46,684 nt of DNA, from positions 1 to 46,684 of the forward strand of contig SVRD01000015.1 in the NCBI GenBank assembly GCA_015064955.1, given 5' to 3'. Positions 1-46,684 of this stretch are shown here, in pieces. A program made the translations under genes and the position numbers. Origin of the DNA: Oscillospiraceae bacterium (GTDB lineage Bacteria; Bacillota; Clostridia; Oscillospirales; CAG-382). A model generated the notes under the pieces. It was not told the origin of the DNA. It searched no databases and saw nothing but the letters and a program-made list of their open reading frames with translations. The stretch's first letter is position 1; every line of letters starts with the position of its first letter.

Positions 1-52
1 AAACATGGCAAAATATCTGCTTTTCAAATCAAGAAAAATACTGAAAGAAGGA

Positions 53-1138
53 ATGAGTATGGAAAGAAATCTTGGAGAACTAAGTTATAATCCGAAAACA
101 TTAATCCCAATGTATAGCGGTCAAGGCCCCAATCAATTTTGGAAGTTTATGCAGAGCAAGATCAAGCAGAATATTGTTAGCGCTTGCTATAATGACGCAC
201 TTACCATTCAGCAGATCAGTCTCGAAACCGGCATCCCGCTTCCGTATCTTGACGATGAAATCAAAGAGCTTGAAGACAAACAAATCATAATCAAAGAAGG
301 AAAGCATTATAAATCCAATATTATTGTTATCACATCCGAGTGTGCTGATGAAATTGAACGTGCCGTTACAAAATATCATAAACAGATTGCTGATAAAATA
401 GCGACTTTTATTAGCGATAAGTTAAATGAATATAAAACTCTTAACTTTGTAGGTCATGATTTTTCGGACAATACATTGCGTTGGCAGCTTGCTACTATCC
501 TTTTTAGAATGATCTGCGGTGTAGATTGCAGTGATACAATAGATGCCCCCAAAACAGGATGGGGCGAGTCTGCTTATCTTTGGTGTGTGGAGAAGCTAAG
601 TGAGAAACATATATTCTCTTATTGCGGTGTGGATGATAAACACGGAAACAGTTTATACTTTTTTGACTATTGGAAAGACCGCAAGGGAAAGGGCGACCAT
701 CACGATTTTTATGGAAACGAACGTTATATCAATATTTTCTGTGATATTTGCCGTGGCGAAAAAATGACACTAAGCGAATATGATCTCGAAGCCGTTGCGG
801 AAATGATAAAAAAGGGATATGTTATCAAGGAGAACGAAACATATAGGGTGACTGTTCCGATTTACACTTTGAAACAATATCTGACAATTATCAATATTGC
901 GAAAGAATTTATATCCGCAGAACTTGCATCGATTATTCGAGAAATGGATAAAACTGCAGCAAAGATTTTAAGTGCTCATACACCTAAACATTTGCAAGAA
1001 CAAGTGGTTGGAATCGCTGCTATGGATAAGTTTGTAAATGCAGTATGTGTTCCCGCAACGATTCTCATTGAAAGACAATTTTTGAGTACCGCATGGCATC
1101 CGCTTGAAATGCCCACGACTTATGTTGTCTTGAAATAA
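53..1138 (+). CDS. Winged-helix DNA-binding protein, function unknown
   Basis: A 361-residue soluble protein that I cannot assign to a named family. An N-terminal helix-turn-helix is plausible around residues 35-75 (pattern ALTIQQISLETGIPLPYLDD, then an ELEDKQIIIKEG wing), as in ArsR/MarR-like winged helices. The remainder is mixed alpha/beta with no recognised catalytic motif. An in-frame ATG at 5 would add 16 residues, but AGAAGGA lies just before the ATG at 53, so I take 53 as the start; the upstream part may belong to whatever precedes the window. Base composition is more AT-rich than in the genes that follow, and a foreign-looking gap lies downstream, so this may be the edge of an acquired segment. 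A regulator is likely, but its target is unknown. Confidence 0.6.
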   Translation: MSMERNLGELSYNPKTLIPMYSGQGPNQFWKFMQSKIKQNIVSACYNDALTIQQISLETGIPLPYLDDEIKELEDKQIIIKEGKHYKSNIIVITSECADEIERAVTKYHKQIADKIATFISDKLNEYKTLNFVGHDFSDNTLRWQLATILFRMICGVDCSDTIDAPKTGWGESAYLWCVEKLSEKHIFSYCGVDDKHGNSLYFFDYWKDRKGKGDHHDFYGNERYINIFCDICRGEKMTLSEYDLEAVAEMIKKGYVIKENETYRVTVPIYTLKQYLTIINIAKEFISAELASIIREMDKTAAKILSAHTPKHLQEQVVGIAAMDKFVNAVCVPATILIERQFLSTAWHPLEMPTTYVVLK

Positions 1139-1144
1139 ATGATA

Positions 1145-1182
1145 CACCGCCGAGAGCACCATAAAAATTGCTCTCGGCGGTG
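1145..1182 (+). terminator. Strong 14-bp hairpin after the winged-helix gene
   Basis: A perfect 14-bp inverted repeat (CACCGCCGAGAGCA at 1145-1158, complement at 1169-1182) with a 10-nt A-rich loop starts 7 bases after the stop codon. The T-run that follows is weak (CCTTT), so it is a probable but not textbook intrinsic terminator. Confidence 0.6.
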
Positions 1183-1338
1183 CCTTTGATAACGCCTAAA
1201 CAAAATATTATTCCCGCCTCTCGACTATCATATTCACTCCATCTTGACAAAAGTTTTCTGCTTATGATATAAAGTTTACCGACAAAGGTTGGCTGAAAAT
1301 TGAATATACGTGCCACATATTTTTATTTCAGAGTTATA

Positions 1339-1434
1339 GACTCATACATACATCGGCACGGAACATTTTCAAGCGAACAATTATGTTCGCCTGTTTGTGT
1401 TTCCGTTTCGATGTATGTGCGAGTCTTTTTGTTT
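1339..1434 (+). terminator. Long nested hairpin followed by a T-rich run
   Basis: The arms 1339-1355 and 1409-1425 pair over 17 bases with two mismatches. Inside, CGGAA (1359-1363) pairs with TTCCG (1401-1405), and a perfect 7-bp hairpin GCGAACA-ATTA-TGTTCGC sits at 1373-1390. The outer stem is followed directly by TTTTTGTTTT (1425-1434). This is far larger than an ordinary terminator; it could be a small structured RNA with its own terminator or the end of a mobile element. Short open frames that run through it look like by-products of the repeat. Confidence 0.5.
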
Positions 1435-1462
1435 TACCCTCGCTATGATTACATAAAAATCG

Positions 1463-1594
1463 AAAGGTGGAATGCAGATGATTGTCTCAAAATTCAGAAT
1501 TAACACAAACGAAAGGAGGATCGGATGCAACACAAAACTTTCTTTATACTCTTGCGCAAATACACAAAGGTATGATACAATAGATCATACTTGA
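1463..1594 (+). other. Two overlapping tiny ORFs with good ribosome binding sites
   Basis: ATG 1478 opens a 38-codon frame to TGA 1594 (begins MIVSKFRIN) preceded by AAAGGTGG at the right distance. A second ATG at 1525, preceded by GAAAGGAGG, opens a 16-codon frame to 1575 (begins MQHKTFF). Both are in the gap before the nucleotidase gene. They may be leader peptides, or the surviving start of a gene lost by deletion. No similarity is recognised. Confidence 0.3.
1552..1581 (+). promoter_or_regulatory. Putative promoter of the 5'-nucleotidase gene
   Basis: TTGCGC (1552-1557) and TACAAT (1576-1581) are 18 bases apart and lie 30 bases before the nucleotidase start. The alternative -10 TATGAT at 1571 would give too short a spacer. 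Moderate match only. Confidence 0.4.
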
Positions 1595-1611
1595 TTGATC
1601 GGAGATTAGTT

Positions 1612-3363
1612 ATGAAAAGAACGGTCGTAAGATTATTTGCTTTCTTTATCACGGCGGCGATGATATTCTCTTTATCGGTTTGCTTTGCTTCGGCGGAGGA
1701 CAGCGGCGATATTATAGTTTTGTTTACAAACGACGTTCACTGTGCAACCGAAAGCTATGCACTGCTCGCGGCATACCGCGAGGAATATATTTCGCAGGGC
1801 CACACGGTGATAACCGTCGATGCGGGCGATGCTATTCAGGGTAAGATGATCGGCACGCTTACACAGGGCGAGGCTATTGTCGAGATAATGAACCTTGTCG
1901 GATATGATATTGCGATTCCCGGCAACCACGAATTCGACTACAAGGTCGAAACGCTGATGTCGCTTTCGGAATCGGCGGAATATGAATATATTTGCGCTAA
2001 TTTTTACGATATCGTCAATGAAAAGCAGGTATTTTCACCCTATAAAATTATTGATATAGGCAGTGAAAAAATCGCATTTGTCGGAATTGCCACTCCCGAA
2101 ACCTACACCAAATCGACTCCCGCTTATTTCCAGAACGAAAACGGCGAGTTTATTTACAGCTTTATGGAGGACAGCTTTTACGATACGATTCAGTCTGCAA
2201 CAGACAGTGCTGTTTCCGAGGGAGCGACAAGAGTTATCGCTATCGGACACCTCGGAATAGGCGGTGTGACAGAGGGCTGGCGCTCTGTTGACCTGATTGC
2301 AGGCACCGACGGGATAGATGCCTTTATCGACGGTCACGCGCACGAGATTATCGAGCAGGCATTATATAAAAACAGTGCCGAGGAAGACGTTGTTCTCGCT
2401 TCGACGGGCACTGCACTCAATTATATCGGCAAGATGACTTTGAGCGAAGATAAAATCACAACCGAGCTGATTCCCACCAAAGACGCAGACATTTCTGCAT
2501 TTTCCGATTCGGCAAAGCATGCTTACGGCGATGTAAAAGCGCTTGTTGACGGATATAACGCCGAATTTGATTATTTGTTCGAGGAGATAGGTGTTTGCGA
2601 GGCAGACCTTGCGATATATGACGAGGACGGAGAGCGTTTGGTGCGTCATTCCGAAACCAACGCGGCGAACTTTGTTACCGACGCATACCGCGCGGTTTTG
2701 GGAAGCGATATCGCATTTGTAAACGGCGGCGGTGTACGCTCGGAGATACCAAAGGGCAAATTCACGCGCAAGGCGGTTATGGATATAAACCCCTGGAGCA
2801 ACGAAATGTGTGTTATCGAAATAACCGGCAGACAGCTGCTCGACGCGCTCGAATACGGAACGCATGCAACCCCCGAGGAATTCGGAAGCTTTCCGCATTC
2901 GTCGGGAATAACATACGAGCTCCACACCTATATCGAATCGGGTGTTGTGACAGATGAGTTCGGAGATTTTGTTTCGATAAACGAAAACGCCGCCCGCAGA
3001 GTACAGAACGTAAAGGTAAACGGCGAGCCTCTCGAGCCCGACAAGACCTATACCCTCTCGGGCACGGTGTATATGCTGTTTAACAGCGGCTACAAGATGT
3101 TCAAGGACGCGCGCGTTGTCGCGATGGAGGGGCTGAAATGCGATTCCGATATACTTGTCGAATACGTAGAAAAGCATCTTAACGGTGTTATTCCCGCAAG
3201 CAAATACGGAAGCATCTACGGTGACGGCAGAATAACCGTTGTCGCCGAGCCCGAAGCAGATGAGCCTGTCGTACCCGGTGACGAAAGCGGTTTGACTTTC
3301 GCAATTATTGCGGCTGTGTCTGCGCTGTATATCATTTTTGATCTGACACGCAAAAGAGTATAA
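1612..3363 (+). CDS. Secreted, membrane-anchored 5'-nucleotidase/metallophosphatase (UshA-like)
   Basis: A 583-residue enzyme of the UshA/YfkN 5'-nucleotidase family, which hydrolyses extracellular nucleotides to nucleosides and phosphate. A signal peptide covers residues 1-28. The metallophosphoesterase half shows FTNDVH (D41, H43), DAGDAIQG (D73), GNHEF (N105, H106), GHLG (H213) and DGHAH (H242, H244), the expected di-metal ligands. The 5'-nucleotidase C-terminal half follows, with NGGGVRS and the INPWSNE substrate loop. The end has a hydrophobic segment (GLTFAIIAAVSALYIIFDL) and basic residues, consistent with a membrane anchor. The ATG at 1612 is chosen over the in-frame TTG at 1591 because GGAG lies 7 bases upstream and the signal peptide then starts MKRTVV. 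The gene is convergent with the GDPD gene and shares a terminator with it. Exact substrate is not readable from the sequence. Confidence 0.9.
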   Translation: MKRTVVRLFAFFITAAMIFSLSVCFASAEDSGDIIVLFTNDVHCATESYALLAAYREEYISQGHTVITVDAGDAIQGKMIGTLTQGEAIVEIMNLVGYDIAIPGNHEFDYKVETLMSLSESAEYEYICANFYDIVNEKQVFSPYKIIDIGSEKIAFVGIATPETYTKSTPAYFQNENGEFIYSFMEDSFYDTIQSATDSAVSEGATRVIAIGHLGIGGVTEGWRSVDLIAGTDGIDAFIDGHAHEIIEQALYKNSAEEDVVLASTGTALNYIGKMTLSEDKITTELIPTKDADISAFSDSAKHAYGDVKALVDGYNAEFDYLFEEIGVCEADLAIYDEDGERLVRHSETNAANFVTDAYRAVLGSDIAFVNGGGVRSEIPKGKFTRKAVMDINPWSNEMCVIEITGRQLLDALEYGTHATPEEFGSFPHSSGITYELHTYIESGVVTDEFGDFVSINENAARRVQNVKVNGEPLEPDKTYTLSGTVYMLFNSGYKMFKDARVVAMEGLKCDSDILVEYVEKHLNGVIPASKYGSIYGDGRITVVAEPEADEPVVPGDESGLTFAIIAAVSALYIIFDLTRKRV

Positions 3364-3368
3364 AAATT

Positions 3369-3402
3369 CACCCCGAGGAATCAAGCCTCGGGGTGTTTTT
3401 TT
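3369..3402. terminator. Bidirectional terminator between convergent genes
   Basis: A 10-bp perfect stem (CACCCCGAGG 3369-3378 / CCTCGGGGTG 3386-3395) with a 7-nt loop is followed by seven T on the + strand. It is preceded by AAAAA, which gives a T-run on the - strand. It serves the nucleotidase (+) and the GDPD gene (-). Confidence 0.9.
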
Positions 3403-3404
3403 AT

Positions 3405-6152
3405 TTATTTCTTCTTTTTAAGGAATACGAATCCGACCGCAAGCGCGAGCACTGCAACAATCGAAGAGATTATAATGATCACAGTATCGGTCGAGATTCC
3501 CTGCGAATCGGGCGCAGGCTCGTTAACGGGAGTCTGAACGGTTATAAGGGTGGGCTGGGTGTAGATAAGATATTCACTGCCCGCAGTGGTCTTTGCCTTG
3601 TAGCCGTACATAACTGTCGCCGTTCCCTCCTTGAGCGCGGTTATCTTGCCGTCTTCGATCTTGATAACATCTTCGCCCGAGAGAATATTCACGATAAGCT
3701 TATCCGACTTGATAACAGCCTCCTGACCGCCGTAGGTGATAAACTTCACGTCGGTATCGGCGATAGCATCGGGGGCGATGGTGAGCGAGGGTGCGGTGAG
3801 ATATTTTGCCATTTTGGTAACCCACTGCATATCGTCGGTGGTAACACCGTCACAGCCCGAAAGGAATGCACGGTCGTTGCTCGACAAATTGTAGGTCCAG
3901 GGCCACACAGTGATACCGCGGTCTGCCGCCGCCTGCATATAAAGCGGAGTCACAACGCCGTTGCTGGGGTTTATGGAGCTCTTGTTGGTCTGAGCGGTAA
4001 CGAGCGAGGGATAGAACGCTTCGAGGGTGTCCTCGACAGTGTTTCCGCTGCTTGCGGGAGAATGGAGATATCCCGTTGCCATACCGGGTATATTCTTTTG
4101 AGTGAGAGTGAGGAAGTTCAGGCTGAACGAGATAACGTCGACCTTATCCTCCATACCGTACTCTTTTATGAGGTCGCAGGTGGTTTGGATATTATTTGCG
4201 TTACTGCCCTTGAATTCGACGAAAATCTTACAATCCTTGTCCTTGAATTCCTCGAATACCTCCTTCAAGGTAGGAACCTTTTCTTCTGAAATACTGCCGT
4301 TGAGTGCCTTGAGATTGTATTTCTTGATCTCCTCGAGCGTCATTTGGTTGACGTTTGCGGTTCCCGTGTAGTTGGTGGTGCGGTTCAGCGTGCTGTCGTG
4401 CATTATCACGATCTCGCCGTCCTTTGTTATTTCTACGTCGACCTCGAAAACGTCCGCGCCGTTTTCATAAGCCTTTATAAAGCCCGAAAGGCTGTTTTCG
4501 GGTGCTTGCGACGGGTTGCCGCGGTGGCCGATCATAACGGGGGTTCTCGTCATTGTGTTCTTTTCGAGGTACTTATTGATAGTTTCGGCAAGCTTTGCGG
4601 AATCGCTGCTGATGATTCCGTTTGCACCGGAGGTGACCGCCTTCAATGCCTCGACGGTATATTCTGCGGAATCGGGAGCCGATTTGATGTCAACCCAAAC
4701 CGCAACTGCAAGCTCTTGGAGCTCGTCGACCGCCTGATAGGTTGCGTCCTCGGAGGAGATGACGCAGAAGGTCGCAGGGGCAGAGCGCACCTTGCGGCGA
4801 AGCTCGTCGGCGGTATCGGAGGTAAGCTCGCCATCGGGGAGATCGATAATCAGTCCGGTTCTTACGATAGGCTTGTTTGTGCGAATGTTTTTAAGCAGTG
4901 CGGGGTCGGACGAAATTGCGTTGGCGTCCTTTGCGGCATGGGCATTCATCGCCTTATTGAGCTTTACGACGTCGTCCTGACTGCTCAAAATAAAGGTAGG
5001 AAGCACTTGGTTTTCGATACAAGCCGCAAGGATTCCCTTGAGATCGTCGAATGCAGCCGCGTCGATAAGCACACTGCCCGACGATTTTCCGCTTTCGATA
5101 ACCGAAAGAGTTTCTTCGGAGGTCAATCGCTCGACGTTTGCGATAGGATTGATAAGATTAAGCTCGGTGTGAGCGTTGTTGATAAGGTTAAGAGTCTTTT
5201 TCGGTCTTTCGGGAGCCGCCGTCTGAACGGTTACCTTTATATTCTTGACGGCAACGGTACCGAAGTTCATCGTGATACCGATCATACCCTTTTCGTATTT
5301 TGCGGCGGATTTGCCGATTACAGCATCGCTTACAAACAACTCCTCGGTGCCGTCGAGATTATACTGCACGTTTGTGCCGAACGCCTTTATATTAACCGTA
5401 TGGAAGCCGTCCTTCATCGATTTGACGCTTCCGCTTGTTGCGGTTGCGACATTCCATGCGTTTGAAGTCGTTCTTTCGGCAAATTCGATACCGCTCGAGC
5501 CGGTGGTATTTTCACGCAGGCACATATGGTAATAGGGATAATATGCGTTGTTTGCGTTCTGGATACGGTATACAAGACCGAACCAACGCGAAGTATCCCT
5601 TGTTTCGAGCATTTTGATATCTGCGCTGATCGAATAGTCGCCGAAATTGCCGAGCCATTCGGGAAGCATAAGGCGGATGTAATCGTTGTCGATACCGCCC
5701 ATAACCAATGCGCCGTCGGCAAAGCTGTAATACTTGTCGTCTGCGTTTGTGACGTATCCGTCGGATTTAAGCTCGGAGAGGCTTGTGTATTTCGAGAAGT
5801 CGGCTTCAAAAAGAACAAATTCGTTTTCGTCCTTTTCCTTTGTGACGAAGAACACAGTCATTCCCTTGTCACCGTTTGTGGCATAGCAGGTGGTAACGCC
5901 CTTTTCGGAAGCGCTCAGCTCGGTGATCTCCGACTGATCGGGTGCGGTCTGCCAGGTGACATTGACCGCTCCGCCGCCTGCTTCAAACTGCACGCGGTAT
6001 TCGGAAAGATCGACCGTTTCACCGACGTTCGCGGTAATAACGGGGTTTGTGTAATTGATGATCTTGTATTCCTCCGCGCCGACCGAAGCGAACGCCGAGG
6101 CAAATGCGCAAAGCATTAAAATGGCAAGAAAAGCGCTGATGATCCTTTTCAT
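3405..6152 (-). CDS. Secreted glycerophosphodiester phosphodiesterase with LamG-like domain and membrane anchor
   Basis: A 915-residue surface protein that should cleave glycerophosphodiesters to sn-glycerol-3-phosphate and an alcohol. Order: signal peptide (1-26), a beta-rich Ig-like segment, a concanavalin/LamG-like domain (about 110-310), a degenerate TIM-barrel-like region (about 320-530), the catalytic GDPD domain (540-790) and Ig-like repeats. A C-terminal transmembrane helix ends in LKKKK. Catalytic residues are visible: IGHRG (H543), FEVDVE (E570, D572) and MHDS (H585). The ribosome site GAGGAAAAG precedes ATG. It is the last gene of a leftward set that starts with a DUF4358 lipoprotein. 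It is longer than a simple GlpQ (about 350 residues), as in other Clostridial wall-facing versions. Teichoic-acid or phospholipid debris is a likely substrate, by inference. Confidence 0.87.
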   Translation of the reverse strand: MKRIISAFLAILMLCAFASAFASVGAEEYKIINYTNPVITANVGETVDLSEYRVQFEAGGGAVNVTWQTAPDQSEITELSASEKGVTTCYATNGDKGMTVFFVTKEKDENEFVLFEADFSKYTSLSELKSDGYVTNADDKYYSFADGALVMGGIDNDYIRLMLPEWLGNFGDYSISADIKMLETRDTSRWFGLVYRIQNANNAYYPYYHMCLRENTTGSSGIEFAERTTSNAWNVATATSGSVKSMKDGFHTVNIKAFGTNVQYNLDGTEELFVSDAVIGKSAAKYEKGMIGITMNFGTVAVKNIKVTVQTAAPERPKKTLNLINNAHTELNLINPIANVERLTSEETLSVIESGKSSGSVLIDAAAFDDLKGILAACIENQVLPTFILSSQDDVVKLNKAMNAHAAKDANAISSDPALLKNIRTNKPIVRTGLIIDLPDGELTSDTADELRRKVRSAPATFCVISSEDATYQAVDELQELAVAVWVDIKSAPDSAEYTVEALKAVTSGANGIISSDSAKLAETINKYLEKNTMTRTPVMIGHRGNPSQAPENSLSGFIKAYENGADVFEVDVEITKDGEIVIMHDSTLNRTTNYTGTANVNQMTLEEIKKYNLKALNGSISEEKVPTLKEVFEEFKDKDCKIFVEFKGSNANNIQTTCDLIKEYGMEDKVDVISFSLNFLTLTQKNIPGMATGYLHSPASSGNTVEDTLEAFYPSLVTAQTNKSSINPSNGVVTPLYMQAAADRGITVWPWTYNLSSNDRAFLSGCDGVTTDDMQWVTKMAKYLTAPSLTIAPDAIADTDVKFITYGGQEAVIKSDKLIVNILSGEDVIKIEDGKITALKEGTATVMYGYKAKTTAGSEYLIYTQPTLITVQTPVNEPAPDSQGISTDTVIIIISSIVAVLALAVGFVFLKKKK

Positions 6153-6165
6153 TTTCTTTTCCTCG

Positions 6166-6348
6166 CTAATTTTGTTTTTGAACCGTTTTGTATTCGTCGT
6201 AGAAACGGTAAAATTTACATTTTTGACTGCCGTGAGTTATAAAATCGACCATTTCGTCCTCGTCGAGAAGTGCATCGCAGACAAGGTCGCCGGTCTCCTC
6301 ATCGATCCGTGCGAACTCACAGGTTTCGCAAAGTGCATCAATACTCAT
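6166..6348 (-). CDS. Small Cys-rich protein, DUF6472-like
   Basis: A 60-residue acidic protein starting MSIDALCETCEFA, with the cysteine pattern CxxC...C...C followed by FYRFYDEY. This matches the short DUF6472-type proteins common in Clostridia, which probably bind a metal through four cysteines. The open frame extends upstream to 6402, but the internal ATG at 6348 keeps the domain intact and gives an 11-base overlap with the Dabb gene, suggesting translational coupling. Role unknown. Confidence 0.65.
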   Translation of the reverse strand: MSIDALCETCEFARIDEETGDLVCDALLDEDEMVDFITHGSQKCKFYRFYDEYKTVQKQN

Positions 6349-6643
6349 AATCGACACAGCTTCGGCTTTCGCGCCTATCCTTAATAAACTGTCCGACTGC
6401 AACGTGGAGAGGATGAACGATATATTCCTTCAATCCCTGCCAATCGTTGAACTCCGAGATAAGCACGAGATCGTAATTCGTGCTGTCGGCACATTCGGAA
6501 TTGATATGCACCTCGGAAGCAACGAGCGACGGGATTTTGCCCTGAAGATCGTTCAGCATTTTTGCGGTGGCGTTGACGTTTTCGATTCTTGTGCTTCCCA
6601 ACGCCTCGGGAAGAAATTTAAACATTACGATATGCTTTACCAT
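6338..6643 (-). CDS. Dabb (stress-responsive alpha/beta barrel) family protein
   Basis: A 101-residue protein starting MVKHIVMFKF, with the ferredoxin-like dimeric alpha/beta-barrel pattern of the Dabb family: KHIVMFKF, then NSECADSTNYDLVLISEF, then HPLHVAVGQFI. The length matches the family (about 100 residues). The start overlaps the stop of the upstream lipoprotein gene by one base (TAATG), so the two are translationally coupled. Dabb proteins include small-molecule cyclases and stress proteins of unknown activity; no reaction can be assigned here. Confidence 0.85.
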   Translation of the reverse strand: MVKHIVMFKFLPEALGSTRIENVNATAKMLNDLQGKIPSLVASEVHINSECADSTNYDLVLISEFNDWQGLKEYIVHPLHVAVGQFIKDRRESRSCVDYEY

Positions 6644-7185
6644 TATCCGAGCTTCCCTTCAAGAGTCGTATTGATATCGGCATTACCGCCCTTGACTACC
6701 GCATACCATACATAGCCGCCCTTTGAACCGAACACTGCGGTTTTCAAAGGCTCGGTATCCATTGTGGGATATGCCTTTGCGTTTTCGATCTTTAAATTGA
6801 TTCTCGCTTCAAGGAACAAAATAAACTGCTCGACATCGGCGCCGTCCTTCATTTTGAAAATGCCGAATTCGCAAGGCTTGATAGGCTTCGATTCGTCGAT
6901 ATAAACCGCGTATGCCTCGACCTGAGTGAAATCGGGCATCGCCGCCGCGTCGCCGTAATAAGAGCGGATAAGGTCCTCGTCGAGATATTCGCCGACAGTT
7001 GTCGATTTGGAGGAATAGCGTTTTCCGCCCGAGATAGAATATTTTTCGATAATTGCATCTGCCTCTGCCTCGATATCGAGCACGACAGTCTTTTCGGCTT
7101 CGCTGCTTGTCGACTCTTCGCTTCCGCAGGCGCAAAGCGAAACAGCAAGAAGGAACGCAGTTAAAATAAGTACAAAGCGTTTCAT
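6643..7185 (-). CDS. DUF4358 family lipoprotein
   Basis: A 180-residue lipoprotein. The signal peptide MKRFVLILTAFLLAVSLCAC gives a lipobox ending at C18 or C20, followed by a Ser/Glu-rich linker. The mature part (SYYGDAAAMPDFTQVEAYAV, then ECEFGIF-like CEFGIFKMKDGADVEQF, then GGYVWYAVVKG) fits the DUF4358 lipoproteins of Clostridia. It is anchored outside the membrane; molecular function is unknown. It is the first gene of the leftward set 7185 to 3405 and has its own consensus promoter at 7243-7271. Confidence 0.8.
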   Translation of the reverse strand: MKRFVLILTAFLLAVSLCACGSEESTSSEAEKTVVLDIEAEADAIIEKYSISGGKRYSSKSTTVGEYLDEDLIRSYYGDAAAMPDFTQVEAYAVYIDESKPIKPCEFGIFKMKDGADVEQFILFLEARINLKIENAKAYPTMDTEPLKTAVFGSKGGYVWYAVVKGGNADINTTLEGKLG

Positions 7186-7242
7186 TTCGGTTTTCCTTTC
7201 TTGATTTGCGAAATATCTGTCCGCAATCTTTTTTACACGGTT

Positions 7243-7271
7243 ATTTTAACTTATTTTAAACCCGCTGTCAA
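7243..7271 (-). promoter_or_regulatory. Consensus promoter for the leftward lipoprotein operon
   Basis: On the - strand: TTGACA (complement of 7266-7271), 17 bases, TAAAAT (complement of 7243-7248), about 58 bases before the lipoprotein start. Confidence 0.75.
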
Positions 7272-7361
7272 TGATTCCTTACAAACCTTAGTCAATTTTT
7301 ACTTCATATTACAAATTTATAACAAACCTGTGATATATGAAAAAAATAACTGCAAATTAAC

Positions 7362-7390
7362 TTTATTTTTTAATTAAGCTGTGATATAAT
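7362..7390 (+). promoter_or_regulatory. Promoter for the MBOAT operon
   Basis: A perfect -10 TATAAT at 7385-7390 in an AT-rich divergent spacer. The -35 (TTTATT, 7362-7367) is weak. It lies 30 bases before the MBOAT start. Confidence 0.6.
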
Positions 7391-7419
7391 CAAATCAATC
7401 TTTTATTCGGAGAAGAAAT

Positions 7420-8805
7420 ATGGTATTTTCCTCGCTGATATTCATATTTGCATATCTTGCAATCACGCTTGCCGTATATTACGTCACCCCGCTCAAGCTC
7501 CGTAACGTCGTTTTGTTTGCCGTTTCGCTTATCTTTTACGGCTGGGGTGAGCCGAAATATATCGCGCTGATGATAGCTTCGATACTGATAGCCTATATTT
7601 TCGGTTTCTTTATCGAAAAATACCGCGACAGCAACGAGCGTTTATCGAAGCTGTTTCTTGCGATATCGCTTATCGGAAATCTGTCGTTTCTGCTTTTCTT
7701 CAAATACTACAATTTCTTTGCGGAAAATATCGGATTTGCAACGATAGAGGGCTTGACGCTGCCCGTCGGCATATCCTTCTATACCTTCCAGATAATGTCC
7801 TACTCAATCGACCTTTACCGCAGAGAAGTTCCGCTTGCTAAAAGATTTATCCCGTTCGGCACCTACGTAACTCTGTTCCCCCAGCTTATTGCAGGCCCGA
7901 TAGTGCGCTACAAGGACGTTTGCGATCAGCTTACCGAGCGCAAGGAGACGATAGCGAAATTCGCTTCCGGCGTGAGCAGGTTCGTGACCGGATTGGGCAA
8001 AAAACTTATTCTCGGCGATGCCTCGGCGGCGATTGCCGAAAATATGGAAAACGCAAACCTTTTCGAGCCGACTGTTATCGGCACGTGGCTGATAATGATA
8101 TGCTACACGCTTCATATCTATTTCGATTTTTCGGGATATTCGGATATGGCTATCGGCTTGGGTCGTATGTTTGGATTTGAGTTTGTCGAAAACTTCAATT
8201 ACCCTTATATCGCAAGAAGCATAACTGATTTTTGGAGACGCTGGCACATTACTCTTTCGACCTGGTTCCGCGAATACATATATATTCCCTTGGGAGGAAA
8301 CCGTGTCGGAAAATTCCGCAGATTCTTCAATCTTGCGGCAGTCTGGTTTCTCACGGGATTCTGGCACGGCGCGGACTGGAATTATATACTCTGGGGTGTC
8401 TATTTCTGGATATTCCTCGTTATCGAAAAGAGCTTCCTTTTGAAGCTTTTGGAAAAGGCGAAGCCGTTGGCGCATATCTACACCCTTTTGGTCGTCGGCT
8501 TCGGCTGGATGATATTCTTCCACAACGATTTGACTCTCATCGCCGATTCGGCAAAGCAATTATTCGGCATCGGGGTCGAATTCTCGAGCGTTTCATCGGT
8601 TCAGACTTTTTTACGGCTGATTCCGTTTTTGCTCATCTGCTTTATTGCGACCACACCCTTGCCCAAAAGGCTTTTTGAAAAGCTTTTTGCCAAATACCCC
8701 AAGATGACCGCGGCAAAGCCCGCATTTATAATAGTTTTGTTCCTCGTTTGCGTGGCGTATATGGTAGACAATACCTTCTCGCCCTTCCTTTACTATATCT
8801 TTTAG
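7420..8805 (+). CDS. MBOAT family O-acyltransferase (AlgI/PatA-like)
   Basis: A 461-residue polytopic membrane protein of the MBOAT family, which moves acyl (usually acetyl) groups across the membrane for O-acylation of an exported polymer. About ten hydrophobic segments are visible. Family motifs are clear: FWRRWHITLSTWFREYIYIP with H276, and GFWHGADWNY with the catalytic histidine at H316. GGAGAAG precedes the ATG. It heads a rightward operon with two DHHW-motif proteins, the usual partners that finish the acyl transfer outside. The closest well-known analogue is AlgI of alginate acetylation; the polymer here is not known and could be a wall or capsular polysaccharide. Confidence 0.93.
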   Translation: MVFSSLIFIFAYLAITLAVYYVTPLKLRNVVLFAVSLIFYGWGEPKYIALMIASILIAYIFGFFIEKYRDSNERLSKLFLAISLIGNLSFLLFFKYYNFFAENIGFATIEGLTLPVGISFYTFQIMSYSIDLYRREVPLAKRFIPFGTYVTLFPQLIAGPIVRYKDVCDQLTERKETIAKFASGVSRFVTGLGKKLILGDASAAIAENMENANLFEPTVIGTWLIMICYTLHIYFDFSGYSDMAIGLGRMFGFEFVENFNYPYIARSITDFWRRWHITLSTWFREYIYIPLGGNRVGKFRRFFNLAAVWFLTGFWHGADWNYILWGVYFWIFLVIEKSFLLKLLEKAKPLAHIYTLLVVGFGWMIFFHNDLTLIADSAKQLFGIGVEFSSVSSVQTFLRLIPFLLICFIATTPLPKRLFEKLFAKYPKMTAAKPAFIIVLFLVCVAYMVDNTFSPFLYYIF

Positions 8806-8818
8806 GGGGTGACGGAAA

Positions 8819-9970
8819 ATGTATAAGAAATCCGAATTGATCACGGTAATCGCGTTTTGTCTTGTGATCGCTTTGCTTTCCGTCGGATTTATAATTATCC
8901 CCGACAGAGAATTTTCCGAGCAGGAAAACCGTACTCTTCAGCAATTTCCCGAATTTTCCGCCGATAGCTTCTTCTCGGGCGGATTCGGCAAAAGCATCAA
9001 CGTTTATTTTGCCGATCAGTTTCCCCTGCGCGATACATTCGTTACTCTGAAAAGTGCAAGCGAGCTTTCACAGCTCAAGGGTGAAAACAACGGCGTGCTT
9101 TACAGCAAGAGTCAGCTCGCCGTAAAGGATTTTATGGCGTTTCGCTCGGTGGTTTACCCCACTGTCGAGACCGACAGAATTTTCTTCGATTCGGCAGAAG
9201 CACAGCTTCAATCGGTGGCAAGGCTTGCAGACAAGCTCGAAATTCCGCTTTTGACGGTATTGCCGCCGAGAACGATAGATATTGCCGATTCGCGCTTTTC
9301 CTACGACCGCCCCGACGGCGACAGAATTTTCGAGCTGATGAACGGAATTTTGAAAAACGCGGGATATATCGACACGCTTTCGCTTCTCCGCCCGAAATAC
9401 GAGCAGGGCGAATACGTATATTACCGCACCGACCATCACTGGACTACCGAGGGCGCATATCACGTTTACCGTGAGATTATGAAGCAGCTCGGCAGAGAGG
9501 ACTCGATAATCCCCAAGGAAAGCTTTGAGATCGAGCAGATTAACGGATTTTCGGGCACGACTGCGGCAAAGGCAAGCTTCCCGATATATGACAAAGACAT
9601 TCTCGAGATATGGCATCTTCCCGATGACGACGGATATAAAATAACCGCCGACGGCGAAGACTTGGGCGGGTTTTACAGCAGAGAATATCTCGAAACGAGC
9701 GATAAATATTCTGTATTTCTCGACGGTACACACGGTGTTACCGAAATAAAAAAGGTCGGCGAGGACAGAGACACTCTGCTTATCGCCAAGGACTCGTTTG
9801 CAAACTGTCTTATTCCCTTTCTTGCAAGAGAATTCGATATCGTCGCTTTAAATCTTGCGACGAGCAGTCCTATCTCGGCATACGCCGAAATGTATTCCGC
9901 CGATGCGGTGCTGATAGTTTACAATACCGAAAACATCATCACCTCGGGCAATCTCGGTAAAATTAATTAG
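8819..9970 (+). CDS. DHHW family (AlgJ-like) extracytoplasmic protein
   Basis: A 383-residue protein with an N-terminal signal anchor (residues 7-27) and a DHHW-family SGNH-like domain. The signature YYRTDHHWT gives D205, H206, H207 and W208, the putative catalytic Asp-His pair. The nearby KDSFANC segment would carry the serine, as in AlgJ/AlgX-type acetyltransferases and esterases. The stop codon of the MBOAT gene overlaps its ribosome site (TAGGGGGTGA), 13 bases before the ATG, so the genes are coupled. It probably accepts acyl groups delivered by the MBOAT protein and transfers them to a polysaccharide. Confidence 0.87.
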   Translation: MYKKSELITVIAFCLVIALLSVGFIIIPDREFSEQENRTLQQFPEFSADSFFSGGFGKSINVYFADQFPLRDTFVTLKSASELSQLKGENNGVLYSKSQLAVKDFMAFRSVVYPTVETDRIFFDSAEAQLQSVARLADKLEIPLLTVLPPRTIDIADSRFSYDRPDGDRIFELMNGILKNAGYIDTLSLLRPKYEQGEYVYYRTDHHWTTEGAYHVYREIMKQLGREDSIIPKESFEIEQINGFSGTTAAKASFPIYDKDILEIWHLPDDDGYKITADGEDLGGFYSREYLETSDKYSVFLDGTHGVTEIKKVGEDRDTLLIAKDSFANCLIPFLAREFDIVALNLATSSPISAYAEMYSADAVLIVYNTENIITSGNLGKIN

Positions 9971-9995
9971 ATATAAAGACACAACGGAGGTTCTT

Positions 9996-11429
9996 ATGAA
10001 AAAAGCACTTATTTTAGTTACAGTCTTACTTCTTTTGCTAACAACCCTTCTTGCCGCCTGCGGAGACGGCAATACCGAGTCTTCCGAAGCCGTTTCCGGC
10101 AGCTCTGCCGAATCGACAGAGGGCAGCCGCGGAAACGACGGATCCAAATCCGAAAACGATGAGAGCAAGGCAGAAAACAACGAAAGCAAAAACGAAAACA
10201 ACGAAAGCAAAAACGAAAACAACGACGAAAGCAGCAAAAGCGAGCAGAAGGAAGTAGCAAAGCTTCCCACCGAATACGTCGAGGGCGGAATGAATATCGA
10301 GCTTTGCAGCTTCACCGAGGAACCCTATTTCGCGCTTATCGGCAGATGTGAAAACGGCGCAACCGTTACCGGCGAAGCAGGCGGTGAAATAGTTGTTTCG
10401 GAGTCCTATATGGGCTGGTATTCATTGAGACTTCCCTGCAAGGAAAGAACGGTCGACGTGAAGCTCAGCCAATCGGTAAACGGAAAACAAGTCGGCGAGA
10501 CGGTCGAATACACTGTAAAGCCCGCAACCCCCGGTAAAGATATGTGGCCGGTTGTCACGGGCGGTGATTTTCAGTTCTTCTTCAAAAAGATGCTCCCCGA
10601 TTTCAGAGGCGAGAATCTCCCGAACAACGCTTCGCTCAATAATTTGAAGGGCAGAACCAAAAACAAGCTTAATCAGCTCAGACAGAGCAACCCCGACGCA
10701 GAGATCATTTATATGCTCGTTCCCTCTGCGATGAGCGTTTACCCCGAGCTCGTCCCCGCGCAGTACAAGCAGGCAAGCGGCGACACTAAATACGATCTTA
10801 TCGCAAACGCACTCACCGAGGCGGGCGCAACAGTTATTGATATCAAGGGCGCGTTTGAGGAGCACAAGAACGACGAAATGCCGCTTTATTACAAGCTCGA
10901 CAGCCACTGGAGCGATTACGGCGCATTTGTCGCTTATACCGAGCTGTTCAATCATATTATGAAGAAATTCCCCGAAGCAACGGCTCGCCCCGCCGATGAT
11001 TTCGACTGGAATCCCGATTATTACCAAAGCGGCGATATGAGCTATTATCTCGCAAAAAACGCAACAGAGGCTGTCAAGAACCAGCAGAATATAAAGGAAT
11101 TTTCCTATTTCCGCGAATTTCTCTCTGATGTTCCCGATGCGGTTACCAAATTCGACCGCTACGTTTCGAGCAGCAAGCTCACCTATAACGACGTAATGAC
11201 ATATGAAAACTATATAAGCACGGGCAACTCGAAGCTTCCCGACTGTATCGTTCTGCGTGACTCTTATTCGACTCAGATGTACGATATTCTCGCAGAAAGA
11301 ATGAACAACACCCACTACTACGGCATGTGGAACTACACCTGGGACGCACAGTCTATCAAGAGCGAAAGCCCCGATTACGTTATCTATATCGTAGCAGAAT
11401 GGAATCTTGACTCGGTGCTTTACAACTAA
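9996..11429 (+). CDS. Lipoprotein with DHHW-like SGNH acyltransferase domain
   Basis: A 477-residue lipoprotein. The signal peptide has a lipobox LLAACG, followed by a 60-residue Ser/Glu/Asn/Lys-rich linker that includes a tandem ENNESKN repeat, then a beta-rich segment. A second DHHW-type domain follows, with LDSHWSDYG (D302, H304, W305) and a late RDSYSTQM serine motif. It is a paralogue in function of the preceding gene but is anchored by lipid rather than by a helix. CGGAGG lies 6 bases before the ATG. It ends the MBOAT operon, which closes with a terminator at 11439. Likely a second acyltransferase or esterase acting on the same extracellular polymer. Confidence 0.85.
   Translation: MKKALILVTVLLLLLTTLLAACGDGNTESSEAVSGSSAESTEGSRGNDGSKSENDESKAENNESKNENNESKNENNDESSKSEQKEVAKLPTEYVEGGMNIELCSFTEEPYFALIGRCENGATVTGEAGGEIVVSESYMGWYSLRLPCKERTVDVKLSQSVNGKQVGETVEYTVKPATPGKDMWPVVTGGDFQFFFKKMLPDFRGENLPNNASLNNLKGRTKNKLNQLRQSNPDAEIIYMLVPSAMSVYPELVPAQYKQASGDTKYDLIANALTEAGATVIDIKGAFEEHKNDEMPLYYKLDSHWSDYGAFVAYTELFNHIMKKFPEATARPADDFDWNPDYYQSGDMSYYLAKNATEAVKNQQNIKEFSYFREFLSDVPDAVTKFDRYVSSSKLTYNDVMTYENYISTGNSKLPDCIVLRDSYSTQMYDILAERMNNTHYYGMWNYTWDAQSIKSESPDYVIYIVAEWNLDSVLYN
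10173..10226 (+). repeat. 21-bp tandem repeat in the lipoprotein linker
   Basis: The 21-base unit starting GAAAACAACGAAAGC occurs twice exactly (10173-10193, 10194-10214) and then partially (10215-10226). It encodes ENNESKN. The copy number may vary between strains without a frameshift. Confidence 0.8.
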
Positions 11430-11438
11430 ATAAACAAG

Positions 11439-11474
11439 CGATCCGCCGACAAATCTGCCGACGGATCGTTTTTT
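11439..11474 (+). terminator. Intrinsic terminator of the MBOAT operon
   Basis: CGATCCG (11439-11445) pairs with CGGATCG (11462-11468), with extra G-C pairing possible inside, and is followed by TTTTTT (11469-11474). It starts 10 bases after the lipoprotein stop. Confidence 0.85.
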
Positions 11475-11522
11475 CGTATATTTACTTAAATGCCGCATAT
11501 AATAATCCGAGGTGATTATTAT

Positions 11523-11993
11523 ATGAAAATACAATGGAAAAAGCTTATTGTATCTGTCGCGGTACCTTTGGCGGTGGGGCTTATCGCAGGGTGGCTGACC
11601 GCCGATTCGACAGTCTTGTTCAAAACCGTCAACAAGCCTCTACTCGCACCGCCCGCCTGGCTGTTCCCTGTCGCCTGGACGATTCTTTATATTTTGATGG
11701 GAATTGCCTTTTACCGTGTGTGGATCGCGGTAACGACCTATGAAAAGCGCAAGGAAGCCTTTATTTATTACGGGCTTCAGCTGATAGTGAACTTTTTTTG
11801 GCCGATAATCTTTTTTAACCTGAAGGAATTCCTTTTTGCTTTTGTCTGGCTGGTGCTGCTCTGGTGGCTTATCCTTCTGACATACAAAAGATTTTTACGC
11901 ATCGACACTGTTGCGGGCTATTTGCTCATTCCCTATCTCGTCTGGGTGGCTTATGCGGGGTATCTGAATTTCTTTATCTGGTGGCTTAATTAG
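11523..11993 (+). CDS. TspO/MBR family tryptophan-rich sensory protein
   Basis: A 156-residue protein with five transmembrane helices and many tryptophans, the TspO/peripheral benzodiazepine receptor fold. The family signature is present after helix 1: KPLLAPPAWLFPVAWTILY, then MGIAFYRVW. The ATG at 11523 is preceded by GAGGTG; an upstream in-frame ATG at 11490 lacks a ribosome site. TspO proteins bind tetrapyrroles or sterols and are linked to stress responses; the ligand here is unknown. The stop overlaps the end of the convergent phosphoesterase gene by 8 bases. Confidence 0.93.
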   Translation: MKIQWKKLIVSVAVPLAVGLIAGWLTADSTVLFKTVNKPLLAPPAWLFPVAWTILYILMGIAFYRVWIAVTTYEKRKEAFIYYGLQLIVNFFWPIIFFNLKEFLFAFVWLVLLWWLILLTYKRFLRIDTVAGYLLIPYLVWVAYAGYLNFFIWWLN

Positions 11994-13533
11994 ATTTTTT
12001 GCGGCGAATAAGGAAGAAGGCGATTCCGGCAGCGATTGCGGCAACGCCGATTCCTATACCGAGAATCAAGCCGAGCGGAAGCTTGCTTTCGTTCGCGGTA
12101 TCGTCGGCAGGCGCAGACTCCGCTGTTTGAGGAAGCGGGGGTGCATTGGTCGGAATGATAAAGCAGGCGGAGGGAATCTTTTTACCCGTCGAGAAATTAT
12201 AGCCGGTATAAACGATATATTCGCGGTATACGTCGACGGTGTAGCCCTCGCTTCCGTATTCGACTGTGACCTCGTGTCTGCCGTCGAAGCTTCTTACCAT
12301 CGTGCTTTCCTCGCCGTAGCCGCAGGGCTGGCAGTTGGAGCCGATATGAACGGTATGGGCAAATTTTCCGTTTACGTTTGAATAGTTGGCGTTATCGTAA
12401 AAGCTGCAGTGGGTGTGACCCGACATTACGATAACGTCTTTATTATTTTCAAGCAGCTCTTTCAGACGCATTGTCTGGGCAAATTCCTTTTTAAAGGTGA
12501 TGCAGGCACCGTAGCTGCCGTTTGCGATATCGCCTGCGCCGTATTTGAGAAACGGTGCATGAATGATCAGATAAATATTGGTTTCGGTCTTTGAGTATTC
12601 GTTAAGCAGACTCTCGAGCCAATCTATCTGTTCTTTTGAGAAATTATCGTACGCCGCGGTGTCGCCGGGCGCTTTCAGCTCCTGCCACATAAAGATAAAG
12701 AGATTATCGCGCTTGCTCTCGCCTCCGTCAAAGAGAACGTGGTAATAGGGCGAATCCTCATAGGGATGTATCTCGTTATCGCCGGTAAGATATTGAGTGA
12801 ACAGTCCGACGTCGGCGGGAGTGTTTCCGTGGTTGCCCGTGCTTTCATATATTTTCCCGACATCAAAGCCCGAGCCCGAAAGGATCTCGTTGTGCTTTTC
12901 GTACTGAGCCTCTAAATCGGGATTTTCTCCTCTGTCGCCGACAACGTCGCCGGTGATTATGATACAGTCCATATTTCTTTCGGCAAAGAATTTGAGCGAA
13001 TACTCAAGCTTTGCAAACGCGCCTCTGTCATAGGGCTCGTAGTTCATATGGGTATCGGAAAGCGCGCCGAAGCGGAATTCGGGCTCGCCCAAGGACTTGA
13101 ATCGCTTTTCTTCGGAGATCTCGGCGGTTGCGACAGCATCGCTGAGATCGGGGACGGTATCGAGGAATCGGGTCTTGCTTTCAAATACGGCAATCCCCTT
13201 TGCCTCGGGAGGAAGCATCATACCCGCTTTGATCTTTGCTTTGACCTCGCGCCCGTCGTTTACCTTGATCGCGGTTATTTCATCGTAATCGGGCAAAACC
13301 GCACTTCCGTCGGTATAATAAACGAGATAATATCCATCCAAAGCACAGCCGTCGCCGGGGACGACGGTAATTCTGCTTTCGGCAAAACCCGCCTTATCGG
13401 CATCATCGCCGACGAATTCGATTTTTACATTAGTCGGAGTTTCGGTTGCAAGCACGCCGCTCACCTCTGCAATAGTCAAAAATACAAGCATCAGCGCGAT
13501 AAATAACGCGCTTAATCGTTTGGTACGGTTCAT
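11986..13533 (-). CDS. Secreted calcineurin-like metallophosphoesterase with C-terminal anchor
   Basis: A 515-residue surface phosphoesterase. A signal peptide (1-30) and a beta-rich domain are followed by the catalytic domain: GALSDTHMN (D160, H162), IITGDVVGD, STGNHG, IIHAPF and SGHTHC, the standard metal ligands. A C-terminal helix (LILGIGIGVAAIAAGIAFFL) followed by RRKK anchors it. The start at 13533 (MNRTKR) is preferred to 13587 because AAAGGAGG lies upstream and the signal peptide then begins correctly. The consensus promoter is at 13556-13584. Substrate is not evident; together with the nucleotidase and GDPD it suggests surface scavenging of phosphate esters. Confidence 0.9.
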   Translation of the reverse strand: MNRTKRLSALFIALMLVFLTIAEVSGVLATETPTNVKIEFVGDDADKAGFAESRITVVPGDGCALDGYYLVYYTDGSAVLPDYDEITAIKVNDGREVKAKIKAGMMLPPEAKGIAVFESKTRFLDTVPDLSDAVATAEISEEKRFKSLGEPEFRFGALSDTHMNYEPYDRGAFAKLEYSLKFFAERNMDCIIITGDVVGDRGENPDLEAQYEKHNEILSGSGFDVGKIYESTGNHGNTPADVGLFTQYLTGDNEIHPYEDSPYYHVLFDGGESKRDNLFIFMWQELKAPGDTAAYDNFSKEQIDWLESLLNEYSKTETNIYLIIHAPFLKYGAGDIANGSYGACITFKKEFAQTMRLKELLENNKDVIVMSGHTHCSFYDNANYSNVNGKFAHTVHIGSNCQPCGYGEESTMVRSFDGRHEVTVEYGSEGYTVDVYREYIVYTGYNFSTGKKIPSACFIIPTNAPPLPQTAESAPADDTANESKLPLGLILGIGIGVAAIAAGIAFFLIRRKKSN

Positions 13534-13555
13534 AAAACACGCCTCCTTTTTTGTG

Positions 13556-13584
13556 ATTTTACCACAACAAAACAAAAAAGTAAA
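13556..13584 (-). promoter_or_regulatory. Promoter of the surface phosphoesterase
   Basis: On the - strand: TTTACT (complement of 13579-13584), 17 bases, TAAAAT (complement of 13556-13561), followed by AAAGGAGG and the start codon at 13533. Confidence 0.6.
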
Positions 13585-13616
13585 CACTCAAAGAGAAAAC
13601 CGCGCAGGCGAAACAG

Positions 13617-13727
13617 TGTTGTTCTTATCGGAGAATTTGTAATCACACCTGTTTCTGTTAAGAAGAACCGGCATCGCATTTGTATGCACAAATGCACTTG
13701 GGCAGTAGCCCAAACCCACTAACAACA
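13617..13727 (+). ncRNA. Candidate structured RNA
   Basis: TGTTGTT (13617-13623) and AACAACA (13721-13727) can close a multibranch fold. Inside are GCATTTGT-ATGC-ACAAATGC (13676-13695) and TTGGGC-AGTA-GCCCAA (13698-13713), both perfect, and TTCTT/AAGAA pairing over 13622-13666. A terminator-like hairpin follows. The strand is uncertain, since no clear promoter is seen on the + strand. I recognise no known RNA family; resemblance to 6S-like or riboswitch folds is not convincing. Confidence 0.35.
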
Positions 13728-13731
13728 GAAA

Positions 13732-13770
13732 AGAGAAGATTCGTATATTAACGAGTCTTCTCTTTCTTTT
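13732..13770 (+). terminator. Terminator after the candidate RNA
   Basis: AGAGAAGA (13732-13739) pairs with TCTTCTCT (13756-13763), and a further TCG/CGA pair is possible inside. TTCTTTTT follows on the + strand. The - strand side has only a short T-run. Confidence 0.65.
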
Positions 13771-13779
13771 TGTTTGTTA

Positions 13780-13900
13780 AGTGATATTGAAGCCATTCGG
13801 CTTCAGTGATATTCTATTCGCCATAAACTTGCGAAGCAAATATCACTCGGCGTAAGCCGAATAACACTGCGTAGCAATAAAACTCGCCGCAGGCGAATAG
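13780..13900. repeat. Tandem array of small hairpins with conserved 7-nt spacers
   Basis: Five tiny hairpins follow one another: GAAGCC-ATTC-GGCTTC (13789-13804), TTGC-GAA-GCAA (13830-13840), TCGGC-GTAA-GCCGA (13847-13860), TGC-GTA-GCA (13868-13876) and TCGCC-GCA-GGCGA (13884-13896). The last four are separated by related spacers ATATCAC, ATAACAC and ATAAAAC, and AGTGATATT flanks the first on both sides. CTATTCGCC (13814-13822) can also pair with GGCGAATAG (13892-13900), enclosing the array as a cloverleaf. Confidence 0.75.
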
Positions 13901-13955
13901 AACCGGCGTGATACTCCGTTAAGAGTATCACGCCAACCTGCGCGGTTTGGCTTTA

Positions 13956-15224
13956 TCAATAATAATCGCAACGCCATATATCCATTCCGCCCAGAACGAA
14001 CGCCATAACAAACAGAATGAGCATAATGACAAGGTCGCTCTTGGCGTATCTTACTCCGCGGCGGTAGATAGTATATCCGAGTGCGGCGGCACCTGTTATG
14101 AAAATGCCCAATATCACACCCTCGCCCGCGAGAATAAGCATCGTAAGGAACGAGCAAACGGGGATAAACAGTTTGTATCCGAGAATCGTATCGGATATTT
14201 CCTCGGTCTTTTCGGTGGGTCTTGTTCTGAAGATATATACAACACCGAAAACACAGAATACCGCGGCAAGTATCCAGATAACGAGCCAGATATACGTCTG
14301 TGCGCTTTCCCATATCTCCGCGACGTTGTTGGCGTGCTTGCAATCGACAGCGTTTTCGTATTCCGACAGTATCTTTCCGAAAAAGCGCCAGGGCAAAGCC
14401 AAGCTTGACTCAATGTCGTAGTAAGTCGTTGTGTAAAGCATTGGCACCACGATAAACTTGCGGTAGAATTTAGCGTAAAGCTCGAGCACCATCGCAAAAA
14501 GATAAAACGGCAAAACATTCGACACAAGCAGGAAGATCACACCGTCGGCAGCGGAATTTGCAAGGTTGAAGGCAAAGCAGAATACCGAATAGATAACCGT
14601 TCCCGTAAGGATACAGAACAGAAAATGCACCAAAAGGTAATTCAACCCGAGATTGAAAAAGTATCCTTTTAAGAGATTGATTAGGATATTTTGCAGATAT
14701 GCGGCGCAAAACGGAATGAGCACAAGCAAAAGTCCGACAAGATACTGAGCTATACCGAGCGAAACGCGGGATATCGGAAGCGAATAACAGCAATCCAGAT
14801 TGCGCTTCTTTTTCAAAAATGCAAACATCCATATCGGCACGGCAAAGCTGAGTATGCCGAGTACGGTTGCGGGATATCCGAGCAATATCGGAGCATAAAC
14901 GTGTTTTGTAAGTGCGGTCAGCGGAATACGGTAGCGTGTGCCGTAGTCGGTCTCATAGCGGTATTGCTTGAGCGGGTCTTGATCAGCCGGTACGTCGTGA
15001 TCAACATAATGACCGTAGGTTTCGTAATATTCAACACCGGCGGGGCCCTTTTCTATACTGCCGGAAAGGTAAACACCGAGCTCCTCGCAATAATAGCGGG
15101 TGCGGGTTTCCATACCCAATGTGCAGATAAAAAATCCGAAAACAAGCGCGGCGGCAACTATAACAAGAAGCGGACGCGAATAGCTTTTTAACTGGTGGCG
15201 GAAATAGCTTTTCATATTAAGCAT
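13956..15224 (-). CDS. ABC transporter permease (ABC-2 type)
   Basis: A 422-residue membrane protein with about ten hydrophobic segments and a large extracytoplasmic loop after the first helix (residues 35-110), typical of ABC-2 exporter permeases paired with YtrB-like ATPases. Its ATG overlaps the stop of the ATPase gene (TAATG), showing translational coupling. A second Met three codons in is an alternative start. With the GntR regulator and ATPase it forms a YtrAB-like module; in Bacillus such systems are induced by cell-wall antibiotics. Substrate unknown. Confidence 0.85.
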   Translation of the reverse strand: MLNMKSYFRHQLKSYSRPLLVIVAAALVFGFFICTLGMETRTRYYCEELGVYLSGSIEKGPAGVEYYETYGHYVDHDVPADQDPLKQYRYETDYGTRYRIPLTALTKHVYAPILLGYPATVLGILSFAVPIWMFAFLKKKRNLDCCYSLPISRVSLGIAQYLVGLLLVLIPFCAAYLQNILINLLKGYFFNLGLNYLLVHFLFCILTGTVIYSVFCFAFNLANSAADGVIFLLVSNVLPFYLFAMVLELYAKFYRKFIVVPMLYTTTYYDIESSLALPWRFFGKILSEYENAVDCKHANNVAEIWESAQTYIWLVIWILAAVFCVFGVVYIFRTRPTEKTEEISDTILGYKLFIPVCSFLTMLILAGEGVILGIFITGAAALGYTIYRRGVRYAKSDLVIMLILFVMAFVLGGMDIWRCDYY

Positions 15225-16102
15225 TACTGTTCACCCCTTCCCGAGATAATGTCGTGGATAAAGGTCTCCTCGAAGTCAAGCGGCATTTCGTCCATAACCG
15301 CGGGCGAAAGCGCTTCGAGCGAAGTACGCATTTCCTCGGCATCGCCCTCGAGTACTATCGTTACGAAGCGGCTTTTGATATCGAGCGACACGATCGGAAG
15401 CCCGACAAAGCGGTTTTTCGATATTTCCTCGGTAAAGGCAAGCTCGAACTTGCAAAGTCTTGCAACGTGCTCGGCAATACCGCCCTGACTTTTGATAACG
15501 TTGTTGTCGATAAGCGCGAATTTATCGCAGAAATCCTCGAGCTCGCGAAGCGAGTGGCTGGAAATAATAACCGTTGCATTTTCGTTTTCGACAAATTCGA
15601 TGATCGCGTCCTTGAATATCTTTCGTGAGAGCGGGTCGAGCCCGTCGAACGCCTCGTCGAGAAGCATATATTTCGGCTTTACCGCGAGCGCAAGCGCAAT
15701 AAATACCTGACGGCGCATACCCTTTGAAAAGTTACGCATATTGTGCTTGGGGTTTATTCGGTATTCGCCTATCAAACGATCAAAGATTGATTTGTCGATA
15801 TCGGGATAAAGCGCCGCATAAAACTCAAAAAGCTTATTCGGCGTCGATGTCGAGCTGTAATACGGATCGTCGGGAAGGAAGAAAATATCCTTTCGCGTTT
15901 CCTCGCACATCGGGTCGTTTCCGTCGTATTTTACGCAGTTCTTTGAATCGTAAACACCCGAAATAAGTCTTAAAAGCGTGGATTTACCCGCGCCGTTTAT
16001 GCCGACAAGCCCCATTATAGTGCCGTCGGGAATGGTCAGCTCAACGTCCTTCAGCACCTGCTTTGTGCCGAACGAATGAGAAAGCCCCTTGATTTCTATC
16101 AT
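15224..16102 (-). CDS. ABC transporter ATP-binding protein (YtrB-like)
   Basis: A 292-residue ABC ATPase. Walker A GINGAGKST (G34-T42, K40), the signature FSKGM (125-129), Walker B YMLLDE (D149, E150), then the D-loop GLDP and the H-loop histidine in SSHSLRE. The C-terminal 80 residues are the usual accessory domain of drug or peptide exporters. The ATG overlaps the stop of the GntR gene (ATGA), and its own stop overlaps the permease start. It energises the permease encoded next. Confidence 0.95.
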   Translation of the reverse strand: MIEIKGLSHSFGTKQVLKDVELTIPDGTIMGLVGINGAGKSTLLRLISGVYDSKNCVKYDGNDPMCEETRKDIFFLPDDPYYSSTSTPNKLFEFYAALYPDIDKSIFDRLIGEYRINPKHNMRNFSKGMRRQVFIALALAVKPKYMLLDEAFDGLDPLSRKIFKDAIIEFVENENATVIISSHSLRELEDFCDKFALIDNNVIKSQGGIAEHVARLCKFELAFTEEISKNRFVGLPIVSLDIKSRFVTIVLEGDAEEMRTSLEALSPAVMDEMPLDFEETFIHDIISGRGEQ

Positions 16103-16455
16103 TGTTCGTATACCTCCTTTAAAAGCTCCGAAATGGTTTCGAAGGATATTCCGCTTTCCTTCAGCTCGGAAAGTGCCTTTTTCGCCCGTTCGATCTCATT
16201 ACTTCTTTCATTCGGCACGCTTTCATTTAAAAAGGTTACAAACGCACCCTTTTTCAGCACCGAACGAATAAGTCCCTTTTCCTCGAGCAGAGTGTACGCC
16301 CGCTGTACCGTGTTCGGATTCACACCGAGCTCACCCGCGGCAACGCGCACGCTCGGCAGTCGGTCTCCGTCGGAAAGCACGCCCAGCCTTATGAATTTTT
16401 CGTAACGCTCGGCGACCTCAATATAAACGTCGCGCTTGCCCGAAATCTTTTTCAA
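16099..16455 (-). CDS. GntR family transcriptional regulator (YtrA subfamily)
   Basis: A 118-residue regulator: a GntR winged helix (GDRLPSVRVAAGELGVNPNT, then VQRAYTLLEEKGL) and a short helical tail, as in YtrA-type repressors that lack an effector domain. The start is TTG, preceded by AAGGAGGAG at good spacing. It is the first gene of the operon regulator-ATPase-permease. The promoter and a 4 x 9-bp direct repeat lie just upstream, which fits autorepression; the repeat starts at the -10 box. Confidence 0.92.
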   Translation of the reverse strand: MKKISGKRDVYIEVAERYEKFIRLGVLSDGDRLPSVRVAAGELGVNPNTVQRAYTLLEEKGLIRSVLKKGAFVTFLNESVPNERSNEIERAKKALSELKESGISFETISELLKEVYEQ

Positions 16456-16472
16456 TCGACCTCTCCTCCTTC

Positions 16473-16508
16473 ACTCTGTATTATCTGTATTAACTGTGTC
16501 AACTGTAT
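16473..16508 (-). promoter_or_regulatory. Four tandem 9-bp repeats, candidate GntR operator
   Basis: On the - strand four consecutive 9-mers read ATACAGTTG, ACACAGTTA, ATACAGATA and ATACAGAGT. They begin at the last two bases of the -10 box and end before the ribosome site, so a bound repressor would block transcription. Confidence 0.6.
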
Positions 16509-16535
16509 TATAACAAGCCATACCCCCTTTGTCAA
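16507..16535 (-). promoter_or_regulatory. Consensus promoter of the GntR-ABC operon
   Basis: On the - strand: TTGACA (complement of 16530-16535), 17 bases, TATAAT (complement of 16507-16512). A perfect consensus, so the operon should be strong unless repressed. Confidence 0.85.
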
Positions 16536-16578
16536 TAGCTTTATAACTAATATTTTAGGGCTCTTTGTTTGCTTCTTG

Positions 16579-16608
16579 TTGACAAACGTTTGTTCGGTAT
16601 GCTATACT
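16579..16608 (+). promoter_or_regulatory. Promoter with overlapping ACAAACGTTTGT palindrome
   Basis: TTGACA (16579-16584), 18 bases, TATACT (16603-16608). The perfect 12-bp palindrome ACAAACGTTTGT at 16582-16593 overlaps the -35 and spacer, a repressor-like position. The same half-site word recurs before the DeoR gene. Confidence 0.65.
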
Positions 16609-16628
16609 TCATCGGAGGAGTTGATTTT

Positions 16629-17681
16629 ATGACACTCGAGGAATTAAAAATACGGCAGCTGACAAATCAATATCTGATCAAAAAAGGCGAAAAGGAGCAA
16701 GTTGTCCGAGATCTTTGCGGTATTCAATCGCAGTTTTTGGTCAATGCTATACATTCGCTGAAAATACGTTGCGAAGATTTTGATGAGGCTACGGTCAAAG
16801 ACGGTCTTGTGAAGAATTGGACGATTCGGAGCACGGTGCACGTTTTTTCGGAAAGCGATCTACCGTTATTTATACGCTGTAACAACGGAAACGATTACCG
16901 CAAAAACGAGTGGAGCGGTTATTCGTTCTGGAACCAACGCGACAAATGGGCGTTGTCACCCGAACGGCAGAGTTATCTTTCTAAAGTGATCCTTGAATCA
17001 CTCGAGCACGGAGAAAAAACACGCGACGAGCTAAAACAGATTTGCCGCGAGCACGGGATGTATCACGCCGAGGAAAGCTGTATGTTCGAATCGTGGGGCG
17101 GAGGAATAGCCGAGCTTTGCAAGCGCGGATTTATGAACTACGTTGTGCAGGAAAAGAAGCTTTACTGCCTATCCCCTGATTTCACGCCGATTCCCGATGA
17201 AGAAGCAAAATTGGAAATTGCAAGGCGGTATTTTACAAATATCGCGCCCGCAACGGTGCACGATGCCATGTATTTCCTCGGCGCAAAACAAAGCGAGGTG
17301 AAAAAATGGATATCACAGCTTCCCGTCGAAAGTGCAAGCGTTGACGGAAAGACTTATTATTATATTGAAAACGGCAAGACGTACAACGACGGCATTCCGA
17401 AATGCATTTTTCTTGCGGGATTTGATCAGCTGATGCTCGGTTATCAGAAAAAGGAGAGTCTTTATCTTCCCCAAGCTCATTTGAGAAAAATTTTCAACCT
17501 CGCGGGGATTGTTATGCCGCCGATTCTGCTCGATGGGCGTGTTGTCGGAAAATGGAAAAAGAAAAACGGCAAGCTCACTATTGATCTTTTTGAATCCGTG
17601 GGAGAAAGAAAGAAAAAAGCGATCGTCCGCGAAGCAGAGTCGCTTTGGAACGACCTTAAAAGGATCGAAATAGAGGATTGA
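16629..17681 (+). CDS. Winged-helix DNA-binding domain protein (HTH_42, AlkZ/AlkX-like)
   Basis: A 350-residue protein of the HTH_42 family (PF06224), which includes DNA glycosylases AlkZ and YcaQ/AlkX that open crosslinked or alkylated bases. It shows the LCGIQSQF segment, a Q-x-Q (Q33, Q35) at the place where AlkX-type members carry their catalytic QxQ and AlkZ carries QxD. Also present are TIRSTVHVF and the late DGRVVGKWK beta hairpin. The ATG at 16629 is preceded by GGAGGAG; the upstream frame from 16569 crosses the promoter. Glycosylase activity is an inference, as many family members are untested. It shares operator-like words with the DeoR gene downstream. Confidence 0.8.
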   Translation: MTLEELKIRQLTNQYLIKKGEKEQVVRDLCGIQSQFLVNAIHSLKIRCEDFDEATVKDGLVKNWTIRSTVHVFSESDLPLFIRCNNGNDYRKNEWSGYSFWNQRDKWALSPERQSYLSKVILESLEHGEKTRDELKQICREHGMYHAEESCMFESWGGGIAELCKRGFMNYVVQEKKLYCLSPDFTPIPDEEAKLEIARRYFTNIAPATVHDAMYFLGAKQSEVKKWISQLPVESASVDGKTYYYIENGKTYNDGIPKCIFLAGFDQLMLGYQKKESLYLPQAHLRKIFNLAGIVMPPILLDGRVVGKWKKKNGKLTIDLFESVGERKKKAIVREAESLWNDLKRIEIED

Positions 17682-17687
17682 TCGCAA

Positions 17688-17767
17688 ACAAACGTGAACA
17701 TTCGTTAATTAAAATTCACGTTCGTTAACGTTTTGCTATTGACATACGTCAACAAACGTGGTATAGT
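17688..17767 (+). promoter_or_regulatory. DeoR promoter with operator-like repeats
   Basis: TTGACA (17739-17744), 17 bases, TATAGT (17762-17767). ACAAACGT occurs at 17688-17695 and again inside the promoter spacer at 17752-17759. AACGTGAA (17691-17698) is inverted as TTCACGTT (17715-17722), and CGTTAACG (17723-17730) is a palindrome. The AACG/CGTT-rich words suit a DeoR family operator and suggest autoregulation. Confidence 0.65.
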
Positions 17768-17836
17768 GTTAATGGAAATCGGGAACGGAGTCGACACGCA
17801 ACCGATTAAAACACGAAAGGAATGATCAGCGCAAGT

Positions 17837-18619
17837 ATGTTTATTGAAGAACGTCACCGCAAAATACTCGAGATTCTGGAATCGAAGGGAAGCATAAGCA
17901 CCGCCGAAATACAGCGGAAATTTTCTGTCGGATATGATTCCGCAAAACGCGATTTAAGAATACTTGAAGAAAAGGGCCTGCTCAAACGCACACACGGCGG
18001 TGCAATAGCCGTTCGTCAGGTGGGAGCAGGCAAGCCCTCGAATATCACCTGCAGAGATTTCAACGAGGTCAAAGAAAATTATCTCGCTATTGCGAAACGG
18101 GCAATTTCAATGATAAACAACAACGACGTCGTGTTTATCACCTCGGCGTCGATCGGCTATTTAATGGCGCAAAATCTGCCCGACGATCTGAAAATCCGCG
18201 CGGTTACAAACTCTATAATAGTGGCAGAGGCACTTCGGAGCAAGGAAAACGTTTCGGTGATTATGCTCGGCGGAGAAATGGACGCGAAGGGCAACTGCTA
18301 TGATGCGTTTGCTATCGAAACCATCAAAAGACTCCGTTTTGACAAATGCTTTCTGACCTCAGCCGCGATTTCGGCAAAATTCGGGCTTTCGATACAGAAA
18401 TCGCAAGCGATTAGCTTTTGGAACGCCGTTATCGACAATTCAAAGCAGGCGATCGGTCTTTACCCTACCGAAAAAATCGGTTTTGAGTCTATTGTCAGCA
18501 TTTGCAGTGCCGACAGATTGAACACGATCATCACCGATTGGGACGCACCCGAAAAGGAGCTTAAGGAGTTTGACGAGCTCGGTATTGAAATAGACATTGT
18601 CGAAAATAACAACGAATAA
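17837..18619 (+). CDS. DeoR/GlpR family transcriptional regulator
   Basis: A 260-residue DeoR family repressor. The N-terminal winged helix (MFIEERHRKILEILESKG, then KRDLRILEEKGLLKRTHGGA) is typical, and the rest is the DeoRC sensor domain that binds a phosphorylated sugar or nucleoside (NNDVVFITSAS, VSVIMLGGEM). The ATG at 17837 matches family starts; an in-frame ATG at 17822 would add five residues but sits only one base from AAAGG. It has its own promoter with repeats that also occur before the upstream HTH_42 gene, so that gene is a likely target. The effector sugar is unknown. Confidence 0.88.
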   Translation: MFIEERHRKILEILESKGSISTAEIQRKFSVGYDSAKRDLRILEEKGLLKRTHGGAIAVRQVGAGKPSNITCRDFNEVKENYLAIAKRAISMINNNDVVFITSASIGYLMAQNLPDDLKIRAVTNSIIVAEALRSKENVSVIMLGGEMDAKGNCYDAFAIETIKRLRFDKCFLTSAAISAKFGLSIQKSQAISFWNAVIDNSKQAIGLYPTEKIGFESIVSICSADRLNTIITDWDAPEKELKEFDELGIEIDIVENNNE

Positions 18620-18625
18620 CAAAAT

Positions 18626-18657
18626 ACGGCAGAGGTAACTCCTCTGCCGTGTTTTTT
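18626..18657 (+). terminator. Terminator after the DeoR gene
   Basis: ACGGCAGAGG (18626-18635) pairs perfectly with CCTCTGCCGT (18641-18650) across a 5-nt loop, followed by GTTTTTT. The phosphatase gene on the other strand ends 5 bases later. Confidence 0.9.
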
Positions 18658-18661
18658 CTTA

Positions 18662-19540
18662 TTAACTATTTGCGAGCTCGGTTATTTCGCGCTCGGTGAA
18701 TTTCAAGCCGCTTGAAGAAGCGATTTCCTGCCAGAGCGATTCGTTATCGAGCATAGTTCTGTCGCCGCCGCAATAATCAAGCATTTTTTCGAGTAATTTT
18801 ACCGCTATTTCGTCGCCTGTAATGATGTCGTAAAGTATGCCTATCGCCCAATATTTCGCGCAATCGACAAATCCGCTTTCGAAATGGCGGTGGATTACTG
18901 CCGAAAGGTCATATCCGACCTCGCGGAGAATGGGTATAATCTCGCCGTTTTCGATATTCAACAGCGCGTAGTGCGCCTTGCCCTTTACTCCGCGCGCGAC
19001 GCCGACAGAGCCGGGATTGATTATCGTTTTTCCGCCGACGGTGTATATATATTGCTTGTGCGAATGCCCCGTAAGCAGATATTTGTATTTCATTTGAGAT
19101 GCAACACCGTCTATATGCTTATCGCCCTTTTCGTAAAAGAAGCGGTCGTTGTCGCGCAGTGCGTGCGCGAGCTCAAGCTCGATTCCGAAAAGCTCGGCTT
19201 CGCGGTAAAACGGGAGTGACTCGAACAGATCGAGATCGGACTCGGTCAGCTGTTCGTAATTGTAAAGCCACGAGCCTGTTTTTGTTCCGCGCGAGAGCGA
19301 GATTTTGCCCTGCCTTGCCTCGAGAAGATAGCGCTCGCGGTTGCCGCGAATGATCATGCAGGGGTATTCCGATTTAAGTCGGTATATAAGGTCGAGAGTT
19401 TTGCGGGCGTCGGGGAAATCGGTCACAAAATCGCCGAGAAATACAAACGCCGACGCGCCGCTTACGAGAGCATCGTCAACACAAGCCGAAAACGCGATAT
19501 AATTTGAATGTATATCCGAAAAAACTGCCGCTTTTTTCAT
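18662..19540 (-). CDS. Cytoplasmic metallophosphatase (YfcE/MJ0936-like)
   Basis: A 292-residue calcineurin-like phosphoesterase without a signal peptide. Motifs: FSDIHSNY (D9, H11), LGDFVTDFP, RGNRERY (asparagine ligand) and LTGHSHKQY. NPGSVGVARG is the usual C-terminal landmark of the YfcE/MJ0936 group. About 90 extra helical residues follow the core. The start at 19540 (MKKAAV) has GGAG seven bases upstream; the open frame extends further but without homology. It lies 13 bases after trmL and is probably cotranscribed with it. Likely a phosphodiesterase or protein phosphatase; substrate not known. Confidence 0.85.
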   Translation of the reverse strand: MKKAAVFSDIHSNYIAFSACVDDALVSGASAFVFLGDFVTDFPDARKTLDLIYRLKSEYPCMIIRGNRERYLLEARQGKISLSRGTKTGSWLYNYEQLTESDLDLFESLPFYREAELFGIELELAHALRDNDRFFYEKGDKHIDGVASQMKYKYLLTGHSHKQYIYTVGGKTIINPGSVGVARGVKGKAHYALLNIENGEIIPILREVGYDLSAVIHRHFESGFVDCAKYWAIGILYDIITGDEIAVKLLEKMLDYCGGDRTMLDNESLWQEIASSSGLKFTEREITELANS

Positions 19541-19553
19541 AGCGTTTCTCCGA

Positions 19554-20051
19554 TCAATCGGGTCTGCCGGTGAGGTGTCCTTCATCGGAAAGGCTCGGAT
19601 AGCCAAGCTGGCGGAGCACCTCGTAGGCGCATATCGCGACCGCGTTTGAAAGGTTCAGAGAGCGGACGAAGCCGAGCATCGGGATACGGATACATTTTTC
19701 GTAGTTTTCCTTTAGCAAGGGCTCGGGCAGGCCGTGGGATTCCTTGCCGAAAACGAGATAGATGTCCTTGTCAATCGGGTATTCGACCTCGGAATGACAT
19801 TTTTGCCCCTTGGTAGAGCAGAAATAGAAATCGCCCGATTGGTTTTTCGAAATAAAATCTTCCCAATTTTTATAGCGGTCGACGGTTAAATATTGCCAAT
19901 AATCAAGTCCTGCGCGGCGGATAGTACGGTCGGAAAGCTCAAATCCGAGCGGCTCGATAAGGTGAAGATGACATCCCGTAACAGCGCAGGTGCGCGAAAT
20001 ATTGCCTGTGTTTTGCGGTATTTCGGGCTCATAAAGAACTATATGAAGCAT
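19554..20051 (-). CDS. trmL: tRNA (cytidine/uridine-34-2'-O)-methyltransferase TrmL
   Basis: A 165-residue SPOUT-class methyltransferase, length as in the family (about 155-165). It methylates the 2'-OH of the wobble nucleotide of tRNA-Leu isoacceptors using S-adenosylmethionine. The start LYEPEIPQNTGNI is diagnostic, and the trefoil-knot motifs VFGKESHGLP, IRIPM and SLNLSNAVAI are complete. GGGGAG precedes the ATG and a consensus promoter lies at 20082-20110. The divergent neighbour is glgB. Confidence 0.95.
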   Translation of the reverse strand: MLHIVLYEPEIPQNTGNISRTCAVTGCHLHLIEPLGFELSDRTIRRAGLDYWQYLTVDRYKNWEDFISKNQSGDFYFCSTKGQKCHSEVEYPIDKDIYLVFGKESHGLPEPLLKENYEKCIRIPMLGFVRSLNLSNAVAICAYEVLRQLGYPSLSDEGHLTGRPD

Positions 20052-20081
20052 AAAACTCCCCTTTTCTTCTTGTCACACGGG

Positions 20082-20110
20082 ATTATATCACAAGACAGAC
20101 GATTATGCAA
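20082..20110 (-). promoter_or_regulatory. Promoter of trmL
   Basis: On the - strand: TTGCAT (complement of 20105-20110), 17 bases, TATAAT (complement of 20082-20087), 31 bases before the trmL start. Confidence 0.7.
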
Positions 20111-20123
20111 GCTATATTAGCAC

Positions 20124-20152
20124 TTGATAAATCCGAAAAAGTGTATTATAAT
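20124..20152 (+). promoter_or_regulatory. Promoter of glgB
   Basis: TTGATA (20124-20129), 17 bases, TATAAT (20147-20152), 30 bases before the glgB start. Divergent from the trmL promoter, with 14 bases between them. Confidence 0.75.
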
Positions 20153-20181
20153 ACTTTGTAGTACGTTTCGGAGGTTTATCT

Positions 20182-22173
20182 ATGGCACTCGGAATTATAA
20201 AAGATGATCCATATCTCGCGCCGTTTGAAAAAGATCTTGACTTACGAATCGAATCTTACAAAGCAAAAAGAAGCGAGCTCGTATCGGAAGGCGAAAGTCT
20301 GATCGACTTTGCCAACGGATACGAATATTTCGGCATACACAAGACCGAAAACGGTTGGGTATATCGCGAATGGGCGCCCGGTGCCGACGAAATGTATTTC
20401 ACCGGTGATTTTGCAAATTGGAATTGCTATGCATATCCGATGAAGCGGATCGAAAACGGTGTTTTCGAGATATATCTCGAGGGCGTTGATTCGCTCTGCG
20501 TCGGGCAGAAGGTACAAGCGATAGTTATTCGCAACGGCGAATTTATGCGCCGCGTGCCCTCCTATGCGACACGTGTTGTGCAAAACCCCGTCACCTATGA
20601 ATTCTGTGCCGAGGTCGACGATATTTTGTTCGACGGGTTTGAATGGACCGATTCGGGATTCAAGCCGCAAAAAACGCCCTATATCTACGAATGCCACATC
20701 GGTATGGCGCAGGAGGAGGGCAGGATCGGAAGCTTTGACGAGTTTACCGAGAATATACTTCCCCGTATTAAAAGGCTCGGATATAACACCATTCAGATAA
20801 TGGCGATAATGGAGCACCCGTATTACGGCTCGTTCGGGTATCAGGTCTCGAACTTTTTCGCAGTCAGCTCGCGCTACGGCAAGGCAAGCGGGCTTAAAAG
20901 GCTGATAAACACGGCGCACAAAATGGGAATAACCGTTTTGCTCGACGTTGTTCATTCGCACGCTGTAAAAAACGGCGGCGACGGGCTGAATTATTTCGAC
21001 GGAACGCATTATCAGTATTTCCACGAGGGTGCACGCGGCTATCACACCGCTTGGGACACGAAGCTTTTCAATTACAATAAAAACGAGGTTCTGCATTTTC
21101 TGCTGTCGAACCTTAAATACTGGATGGAAATATTCCACTTTGACGGATTTCGATTTGACGGCGTTACCTCGATGCTTTATCACGATCACGGATTGGGAAG
21201 CGCTTTTACCGAATACAGTATGTATTTTTCGTTGAACACCGACACCGAGGCTGTGACTTATCTGATGCTCGCAAACGAGCTTATCCACAGCATAAACGAA
21301 AATGCCGTGACTGTTGCGGAGGATATGTCGGGTATGCCGGGTATGTGTATCCCGATAAGCGACGGCGGTATCGGGTTCGATTACCGTCTTTCGATGGGAA
21401 TACCTGACCTTTGGATAAAGCTTATCAAGGAATACCGCGACAACGACTGGGATATGTTCAAGCTCTGGTACGAGCTTACGTCGCGCCGAGAAAAAGAAAA
21501 GGCGATCGCATATACCGAATCGCACGACCAAGCACTTGTCGGCGACAAGACGATAATTTTCCGTCTTTGCGATGCCGATATGTATTGGTTTATGAACAAG
21601 GGCAGTCAAAGCCCGATAATCGACCGAGGTATCGCGCTTCATAAAATGATACGGCTTATCACCGCGACGACCGCGGGTGAGGGTTATCTGAACTTTATGG
21701 GCAACGAATTCGGTCACCCCGAATGGATCGATTTCCCCCGCGAGGGCAACGGTTGGAGCTATCATTACTGCCGAAGACAATGGAGTCTCGCCGACGACAA
21801 GCTTTTGAAATACGAATATCTTCTGAATTTCGACAAGGCGATGATCAAGCTTTTAAAGAGCGAAAGAATATTGAGCAAAAAGGCAAAGAGCCAATGGATA
21901 GACCAAAACGACAAAATATTGCTTTATACCAAGAAAAACAACGTTTTTGCCTTTAATTTCCACCCCGAAAGCTCGTTTACAAACTATTTCGTGCCTGTCG
22001 AGGAGGAAGGCGTTTACAGCGTTGTTCTTTCGAGCGACGACAAGGAATTCGGCGGATTCGAACGGATAGACAAGCAATTCAAATACACGGCGGAAAGAAC
22101 GAAGGACGGCAGAATCGGATTCTTCTGTTATTTACCGAGCCGCTGTGCAATAGTATTCAAAAAACAAAAGTAG
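20182..22173 (+). CDS. glgB: 1,4-alpha-glucan branching enzyme, eukaryote-like GH13_8 type
   Basis: A 663-residue glycogen branching enzyme: a CBM48 beta sandwich (about 45-145), the GH13 barrel and a C-terminal beta domain. Catalytic residues are the nucleophile in FRFDGV (D326), the acid in AEDMSG (E380) and the transition-state Asp in ESHDQ (D449). The signature DGVTSMLYHDHG is that of eukaryotic and some bacterial branching enzymes (GH13_8), not the classical E. coli-type GlgB. The closely spaced hpt and galT genes follow, but glycogen synthesis genes glgA/glgC are not in the window. CGGAGG precedes the ATG. Role: introducing alpha-1,6 branches in storage glycogen. Confidence 0.93.
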   Translation: MALGIIKDDPYLAPFEKDLDLRIESYKAKRSELVSEGESLIDFANGYEYFGIHKTENGWVYREWAPGADEMYFTGDFANWNCYAYPMKRIENGVFEIYLEGVDSLCVGQKVQAIVIRNGEFMRRVPSYATRVVQNPVTYEFCAEVDDILFDGFEWTDSGFKPQKTPYIYECHIGMAQEEGRIGSFDEFTENILPRIKRLGYNTIQIMAIMEHPYYGSFGYQVSNFFAVSSRYGKASGLKRLINTAHKMGITVLLDVVHSHAVKNGGDGLNYFDGTHYQYFHEGARGYHTAWDTKLFNYNKNEVLHFLLSNLKYWMEIFHFDGFRFDGVTSMLYHDHGLGSAFTEYSMYFSLNTDTEAVTYLMLANELIHSINENAVTVAEDMSGMPGMCIPISDGGIGFDYRLSMGIPDLWIKLIKEYRDNDWDMFKLWYELTSRREKEKAIAYTESHDQALVGDKTIIFRLCDADMYWFMNKGSQSPIIDRGIALHKMIRLITATTAGEGYLNFMGNEFGHPEWIDFPREGNGWSYHYCRRQWSLADDKLLKYEYLLNFDKAMIKLLKSERILSKKAKSQWIDQNDKILLYTKKNNVFAFNFHPESSFTNYFVPVEEEGVYSVVLSSDDKEFGGFERIDKQFKYTAERTKDGRIGFFCYLPSRCAIVFKKQK

Positions 22174-22185
22174 AGGAAACAAAGT

Positions 22186-22737
22186 ATGAAAGCGATAAAC
22201 GGTATCGAGGATTTTAATTCCCGAATCAAGAGAATTCTTATCACCGAAGAGGAGATCAAGACGGCAATCGCAAAGGCAGGCAAGGATATCAGCGATTCCT
22301 ACGACGGCAGACCGATCCTTCTTGTAAGCATTCTCAAGGGTGCATTTGTATTTATGGCAGACCTGCTCAGAGCGATAACCGTTCCCTGCGAGATCGGTTT
22401 TATGTGCGCGAAAAGCTATTACGAGGGCACCGTTTCGACAGGTGTTGTAAAGATCACGATGGATCTTGAACAGGATATCAGCAACTACCACGTTATCATC
22501 GTCGAGGACATTATCGACACCGGCAGAACGTTGAATGACGTTGTAAAGATGCTTAAAGCAAGAAACCCGCTTTCACTCAAGGTTATCACACTTCTTGACA
22601 AGCCCTCGAGAAGATTGGTCGATTTCGTGGCTGACGTTTCTCTCTTTACCATTCCCGACCACTTCGTTATCGGCTACGGCCTCGACTGCGCAGAGATCTT
22701 CCGCAATCTTCCCTACATAGCGGAATACACCGAATAA
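22186..22737 (+). CDS. hpt: Hypoxanthine phosphoribosyltransferase
   Basis: A 183-residue purine salvage enzyme converting hypoxanthine or guanine plus PRPP to IMP or GMP. The PRPP-binding motif VEDIIDTGRTL (E107, D108, T112) and the flexible-loop region KSYYEG are present, as is DKPSRR before the C-terminal hood VIGYGLD. It follows glgB by 12 bases, with AGAGGA overlapping the glgB stop. Length and motifs are complete for the family (about 175-185 residues). Confidence 0.95.
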   Translation: MKAINGIEDFNSRIKRILITEEEIKTAIAKAGKDISDSYDGRPILLVSILKGAFVFMADLLRAITVPCEIGFMCAKSYYEGTVSTGVVKITMDLEQDISNYHVIIVEDIIDTGRTLNDVVKMLKARNPLSLKVITLLDKPSRRLVDFVADVSLFTIPDHFVIGYGLDCAEIFRNLPYIAEYTE

Positions 22738-22773
22738 CTATTCAGAGCGAAGATAAATGGACTATTTCCGCCC

Positions 22774-22801
22774 TTGAAAGAAAAAACAGTTAATGTAAAA
22801 T
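22774..22801 (+). promoter_or_regulatory. Putative galT promoter
   Basis: TTGAAA (22774-22779), 16 bases, TAAAAT (22796-22801), then CGGAG before the galT start. Moderate match; read-through from hpt is also possible. Confidence 0.45.
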
Positions 22802-22831
22802 CAGCATGATTTTTTATACGGAGTGTCTGAT

Positions 22832-24319
22832 ATGATCTATACCTCGCTCAACAGACTTATTGGCTATGCACTGAAAAACGAGCTTATCACCCGCGACGAT
22901 ATCTACGTTGTCCGCAATAAGCTTATGGAAATTTTGTCGCTTTCGGACTGGGTCGAAGCAGATTTTGAAGAAAGCGATTCGGATATCGACGCTCTCCTTT
23001 TGCCGATAATCGAATACGCTTGTGAAAACAGCATAATCGCCGACACGGTCAACTCACGCGATCTTTTCGACACAAAAATAATGGGTGTTTTTACCCCTAT
23101 GCCCCGTGAGGTAAATGCAAGGTTCAGATCAGTTTACTCAAATTCCCCCGCCGCTGCAACCGAATGGTATTATTCCTTCAGCCAAAAGCTCAATTACGTG
23201 CGCGCGGGCAGGATCAAAAAGGATTTGAAATGGGAATTTGACAGCGAATACGGCAAACTCGATATTACGATAAACCGCTCCAAGCCCGAAAAGGACCCCC
23301 GCGATATCGCTGCGGCAAGAAATGCAAAGGCGGCTTGCTACCCGAAATGCCAGCTTTGCGCCGAAAACGCGGGATTTGCCGGCCACGCGACACACCCCGC
23401 AAGGCAGAACCTGCGCCCCGTTCCGATGACTGTAAACGGCGAGGAATGGCAGTTGCAGTATTCTCCCTACGGATATTACAACGAGCACTGTATCGCATTC
23501 AACACAAAGCATATACCGATGAAGATCGACGAACACGTTTTCGACAAGATGTTCGATATTCTCGACTTTTTGCCCCACTATTTCATCGGCTCGAATGCCG
23601 ATCTGCCCATTGTCGGCGGCTCGATACTCTCGCACGAGCATTTCCAAGGCGGCAATTACAGCTTTGCTATGGCAAGATCGGAAATCGAGCACAGCTTTAA
23701 AATAGATAGATTCGAGGAAATCAATGCGGGAATAGTGAAATGGCCGATGTCGGTTATCCGCGTTTCTTCCGAAAACAGAGAAAAGCTTGCTGAATGCTGT
23801 GCTTATATTCTCGAAAAATGGAGAGGATATTCCGACGCGGAGGCATTTATTTTCGCAGAGACGAATAGTATTCCTCACAACACGATAACCCCGATCGCAA
23901 GGAAAAACGGCAGCGCATACGAATGTGACCTTGTGCTGAGAAACAATATCACGACAGACGAGCGTCCGCTCGGGCTTTATCACCCCAACCCATCGCTCCA
24001 CCATATTAAAAAGGAAAACATCGGTCTTATCGAGGTTATGGGACTTGCGGTGCTTCCCGCAAGACTTGCCGAGGAGATCGTTCTGCTCGAAAACGCGATT
24101 CTTTCGGGTGCCGATCTTTACTCCGATGAAAAGCTCGCTCCGCACGCCGAATGGGTCGGAGAAATTTTGAGGAATTACTCTGTCGACAAGGAAAATATCC
24201 GCAATATTCTCGAGCAGGAGATCGGAAAGGTATTCCTCAACGTACTCGAGGACGCCGGCGTTTTCAAACGAAACGAATCGGGCAGAAGCGCATTTTTGAG
24301 ATTTATTTCGGTTCTGTAA
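22832..24319 (+). CDS. galT: UDP-glucose--hexose-1-phosphate uridylyltransferase, class II
   Basis: A 495-residue class II (Firmicute-type) GalT of the Leloir pathway, exchanging UMP between UDP-glucose and galactose-1-phosphate. The HIT-like active site GGSILSHEHFQGG gives H268-x-H270-x-Q272. The CQLCAENAGFAG segment and the SPYGYYNEH segment are typical of class II. The ATG at 22832 lies 8 bases after CGGAG; an upstream GTG at 22823 overlaps that site and is less likely. The galK and galE genes are not in the window. It ends at a shared terminator with the convergent ECF gene. Confidence 0.95.
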   Translation: MIYTSLNRLIGYALKNELITRDDIYVVRNKLMEILSLSDWVEADFEESDSDIDALLLPIIEYACENSIIADTVNSRDLFDTKIMGVFTPMPREVNARFRSVYSNSPAAATEWYYSFSQKLNYVRAGRIKKDLKWEFDSEYGKLDITINRSKPEKDPRDIAAARNAKAACYPKCQLCAENAGFAGHATHPARQNLRPVPMTVNGEEWQLQYSPYGYYNEHCIAFNTKHIPMKIDEHVFDKMFDILDFLPHYFIGSNADLPIVGGSILSHEHFQGGNYSFAMARSEIEHSFKIDRFEEINAGIVKWPMSVIRVSSENREKLAECCAYILEKWRGYSDAEAFIFAETNSIPHNTITPIARKNGSAYECDLVLRNNITTDERPLGLYHPNPSLHHIKKENIGLIEVMGLAVLPARLAEEIVLLENAILSGADLYSDEKLAPHAEWVGEILRNYSVDKENIRNILEQEIGKVFLNVLEDAGVFKRNESGRSAFLRFISVL

Positions 24320-24335
24320 GAAACATTTATAACAA

Positions 24336-24380
24336 AAAAGACACGGACGAAAGGCTTCTAACACCTTTGCCGTGTCTTTT
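24336..24380. terminator. Bidirectional terminator between galT and the ECF gene
   Basis: AAAAGACACGG (24336-24346) pairs with CCGTGTCTTTT (24370-24380). Inside, AAAGG pairs with CCTTT. T-runs flank both sides. Confidence 0.85.
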
Positions 24381-24392
24381 CTTTTGATTTGA

Positions 24393-24977
24393 TTATGCTT
24401 CTTTTTTGATGTTGAGCAATCTCACGATTACCGGGCTGAGAATGATATTTGTTGCAAGCTCAAAGAGGAAGTTTCCGCCTGCCAAGCCCAAAAACATATA
24501 TTCCGCCGCGTTTGAAAAGCCTGCCGCAGCGCCCCACTCGGTGATGGTTTCCATAAAGAACACCACGCCGCCGATAAAGAAGATACCGGTATTTACAACA
24601 GGACAAACGATCGCCGCAACGATAACAGCCGCATAAACGTTATGCTTCGACAGCGCCTTGTAAACAAGACCCGCACAAAGACCGCAGGCTGTTCCCTTTA
24701 CAAGAACGGTAATGATAGCGCCCGCCGCATTGACCGCGAGGAAAGGAGCCGCATCACCGCTCAGAAGCACCGCCGCGCCGAACATAAATCCCAGCCAAGC
24801 GCCGATCTTTGTTCCGCATTTTGCCGCGCCGACTACGATCGGAACAAGCACGAGCGTGATCGAAAACATACCGAAACGGATAAAGCTTCCGAGAAGCTGA
24901 AGCACGATAACAAGTGCGGTAAGGATAGCGCCGAGAACAAGAGTTTCGGTCGATGCTTTAGTATGCTGTTTATTCAT
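24393..24977 (-). CDS. ECF-type transporter S component, substrate unknown
   Basis: A 194-residue membrane protein with six hydrophobic segments, the substrate-binding S component of an energy-coupling-factor importer. It needs the shared EcfT and EcfA proteins, which are not in the window. The N-terminal helix (LVLGAILTALVIVLQLLG) has the alanine-rich face that docks with EcfT. The gene stands alone with a consensus promoter and no recognisable riboswitch, so the vitamin cannot be inferred. Its topology resembles FolT/PanT/RibU-like proteins. Confidence 0.85.
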   Translation of the reverse strand: MNKQHTKASTETLVLGAILTALVIVLQLLGSFIRFGMFSITLVLVPIVVGAAKCGTKIGAWLGFMFGAAVLLSGDAAPFLAVNAAGAIITVLVKGTACGLCAGLVYKALSKHNVYAAVIVAAIVCPVVNTGIFFIGGVVFFMETITEWGAAAGFSNAAEYMFLGLAGGNFLFELATNIILSPVIVRLLNIKKEA

Positions 24978-25019
24978 ATTGATTCCCCCTATTTATTCTT
25001 TTCGGGATTCTTTTGCTCG

Positions 25020-25048
25020 ATTATATCACCGCATTTAACAAAAATCAA
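25020..25048 (-). promoter_or_regulatory. Promoter of the ECF S component
   Basis: On the - strand: TTGATT (complement of 25043-25048), 17 bases, TATAAT (complement of 25020-25025). The leader is short and shows no riboswitch fold. Confidence 0.7.
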
Positions 25049-25090
25049 CGGCAAATATAACCCAAATCCATCACTGTCACAGGTGATTTT

Positions 25091-26614
25091 TTATTTGTTT
25101 CTGAAAACGCCGATCTTGAGCTTTTCGAGCTGAATATCGGTACAGTTCGAGGCGCAGAAGAATGCAACGCCCACAGCGCCTGCCTTGCGGCATTCCTCGA
25201 CCTGCTTTGTCGATTCGATAACGGGAAGCTTGTTGAACATCGGGGAAATACCCGAAATGTTAGGTGCTTCGCCGTATTTTTCGACCATATAGCGTACCTC
25301 GTTGCCGACGTCCTCGGCATCGCTCAGATAAGCCATCGGATAGATCGCATCGAGCCAATTCTGCTTTACCCAATACTGCCAATTCTGGCATTTTAGCTTT
25401 ATCGCCTCGACAGGATCGCCGAATACTGCGGTGGAAAGCTCGATATTTCTGCCGTTTGCGCGGTATTCCATAATAAGCGAATGAACAGACGCAACGTAAG
25501 CGGTAACCTTTTCGGCGCGCCACTCGAGGAATTTATCCCATTCGGGTGTTTTTACCGATTCGATAGTGTCGATATCTATTCCGGTGTCTTTGAGGAACAT
25601 CGATTTTGTATATTCATCGAAGCCTGCCGAGCGGTCGACCGAGCGGATAACGGGATAGCGGATATAGTCGAGCTGGAAGCCGTCGAAATCGTAATTGTCG
25701 ATAATAAGCTTTATCTGGCCGAGGAGGAAATCGCAGACCTCGTCAAGCGCGGGATTGAGGAAATAAAAATCGTCGAACGCGTCGTGCAATATTCCGCCGT
25801 CCTTGCGTCTTGCCATCCATTCGGGATGGATATCCGCCATCGGACAGCCGTGAGGATGAACGCCGAAGAAGAAATCCTCGAACCAGCAGTGTATCTTCAT
25901 GCCGTATTTGTGGCAGATTCTGATAAACGAATCGATAACGTCAAAGCCGTTTTCGTAGCCCTTTCTTATCGGAAGCATATCGCAAACGCATTTTTGCGCG
26001 TTGGCATAGCCCTCGTAGTTTGTTTCGACAAGCAAAAGGTTAAAGCCGGCATCGGTCAGGCGCTTTACAGTTTCCTCGACCTGAGCATCGCTCTTTTCGT
26101 GAGGTCTGTGCCAGATCGCTCTTACCTCGCCCGATACCGAGCGTGTTGTATAGTAATATGCCTCCTCGGAGTATTCCTTGGATTTATCGAAATCGCCGTT
26201 TTCCTTTGACTCGACAGCCTTGTTCAAAAGTGACTCTGCCTTTTCTCTGTCAAATTCCTCGCCGGATTCGTCAAGTGTGTTTATACGCGATCTGATAAGG
26301 TCGATGCCGACCTGAGCATTAATTTCCAATGCTTCCCTGTCGATCTCGACACAGAAAAGACCGTTGTCTATAACCGCCCTTGCGCCGACGCAAATATTGT
26401 TTGCCAAGAAGCGCATCGCTTCGCCGTGACCCGAAACGACATATCCGTTTTCGGGAATGAGACTGTTGTTTCTTCCGCAGCTTACCACACGGCCGTCGAC
26501 AACACAAGCCTCGTAGCCGTAATTGTTTGTGCCGGTATTGCCCGAGCCTTCATAGATAACAAGCTCGTCTGCACCTCTTGCGCCGCCGATATGCGATATT
26601 TTATAGCTTTCCAT
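25091..26614 (-). CDS. Family 10-like glycosyl hydrolase (GHL10/DUF187-type)
   Basis: A 507-residue cytoplasmic protein with a GHL10-type TIM barrel, a putative glycoside hydrolase family. The barrel begins at SGEVRAIWHRPHE, then AGFNLLLVETNYEG, MKIHCWFEDFF, HPEWMARRKDG, FLNPALDEVCDF and FDGFQLDYIRYP (with the D-x-D-Y-I-R-Y-P signature), and ends near YPMAYLSD. The first 170 residues are a separate beta-rich domain (RGADELVIYEGS and later GHGEAMRFL) resembling phosphodiester-glycosidase-like modules. No signal peptide is seen, which is unusual for this family. Substrate unknown, possibly a wall glycan fragment. Confidence 0.85.
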   Translation of the reverse strand: MESYKISHIGGARGADELVIYEGSGNTGTNNYGYEACVVDGRVVSCGRNNSLIPENGYVVSGHGEAMRFLANNICVGARAVIDNGLFCVEIDREALEINAQVGIDLIRSRINTLDESGEEFDREKAESLLNKAVESKENGDFDKSKEYSEEAYYYTTRSVSGEVRAIWHRPHEKSDAQVEETVKRLTDAGFNLLLVETNYEGYANAQKCVCDMLPIRKGYENGFDVIDSFIRICHKYGMKIHCWFEDFFFGVHPHGCPMADIHPEWMARRKDGGILHDAFDDFYFLNPALDEVCDFLLGQIKLIIDNYDFDGFQLDYIRYPVIRSVDRSAGFDEYTKSMFLKDTGIDIDTIESVKTPEWDKFLEWRAEKVTAYVASVHSLIMEYRANGRNIELSTAVFGDPVEAIKLKCQNWQYWVKQNWLDAIYPMAYLSDAEDVGNEVRYMVEKYGEAPNISGISPMFNKLPVIESTKQVEECRKAGAVGVAFFCASNCTDIQLEKLKIGVFRNK

Positions 26615-26709
26615 ATATAAAACCGTCCTTTCCGATATTACCCTATTATTTTACCACAAATACAAAAATTGTCAATGGGGCGCTCCATTTCCAAAACATA
26701 AGCGAGATA

Positions 26710-26741
26710 TTGCATAAATCATCATTTTATGGTATAATACC
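26710..26741 (+). promoter_or_regulatory. Promoter of the giant-ATPase operon with a palindrome over the -10
   Basis: TTGCAT (26710-26715), 17 bases, TATAAT (26733-26738), about 65 bases before the first ATG. GGTAT-A-ATACC (26731-26741) forms a palindrome exactly over the -10, a possible operator for the WYL protein of the same operon. AAGGGG is the ribosome site. Confidence 0.75.
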
Positions 26742-26802
26742 AATAATTATATTTTGTAGCTCTTCTATACTCGCAAAAAGAGATACGGCAAGGGGATTTG
26801 AT

Positions 26803-29800
26803 ATGTCAGATATAAGCATCACCGAAGCAAAGAAAAAAAACATTGATGAGGCGCTGAAAAACCAGATAGCGCAACTTGCAGTAGATTTTTTCAAAGCAAG
26901 AAACGGCGAGGCGGTCAACATCACTGTGTTGAACACCGACGTGTTTGTGCCCAACAACATAAACTACAAAGAATATATGCCCACAGGAACGGGTATGCTG
27001 AAAAGATTTTTGGGGCTGTTCCCCGAATTCCTTTCGCTCACCGAAAAAAATATGAACGGCAATATTCAATATTTCTGCTCGCTCAAAAAGCATAGCAAGA
27101 ACGAAATCAAGAATATACTTATCGATATTGTAAAAGAAGCGGGCGGCAGCGAGTTGCTTGCAAAAATACGTCCTACACTGTCAAAAAAAGGTATTTGCAC
27201 GAGTATCGTTTCGGGCGGACGCAATCTGCTTCCCTGGCTGAAAAGCGATTACGGTAAGTATTTCGTTTTTGATGATAACTACATTTCACTTGCGGAGGGC
27301 ATCGGCAATACCGAAGCTTCCTCGGACGCAGGTGTAGCCGTCAAAGCCGGCGATACGACGCAATTGGACAGCGAAATTGTACAGATGCACGACATTTCAT
27401 TTATGTCGTGGTGGAGCAACAATGCCAAAACCCTGCAAAAATACACCGCACGCACAAAAACGAGCGACGAATGGCGATCTGACATAGCTCGCGCACTCGC
27501 ACGTGCCGTTGCAGGATTGTCGCCGCTTTATATCTATACCTCGGAGCAGGGCAAAAAAATCGTATTTGACACCGATATCAAGACCGCAAACGGAAATACG
27601 ATCTACTGTGTTCTTAAAACAAACCCCGATAACGAACTCGGCGACCGCCAGGCCTACGCGATGGAGCGTTTTTGCAGTATTGCCGAGGAATCGGACGAGC
27701 TTACCGAGGAAATCAGGCAATACTTACCCGAAATTTTCAGGTCGGAAAATCAACTCGAGATCAAATACAATGAGTTGAAGAGCGATCTCGATTTTCTCTT
27801 GCAGTCGCGTGATACGTTAAGTGAGCTTTTGTCCGGATTTTCGGAAAATATTTCAAACGGCGTTGCGATAGACGACAGATTTTTCGGCGCGCTCAAACTT
27901 TACCGCGACAAATGGAACCACGCAAAAAATATAATCGAATATCTCGGCTGGGACACCGAAAACGAAGAAGAAATCAACCTCATCACTCTCAAGCAACGTC
28001 TCGAATGCTCCAACAGAAAGGCGGACATATTCAAGAAGGCTGTTGAAAGATTTATAAGCTTCGCGGAATCGATGCGTGTTTATTTAAACAGCAAATTTCT
28101 CGAAGAAATGGCAGACGACGTAAGCAAAGATATAGACTTTATCAAAAACAGCGATATCGAAGCTAACCAAGAAATCAAAAATCGGTTGGATTATTATATA
28201 CGTCTTATGGATATCAGCGATTCCGATGATTCGAGCGAAGCTGATATAGAATATCTTCGCGAGCATTTTGCATCGTTTTCAAAGCCGATTTTCATGCTGT
28301 GCTTCCACAAAAAAACCGCAGAAGCTTTTGGCGTTGACAGTAAATCTGCCCCAAGTGAAATAATGACGTTATTATCTTCGGTCGATTCGTTTGTCGAAAC
28401 CGAAGGCGAGGAAGACAGTACCGAACCGATCGTTACAGACACCTCGAAGCTATTGCACGATGCAATAGAATTTTCCGTCAATTCCAATGCCGACATTCTG
28501 GCAGAAATATTCGAAGCGACGAAAAGCATAGGCACCTCGAAGCTCGAAAAGGCAATAATCGCAGGAGATTACCACAGGTGCAAGAATCTGATTGCAAACG
28601 GAATCCCCGCAGGTATAAACAAAACCGCAGACGAGCTGATCGGCGAAATCGAAGCGCTCGAAGCAAGCGGAAATACAGCCATGTCGCTGTATGACTGCGG
28701 CAAGCGCTTGTATGATACGGTAGGAAATATCGACCGACATGCCGAGCAATATATAATCGCCGGACTTATAAGCGATTCCGACAGAAGCAGCAGAGTTTTG
28801 CTCGATCTCTACATTGAAGAAAACGAGCCCGATCTTTTCTACAAAGTATGGGAAAAATATGCTCGCGACGCAGCGCTTTCTGCCGAGCAGACCAAATATC
28901 TTATTTATGCGCTCGCATTCAAGGGCGAAGACGTGTTGCGCGAATATCTCGACAAACATATTTGCTTGTTCTACGTCGCCGAATACTTCGATGCAATACG
29001 CGAGGCATTGAAGGAATTCAATTATTCGGAGCTTTTGTCAATTTTCGAGGACAGACGCTCGAAGATCGACCCTACTCCTCAAAACGAGCTCGAAAAGCAG
29101 ATACTTGCCGCATCGAACAAATCGGATTTTGAAAGAATCATCGAGAATATACGGTCTTCTTCCGTTCTTGCCGAGCTTAAATATACCGATGAAGAGGCAG
29201 ACAATCTTATTGATTCGCTGAGCTTTTATGCAACGGCAGAGGAGCAGATTACTCCTATCGAAAGACTTTATGAACTCCAACGGAACAAGAATGGGACAGT
29301 CGAGAAGTATATTTGGGATTCGCTGTTCCGTCAGTATGACAATGACAGCTGTATTATTCTTCTGAAAATCATGTGCGATGCGCACCGTTATGACGAGCTG
29401 TGCAAGCTTTATGAGTGCTATGTCGAATCGCTTTCCGGACAAGCGGTTGCGAGAGAACTTTATATGACAGGTCTTTTGAACACGACGAGCGAAAAGCTTG
29501 CCGTGTGCTTGTGCGCAAATCTTCAGGATTGTATGAGTATACTCACGAGCGGCAAGGTCGATTCCGATATTTTCAGGAATGCCGCGGAAGAATTTTCGGA
29601 CTCGGGCGACGAAAGCACCGCGATGCTGTGCAAAAAGGTGCTTGATCTCAGCGGTTACCTTTCCGACGGAATTATTAAAAGTATTGTTTTGATTTCGGAC
29701 GGCTTGAGAGAAACAGCTGTCAATGCCGAAAAGCTCGTTGAATTCGGATTGGATACAGCTCGAATCGAAAGCTTCGTTTCGCGATACAAAACCGACAGTT

Positions 29801-32800
29801 TTTCCAGAAAATACGACGTTTTGGGAATTGCCGAAAGGCTTTATTCGTTCATCGGCATCGAAAAGGGCGCAGCAGAGGCTTTCGCGAAAGTTGCTCTGGA
29901 AAACGGATACAACGCAGCCCGTTTGCTTTGGAAGATATACAGCGACACCGACAACATCGACGCAAAGCTTCTCCTGCTTACCGAGTATCCCCAGATACGC
30001 ACCGGCAGAGAGGCGGAATACTGCGAGATTCTGTTCATCACGGGCGAATACGAACGATTTTTGCAGGAATCCGAAAAAGCCGAAGAAAACGCTTTACTTG
30101 TTGCAAAGCGTATTATCGCCAAATGCAACACCGGCGAAAGTATAAACGCCGAGCTTGAACAGCTACAAAGCGGCATCGGCAATCTTTCTGCCGACATCAT
30201 GGTGAAAATTGCCGAAGCAATGATAACCAACAAATATGACGAGCAATACCGCAGATTCGTCGCAGAATGTTTTGACGAGCTGATTTTGCTTTACGCAAAC
30301 GATATTATCGACAGAATCATTACCGCAGACGGTAAAGCAAGCGAAGACGATATCAAGAAGCTTCAGAAGCACGCTTTGAGCGAGGATTCGCAAGCAGCGG
30401 CGATCTATATTTATGAGAACTACGGAATCGGTCGTATGAAGGGTGCTTCGAAGGACTTCTTCAAGGAAACGTTCGAGGCGAAATACGACAATGAAGAAGA
30501 AAGATCCTCGGCAATAAGGCTGTTAAAGGCGATATATGCCAAGAACGAGGATTTCTCAAACGATCTCGTTTTGAAAGACGTATCGGAAGCACTTTCTTCT
30601 TCCGACGCTGATATTAAAGCAATTTGCATCAATATCGAACGCGCAATAGAGGGCGCGGCTTTGTCCGCGCGCGGTTTTTCCGAGCTGCTCGGAATGCTGA
30701 AGCCGCACGATCTGCCGCTTACTCCGAAAACAGCGATGAGCATTATCAGGCACTGCAACACCGACGAGTCCGAAAGAGAGGTTCTCGATTTCTTCGGAAA
30801 CGCAAAGCATTGTGAGGGCGAAGCCTACTTTGAGTTTTTGAACACGCTGTGCATTATGTACACGACAGCGCTCAAAAACGGATTTTTCAAACTCGAATGG
30901 AAAGAAAACGCAGAAAGCATTTGCGCCCGTCTTGCAGATACCGAATATTCCGACAGTGCGGCAATTTGCGTATTTTATATTCAAAAGCTTTACGGCGAAC
31001 GTAATTATGCGAAATTTATTCTTTTACTGCTTTTCGAAAAGAAAAATTTGATTTCCGACGAGATTTCGCAGGAAATTGAAGCAGAAGCAAAGATATTCGG
31101 GATTGATGCCGAAACAACAATGCTCGATCTTTTCATCGAGACAGCAAAGTCTGCAAATCTTGATGAGATTACCGAGTACTGTGAATTCTGCGGCAAGTTC
31201 TTCAATGACAAAGATTCTCTGCCGAACTATTACAACAAGCTTGAAGATGACGCGGAGGACTCTTATACCGACGAGCACTTCATTGCTGTGCTCAAGCTGC
31301 TTTATTGCGATTCACGCGAGGGCGAGTATTGGAATTGGTGTGCAACAAACCTTCCGCTTGAGGACGCGCCCGAAATATACGCAAAGCTGTTTTATAAAGC
31401 TGCCCTGCTCACAAACAAGGACTCCGTATGGAAGAGATGTATCTCTGCTTGCGAGCTTTATTCAACCGAAGGACTTCTTTCAAACGTACTTCTCGACTGT
31501 GCAAGGAATGCCGCACTCCCCTACGGATTGAAGAATCTGCGCTCGATTCTGGCAGAAAAGGGTGACAGCGACCCGATGTACTTCTCTCAGCTCCGTGAGG
31601 AAGTTTTGGTAGAGCTTGTGGATATTATGTGTACCCGCACGAACAGTGATCCCTCATCAAAGGGATTGCACGATGCGGTACGAGATATCGCCGCTATCGC
31701 AATCGCCTCCGATTCCAAAAAGGCATATTCGATGATGATGAGTCACAACGGGGAATATATTTTCAACGGATCATCCAGCATCGGAATCGCTATTGCAAGC
31801 AGGCTTTTGCTCAGAAAGCGCTTTGAAGAAGCGAAAACGATTTTGCAAACGCTTTCGAATACTCACTGCAAATATTCCGGACTTGTAAAGAGGCTTTCGG
31901 CTATGTCTGCAGATGAATTATCGAGCTGGGCCTCTATCGACTACAACGAGGAGATCTTAAACATTATTCTCCCCGACGGCAATTATCCCGATATTCATAG
32001 TATCAACAATATCGCACTTTCATATATGTCCGAGGAAAAAGCAGAGGCGGGCGCGATGATAATAAACAGTCTTCTGGACGAGCAACCGCATGACTACGGT
32101 TGTTACTCGGCGCTCTTCCTGCTTTGTAAGCTTTTGCCCCACAGACTTGACCTGCTTCACAAGGCGCTCTGCGGCTTGACCTGCTACGAGCCCTCCGGAA
32201 GTGCAAAATCCTATTACAGCCGTTCCCGCAAGGACAACGCTATTGCACTTGCAACCCTAAACGTAATAATATGTGCACAGGGCAAGCAAGAAGAAATAAG
32301 CGAGTTTGACGGATATGATTTCCGGGAAAGTGCCAAGGATTATTATCAGCGGTTCGGAGACAGCAACGTCAGGAATCTCGATGATATTCAAAACGCTCAG
32401 TCGATTATCGAGCGTGCTTTGATGAATCAATCGGAGGATGGCGCGAAAATTATCTCTGCCATGGTCTTTGGCCGTATTACCGGCAACTGGTGCGAATTCC
32501 TTACGCTTTGCTACGACAGCAATACAAACGCCGGATCATATCTCGATTATTACGAGGATATCAATTTAGGACTCGCCAGAAGCATACTCAAGGTTGCTTA
32601 TTCGATGAATGAGCAAAAGAACGATTTCATCAAGTGGGTACAAAAGAGGATTCCGGGCGAAGACAAAAACTCCCTTAGAAACTTGCAAGCGAAAACCGCA
32701 TATGAAATATTCCAAAACGATTATTACAGCCAGATCCCTCACGACCTTTTTGAAATCGATATTCTCGATATGCCGTTTGAGGAAAGCCACGTATTCGAGC

Positions 32801-35800
32801 TGTGCTTTAAGCGTGCGGTGATGCAGGTCATATCCAAAGACCCCGTATCCACTATGCCTTGTGCGATGTTAGCCGTATCCATGGCACATTCCGACAGCGC
32901 GATGAGCGAGCTTTGGCACACGGCAATGCACTCATTCGAGAAATCGAGAGATTATATCGCATACAGTCTTTTCTACGTATTGCACAAGGTTTGCCGTAAT
33001 CTGAAAATATACCACGGCAAGCACGCTTACCACGGCAAGAGTGCCCACGGCAAGCGCGATGACGAATCGTTAAATCTGTACATAGCCGGCGAAAAGTACG
33101 AAGCGCTTATGAGAGTATCGGGTGCATTTGCAGGAAATGACGATATCGCTTCCTATATTTCCGACCCCGAGTTCAACGCTTGGAGCTGTATTAATATGCT
33201 GATGGCACTTATATACACTCAAAGAGCCAACGAAGCGGAAAGACTCAAGCAATTTTTCGCACCCAACAACCAACAGCTTGCAGATACACTTCTGCTTGTT
33301 ATAAACAAGAGTGTAAGCGACAGAGAAAAAATAGAAGCGGTAAAGGCATTGGAAAGCGAAAATGCAAGAGGTGTTCTTTGCTTTATTATGACAAAAGGCT
33401 TCACCTCCGAAAGCGTATCGGGCGAAATCCTCGAAATCCAACGGATAATCGTCGAAGAATCCAACAACAAAAATTTCCGAAATGCTGACGCGCGCGACAA
33501 ATATTCTCCCACGCACTTTATATGGTTGGAAACACAAAGAATACACGAAACCGCAACAAAACAGATTGAAAACTTTATCGAGCCCGAAAAGCCCGAAAAC
33601 AAGATTTTTGAGCAATTCAGCGAAAAGCCCGAAGCACAGTTCGGCGAAAGAATTACTCTCGCCGCTGAAGCAACAACCCCGTTTTACGAGCTTTCGATAT
33701 TGAAGGATATCGAGCCCGCTGCCCAAACCGACGCAAGCATAGAGGATCTGTGGAAGGAGCACGAAAGCTTTTTCTCGCTCGACAGCGAAAATTGCAAACG
33801 CAAGCTTGAGCTTACAAAGCGTATTTATCAGATCGCACTGTATGAAAACACAAGCAACAAGCTTTTAAACAGCTACGCGATCAAATACGGCGTTGATTAT
33901 TATTACGACTGTATCGTCAACAAAAAATACGAGGCGGCGCGCGATCTGATTCTCGAGCTGGTAAATTCCTATGACCCTGCAAGCAACGCGGAAAGTGCAA
34001 ATATTTTGAAAAATCTGGTTCGTACCAGAGGACTCAACGAGCTTTTACACCGAGGTTATTCCTCGATACGTCCGATGGCAGAAGCATATATGAACAACAA
34101 GCAGGCGTTTATCAAAATGCGTAATATGCTTCCCGAAAGCAAGATGCACGCCGAGATCGAAGACGTCAATACCATATATGCGGTCCTGGAATCGATCACA
34201 AACTGCTTAAAGGAGTCTGCCGCAAACGACACAGCCGCGTTGAAGATGGTTTTGTCAAAGGCAAGAAGCCGTTTGAACAAGACGGCACCTTTCGGTTGGG
34301 CAGAAATCAGGCAGTCGATATCGCTTATGATAAGAGATGAGATCAACAAGCTGGATCAAAGACCGATTCTTTCATATGAGATCCTCAGCAAAACAGCAAG
34401 CAGTCCGACCGGAGATATTCACGGCAGTATAAAGAATATCGGAAACGTGGCTGCGGAAAATATCACTGTTCAAATCGAATACAAAAACGGGTTCTCCGGC
34501 AGTCCCTACGTTCTTTCTCGATTGGGCAAGGACGAAATTGCGATATTCGAAATCTATTATACATCGGAAATCGGAACGCAATCGCTCGATTACGAAATTT
34601 TCATAACCTATGAAAGCAAGGGTGAGAAGTACCGTATAAGCAGCAATCATACCCTCACGATAAGCGAGCAGAATGATGTTGACTTCCCGACCGGTCTTTA
34701 TCTGACCGACAGGCCTATTGCCGACTTTGTTTTGGCAGAGGACGGTACCGTATACAGCAAGAATTTCTTCGGCAGAGAAGAAGAAAAGAAACGCATTGAA
34801 AGTATTTTCAACGGTAGCAGCTTTGCCGAATACAAAAACGTCATAATCAATGGTATCAGGCGTGCAGGTAAGACCTCGATACTCAATTATCTTGTCGCAT
34901 ATGCAAACTTCAAATGTGACGATGCCATCGCAATATTTACGACCTGCGAGGGCATTAAGGCAAATGAGGCTCCGATACAGCGAGTATTGATCAACTCTGT
35001 AATCAACGAATCCAAAATACGCAACGTCGGCAAAAAATCCGAGGAGGAATGGGAACGCTTCGAGAAAAAATGGGTTCCCCGCGAAAGAACCGAGGACTGC
35101 AACCCCGAGGACCTTCAGTATTTCTACCGTGAATTGAAAATAATGAACGGCGGAAAGGGTTTGATGCTGGTTATCGACGAGTTCGACATTCTTATCGAAA
35201 CGGTAGAAAGCAACCGCGGCGTTTACAGCTCGTTGCTTCCCTCGTTGCGTGTGCTTCTCAACAGCGTATATTGCCAAGATGCAATACATCTGGCGATTTG
35301 CGGCTCGAACAAGCTGATAAGATATATGGACGGCGGTACTCTCAACCAGCTCTTCCAGCAATTCGGCGACAATGTAATAGAGATCGGCAGACTTCTTGAC
35401 AGAGATATGAAGGAAATGCTGCTTTCTCCCTACCGCGAATACCCCAATGTAAAAATCACCCCCGAGGCACTGAACTGGATATGGAAATACACAAACGGCT
35501 TGGTTTGGTATTCAAAGCTTGTTGCTAACTGTGCACTTGTGAGAGCATCAAAGCACAAAAGAAGCACGGTATATCCTGCCGACATCGCAAGCGCGGTGAC
35601 GACAGTGACCGGAAACGACGAATATTTCAAGAGTCTTATCACAAGCTGCAGTCCCGCCGAGCAAAAGGCGATCGGTGCAATTCAGGCGATAACCTCCAAA
35701 GCGACAGAATACGTATCAGTCACAAAGCTTATGGAGCTTCTCTCGCACGAATTCTCGCAGAAGGACGTAGAAACGCTTGTAAGTACACTCGAAAGAATGC

Positions 35801-35970
35801 AAATACTGCAGCGAAATCCATATGACAAATACTCATACAGATTTGCTGTCGAGCTGTATTGGCATTATTTCAGAGTTTCGCCGTCGGACTACAAACGATG
35901 CGAAGAGATGCCCGTTGTCTTTACAGAGAAGAAAACTCAATCTGCTAACACACACGATGACGATTATTAA
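26803..35970 (+). CDS. Giant helical-repeat protein with C-terminal STAND-type ATPase (gene A of candidate defence operon)
   Basis: A 3055-residue soluble protein, unusually large. Seen in order: two winged-helix, LOTUS/OST-HTH-like modules (about 15-95, and 100-165 ending GKYFVFDDNYISL); a segment of mixed structure (190-280); about 2200 residues of helical, TPR/HEAT-like repeats; a CARDB-like beta sandwich (about 2522-2620, GSIKNIGNVAAENITVQIEY); and a STAND/archaeal-type ATPase. The ATPase has the entry FFGREEEKKRI (2655), Walker A GIRRAGKTS (K2690) and Walker B LMLVIDEFD (D2792, E2793). A winged helix follows (2950-3035). The ATG at 26803 is chosen for its AAGGGG site; the frame is open upstream to 26578 but crosses the promoter. 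The family is not one I can name. Interpretation as a nucleic-acid-sensing switch is inference. Confidence 0.8.
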   Translation: MSDISITEAKKKNIDEALKNQIAQLAVDFFKARNGEAVNITVLNTDVFVPNNINYKEYMPTGTGMLKRFLGLFPEFLSLTEKNMNGNIQYFCSLKKHSKNEIKNILIDIVKEAGGSELLAKIRPTLSKKGICTSIVSGGRNLLPWLKSDYGKYFVFDDNYISLAEGIGNTEASSDAGVAVKAGDTTQLDSEIVQMHDISFMSWWSNNAKTLQKYTARTKTSDEWRSDIARALARAVAGLSPLYIYTSEQGKKIVFDTDIKTANGNTIYCVLKTNPDNELGDRQAYAMERFCSIAEESDELTEEIRQYLPEIFRSENQLEIKYNELKSDLDFLLQSRDTLSELLSGFSENISNGVAIDDRFFGALKLYRDKWNHAKNIIEYLGWDTENEEEINLITLKQRLECSNRKADIFKKAVERFISFAESMRVYLNSKFLEEMADDVSKDIDFIKNSDIEANQEIKNRLDYYIRLMDISDSDDSSEADIEYLREHFASFSKPIFMLCFHKKTAEAFGVDSKSAPSEIMTLLSSVDSFVETEGEEDSTEPIVTDTSKLLHDAIEFSVNSNADILAEIFEATKSIGTSKLEKAIIAGDYHRCKNLIANGIPAGINKTADELIGEIEALEASGNTAMSLYDCGKRLYDTVGNIDRHAEQYIIAGLISDSDRSSRVLLDLYIEENEPDLFYKVWEKYARDAALSAEQTKYLIYALAFKGEDVLREYLDKHICLFYVAEYFDAIREALKEFNYSELLSIFEDRRSKIDPTPQNELEKQILAASNKSDFERIIENIRSSSVLAELKYTDEEADNLIDSLSFYATAEEQITPIERLYELQRNKNGTVEKYIWDSLFRQYDNDSCIILLKIMCDAHRYDELCKLYECYVESLSGQAVARELYMTGLLNTTSEKLAVCLCANLQDCMSILTSGKVDSDIFRNAAEEFSDSGDESTAMLCKKVLDLSGYLSDGIIKSIVLISDGLRETAVNAEKLVEFGLDTARIESFVSRYKTDSFSRKYDVLGIAERLYSFIGIEKGAAEAFAKVALENGYNAARLLWKIYSDTDNIDAKLLLLTEYPQIRTGREAEYCEILFITGEYERFLQESEKAEENALLVAKRIIAKCNTGESINAELEQLQSGIGNLSADIMVKIAEAMITNKYDEQYRRFVAECFDELILLYANDIIDRIITADGKASEDDIKKLQKHALSEDSQAAAIYIYENYGIGRMKGASKDFFKETFEAKYDNEEERSSAIRLLKAIYAKNEDFSNDLVLKDVSEALSSSDADIKAICINIERAIEGAALSARGFSELLGMLKPHDLPLTPKTAMSIIRHCNTDESEREVLDFFGNAKHCEGEAYFEFLNTLCIMYTTALKNGFFKLEWKENAESICARLADTEYSDSAAICVFYIQKLYGERNYAKFILLLLFEKKNLISDEISQEIEAEAKIFGIDAETTMLDLFIETAKSANLDEITEYCEFCGKFFNDKDSLPNYYNKLEDDAEDSYTDEHFIAVLKLLYCDSREGEYWNWCATNLPLEDAPEIYAKLFYKAALLTNKDSVWKRCISACELYSTEGLLSNVLLDCARNAALPYGLKNLRSILAEKGDSDPMYFSQLREEVLVELVDIMCTRTNSDPSSKGLHDAVRDIAAIAIASDSKKAYSMMMSHNGEYIFNGSSSIGIAIASRLLLRKRFEEAKTILQTLSNTHCKYSGLVKRLSAMSADELSSWASIDYNEEILNIILPDGNYPDIHSINNIALSYMSEEKAEAGAMIINSLLDEQPHDYGCYSALFLLCKLLPHRLDLLHKALCGLTCYEPSGSAKSYYSRSRKDNAIALATLNVIICAQGKQEEISEFDGYDFRESAKDYYQRFGDSNVRNLDDIQNAQSIIERALMNQSEDGAKIISAMVFGRITGNWCEFLTLCYDSNTNAGSYLDYYEDINLGLARSILKVAYSMNEQKNDFIKWVQKRIPGEDKNSLRNLQAKTAYEIFQNDYYSQIPHDLFEIDILDMPFEESHVFELCFKRAVMQVISKDPVSTMPCAMLAVSMAHSDSAMSELWHTAMHSFEKSRDYIAYSLFYVLHKVCRNLKIYHGKHAYHGKSAHGKRDDESLNLYIAGEKYEALMRVSGAFAGNDDIASYISDPEFNAWSCINMLMALIYTQRANEAERLKQFFAPNNQQLADTLLLVINKSVSDREKIEAVKALESENARGVLCFIMTKGFTSESVSGEILEIQRIIVEESNNKNFRNADARDKYSPTHFIWLETQRIHETATKQIENFIEPEKPENKIFEQFSEKPEAQFGERITLAAEATTPFYELSILKDIEPAAQTDASIEDLWKEHESFFSLDSENCKRKLELTKRIYQIALYENTSNKLLNSYAIKYGVDYYYDCIVNKKYEAARDLILELVNSYDPASNAESANILKNLVRTRGLNELLHRGYSSIRPMAEAYMNNKQAFIKMRNMLPESKMHAEIEDVNTIYAVLESITNCLKESAANDTAALKMVLSKARSRLNKTAPFGWAEIRQSISLMIRDEINKLDQRPILSYEILSKTASSPTGDIHGSIKNIGNVAAENITVQIEYKNGFSGSPYVLSRLGKDEIAIFEIYYTSEIGTQSLDYEIFITYESKGEKYRISSNHTLTISEQNDVDFPTGLYLTDRPIADFVLAEDGTVYSKNFFGREEEKKRIESIFNGSSFAEYKNVIINGIRRAGKTSILNYLVAYANFKCDDAIAIFTTCEGIKANEAPIQRVLINSVINESKIRNVGKKSEEEWERFEKKWVPRERTEDCNPEDLQYFYRELKIMNGGKGLMLVIDEFDILIETVESNRGVYSSLLPSLRVLLNSVYCQDAIHLAICGSNKLIRYMDGGTLNQLFQQFGDNVIEIGRLLDRDMKEMLLSPYREYPNVKITPEALNWIWKYTNGLVWYSKLVANCALVRASKHKRSTVYPADIASAVTTVTGNDEYFKSLITSCSPAEQKAIGAIQAITSKATEYVSVTKLMELLSHEFSQKDVETLVSTLERMQILQRNPYDKYSYRFAVELYWHYFRVSPSDYKRCEEMPVVFTEKKTQSANTHDDDY
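33012..33054 (+). repeat. Three CCACGGCAAG repeats inside gene A
   Basis: The decamer CCACGGCAAG occurs at 33012, 33030 and 33045 and encodes three HGK motifs near residues 2070-2084. It looks like a small in-frame expansion in a loop. Confidence 0.75.
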
Positions 35971-35978
35971 TAACAAGG

Positions 35979-36007
35979 CTGTCGGCGGCTGTACTAACCG
36001 CCGACAG
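35979..36007 (+). promoter_or_regulatory. Strong intercistronic hairpin between genes A and B
   Basis: CTGTCGGCGG (35979-35988) pairs perfectly with CCGCCGACAG (35998-36007) across a 9-nt loop. No T-run follows and gene B starts 23 bases later with AAGGAG, so it is more likely an mRNA stability or processing element than a terminator. Confidence 0.7.
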
Positions 36008-36030
36008 CAACAAGATATCAAGGAGCTTTT

Positions 36031-37944
36031 ATGAACCCATTCAACGTAAATGCTATGCCGGTTGACACACTCTCGGCGCTCTTCGGCAGAGAAGCCGAAA
36101 TCAAAAAGTTAAAAGAACATATTGAAGAGAAAAAGCAAACCGTAGTATTGGGTGTTGAGGGCGTCGGCAAAACCTCTTTGTTGCGAAGCGTTTTCAACAG
36201 AGAATACAGAATACAAAAGGCGCTTGACCACACCATTATTTCGCCCGTAACCGAATTCCCGGCGGGCTTGAAGAACGACGACATTTATTCACACTTTACC
36301 GAAATGATACTCAGCTCCGTGCGTATTCTTGCACAATGCGATAAAAGAGATGAAATGAATGACATTCTTGCCGCATGCGATGAAGAGCGCAGGAACAATC
36401 TCAAGCCTGCCGAATTTTTCGAAAAGGTCTTGAACATTTTTTACGATACTTACGGATACAGAATCGTAATGATTGTGGATGATTTCGAGCGCTTCACTGC
36501 CTCCACCGAGGTTACCAAGGAACACCATGAGGTTCTTCGCAAGCTGTTAAGCAAATCGCAATATATAGTTGCCAGCAACTATGATCTGAATCAGGATTCT
36601 CTCCCGAGCGACGTAAGCGGTTCGCTTTATTTGCAGGCGTTTGCGGGCAACGAAATCTGTATCGGCGGTTGGTCACACGATAATGCGGTCGATTATATTT
36701 ATTCGCGCTTAAATACCGCGGAAATCGAATTGTCGGAAAGAACCGTAGATGCAATCATCAACGTTTCGGGCGGCATTCCCGCAATATTGAATCTCGCGGC
36801 TAATTATGCATATGATCACGTTGCAAAAAACGGTACCGAGGACGGATTGAAATTCAAGCCGTTATACGAAAATAACCAACGAATGAAAATGCTTTTCGAT
36901 CATTGGAGCAAAATGCTGCTACCCAAGCACATAACCGCATTGACGCATTTGATCGAAAACAATTACGACAATGAACAGGACCGCTCTAATCTCGAGTGCC
37001 TTTTAATGAGAGGTCTTGTCAAAAAACACAGCGAAACAGATAAGTTCGGTCATACCCGCTCGTTCGACGGAGTATATGAATTTTGCTGTAAATTCTTCGA
37101 GACCTATTGTAAAAACGAAAGCAATATGATTGCCGCGGCAGAGAAGAACCCGCTCAAAAGCGTTTTGAAAGCAGACAACTGCTCCCCGAAGACCGATGAG
37201 CTCGAAATAGGCGAGCTTGTAGAGCTGCTCAAAAAGAAAATCGACGAAATAGACGCTCCCAAAGAGCAATTACTCGAGATCGTTAATCAGTTTGGCGCTT
37301 ATTTGCCCAACGTTACGGGCGCGATCGCTCTTGACGAGGATCTTACCGACGATATTTTGTCGAACTATCTGCTGAGCAGGGACTATATGTCGAAATTCGA
37401 CGAAAAGGTTCGCGATTTCTTATTTAACGGAATACAGATGGACAGATGCTTTTCAAACATAACGCTCGAAGGCTTTGATTACAGTCTTGTTTATATTTCG
37501 TTTTGTAAAGCGGTCGAGGTTCATTTGAACAACACCCTCGTTCCGATAATCAAAACGATTTGCCCGAACGTAATTTACAACAACGTATCGCCGATATCCG
37601 CACTGCCGAGCAACGAAACGTTGACACTCGGCACGATAAGCTATATTCTCTCGAAGCGCGGAATCGGGATTTCAAATTCAGCGATCGAGGAAATAAAGAG
37701 CTATTGCCATAATAATCAGCTTACTCAATACCCTGACAATTGGTGGGACAGCCTGCTCAATTCAATCAAGAAGATAGCCGCAAGCCGCAACAACTGTCCT
37801 CACTGCAGTATACTGAGTGACGCAGAAGGAAAAAAATTGCTCAAATCGCTTTTCTCAAGCAACAAAAACGATCCCGACAAATCGTTTATGATGAAATGCG
37901 TCGCGGTATACAAAGACTTGATGAATATACCGAGCGTCTGTTAA
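36031..37944 (+). CDS. STAND-type ATPase with C-terminal HEPN-like RNase domain (gene B)
   Basis: A 637-residue soluble protein. The N-terminus is a STAND/archaeal-type ATPase: entry box LFGREAEIKKL (17-27), Walker A GVEGVGKTS (K47), Walker B YRIVMIVDDFERF (D150, D151), then sensor helices and a winged-helix-like part up to about 390. The C-terminal 190 residues are all helical; helix FCKAVEVHLNNTLVPI and the later SRNNCPHC element (R586-x4-H591) match the layout of HEPN domains, whose R-x4-6-H motif is the catalytic RNase centre. It shares its box and ATPase clade with the end of gene A. AAGGAG precedes the ATG. HEPN is inferred from pattern, not a search. Likely the effector of the operon, cutting RNA when triggered. 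Confidence 0.75.
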   Translation: MNPFNVNAMPVDTLSALFGREAEIKKLKEHIEEKKQTVVLGVEGVGKTSLLRSVFNREYRIQKALDHTIISPVTEFPAGLKNDDIYSHFTEMILSSVRILAQCDKRDEMNDILAACDEERRNNLKPAEFFEKVLNIFYDTYGYRIVMIVDDFERFTASTEVTKEHHEVLRKLLSKSQYIVASNYDLNQDSLPSDVSGSLYLQAFAGNEICIGGWSHDNAVDYIYSRLNTAEIELSERTVDAIINVSGGIPAILNLAANYAYDHVAKNGTEDGLKFKPLYENNQRMKMLFDHWSKMLLPKHITALTHLIENNYDNEQDRSNLECLLMRGLVKKHSETDKFGHTRSFDGVYEFCCKFFETYCKNESNMIAAAEKNPLKSVLKADNCSPKTDELEIGELVELLKKKIDEIDAPKEQLLEIVNQFGAYLPNVTGAIALDEDLTDDILSNYLLSRDYMSKFDEKVRDFLFNGIQMDRCFSNITLEGFDYSLVYISFCKAVEVHLNNTLVPIIKTICPNVIYNNVSPISALPSNETLTLGTISYILSKRGIGISNSAIEEIKSYCHNNQLTQYPDNWWDSLLNSIKKIAASRNNCPHCSILSDAEGKKLLKSLFSSNKNDPDKSFMMKCVAVYKDLMNIPSVC

Positions 37945-37983
37945 TGCAAATACACTTGTGATGACAGTTCAAGGAGTTTTATA

Positions 37984-40851
37984 ATGGCGGTTGATGCTGA
38001 ATTCATCGGCTCGGAAGGCTTCAATATAAAATTCAAAAACTATCTGAGGGATTTTTATATCTATCAGTTCAAGGAGCGCGGCAGTGATTTCAAGGTTCGG
38101 GGGACGAACGACAAAACCGATCTGAACAAAGACGTTATAGACGGTACCTACTACCCCGACGTTAAAAGACTGCAATACACCTTGGAGCAGGCGGCGGGTG
38201 TCCAATGGCGCAACGGCGACATCAAGGACTCAGAAAACGACCGTATCGACCCATCGAGGATAAACCGCAGGGTCGAATGCGTCACCGTCGATGCAAGACA
38301 GATAACCGAGAACCCCTTCTTTTCGCTGTACCGTTTTTGCAGTGAGAGCGCTGTCGAGGCGGGCGCGCACTTCTCGTTTATCTACGGAATTCTGATGTAT
38401 TTTATGCTATGGAAGCGCACCGAGATAGTCGATTACAAGCCGCTTTGCAGAGAAGAGCTCGATAGTCTTGATTTTTTGCTCAAAAATTGGGCGCTGGATA
38501 TCTACGCCGCAGAAAAGCGTAATGCCAAAACAGAAAATTGGCGTAATTTCGAAAGTAAGCACGAATACGCAAATAAAGCAATAAAAAGATACAATGCCGA
38601 CCCCACCTATTACACAAAACTGATGGGGTTGAGCGGCAACGACGAGCAAGCCGAAAAAATCCATAAGCATATTTCAACTTATAAAAAGAAAATCTGCTTC
38701 GACGGGACTCGTTTTTATATCGAAAACGATTGTGACAGCTTTGTCGAAAAGAGCAAGCTGTTTTATGCGATGCATAATCTCGGGCTTTGCGACGATCAAA
38801 GGAAAAATTTCGAGCTGAAGATGAACGAGCTGGTCGAGCTTGGGATTATTACGGCAAAAAAGGAAGAGCAAAGGGTGAAATATGCCCTCTCCGATATCTT
38901 TTTGACAGATATTCTCGGCAACGACGAAAGCTTCAACACCCGATTCGCCGATATGGTGTCCTTCTTTTCGCAAACGAGCATGCTTGGAGTTATCGGAAGC
39001 TATGTTCTGAACCGTCTGCCCGAGCGAAAAAATGATTTTATTTATTACAAGCACAACTATTTAAAGCGCGCGCTCAACGATTACAACAATATCGACCTGC
39101 TTTATGCGATAGAAAACAAATATTGGACGGTTATCGAATACCGCAACGCTTCGATGAACGACTTGGAATATCAAAGGCTTGTCTGCTTCCCTATCGAAAT
39201 ACGCGAAAGCGTAAACGACGGCAGGCAATATCTGATCTATTACCACCCGATCTACCGCAGTGTTTCGGCGGTGAGAATCGAGTTTATCGACAGCATCACG
39301 ATCGGAACGATGCCTGCCGACGAGAATTTCGAGCAGGATATCGAAAGGGCAAAGATTCTTATAAAGCATACCTGGGGCACGGCATTTAATAATTTCGCGG
39401 AGGGCAATCTCAAAGAGCCGCTTGTGCCGAGAAAATTACGTATTGTTATAAAATACGATGAAAGCGAAGGCTTTATAAGAGCACGAGTGCGCCGCGAGCT
39501 GAGAAGAATAGCGAGCTTTGAGGAGATTATGCTCGACGGGCACGGCCGGTGTATCGAAATCACCGCCGACGTGGCAAACCATTACGAAATGCTTCAATGG
39601 CTGAGAAGCTATACAAGACGCATTGTTTCGGCAGAAACAGACGGTGAGCCGCTCGACAGCTTCACTGCCGATATCGAAAAAACATATTTGCGCTATACCG
39701 ATCCGAGCGCACTCGAAAAATCCGAAAATGTTTCGTCAAAACACGGAAAAACGGTTCTGCGCGATGAAATTCCCAAAAATTTAAAGGAGACGAATAATCT
39801 GCACAGTCTGATTTTTAACGAGATTTTCGGAATCGCATTTGAGGAGCTCGGAAAAACACTGACCGATGTTTCCAAATGCTTACGGATTTCCTCCGACGAA
39901 TTCGATGGGTTCGAAAGTGAATACGCTTTGCTTTTCGCTTCTCCGATCTTTAAGGGGCAATCAAGCAGAAAGACCGAAACCGCCCGTATGAATCAGGCAG
40001 ACGGATTTTTGATGCGGTTTGTCGATTTCAAGAGCTCGGGTATTACTCCGAGATTCAGGTTCACGAACGCGGCGGACAGCGCGCAGGAGATGCTCCCGCT
40101 TACCGCGATCGAGATTCAGTGGCTTAACAACATACTGAATCACCCGTTTGCAAAATGCTTTCTTACAAACGGCGAAATCGATCGGCTTCTTGCTCACTTC
40201 ACAGACAAAAAGCTGTTTGATATAAACCGCACGGTTTTATACGACAGTTTCTCCGATACCGACAGATTTTACGACAGTGAGCCGTTTTTCGAGACGGCGA
40301 GAAAAATTTTCGGTGCGATACACGATAGAAGAAAACTCGTTTTGAAATACAGATCGCAATACGAAACGGTGTCGGACTATCTCTGCGCGCCCGTATATAT
40401 CGAATATTCAAAGCGCGACAATCGCTTCAGGCTATATGCGATATGCAACAATACGGTCAGAATATTTAATCTCGAACGTATTGTTACAGCCGAAACGACC
40501 GACGAGAGCTTTGATATTTCGTCCGCAAAAAAAGCGATAAACACATATTTCGCGATAAACGAGCGCGAAATGGTCGTTTCGTTTGATGAAACGATGAACG
40601 TTCCCGACAGGATACTCACCGAATTTTCCTGCTTCAAAAAGAAATGTATTAAATGGTCGGACAGCTCCTACCGAATGACGCTTTGCTACAACAGCTTTGA
40701 CAAGCGCGAGATTTTGATAAGGCTTTTGAGCTACGGCTCGCTTGTATTTATAGAGGACGACAGCGGCGACGTGCGGGCAGAGCTGATAAGCAGGCTCGAA
40801 AGCCAACTATCGCTTTCAAAAGAGCTTTTACCCGACGAGGAAATACTCTAA
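37984..40851 (+). CDS. Protein with central winged helix and two WYL modules (gene C)
   Basis: A 955-residue soluble protein. The N-terminal 130 residues (FKNYLRDFYIYQFKERG, then DARQITENPFFSLYRF) match the start of long Clostridial WYL-domain proteins. A winged helix lies near residues 258-306 (MNELVELGIITAKKEEQRVK). A first WYL module is at about 368-440 (FPIEIRESVNDGRQYLIYY), followed by a WCX-like tail (482-552, MLQWLRSYTRRI). A helical spacer (600-770) leads to a second WYL module at about 775-955 (LVLKYRSQY, RFRLYAICN, LERIVTAE). WYL domains bind nucleic-acid or nucleotide ligands and regulate many defence loci. Spacing to gene B is 39 bases, with AAGGAG. It probably senses a signal or represses the operon; which is unknown. 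Confidence 0.8.
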   Translation: MAVDAEFIGSEGFNIKFKNYLRDFYIYQFKERGSDFKVRGTNDKTDLNKDVIDGTYYPDVKRLQYTLEQAAGVQWRNGDIKDSENDRIDPSRINRRVECVTVDARQITENPFFSLYRFCSESAVEAGAHFSFIYGILMYFMLWKRTEIVDYKPLCREELDSLDFLLKNWALDIYAAEKRNAKTENWRNFESKHEYANKAIKRYNADPTYYTKLMGLSGNDEQAEKIHKHISTYKKKICFDGTRFYIENDCDSFVEKSKLFYAMHNLGLCDDQRKNFELKMNELVELGIITAKKEEQRVKYALSDIFLTDILGNDESFNTRFADMVSFFSQTSMLGVIGSYVLNRLPERKNDFIYYKHNYLKRALNDYNNIDLLYAIENKYWTVIEYRNASMNDLEYQRLVCFPIEIRESVNDGRQYLIYYHPIYRSVSAVRIEFIDSITIGTMPADENFEQDIERAKILIKHTWGTAFNNFAEGNLKEPLVPRKLRIVIKYDESEGFIRARVRRELRRIASFEEIMLDGHGRCIEITADVANHYEMLQWLRSYTRRIVSAETDGEPLDSFTADIEKTYLRYTDPSALEKSENVSSKHGKTVLRDEIPKNLKETNNLHSLIFNEIFGIAFEELGKTLTDVSKCLRISSDEFDGFESEYALLFASPIFKGQSSRKTETARMNQADGFLMRFVDFKSSGITPRFRFTNAADSAQEMLPLTAIEIQWLNNILNHPFAKCFLTNGEIDRLLAHFTDKKLFDINRTVLYDSFSDTDRFYDSEPFFETARKIFGAIHDRRKLVLKYRSQYETVSDYLCAPVYIEYSKRDNRFRLYAICNNTVRIFNLERIVTAETTDESFDISSAKKAINTYFAINEREMVVSFDETMNVPDRILTEFSCFKKKCIKWSDSSYRMTLCYNSFDKREILIRLLSYGSLVFIEDDSGDVRAELISRLESQLSLSKELLPDEEIL

Positions 40852-40874
40852 TACAAAATACAACAGATATAAAG

Positions 40875-40905
40875 ATCACCCGATAAGCACTCGGGTGATT
40901 TTTTT
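40875..40905 (+). terminator. Terminator of the three-gene operon
   Basis: ATCACCCGA (40875-40883) pairs perfectly with TCGGGTGAT (40891-40899) around a 7-nt loop, followed by a run of seven T ending at 40905, 24 bases after the gene C stop. Confidence 0.92.
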
Positions 40906-41045
40906 CAACTTTGACTGCCAATGGGCACGAAGATTACTGCCGAGCATCGTGGTAGAATGCAGACATGAACATAATCGAAGCGGAAATTTTTTCAACTTTG
41001 ATTTCCAAAGCCGCTGATTACTCTCCTTTTTAATAATGGTAGAAT
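40900..41045 (+). repeat. Two diverged ~60-bp promoter-like repeats
   Basis: Copy 1 (40900-40958) and copy 2 (40987-41045) share TTTTTTCAACTTTGA at the start, GATTACT in the middle and TGGTAGAAT at the end. The distance from the first box to the last is the same in both (35 bases between them). TGGTAGAAT is an extended -10 (TGnTAGAAT), so these look like tandem promoters with an upstream activator or repressor box, driving the nuclease gene at 41087. Confidence 0.6.
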
Positions 41046-41086
41046 TCAGCCATAACAAAAAACTTAAAATTCAGGAGGAAAAACTC

Positions 41087-41959
41087 ATGTCTGTAATTAA
41101 AGCTATTCTTAACCCTTTCCGCAATATCAACACCAAGCCCGAGACTCTGACCGAGGGCTCTTCTGCGCTTGCGCCTGTACACGAGGAGGTTATTCCCCCC
41201 GTGATCGCTCCCGCTGCCGAGAGCGAGGTTTCGGTTGCGAGTGTGAAGGATTACTTCGACGCGAAGGGATATACTGTCGATTTTTCTCACAACACCCCTT
41301 GCAACGCCCACGTTGAAAAGCTCGCATACACCTTCGCCGTGAACTACCGCGCAGTGAAGCCGTTTTTGAAGTACATACGCGAAAGCCTCACAAAAAAGTC
41401 CGAGCGTTTGAACTATTCTCTTACACAATATTCCGACAGCGACAAGGAAAAGATCGCCGCGTTTGCCGAAATACTCGGTGATTACGGAATAACCGCAAAC
41501 GTGTTTTATAACCGCGAAAAAGCGTCGATAAGCGGCAAATTTTCGTACGCACCTAGAGTTATCAACTTTATAAACGGCGATTATCTCGAGATTTACGCCC
41601 GCGCTGTTGCCGAAAAGGTGATAAAGGCGGCGGCGAACGCCCATTGTCTCGACTATGAGGTTTACAGCAACCTGATTATCGAGAAGGACGGGCAGAAGAA
41701 CGAGCTCGATTTAGTGTTCAGAGTAGGCAACTGCATATTCTGGTCCGAGGTGAAAAGCGGCAAGTTTTCCGACTTCGATCACTACCGCAAGCTCGGTGAC
41801 GCGATCGGTCTCAACCCCGACCGCCACATTCTGCTCAGTGCCGAGATCGAGAATGACAAGGCGGAGGCGGTTTCCTGGCTGTACCGTTTCTACGTCGCCA
41901 ATATCGACACGTTCAGACTCAGACTAAACGACATGATCAACAATGCCGTCGAATTCTGA
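41087..41959 (+). CDS. PD-(D/E)xK nuclease, DUF1887/Card1-like but without a CARF domain
   Basis: A 290-residue protein. The N-terminal 60 residues are Pro/Ala/Glu-rich and probably disordered; residues 75-165 form a helical/winged part ending in SGKFSYAPRVINFINGDYLE. The C-terminal nuclease has the order and spacing of DUF1887 (Card1/Can2) enzymes: YLEIY (E168), KNELDLVF (D208) and WSEVKSG (E221-x-K223), all needed for catalysis. The cyclic-oligonucleotide-sensing CARF domain of Card1 is absent. AGGAGG precedes the ATG; the frame upstream to 41036 lies inside a promoter repeat. Two more genes follow closely. A conflict-system nuclease is likely; the substrate (DNA or RNA) is not readable. 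Confidence 0.75.
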   Translation: MSVIKAILNPFRNINTKPETLTEGSSALAPVHEEVIPPVIAPAAESEVSVASVKDYFDAKGYTVDFSHNTPCNAHVEKLAYTFAVNYRAVKPFLKYIRESLTKKSERLNYSLTQYSDSDKEKIAAFAEILGDYGITANVFYNREKASISGKFSYAPRVINFINGDYLEIYARAVAEKVIKAAANAHCLDYEVYSNLIIEKDGQKNELDLVFRVGNCIFWSEVKSGKFSDFDHYRKLGDAIGLNPDRHILLSAEIENDKAEAVSWLYRFYVANIDTFRLRLNDMINNAVEF

Positions 41960-41973
41960 AAGGAGGTTATACA

Positions 41974-42561
41974 ATGAAATCATTTCGTTTCTTTATAAAC
42001 ACCGCCCTTATTCTCTCGATTCTCGCGCTGACAGCGATGTCGGTCGCCAACGCATATATCCAAGGAAAACGCGGAGGGCACACGATAGTCAGCAGCAATC
42101 TGTCCGAGGAGGACAAAAAATGGATCGACGACAATTTCGGTCACTGCGAAACGATCGAGGAGCTGATTATCGAGGCAAACAAATATGCATTTGACAATTT
42201 TGTCTATGACCTCGACAAAACGATACTGCTTCCTGTTCAGTATTTTGATTTCACACGAATCAGAACCGAAATGGGCGGTATATGCTACGACTTCGCCTGT
42301 TGGATGAAGGCGATTGCTCTGAGATGGGGGGAAACGCATGGCGAGGAAACAAAGGCGTTTGTGCTCATTGTGAGAACAAATGGTACCGGCCACGCATACA
42401 ACATTATAAAATCCGACGGCAAAACACTGTACACCGACGTCACCAAAAGCGCCGGCGGCGGTGAAGAAGGAACAGCCCCCTATACCTTTTGCTACGTTGG
42501 TGACCGCTCATTCGATGAGTTTGCATCAGAATACGGCGAAATAATTATCAGTATACTTTAG
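41974..42561 (+). CDS. Exported transglutaminase-like cysteine protease/peptidase
   Basis: A 195-residue protein with an N-terminal membrane segment (FRFFINTALILSILALTAMS) and a transglutaminase-core fold. The triad is complete: GGICYDFACW (C104), GTGHAYN (H140) and LYTDVT (D155). Bacterial members are usually proteases or peptidases that act at the cell surface. GGAGG lies before the ATG, 14 bases after the nuclease stop. The gene after it starts 10 bases later, so the three form one operon. The link to the nuclease is unexplained. Confidence 0.85.
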   Translation: MKSFRFFINTALILSILALTAMSVANAYIQGKRGGHTIVSSNLSEEDKKWIDDNFGHCETIEELIIEANKYAFDNFVYDLDKTILLPVQYFDFTRIRTEMGGICYDFACWMKAIALRWGETHGEETKAFVLIVRTNGTGHAYNIIKSDGKTLYTDVTKSAGGGEEGTAPYTFCYVGDRSFDEFASEYGEIIISIL

Positions 42562-42571
42562 GAGGTAAAAT

Positions 42572-42883
42572 ATGTCTGCGCTGCTTTTTGTCTTTTACTT
42601 GGCAAATATTCTCGTTGCGGGTTTCTATAAAAATATATTCTTCTTGGCGGTCACAATCATCTGTTTCACGCTTAGGTTTGCTCTTGAATCGGAAAACGGT
42701 ATTTCAAAGCTGCGGTTTGCCGTGCAGCTGGTTCTGCATTCGGTATGCTTTGCGGTCGTTTTGCATTACGAGCGAAATTACGGCGCTTACATAAACGACT
42801 ACAAAATCATACTCGCGGAAATCGCCATGCTGACCATTATCTTTTTTGCGAATCTGCGGTTTAAAAAAGCCGAAAACACATAA
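42572..42883 (+). CDS. Small membrane protein, unknown
   Basis: A 103-residue hydrophobic protein with three to four transmembrane segments (LLFVFYLANILVAGFY, NIFFLAVTIICFTLRFAL, LRFAVQLVLHSVCFAVVL, ILAEIAMLTIIFFANL) and a short basic tail. AGGAGG precedes the ATG. It is the last gene of the nuclease-transglutaminase operon. No family is recognised. Confidence 0.6.
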   Translation: MSALLFVFYLANILVAGFYKNIFFLAVTIICFTLRFALESENGISKLRFAVQLVLHSVCFAVVLHYERNYGAYINDYKIILAEIAMLTIIFFANLRFKKAENT

Positions 42884-42934
42884 ATAATCCCAAAGAGCCG
42901 ATGAGCGAGGTGTTGGCGCAAGGGAGAACAAGAA

Positions 42935-42960
42935 AAGGGCTGACCTCACGGTCAGCCCTT
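42935..42960 (-). terminator. Terminator of the ktrBA operon
   Basis: AAGGGCTGACC (42935-42945) pairs perfectly with GGTCAGCCCTT (42950-42960), and the - strand continues with TTCTTG after a T-rich start. It lies 26 bases downstream of ktrA on the - strand. Confidence 0.75.
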
Positions 42961-42986
42961 AGATCAACCTGTCTATTACAGGATAA

Positions 42987-43637
42987 CTACTTCAATTTAC
43001 CCAATTTTGCCGTATTTGCGATAACGATCAGCGAGCTTTCGGCATCAAGCGCCTGCTCGGGACTGATATTAACGTCAACCTTTTCGCCCTTCTTGACAGC
43101 GACGATATTGATGCCGTATTTTTTGCGGAGATTCAGCTCAATCAGATTTTTACCGCGCCATTCTTCCTTTACGTCGATCTCAACCATGGATACATCCTTT
43201 GACAGAGAGATCATATCAATAAAGCCCGAGCTTAAGAGGTTCTTGGCAAGGCGAATACCCGACTCGTTTTCGGGAAAGACCACTTTATCCGCTCCTACGC
43301 GAAGTAAAATCTTTTGCTGCATCTCGTTGGCACATTTTGCAATAACGGTTTTAACACCTGCCTCCTTGCAAAGCGTGACCGCCATAACGCTCGCTTCGAG
43401 ATTGCCCGCCATACAAACGATAACGATGTCAATATTACCGATTCCGAGACGGGAGATAACCTCCGCGTCGGTCACGTCGGCGCATTTGCACACGGGCAGA
43501 TATGCCGCAGCGTCGTTAACGATTTTTTCCTCGGTATCTACGGCAATAACCTCCATACCGTTCTCTACAAGCTCTCTTGCCACGGCCATACCGTATCTTC
43601 CGAGTCCGAAGACTGCGTATGTTTTCTTTGCTTTCAT
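42987..43637 (-). CDS. ktrA: Potassium uptake regulatory protein KtrA/TrkA
   Basis: A 216-residue cytosolic RCK protein that gates the KtrB channel. RCK_N: VFGLGRYGMAV (GxGxxG nucleotide site), acidic end of beta-2 in IAVDTEE. RCK_C starts near residue 135 (VSMVEIDV, then LIELNLRKKYGINIVAVKK), a site for ATP/ADP and, in some relatives, c-di-AMP. It lies 10 bases after ktrB and ends before a terminator. Length fits KtrA (about 220 residues). Confidence 0.93.
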   Translation of the reverse strand: MKAKKTYAVFGLGRYGMAVARELVENGMEVIAVDTEEKIVNDAAAYLPVCKCADVTDAEVISRLGIGNIDIVIVCMAGNLEASVMAVTLCKEAGVKTVIAKCANEMQQKILLRVGADKVVFPENESGIRLAKNLLSSGFIDMISLSKDVSMVEIDVKEEWRGKNLIELNLRKKYGINIVAVKKGEKVDVNISPEQALDAESSLIVIANTAKLGKLK

Positions 43638-43647
43638 AATCTTCTCC

Positions 43648-45009
43648 TTATCCTATACTAATATCTTCCGTCGGCTCGGAAATGACGTTTTGACTTTCGT
43701 TTTTGCTGCCAAGCGCAACCGCAAGTGAAATGGGGCCGACTCTGCCGAAATACATCGTTACGATGATAATAAGCTTTCCGAATATGTTGAGCGTTGCAGT
43801 AAAATTTCTCGAAAGACCGACGGTTGCAGTGGCGCTGACCGTTTCATAAACTGCATCGATGGCGGAAGCGTTACTCGTTGCCATCAAAAGCACGGTTGAA
43901 GCGGTGCAGATCGTAAGAAAGGTTACAGCCACGGCAACTGCTTTTTTTACCGATCCTTCGGAAATACGGCGGCCGAACAGAGTTGCGCTGTTTTTATTGC
44001 GGATAGTAGCAAATGCCGAGCATATAAGCACGGCAATAGTTACGGTCTTCATACCGCCTGCCGTTCCAACGGGCGAACCGCCGATAAGCATCAATATAAC
44101 CGATACCGCGGCAGAAGCGTTGGTAAGATTCTCTTGCGGAACAGAGGCGAACCCCGCGGTTCTCGTTGTGACCGATTGGAAAAAGGATACCTGAACCTTA
44201 TCAAACAATGACATCTCTCCGATAGTCAAGGGATTTGCATATTCAAAAATAAAAATGAGAATTGCGCCGACAAGAATGAGTCCTGCGGTAACGGTAATGG
44301 CAATCTTTGAGTGCAAGGTCAGATGCCTGAATATCTTGCGGTTCTTTGGCGAACGGCTCTTGATCACACGAAGCACGTCCCACCATACGATATATCCAAG
44401 ACCGCCGAGAACGATGAGTGCCGAGGTGACGATATTGATCAAGGGATTGGTTGCATAATTGCAAAGACTGTTTTCCGCGATAATGTCAATGCCTGCGTTG
44501 CAAAAAGCGGAAACCGAATTGAACACCGATATCCAGATACCGCTTGCACCAAACTCGGGAATAAAGACAAGCATATACAGAACAGCACCTATCCCTTCGA
44601 TGATCAGTGTGCCGAACAGCACGTTCTTAACAAACTTGGCAAGCCCCGACATCGTATTGAGATTGAAGGCATCCTGAATCAGCAAGCGGTCGCCGATACC
44701 CATTTTTCTGTTGAGAAGAAGCATCAGTCCCGACATAATGGTAATTATACCAAGCCCGCCGATCTGTATGAGAAGCAGAATGACGATCTGTCCGAACACG
44801 CTCCACGTTGACACTGTCGGAAGTGTAACAAGTCCCGTCACGCAGGTGGAGGTGGTTGCCGTGAAAAGCGCATCGAGATAAGGCACGGCTTCGCCCGACG
44901 CAGAACTGACGGGAAGCGCCAAAAGCGAACTTCCAAGCAAGATCGTAACAAAAAAACTCAGCAATATGATTTGGGTTGTAGAAAACGCGAATTTTCTTTT
45001 TCGTATCAT
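43648..45009 (-). CDS. ktrB: Potassium uptake channel KtrB/TrkH family
   Basis: A 453-residue membrane transporter of the SKT superfamily. The four pore-loop filter glycines are visible: TSTCVTGLVT, SAFCNAGIDII, TTRTAGFAS and SATATVGLSRN. The membrane topology follows the 4 x (M1-P-M2) plan. The ATG at 45009 (MIRKRKF) is preceded by GAGGG; an upstream in-frame start at 45042 would lie in the leader hairpin. Together with KtrA it imports K+ for turgor and pH control. The leader carries a terminator-like hairpin. Confidence 0.93.
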   Translation of the reverse strand: MIRKRKFAFSTTQIILLSFFVTILLGSSLLALPVSSASGEAVPYLDALFTATTSTCVTGLVTLPTVSTWSVFGQIVILLLIQIGGLGIITIMSGLMLLLNRKMGIGDRLLIQDAFNLNTMSGLAKFVKNVLFGTLIIEGIGAVLYMLVFIPEFGASGIWISVFNSVSAFCNAGIDIIAENSLCNYATNPLINIVTSALIVLGGLGYIVWWDVLRVIKSRSPKNRKIFRHLTLHSKIAITVTAGLILVGAILIFIFEYANPLTIGEMSLFDKVQVSFFQSVTTRTAGFASVPQENLTNASAAVSVILMLIGGSPVGTAGGMKTVTIAVLICSAFATIRNKNSATLFGRRISEGSVKKAVAVAVTFLTICTASTVLLMATSNASAIDAVYETVSATATVGLSRNFTATLNIFGKLIIIVTMYFGRVGPISLAVALGSKNESQNVISEPTEDISIG

Positions 45010-45031
45010 AAAGATTTCCCTCAAAAAAGCA

Positions 45032-45069
45032 AAAGGAACCAACGTCCTCTGCAGTCAGCTGGATCCTTT
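45032..45069 (-). promoter_or_regulatory. Terminator-like hairpin in the ktrB leader
   Basis: On the - strand AAAGGA (complement of 45064-45069) and CCA pair with TGG and TCCTTT (complement of 45032-45037), with CTGACTGCAGAGGACG in the loop region, followed by TTTTGCTTTTTT. It sits between the promoter and the ribosome site, so it may attenuate transcription. It does not match the known ydaO (c-di-AMP) riboswitch layout. Confidence 0.5.
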
Positions 45070-45089
45070 ATCATTTATCTGCTTTAGTT

Positions 45090-45118
45090 ATTTTAGCACA
45101 ACCTGCCGTTTTTGTCAA
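45090..45118 (-). promoter_or_regulatory. Promoter of ktrBA
   Basis: On the - strand: TTGACA (complement of 45113-45118), 17 bases, TAAAAT (complement of 45090-45095). The leader to the ktrB start is about 75 bases. Confidence 0.8.
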
Positions 45119-45163
45119 GGACTTCTTGTCGGATAGCCATGGCTACATACGGCGCTGCTGCAC

Positions 45164-45295
45164 CTATTCCGCCGAGTGTCTGCTAACCTTATAAACGCAG
45201 ATATAGTCCGCCCGGCGCGTGCCATTGAGCGAATCGACGCGGAACACGCTCTGCTCGTTTTCGGCAAGCGATTCGACAGCAAACAGCGAAATCAA
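45164..45295 (-). pseudogene. Truncated gene fragment
   Basis: A 43-codon frame ending HSAE and TAG, with protein-like composition (LFAVESLAENEQSVFRVDSL) but no upstream ATG or ribosome site. TTG 45295 is the only possible start. It looks like the C-terminal remainder of a deleted gene just behind the toxin/immunity-like pair. Confidence 0.35.
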
Positions 45296-45303
45296 AAGAA
45301 ATT

Positions 45304-45690
45304 TTAAATTTCTGAAAAACGTTGTATCCAACCGTCTTCTTCTTCGGATGCAATCTCCGCCCCTACTTCTTCGCTGATGTCTAAAATATCGTAATCATTT
45401 CCGTTTTTTGAAAGAATCAATTTCATCTCATCGGGGTAATACTCGAACAATTTTAAAAAACGGTATATAGTAGCGGTTACGGTTTTGGAAAGTAAATAGC
45501 AAACGGCATTTTTCTGTTCATCTGTCAAGTCGGATAATGCCGCATAAGTCTTACGGTCTACCGGATTTACAGAAGTGTAGTTTGCTCTATTTCTTGCGAT
45601 TGTTAAAGCACCGTCTCTTACTTCTTTAACGACTTTTTCTCCTAAAGCATCCATTAATTCTTGTTGCATTTTTTCGTCGAGCGTGTTCAT
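45304..45690 (-). CDS. Putative immunity protein
   Basis: A 128-residue acidic, helical protein (MNTLDEKMQQELMDALGEKV, ending in EEDGWIQRFSEI). It follows the small toxin-like gene by 8 bases, the order typical of polymorphic toxin cassettes. Composition and the conserved DGWIQRF end suit small immunity proteins. Alternative: an unrelated cytoplasmic protein. No specific Imm family can be named with certainty. Confidence 0.45.
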   Translation of the reverse strand: MNTLDEKMQQELMDALGEKVVKEVRDGALTIARNRANYTSVNPVDRKTYAALSDLTDEQKNAVCYLLSKTVTATIYRFLKLFEYYPDEMKLILSKNGNDYDILDISEEVGAEIASEEEDGWIQRFSEI

Positions 45691-45697
45691 ATTAACC

Positions 45698-45964
45698 TCA
45701 TTTCCCCCACGGAATTCTTGTGGGACTCTTAACTCCTGATTTTAACAAATCAGCTATCGCTTTATCTACAGCATGGGTTGCATACTCAATCGGGACACCG
45801 ACATCAACCATAGATTGTATCTCTATCTTGCGCATGTCGTCAAATGTCAACGTTTTTCCTGTTTTGCTGAACGCCGAATAATAATGCAGTTGTCTTCCAG
45901 TGATTTCGGGATGTTCTACATCGAATTCTTTTAACTTACTTTTCACGTATTGGTGAATCGTCAC
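45698..45964 (-). CDS. Putative orphan polymorphic-toxin C-terminal module
   Basis: An 88-residue protein (EFDVEHPEITGRQLHYYSAF, then VDVGVPIEYATHAVDKAIAD, ending PTRIPWGK) with no signal peptide and no long N-terminal delivery part. The pattern resembles the C-terminal toxin modules of RHS/contact-dependent proteins, present here as an orphan cassette. It lies directly upstream of the presumed immunity gene. The call is by pattern only; no catalytic residues can be named. Confidence 0.35.
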   Translation of the reverse strand: MTIHQYVKSKLKEFDVEHPEITGRQLHYYSAFSKTGKTLTFDDMRKIEIQSMVDVGVPIEYATHAVDKAIADLLKSGVKSPTRIPWGK

Positions 45965-46053
45965 ATACTAAATACTTTACATTGAAATGTTCATGCTGAA
46001 ATTCATCATATATGCTTCAACTATACTATTCGACTGCATAAACTCAATACCGA

Positions 46054-46569
46054 TTACTGTTTTTTATTTAATTGTTTTAATTCCTTTAGTCTCTTTTTGA
46101 TTTCTTTACGATTACGGCGGTATGACTTGTTCCTTTCCGCCTCTCTCTTTAAAGCATTTTCTTTTCTTATTCTCTCGCTTTCTGCATTGCCGCTTTCTTC
46201 GAGCACCTTTTTTCTGTGGCGATTACGTCTATATTGATAATATGCGGTAACAAAAACAACGGTAAACTTATCGATTAAACCCCAACAAATCGCGATTGTT
46301 AAAAGCACATCAGACACATTGCCATCGTAGCCCGAACATATATATAATATAATTGATATCGGCACATACAAAATATATGCGAATACTACGAACAAATTGT
46401 AAAAGTAAAAGGCGGGAATACTGGGTTGCCTTGTCCTGAATATTTTTCTGATCCACTTGCGTTTTATCGGCACGTATTTAATACCGCAATTATCAATCCC
46501 AAAGTCCTTGATGGATTCAGAAGAAAAAAGAACAAAACCAGCAACCACATATATCACTGAGTATATCAT
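46054..46569 (-). CDS. Membrane protein with long basic coiled tail, unknown
   Basis: A 171-residue protein. Three hydrophobic segments (SVIYVVAGFVLF, FYFYNLFVVFAYILYV, DVLLTIAICWGLIDKFTVVF) are followed by about 70 residues rich in Lys, Arg and Glu, probably a cytoplasmic coiled coil. A TTG at 46590 is an alternative start; the ATG at 46569 is preferred. No ribosome site stands out and no family is recognised. The region from 45965 to 46053 before it holds no gene. Confidence 0.5.
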   Translation of the reverse strand: MIYSVIYVVAGFVLFSSESIKDFGIDNCGIKYVPIKRKWIRKIFRTRQPSIPAFYFYNLFVVFAYILYVPISIILYICSGYDGNVSDVLLTIAICWGLIDKFTVVFVTAYYQYRRNRHRKKVLEESGNAESERIRKENALKREAERNKSYRRNRKEIKKRLKELKQLNKKQ

Positions 46570-46684
46570 AGTTCGGATGTTTATATACAAACTGGGTCAG
46601 CTTAACGCAATTCTTAAACGCTGGCAAAGCCTCACGGTAAATCGGAACCTCCGTGTCGTTGTATCGCACGACCATATTGTTTAG
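46517..46684 (-). CDS. Partial reading frame running off the right end
   Basis: Open from the window edge to TGA at 46517. The first 37 codons after an ATG at 46675 look protein-like (MVVRYNDTEVPIYREALPAF), the last part less so. It overlaps the start of the membrane-protein gene. It may be the end of a neighbouring gene or a frameshifted remnant. Confidence 0.25.
   Translation of the reverse strand, partial: LNNMVVRYNDTEVPIYREALPAFKNCVKLTQFVYKHPNYDILSDICGCWFCSFFF

Follow-up and report, generated by a model that had tools for sequence, protein, structure and literature searches.

In the window, that is, the whole stretch of 46,684 nt of Oscillospiraceae bacterium DNA that was analysed, three closely spaced genes (A, B and C) lie on the + strand, at the positions where the sequence-only reading had placed them. 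Gene A (26803..35970) encodes 3055 aa from an ATG at 26803 with AAGGGG just 5' of it. ORF listings instead extend the gene to a start at 26578. Gene B (36031..37944) encodes 637 aa with a STAND ATPase and a HEPN-like tail, and gene C (37984..40851) encodes 955 aa in which two WYL proteins are fused. The intergenic gaps are 60 nt between A and B and 39 nt between B and C, and each contains an AAGGAG-type ribosome site. A GC-rich hairpin of 13 pairs, lacking a T-run on the + strand, was located between A and B (35978..36008). An intrinsic terminator on the + strand (40875..40905) lies 3' of C, with a stem of 9 pairs (40875-40899), a loop of 7 nt and six T; it was read from the sequence, and the automated scan gives its stem for the - strand only. 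Upstream of A, a promoter-like site on the same strand (26710..26738) combines a -35 element TTGCAT (26710-26715), a 17-nt spacer and an extended -10 element, TGG-TATAAT, in which TATAAT (26733-26738) reads as perfect and TG-extended. The operon had been described with a consensus promoter and a terminator. The terminator is clear, but the -35 element matches in 3/6 positions only, so that the word consensus was generous; moreover, the site was absent from a stricter promoter scan of the window.

Gene A was found in ten genomes of five families by tblastn and profile searches: that of the window; G062; G448; G614 and G679; and G423, G390, G543, G620 and G719, which are all of one genus (g183). 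Judged from its sequence, A is a real gene, because its residues 118-3040 can be aligned with a 3124-aa homologue from a different family within the order. The identity was 32% over this range and 35% when the same pair was aligned with MAFFT. The locus of this homologue (L038, record JAFYQP010000042.1, a MAG from water-buffalo cecum) was the sole match in a scan of genome contigs with a two-peptide-pattern prefilter. The protein (26803..35970, + strand) can be divided into N-terminal small domains, a long and probably helical body, a beta-sandwich and a C-terminal STAND ATPase. The ATPase, together with a C-terminal region that looks winged-helix-like by eye, occupies 34750..35937 on the + strand (residues 2650-3045). 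Its P-loop with K2690 (codon 34870-34872) and a Walker-B-like stretch ending in DEFD are both kept in the 3124-aa homologue. Pfam AAA_16 matched residues 2654-2795 at 19.9 bits, below the cut-off of 32.6, and the homologue in G390 exceeded the cut-offs of both nSTAND1 (35.8 vs 27.1 bits) and ATPase_2 (46.2 vs 33.2 bits). With the kept motifs and the G390 matches, the C-terminus of A is probably a STAND ATPase.

The beta-sandwich of A (34360..34677, + strand, residues 2520-2625) is CARDB-like and was positioned from the family alignment; a CARDB match was obtained in the G062 homologue only, at a weak E-value of 0.016 below the cut-off. At the N-terminus, two LOTUS/OST-HTH-like units (26803..27342, + strand, residues 1-180) were recognised in alignments by eye only, and three such units were seen in the same way in the G062 homologue. 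No Pfam match to LOTUS/OST-HTH was found in this region, and none was among its five weak PDB profile matches; the reading is plausible by eye and serves as a lead only. For the N-terminal repeats described earlier, A gave no off-diagonal self-match (blastp E <= 1). The body may form a helical solenoid. Six aligned A proteins have the long body, the beta-sandwich and the STAND ATPase in common, with the P-loop kept in the members aligned, and the length across the family ranges from about 1600 to 3124 residues. In G448, A has 2422 aa and overlaps an ORF upstream, perhaps by a frameshift; an Sm-like reading of the ORF upstream of A in this genome was dropped, with no PDB support. Neither A nor B had a full-length match to the PADLOC models. 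The matches were partial, mostly P-loop stretches, with best E-values of 1.1e-4 for B and 0.033 for A, and no Avs-named model was among the matches listed for either protein. The libraries searched placed A in no known non-defence family, a placement which had been named beforehand as counting against a conflict system.

A B-like gene lies directly after A in 10/10 genomes with A. This gene is fragmented or truncated at the end of the contig in G423, G719 and G620; in G423 the split is due to an insert that bears phage head genes. The gene after the 3124-aa A of L038 is a B homologue, with 33% identity over residues 1-439. A and B thus form a conserved neighbouring pair. The sequence-only reading had counted on the co-occurrence of all three genes. 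This holds for A and B and not for C, since a WYL gene lies beside B in 5/10 genomes and 2/5 families, and C is not a fixed partner of the pair.

The pair is rare and patchily spread. A was present in 2/345 genomes of the order sample, in 6/391 (tblastn) and 5/245 (profile, E <= 1e-20) genomes of the class samples, and in 1/249 genomes of the phylum sample; in samples around members the counts were 5/22, 2/32, 1/16 and 2/33. These counts include the own genome where it was sampled, and they were not summed because the samples overlap. A core-genome context, which would have spoken against the earlier reading, is not seen, since A was absent from all but 2/345 genomes of the order sample. Searches of plasmids, of phages and, through a prefilter of two peptide patterns, of viral contigs gave no homologues of A, and there is therefore no sign of mobile spread. 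At 0.44-0.46, the GC content of the operon resembles that of the rest of the window and so gives no island signal. In G006 and G002, two genomes of the same genus, about 8 kb separates the homologues of two window genes (24393-24977 and 43648-45042). The 19.9 kb read of G006/G002 contained no matches (E <= 1e-15) to A, B, C or the downstream gene D described below, and by eye the intervening genes seem metabolic. The 24393 homologue is turned in the opposite orientation relative to the window in both genomes, and the gene next to the 43648 homologue in G009 is homologous to the window gene at 22823. G006/G002 therefore do not show a clean empty site, and the region is rearranged rather than simply uninterrupted.

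The assignment of B as a STAND ATPase was confirmed at the level of domain matches, and B is by this measure a STAND NTPase. The nSTAND1 NTPase domain covers residues 17-253 (36079..36789, + strand) at 39.7 bits against a cut-off of 27.1, with K47 inside a P-loop that is conserved in the family alignment. Residues 440-637 (37348..37941, + strand) make up the HEPN-like effector tail, which contains R586-N-N-C-P-H591. According to PMC3710099, the active-site motif of HEPN domains is R-x4-6-H at the end of helix 3, and the residue after R is usually polar; the tail of B has a motif of this form. All eight tailed B proteins (that of the window and 7 others) carry R-[NRK]-x-C-x-H. Moreover, D483, S485, E496, I582, R586, C589 and H591 (window numbering) are invariant among them, and the identity of the other aligned tails to the window tail is only 13-16%. 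Of 269 ORFs from the loci examined, six have the pattern R[NRKDH]xCxH within their last 198 aa, and each of these is a B; when the window tail was shuffled, 25/20,000 versions contained it. R-x4-H by itself arises often by chance (1487/20,000 shuffles and 64/269 ORF tails).

The predicted model of the tail is all-helical (mean pLDDT 65, pTM 0.71), with R586 at the end of a long helix. The window tail matched a profile of the 7 other tails weakly, at 8.9 bits and E 0.15, with 1/2000 shuffles scoring higher. No Pfam family was matched at E <= 1, and the PDB profile search gave no HEPN, its single listed match being a designed protein (E 0.25). When the model was compared with the PDB by Foldseek, 0/236 matches reached E <= 0.001. 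Nuclear receptors lead by E-value, and the highest probabilities among the 50 matches listed belong to HEPN folds, namely 2hsb (0.21) and Csm6 6tug (0.18), at E-values of 0.59 and 1.4, respectively. Overall, the tail is likely a HEPN fold, at a level short of statistical proof, and it is a predicted RNase. The HEPN-like tail proposed earlier is thus upheld by its R-x4-H motif in 8/8 tailed B proteins, but not by a significant profile or fold match.

The tail is present in the B proteins of 8 genomes and absent from those of G062 and G448, which belong to two families. Directly downstream of each tailless B lies a gene for a 3-helix membrane protein, at +4 nt in G062 and at -4 nt in G448. Both small proteins have three hydrophobic segments of membrane-spanning length, and they are homologous, with 28% identity over 92 residues (blastp E 0.001; score reached in 0/1000 shuffles). 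Within about 1 kb 3' of tailed B genes no membrane-span ORF on the same strand was found in the window, G679, G614, G390 and G543, a check that took in 5/8 of the HEPN-tailed B genes. These observations are suggestive of B as a host for an interchangeable effector, either the tail or a separate membrane protein, with two families only on the tailless side. A-B could instead be a STAND signalling or transcription complex free of any toxic effector, in which the tail of B would be an inactive helical domain. The lack of a significant HEPN profile or fold match and the winged-helix-like end that follows the STAND of A by eye agree with such a complex. However, R586, C589 and H591 stayed invariant in tails that have otherwise diverged widely, and the missing tail coincides with the downstream membrane protein; we hold a complex of this kind to be improbable and prefer the exchangeable effector.

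C consists of two modules. The first (37984..39696, + strand, residues 1-571) is kin to the first gene (~430 aa) in WYL pairs, and the second (39808..40812, + strand, residues 609-943) to the second gene (~300 aa). Pfam WYL matched residues 772-837 at 21.6 bits, just below the cut-off of 21.8, and PADLOC WYL matched C in two stretches at 1.4e-16; with the homology to both genes of the pairs, this agrees with the two WYL modules reported earlier. A tblastn search of C against 99 relatives gave matches in 15 genomes including its own, and in the other 14 genomes C matches two adjacent genes of about 430 and 300 aa. The context of these WYL pairs was examined in 15 regions from the 14 genomes, with G025 represented by two contigs. 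In 12/15 contigs RtcB and/or Band 7 is encoded no more than about 5 kb away from the pair and on its strand, and the remaining 3/15 contigs stop within 0.5 kb of it. One protein of each kind was checked with Pfam (RtcB 3.6e-59, Band_7 2.2e-26). Beside C itself, neither rtcB nor Band 7 was matched in the window (E <= 1e-6). Since C matches two adjacent genes elsewhere, mostly beside RtcB/Band 7, sequence comparison identifies it as a WYL pair of the rtc-operon type in fused form. Within the order, relatives of C are part of RtcB operons for RNA repair, not of known defence loci, and peptide-pattern searches of viral and genome contigs gave no close relatives.

A WYL pair is adjacent and convergent to B in G390, G543, G719 and G620, the g183 genomes in which B was not seen split. 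It was not found in G423, a single case, in which B carries the insert, nor in G747, where A was also not found. The A-B regions examined of G062, G448, G614, G679 and G423 contained no WYL-pair genes (E <= 0.01). G062 has a WYL pair on another contig, beside rtcB, and G448, G614 and G679 had no match to the first WYL protein of g183. A tree placed C with the rtc pairs, and the g183 pairs with a second fused protein of the window's genome; the branch of C is very long and its placement unsure. Two separate recruitments of WYL proteins to A-B may have taken place, with one origin also compatible with the tree.

The regions that lack a WYL pair would be expected if C were a chance neighbour or a generic WYL regulator, with A-B working alone and the WYL link incidental. 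WYL regulators are common, and the four g183 cases, being close relatives with one arrangement, count once. On the other hand, C begins 39 nt 3' of B and before a shared terminator, and the pair that adjoins B in four g183 genomes possibly comes from another WYL lineage, which is unsure. We regard an incidental C as somewhat unlikely. Most likely, C would be a regulator of operon transcription that answers RNA-damage products.

Gene D (41036..41959, + strand, 307 aa) lies past the terminator, its membership of the operon being uncertain, and encodes a Card1-like PD-(D/E)XK nuclease domain. Residues 67-252 matched CARF4_PDDEXK (3.2e-10) and the Csx1 model (1.5e-10), and in Pfam NERD (0.0062) and Card1_endonuc (0.12) were both below their cut-offs. 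A clearer CARF-PDDEXK protein (2.6e-18) is encoded upstream of and divergent to A in G448, and its likeness to D is weak (E 0.032). A Card1-like nuclease gene thus lies beside A-B in 2/5 families, those of the window and G448. Most of the other neighbours look housekeeping by eye, and with part of them scanned, the defence-island context that had been looked for found little support beyond this nuclease gene, which the sequence-only reading does not mention. Such surroundings, the relatives of C beside RtcB and/or Band 7 and the lack of phage or plasmid copies would suit an RNA-damage stress or quality-control module that is not antiphage, in which A-B would cut or process RNA, or act on the membrane, upon internal stress and C would link it to RtcB repair. 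Patchy spread and effector exchange, however, are typical of conflict systems and not of housekeeping ones, and A is present in 2/345 genomes of the order sample with its effector apparently exchanged. We consider a stress module unlikely and continue with a conflict system as the preferred reading.

An Avs system is a single protein with an N-terminal effector, a central STAND and a C-terminal sensor. A-B is like Avs and other STAND antiphage systems in its large STAND ATPase proteins, its long putative sensor region and its apparently exchangeable effectors. Unlike Avs, it has two separate STAND proteins, its effector would sit on the second ATPase (B) or act in trans, and the ATPase of A is C-terminal with the long region N-terminal. 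A-B therefore does not have the Avs layout, and domain placement confirms the reversed order in A that had been noticed before. In PMC3710099, HEPN domains are joined to STAND NTPases, much as the HEPN-like tail is in B; there the HEPN is N-terminal, whereas the tail of B is C-terminal and B has a second, giant STAND ATPase as its partner. The inactive-STAND systems with GT4 or HEPN effectors, as presented in PMC8195603, also have a STAND module and swappable effectors including HEPN. Their STAND is eroded, whereas the P-loops of A and B are kept in the members aligned, and the alternative effector of A-B would be a 3-helix membrane protein. STAND-HEPN fusions and STAND proteins with swappable effectors are thus already known in principle.

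Both genes of the WYL pairs in RtcB operons of the same bacterial order have homology to C, which differs from them in being fused and in lying beside A-B, not rtcB. For RtcR, the known regulator of rtc, PMC7790460 and PMC4012209 describe a CARF protein that acts with sigma-54, not a WYL protein. In the latter, WYL proteins of defence loci have a DNA-binding winged helix and often occur in two copies; their predicted ligands are nucleotides or fragments of nucleic acids, and their predicted role is to regulate defence. The partner system of C is different from those described there. The combination had not been recognised by the sequence-only reading, and likewise no description of this operon, nor of paired STAND proteins in this order with rtc-type WYL regulators, was found among the open-licence papers listed.

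With moderate confidence, we propose that A-B is an accessory two-ATPase conflict system, probably antiphage and abortive, which in some lineages would be regulated by WYL proteins of an RNA-damage type. In the scheme that we infer for sensing, signalling from A to B, RNase activity, regulation by C and phage defence, A would be a giant receptor that senses invaders or signals of damage through its long body together with its variable N-terminus. From the STAND ATPase at the C-terminus of A the signal would pass to the one in B, the partner always found beside A, and B, once switched on, would release its RNase tail or engage the membrane protein. In the window, the HEPN-type tail of B would cleave RNA and halt growth, and the separate 3-helix membrane protein would replace the tail as effector in two other families. 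C would most likely tune the transcription of the operon on RNA-damage products, for example 2',3'-cyclic-phosphate ends. Known HEPN RNases make such ends, and PMC3710099 gives the KEN domain of RNase L, RloC and PrrC as producers of them. The precedent is Salmonella RtcR, from another protein family, which PMC7790460 describes as activated by 5' tRNA halves that end in 2',3'-cyclic phosphate. A further-reaching version is an immune system wired to RNA-repair sensing, in which rtc-type WYL pairs were recruited (perhaps twice), the effector's own cut ends set expression, and RNase tail and membrane protein are exchanged; we put it forward tentatively and think it rather unlikely.

If the proposal is true, it would add to bacterial immunity a two-component STAND design, in which a receptor of 1600-3100 residues works with a separate ATPase that hosts exchangeable effectors. 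It would also link an RNA-cutting effector to RNA-repair regulators. Furthermore, the role and the ligand of the WYL pairs in the rtc operons of Clostridia would become testable, because the WYL protein here adjoins the enzyme expected to make the ligand.

Directly beyond the operon terminator lies a gene with a Card1/CARF-type PD-(D/E)XK nuclease domain (41036-41959 of the window). In another of the genomes compared, G448, a CARF-PDDEXK gene (L049 11928-13262) likewise adjoins A-B, the genes for the giant STAND ATPase protein (A) and for a second STAND ATPase (B). Where A starts in G448, two ORFs (L049 10742-11896 and 3621-10889) overlap in different frames, which is possibly the result of a frameshift or an assembly error. 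The upstream ORF opens with a stretch that looked Sm-like by eye, for which no database support was found. In the window, the A-B gap contains a GC-rich hairpin of 13 pairs (35978-36008) that lacks a T-run on the coding strand. The protein encoded at 41974-42561 is transglutaminase-like (DUF553) and has a hydrophobic N-terminus; its Pfam match was weak (0.001) and under the cut-off.

Relatives of the same genus show rearrangement of the DNA around the operon: the neighbours of a trkH-like gene vary among them in order and orientation (L092, L093, and L094). In the genome G423, B is interrupted by an insert that carries phage genes for the major head protein, the head protease, and the neck (L047 2034-8882), and no pair of adjacent WYL genes was detected in this genome.

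The genome that the window belongs to encodes, on contig C22, a second fused double-WYL protein of 824 aa (L068 8281-10755), with two genes next to it that were named by eye, one ClpP-like and the other for a coupling ATPase resembling VirD4/TraG. Among the 15 contig regions with WYL pairs from relatives (L021-L035), RtcB and/or Band 7 genes adjoined the pair in 12, and two of the contigs with these genes additionally contained a DUF2828 gene. The arrangement in these 12 contigs is an RNA-repair operon with the WYL pair alongside.
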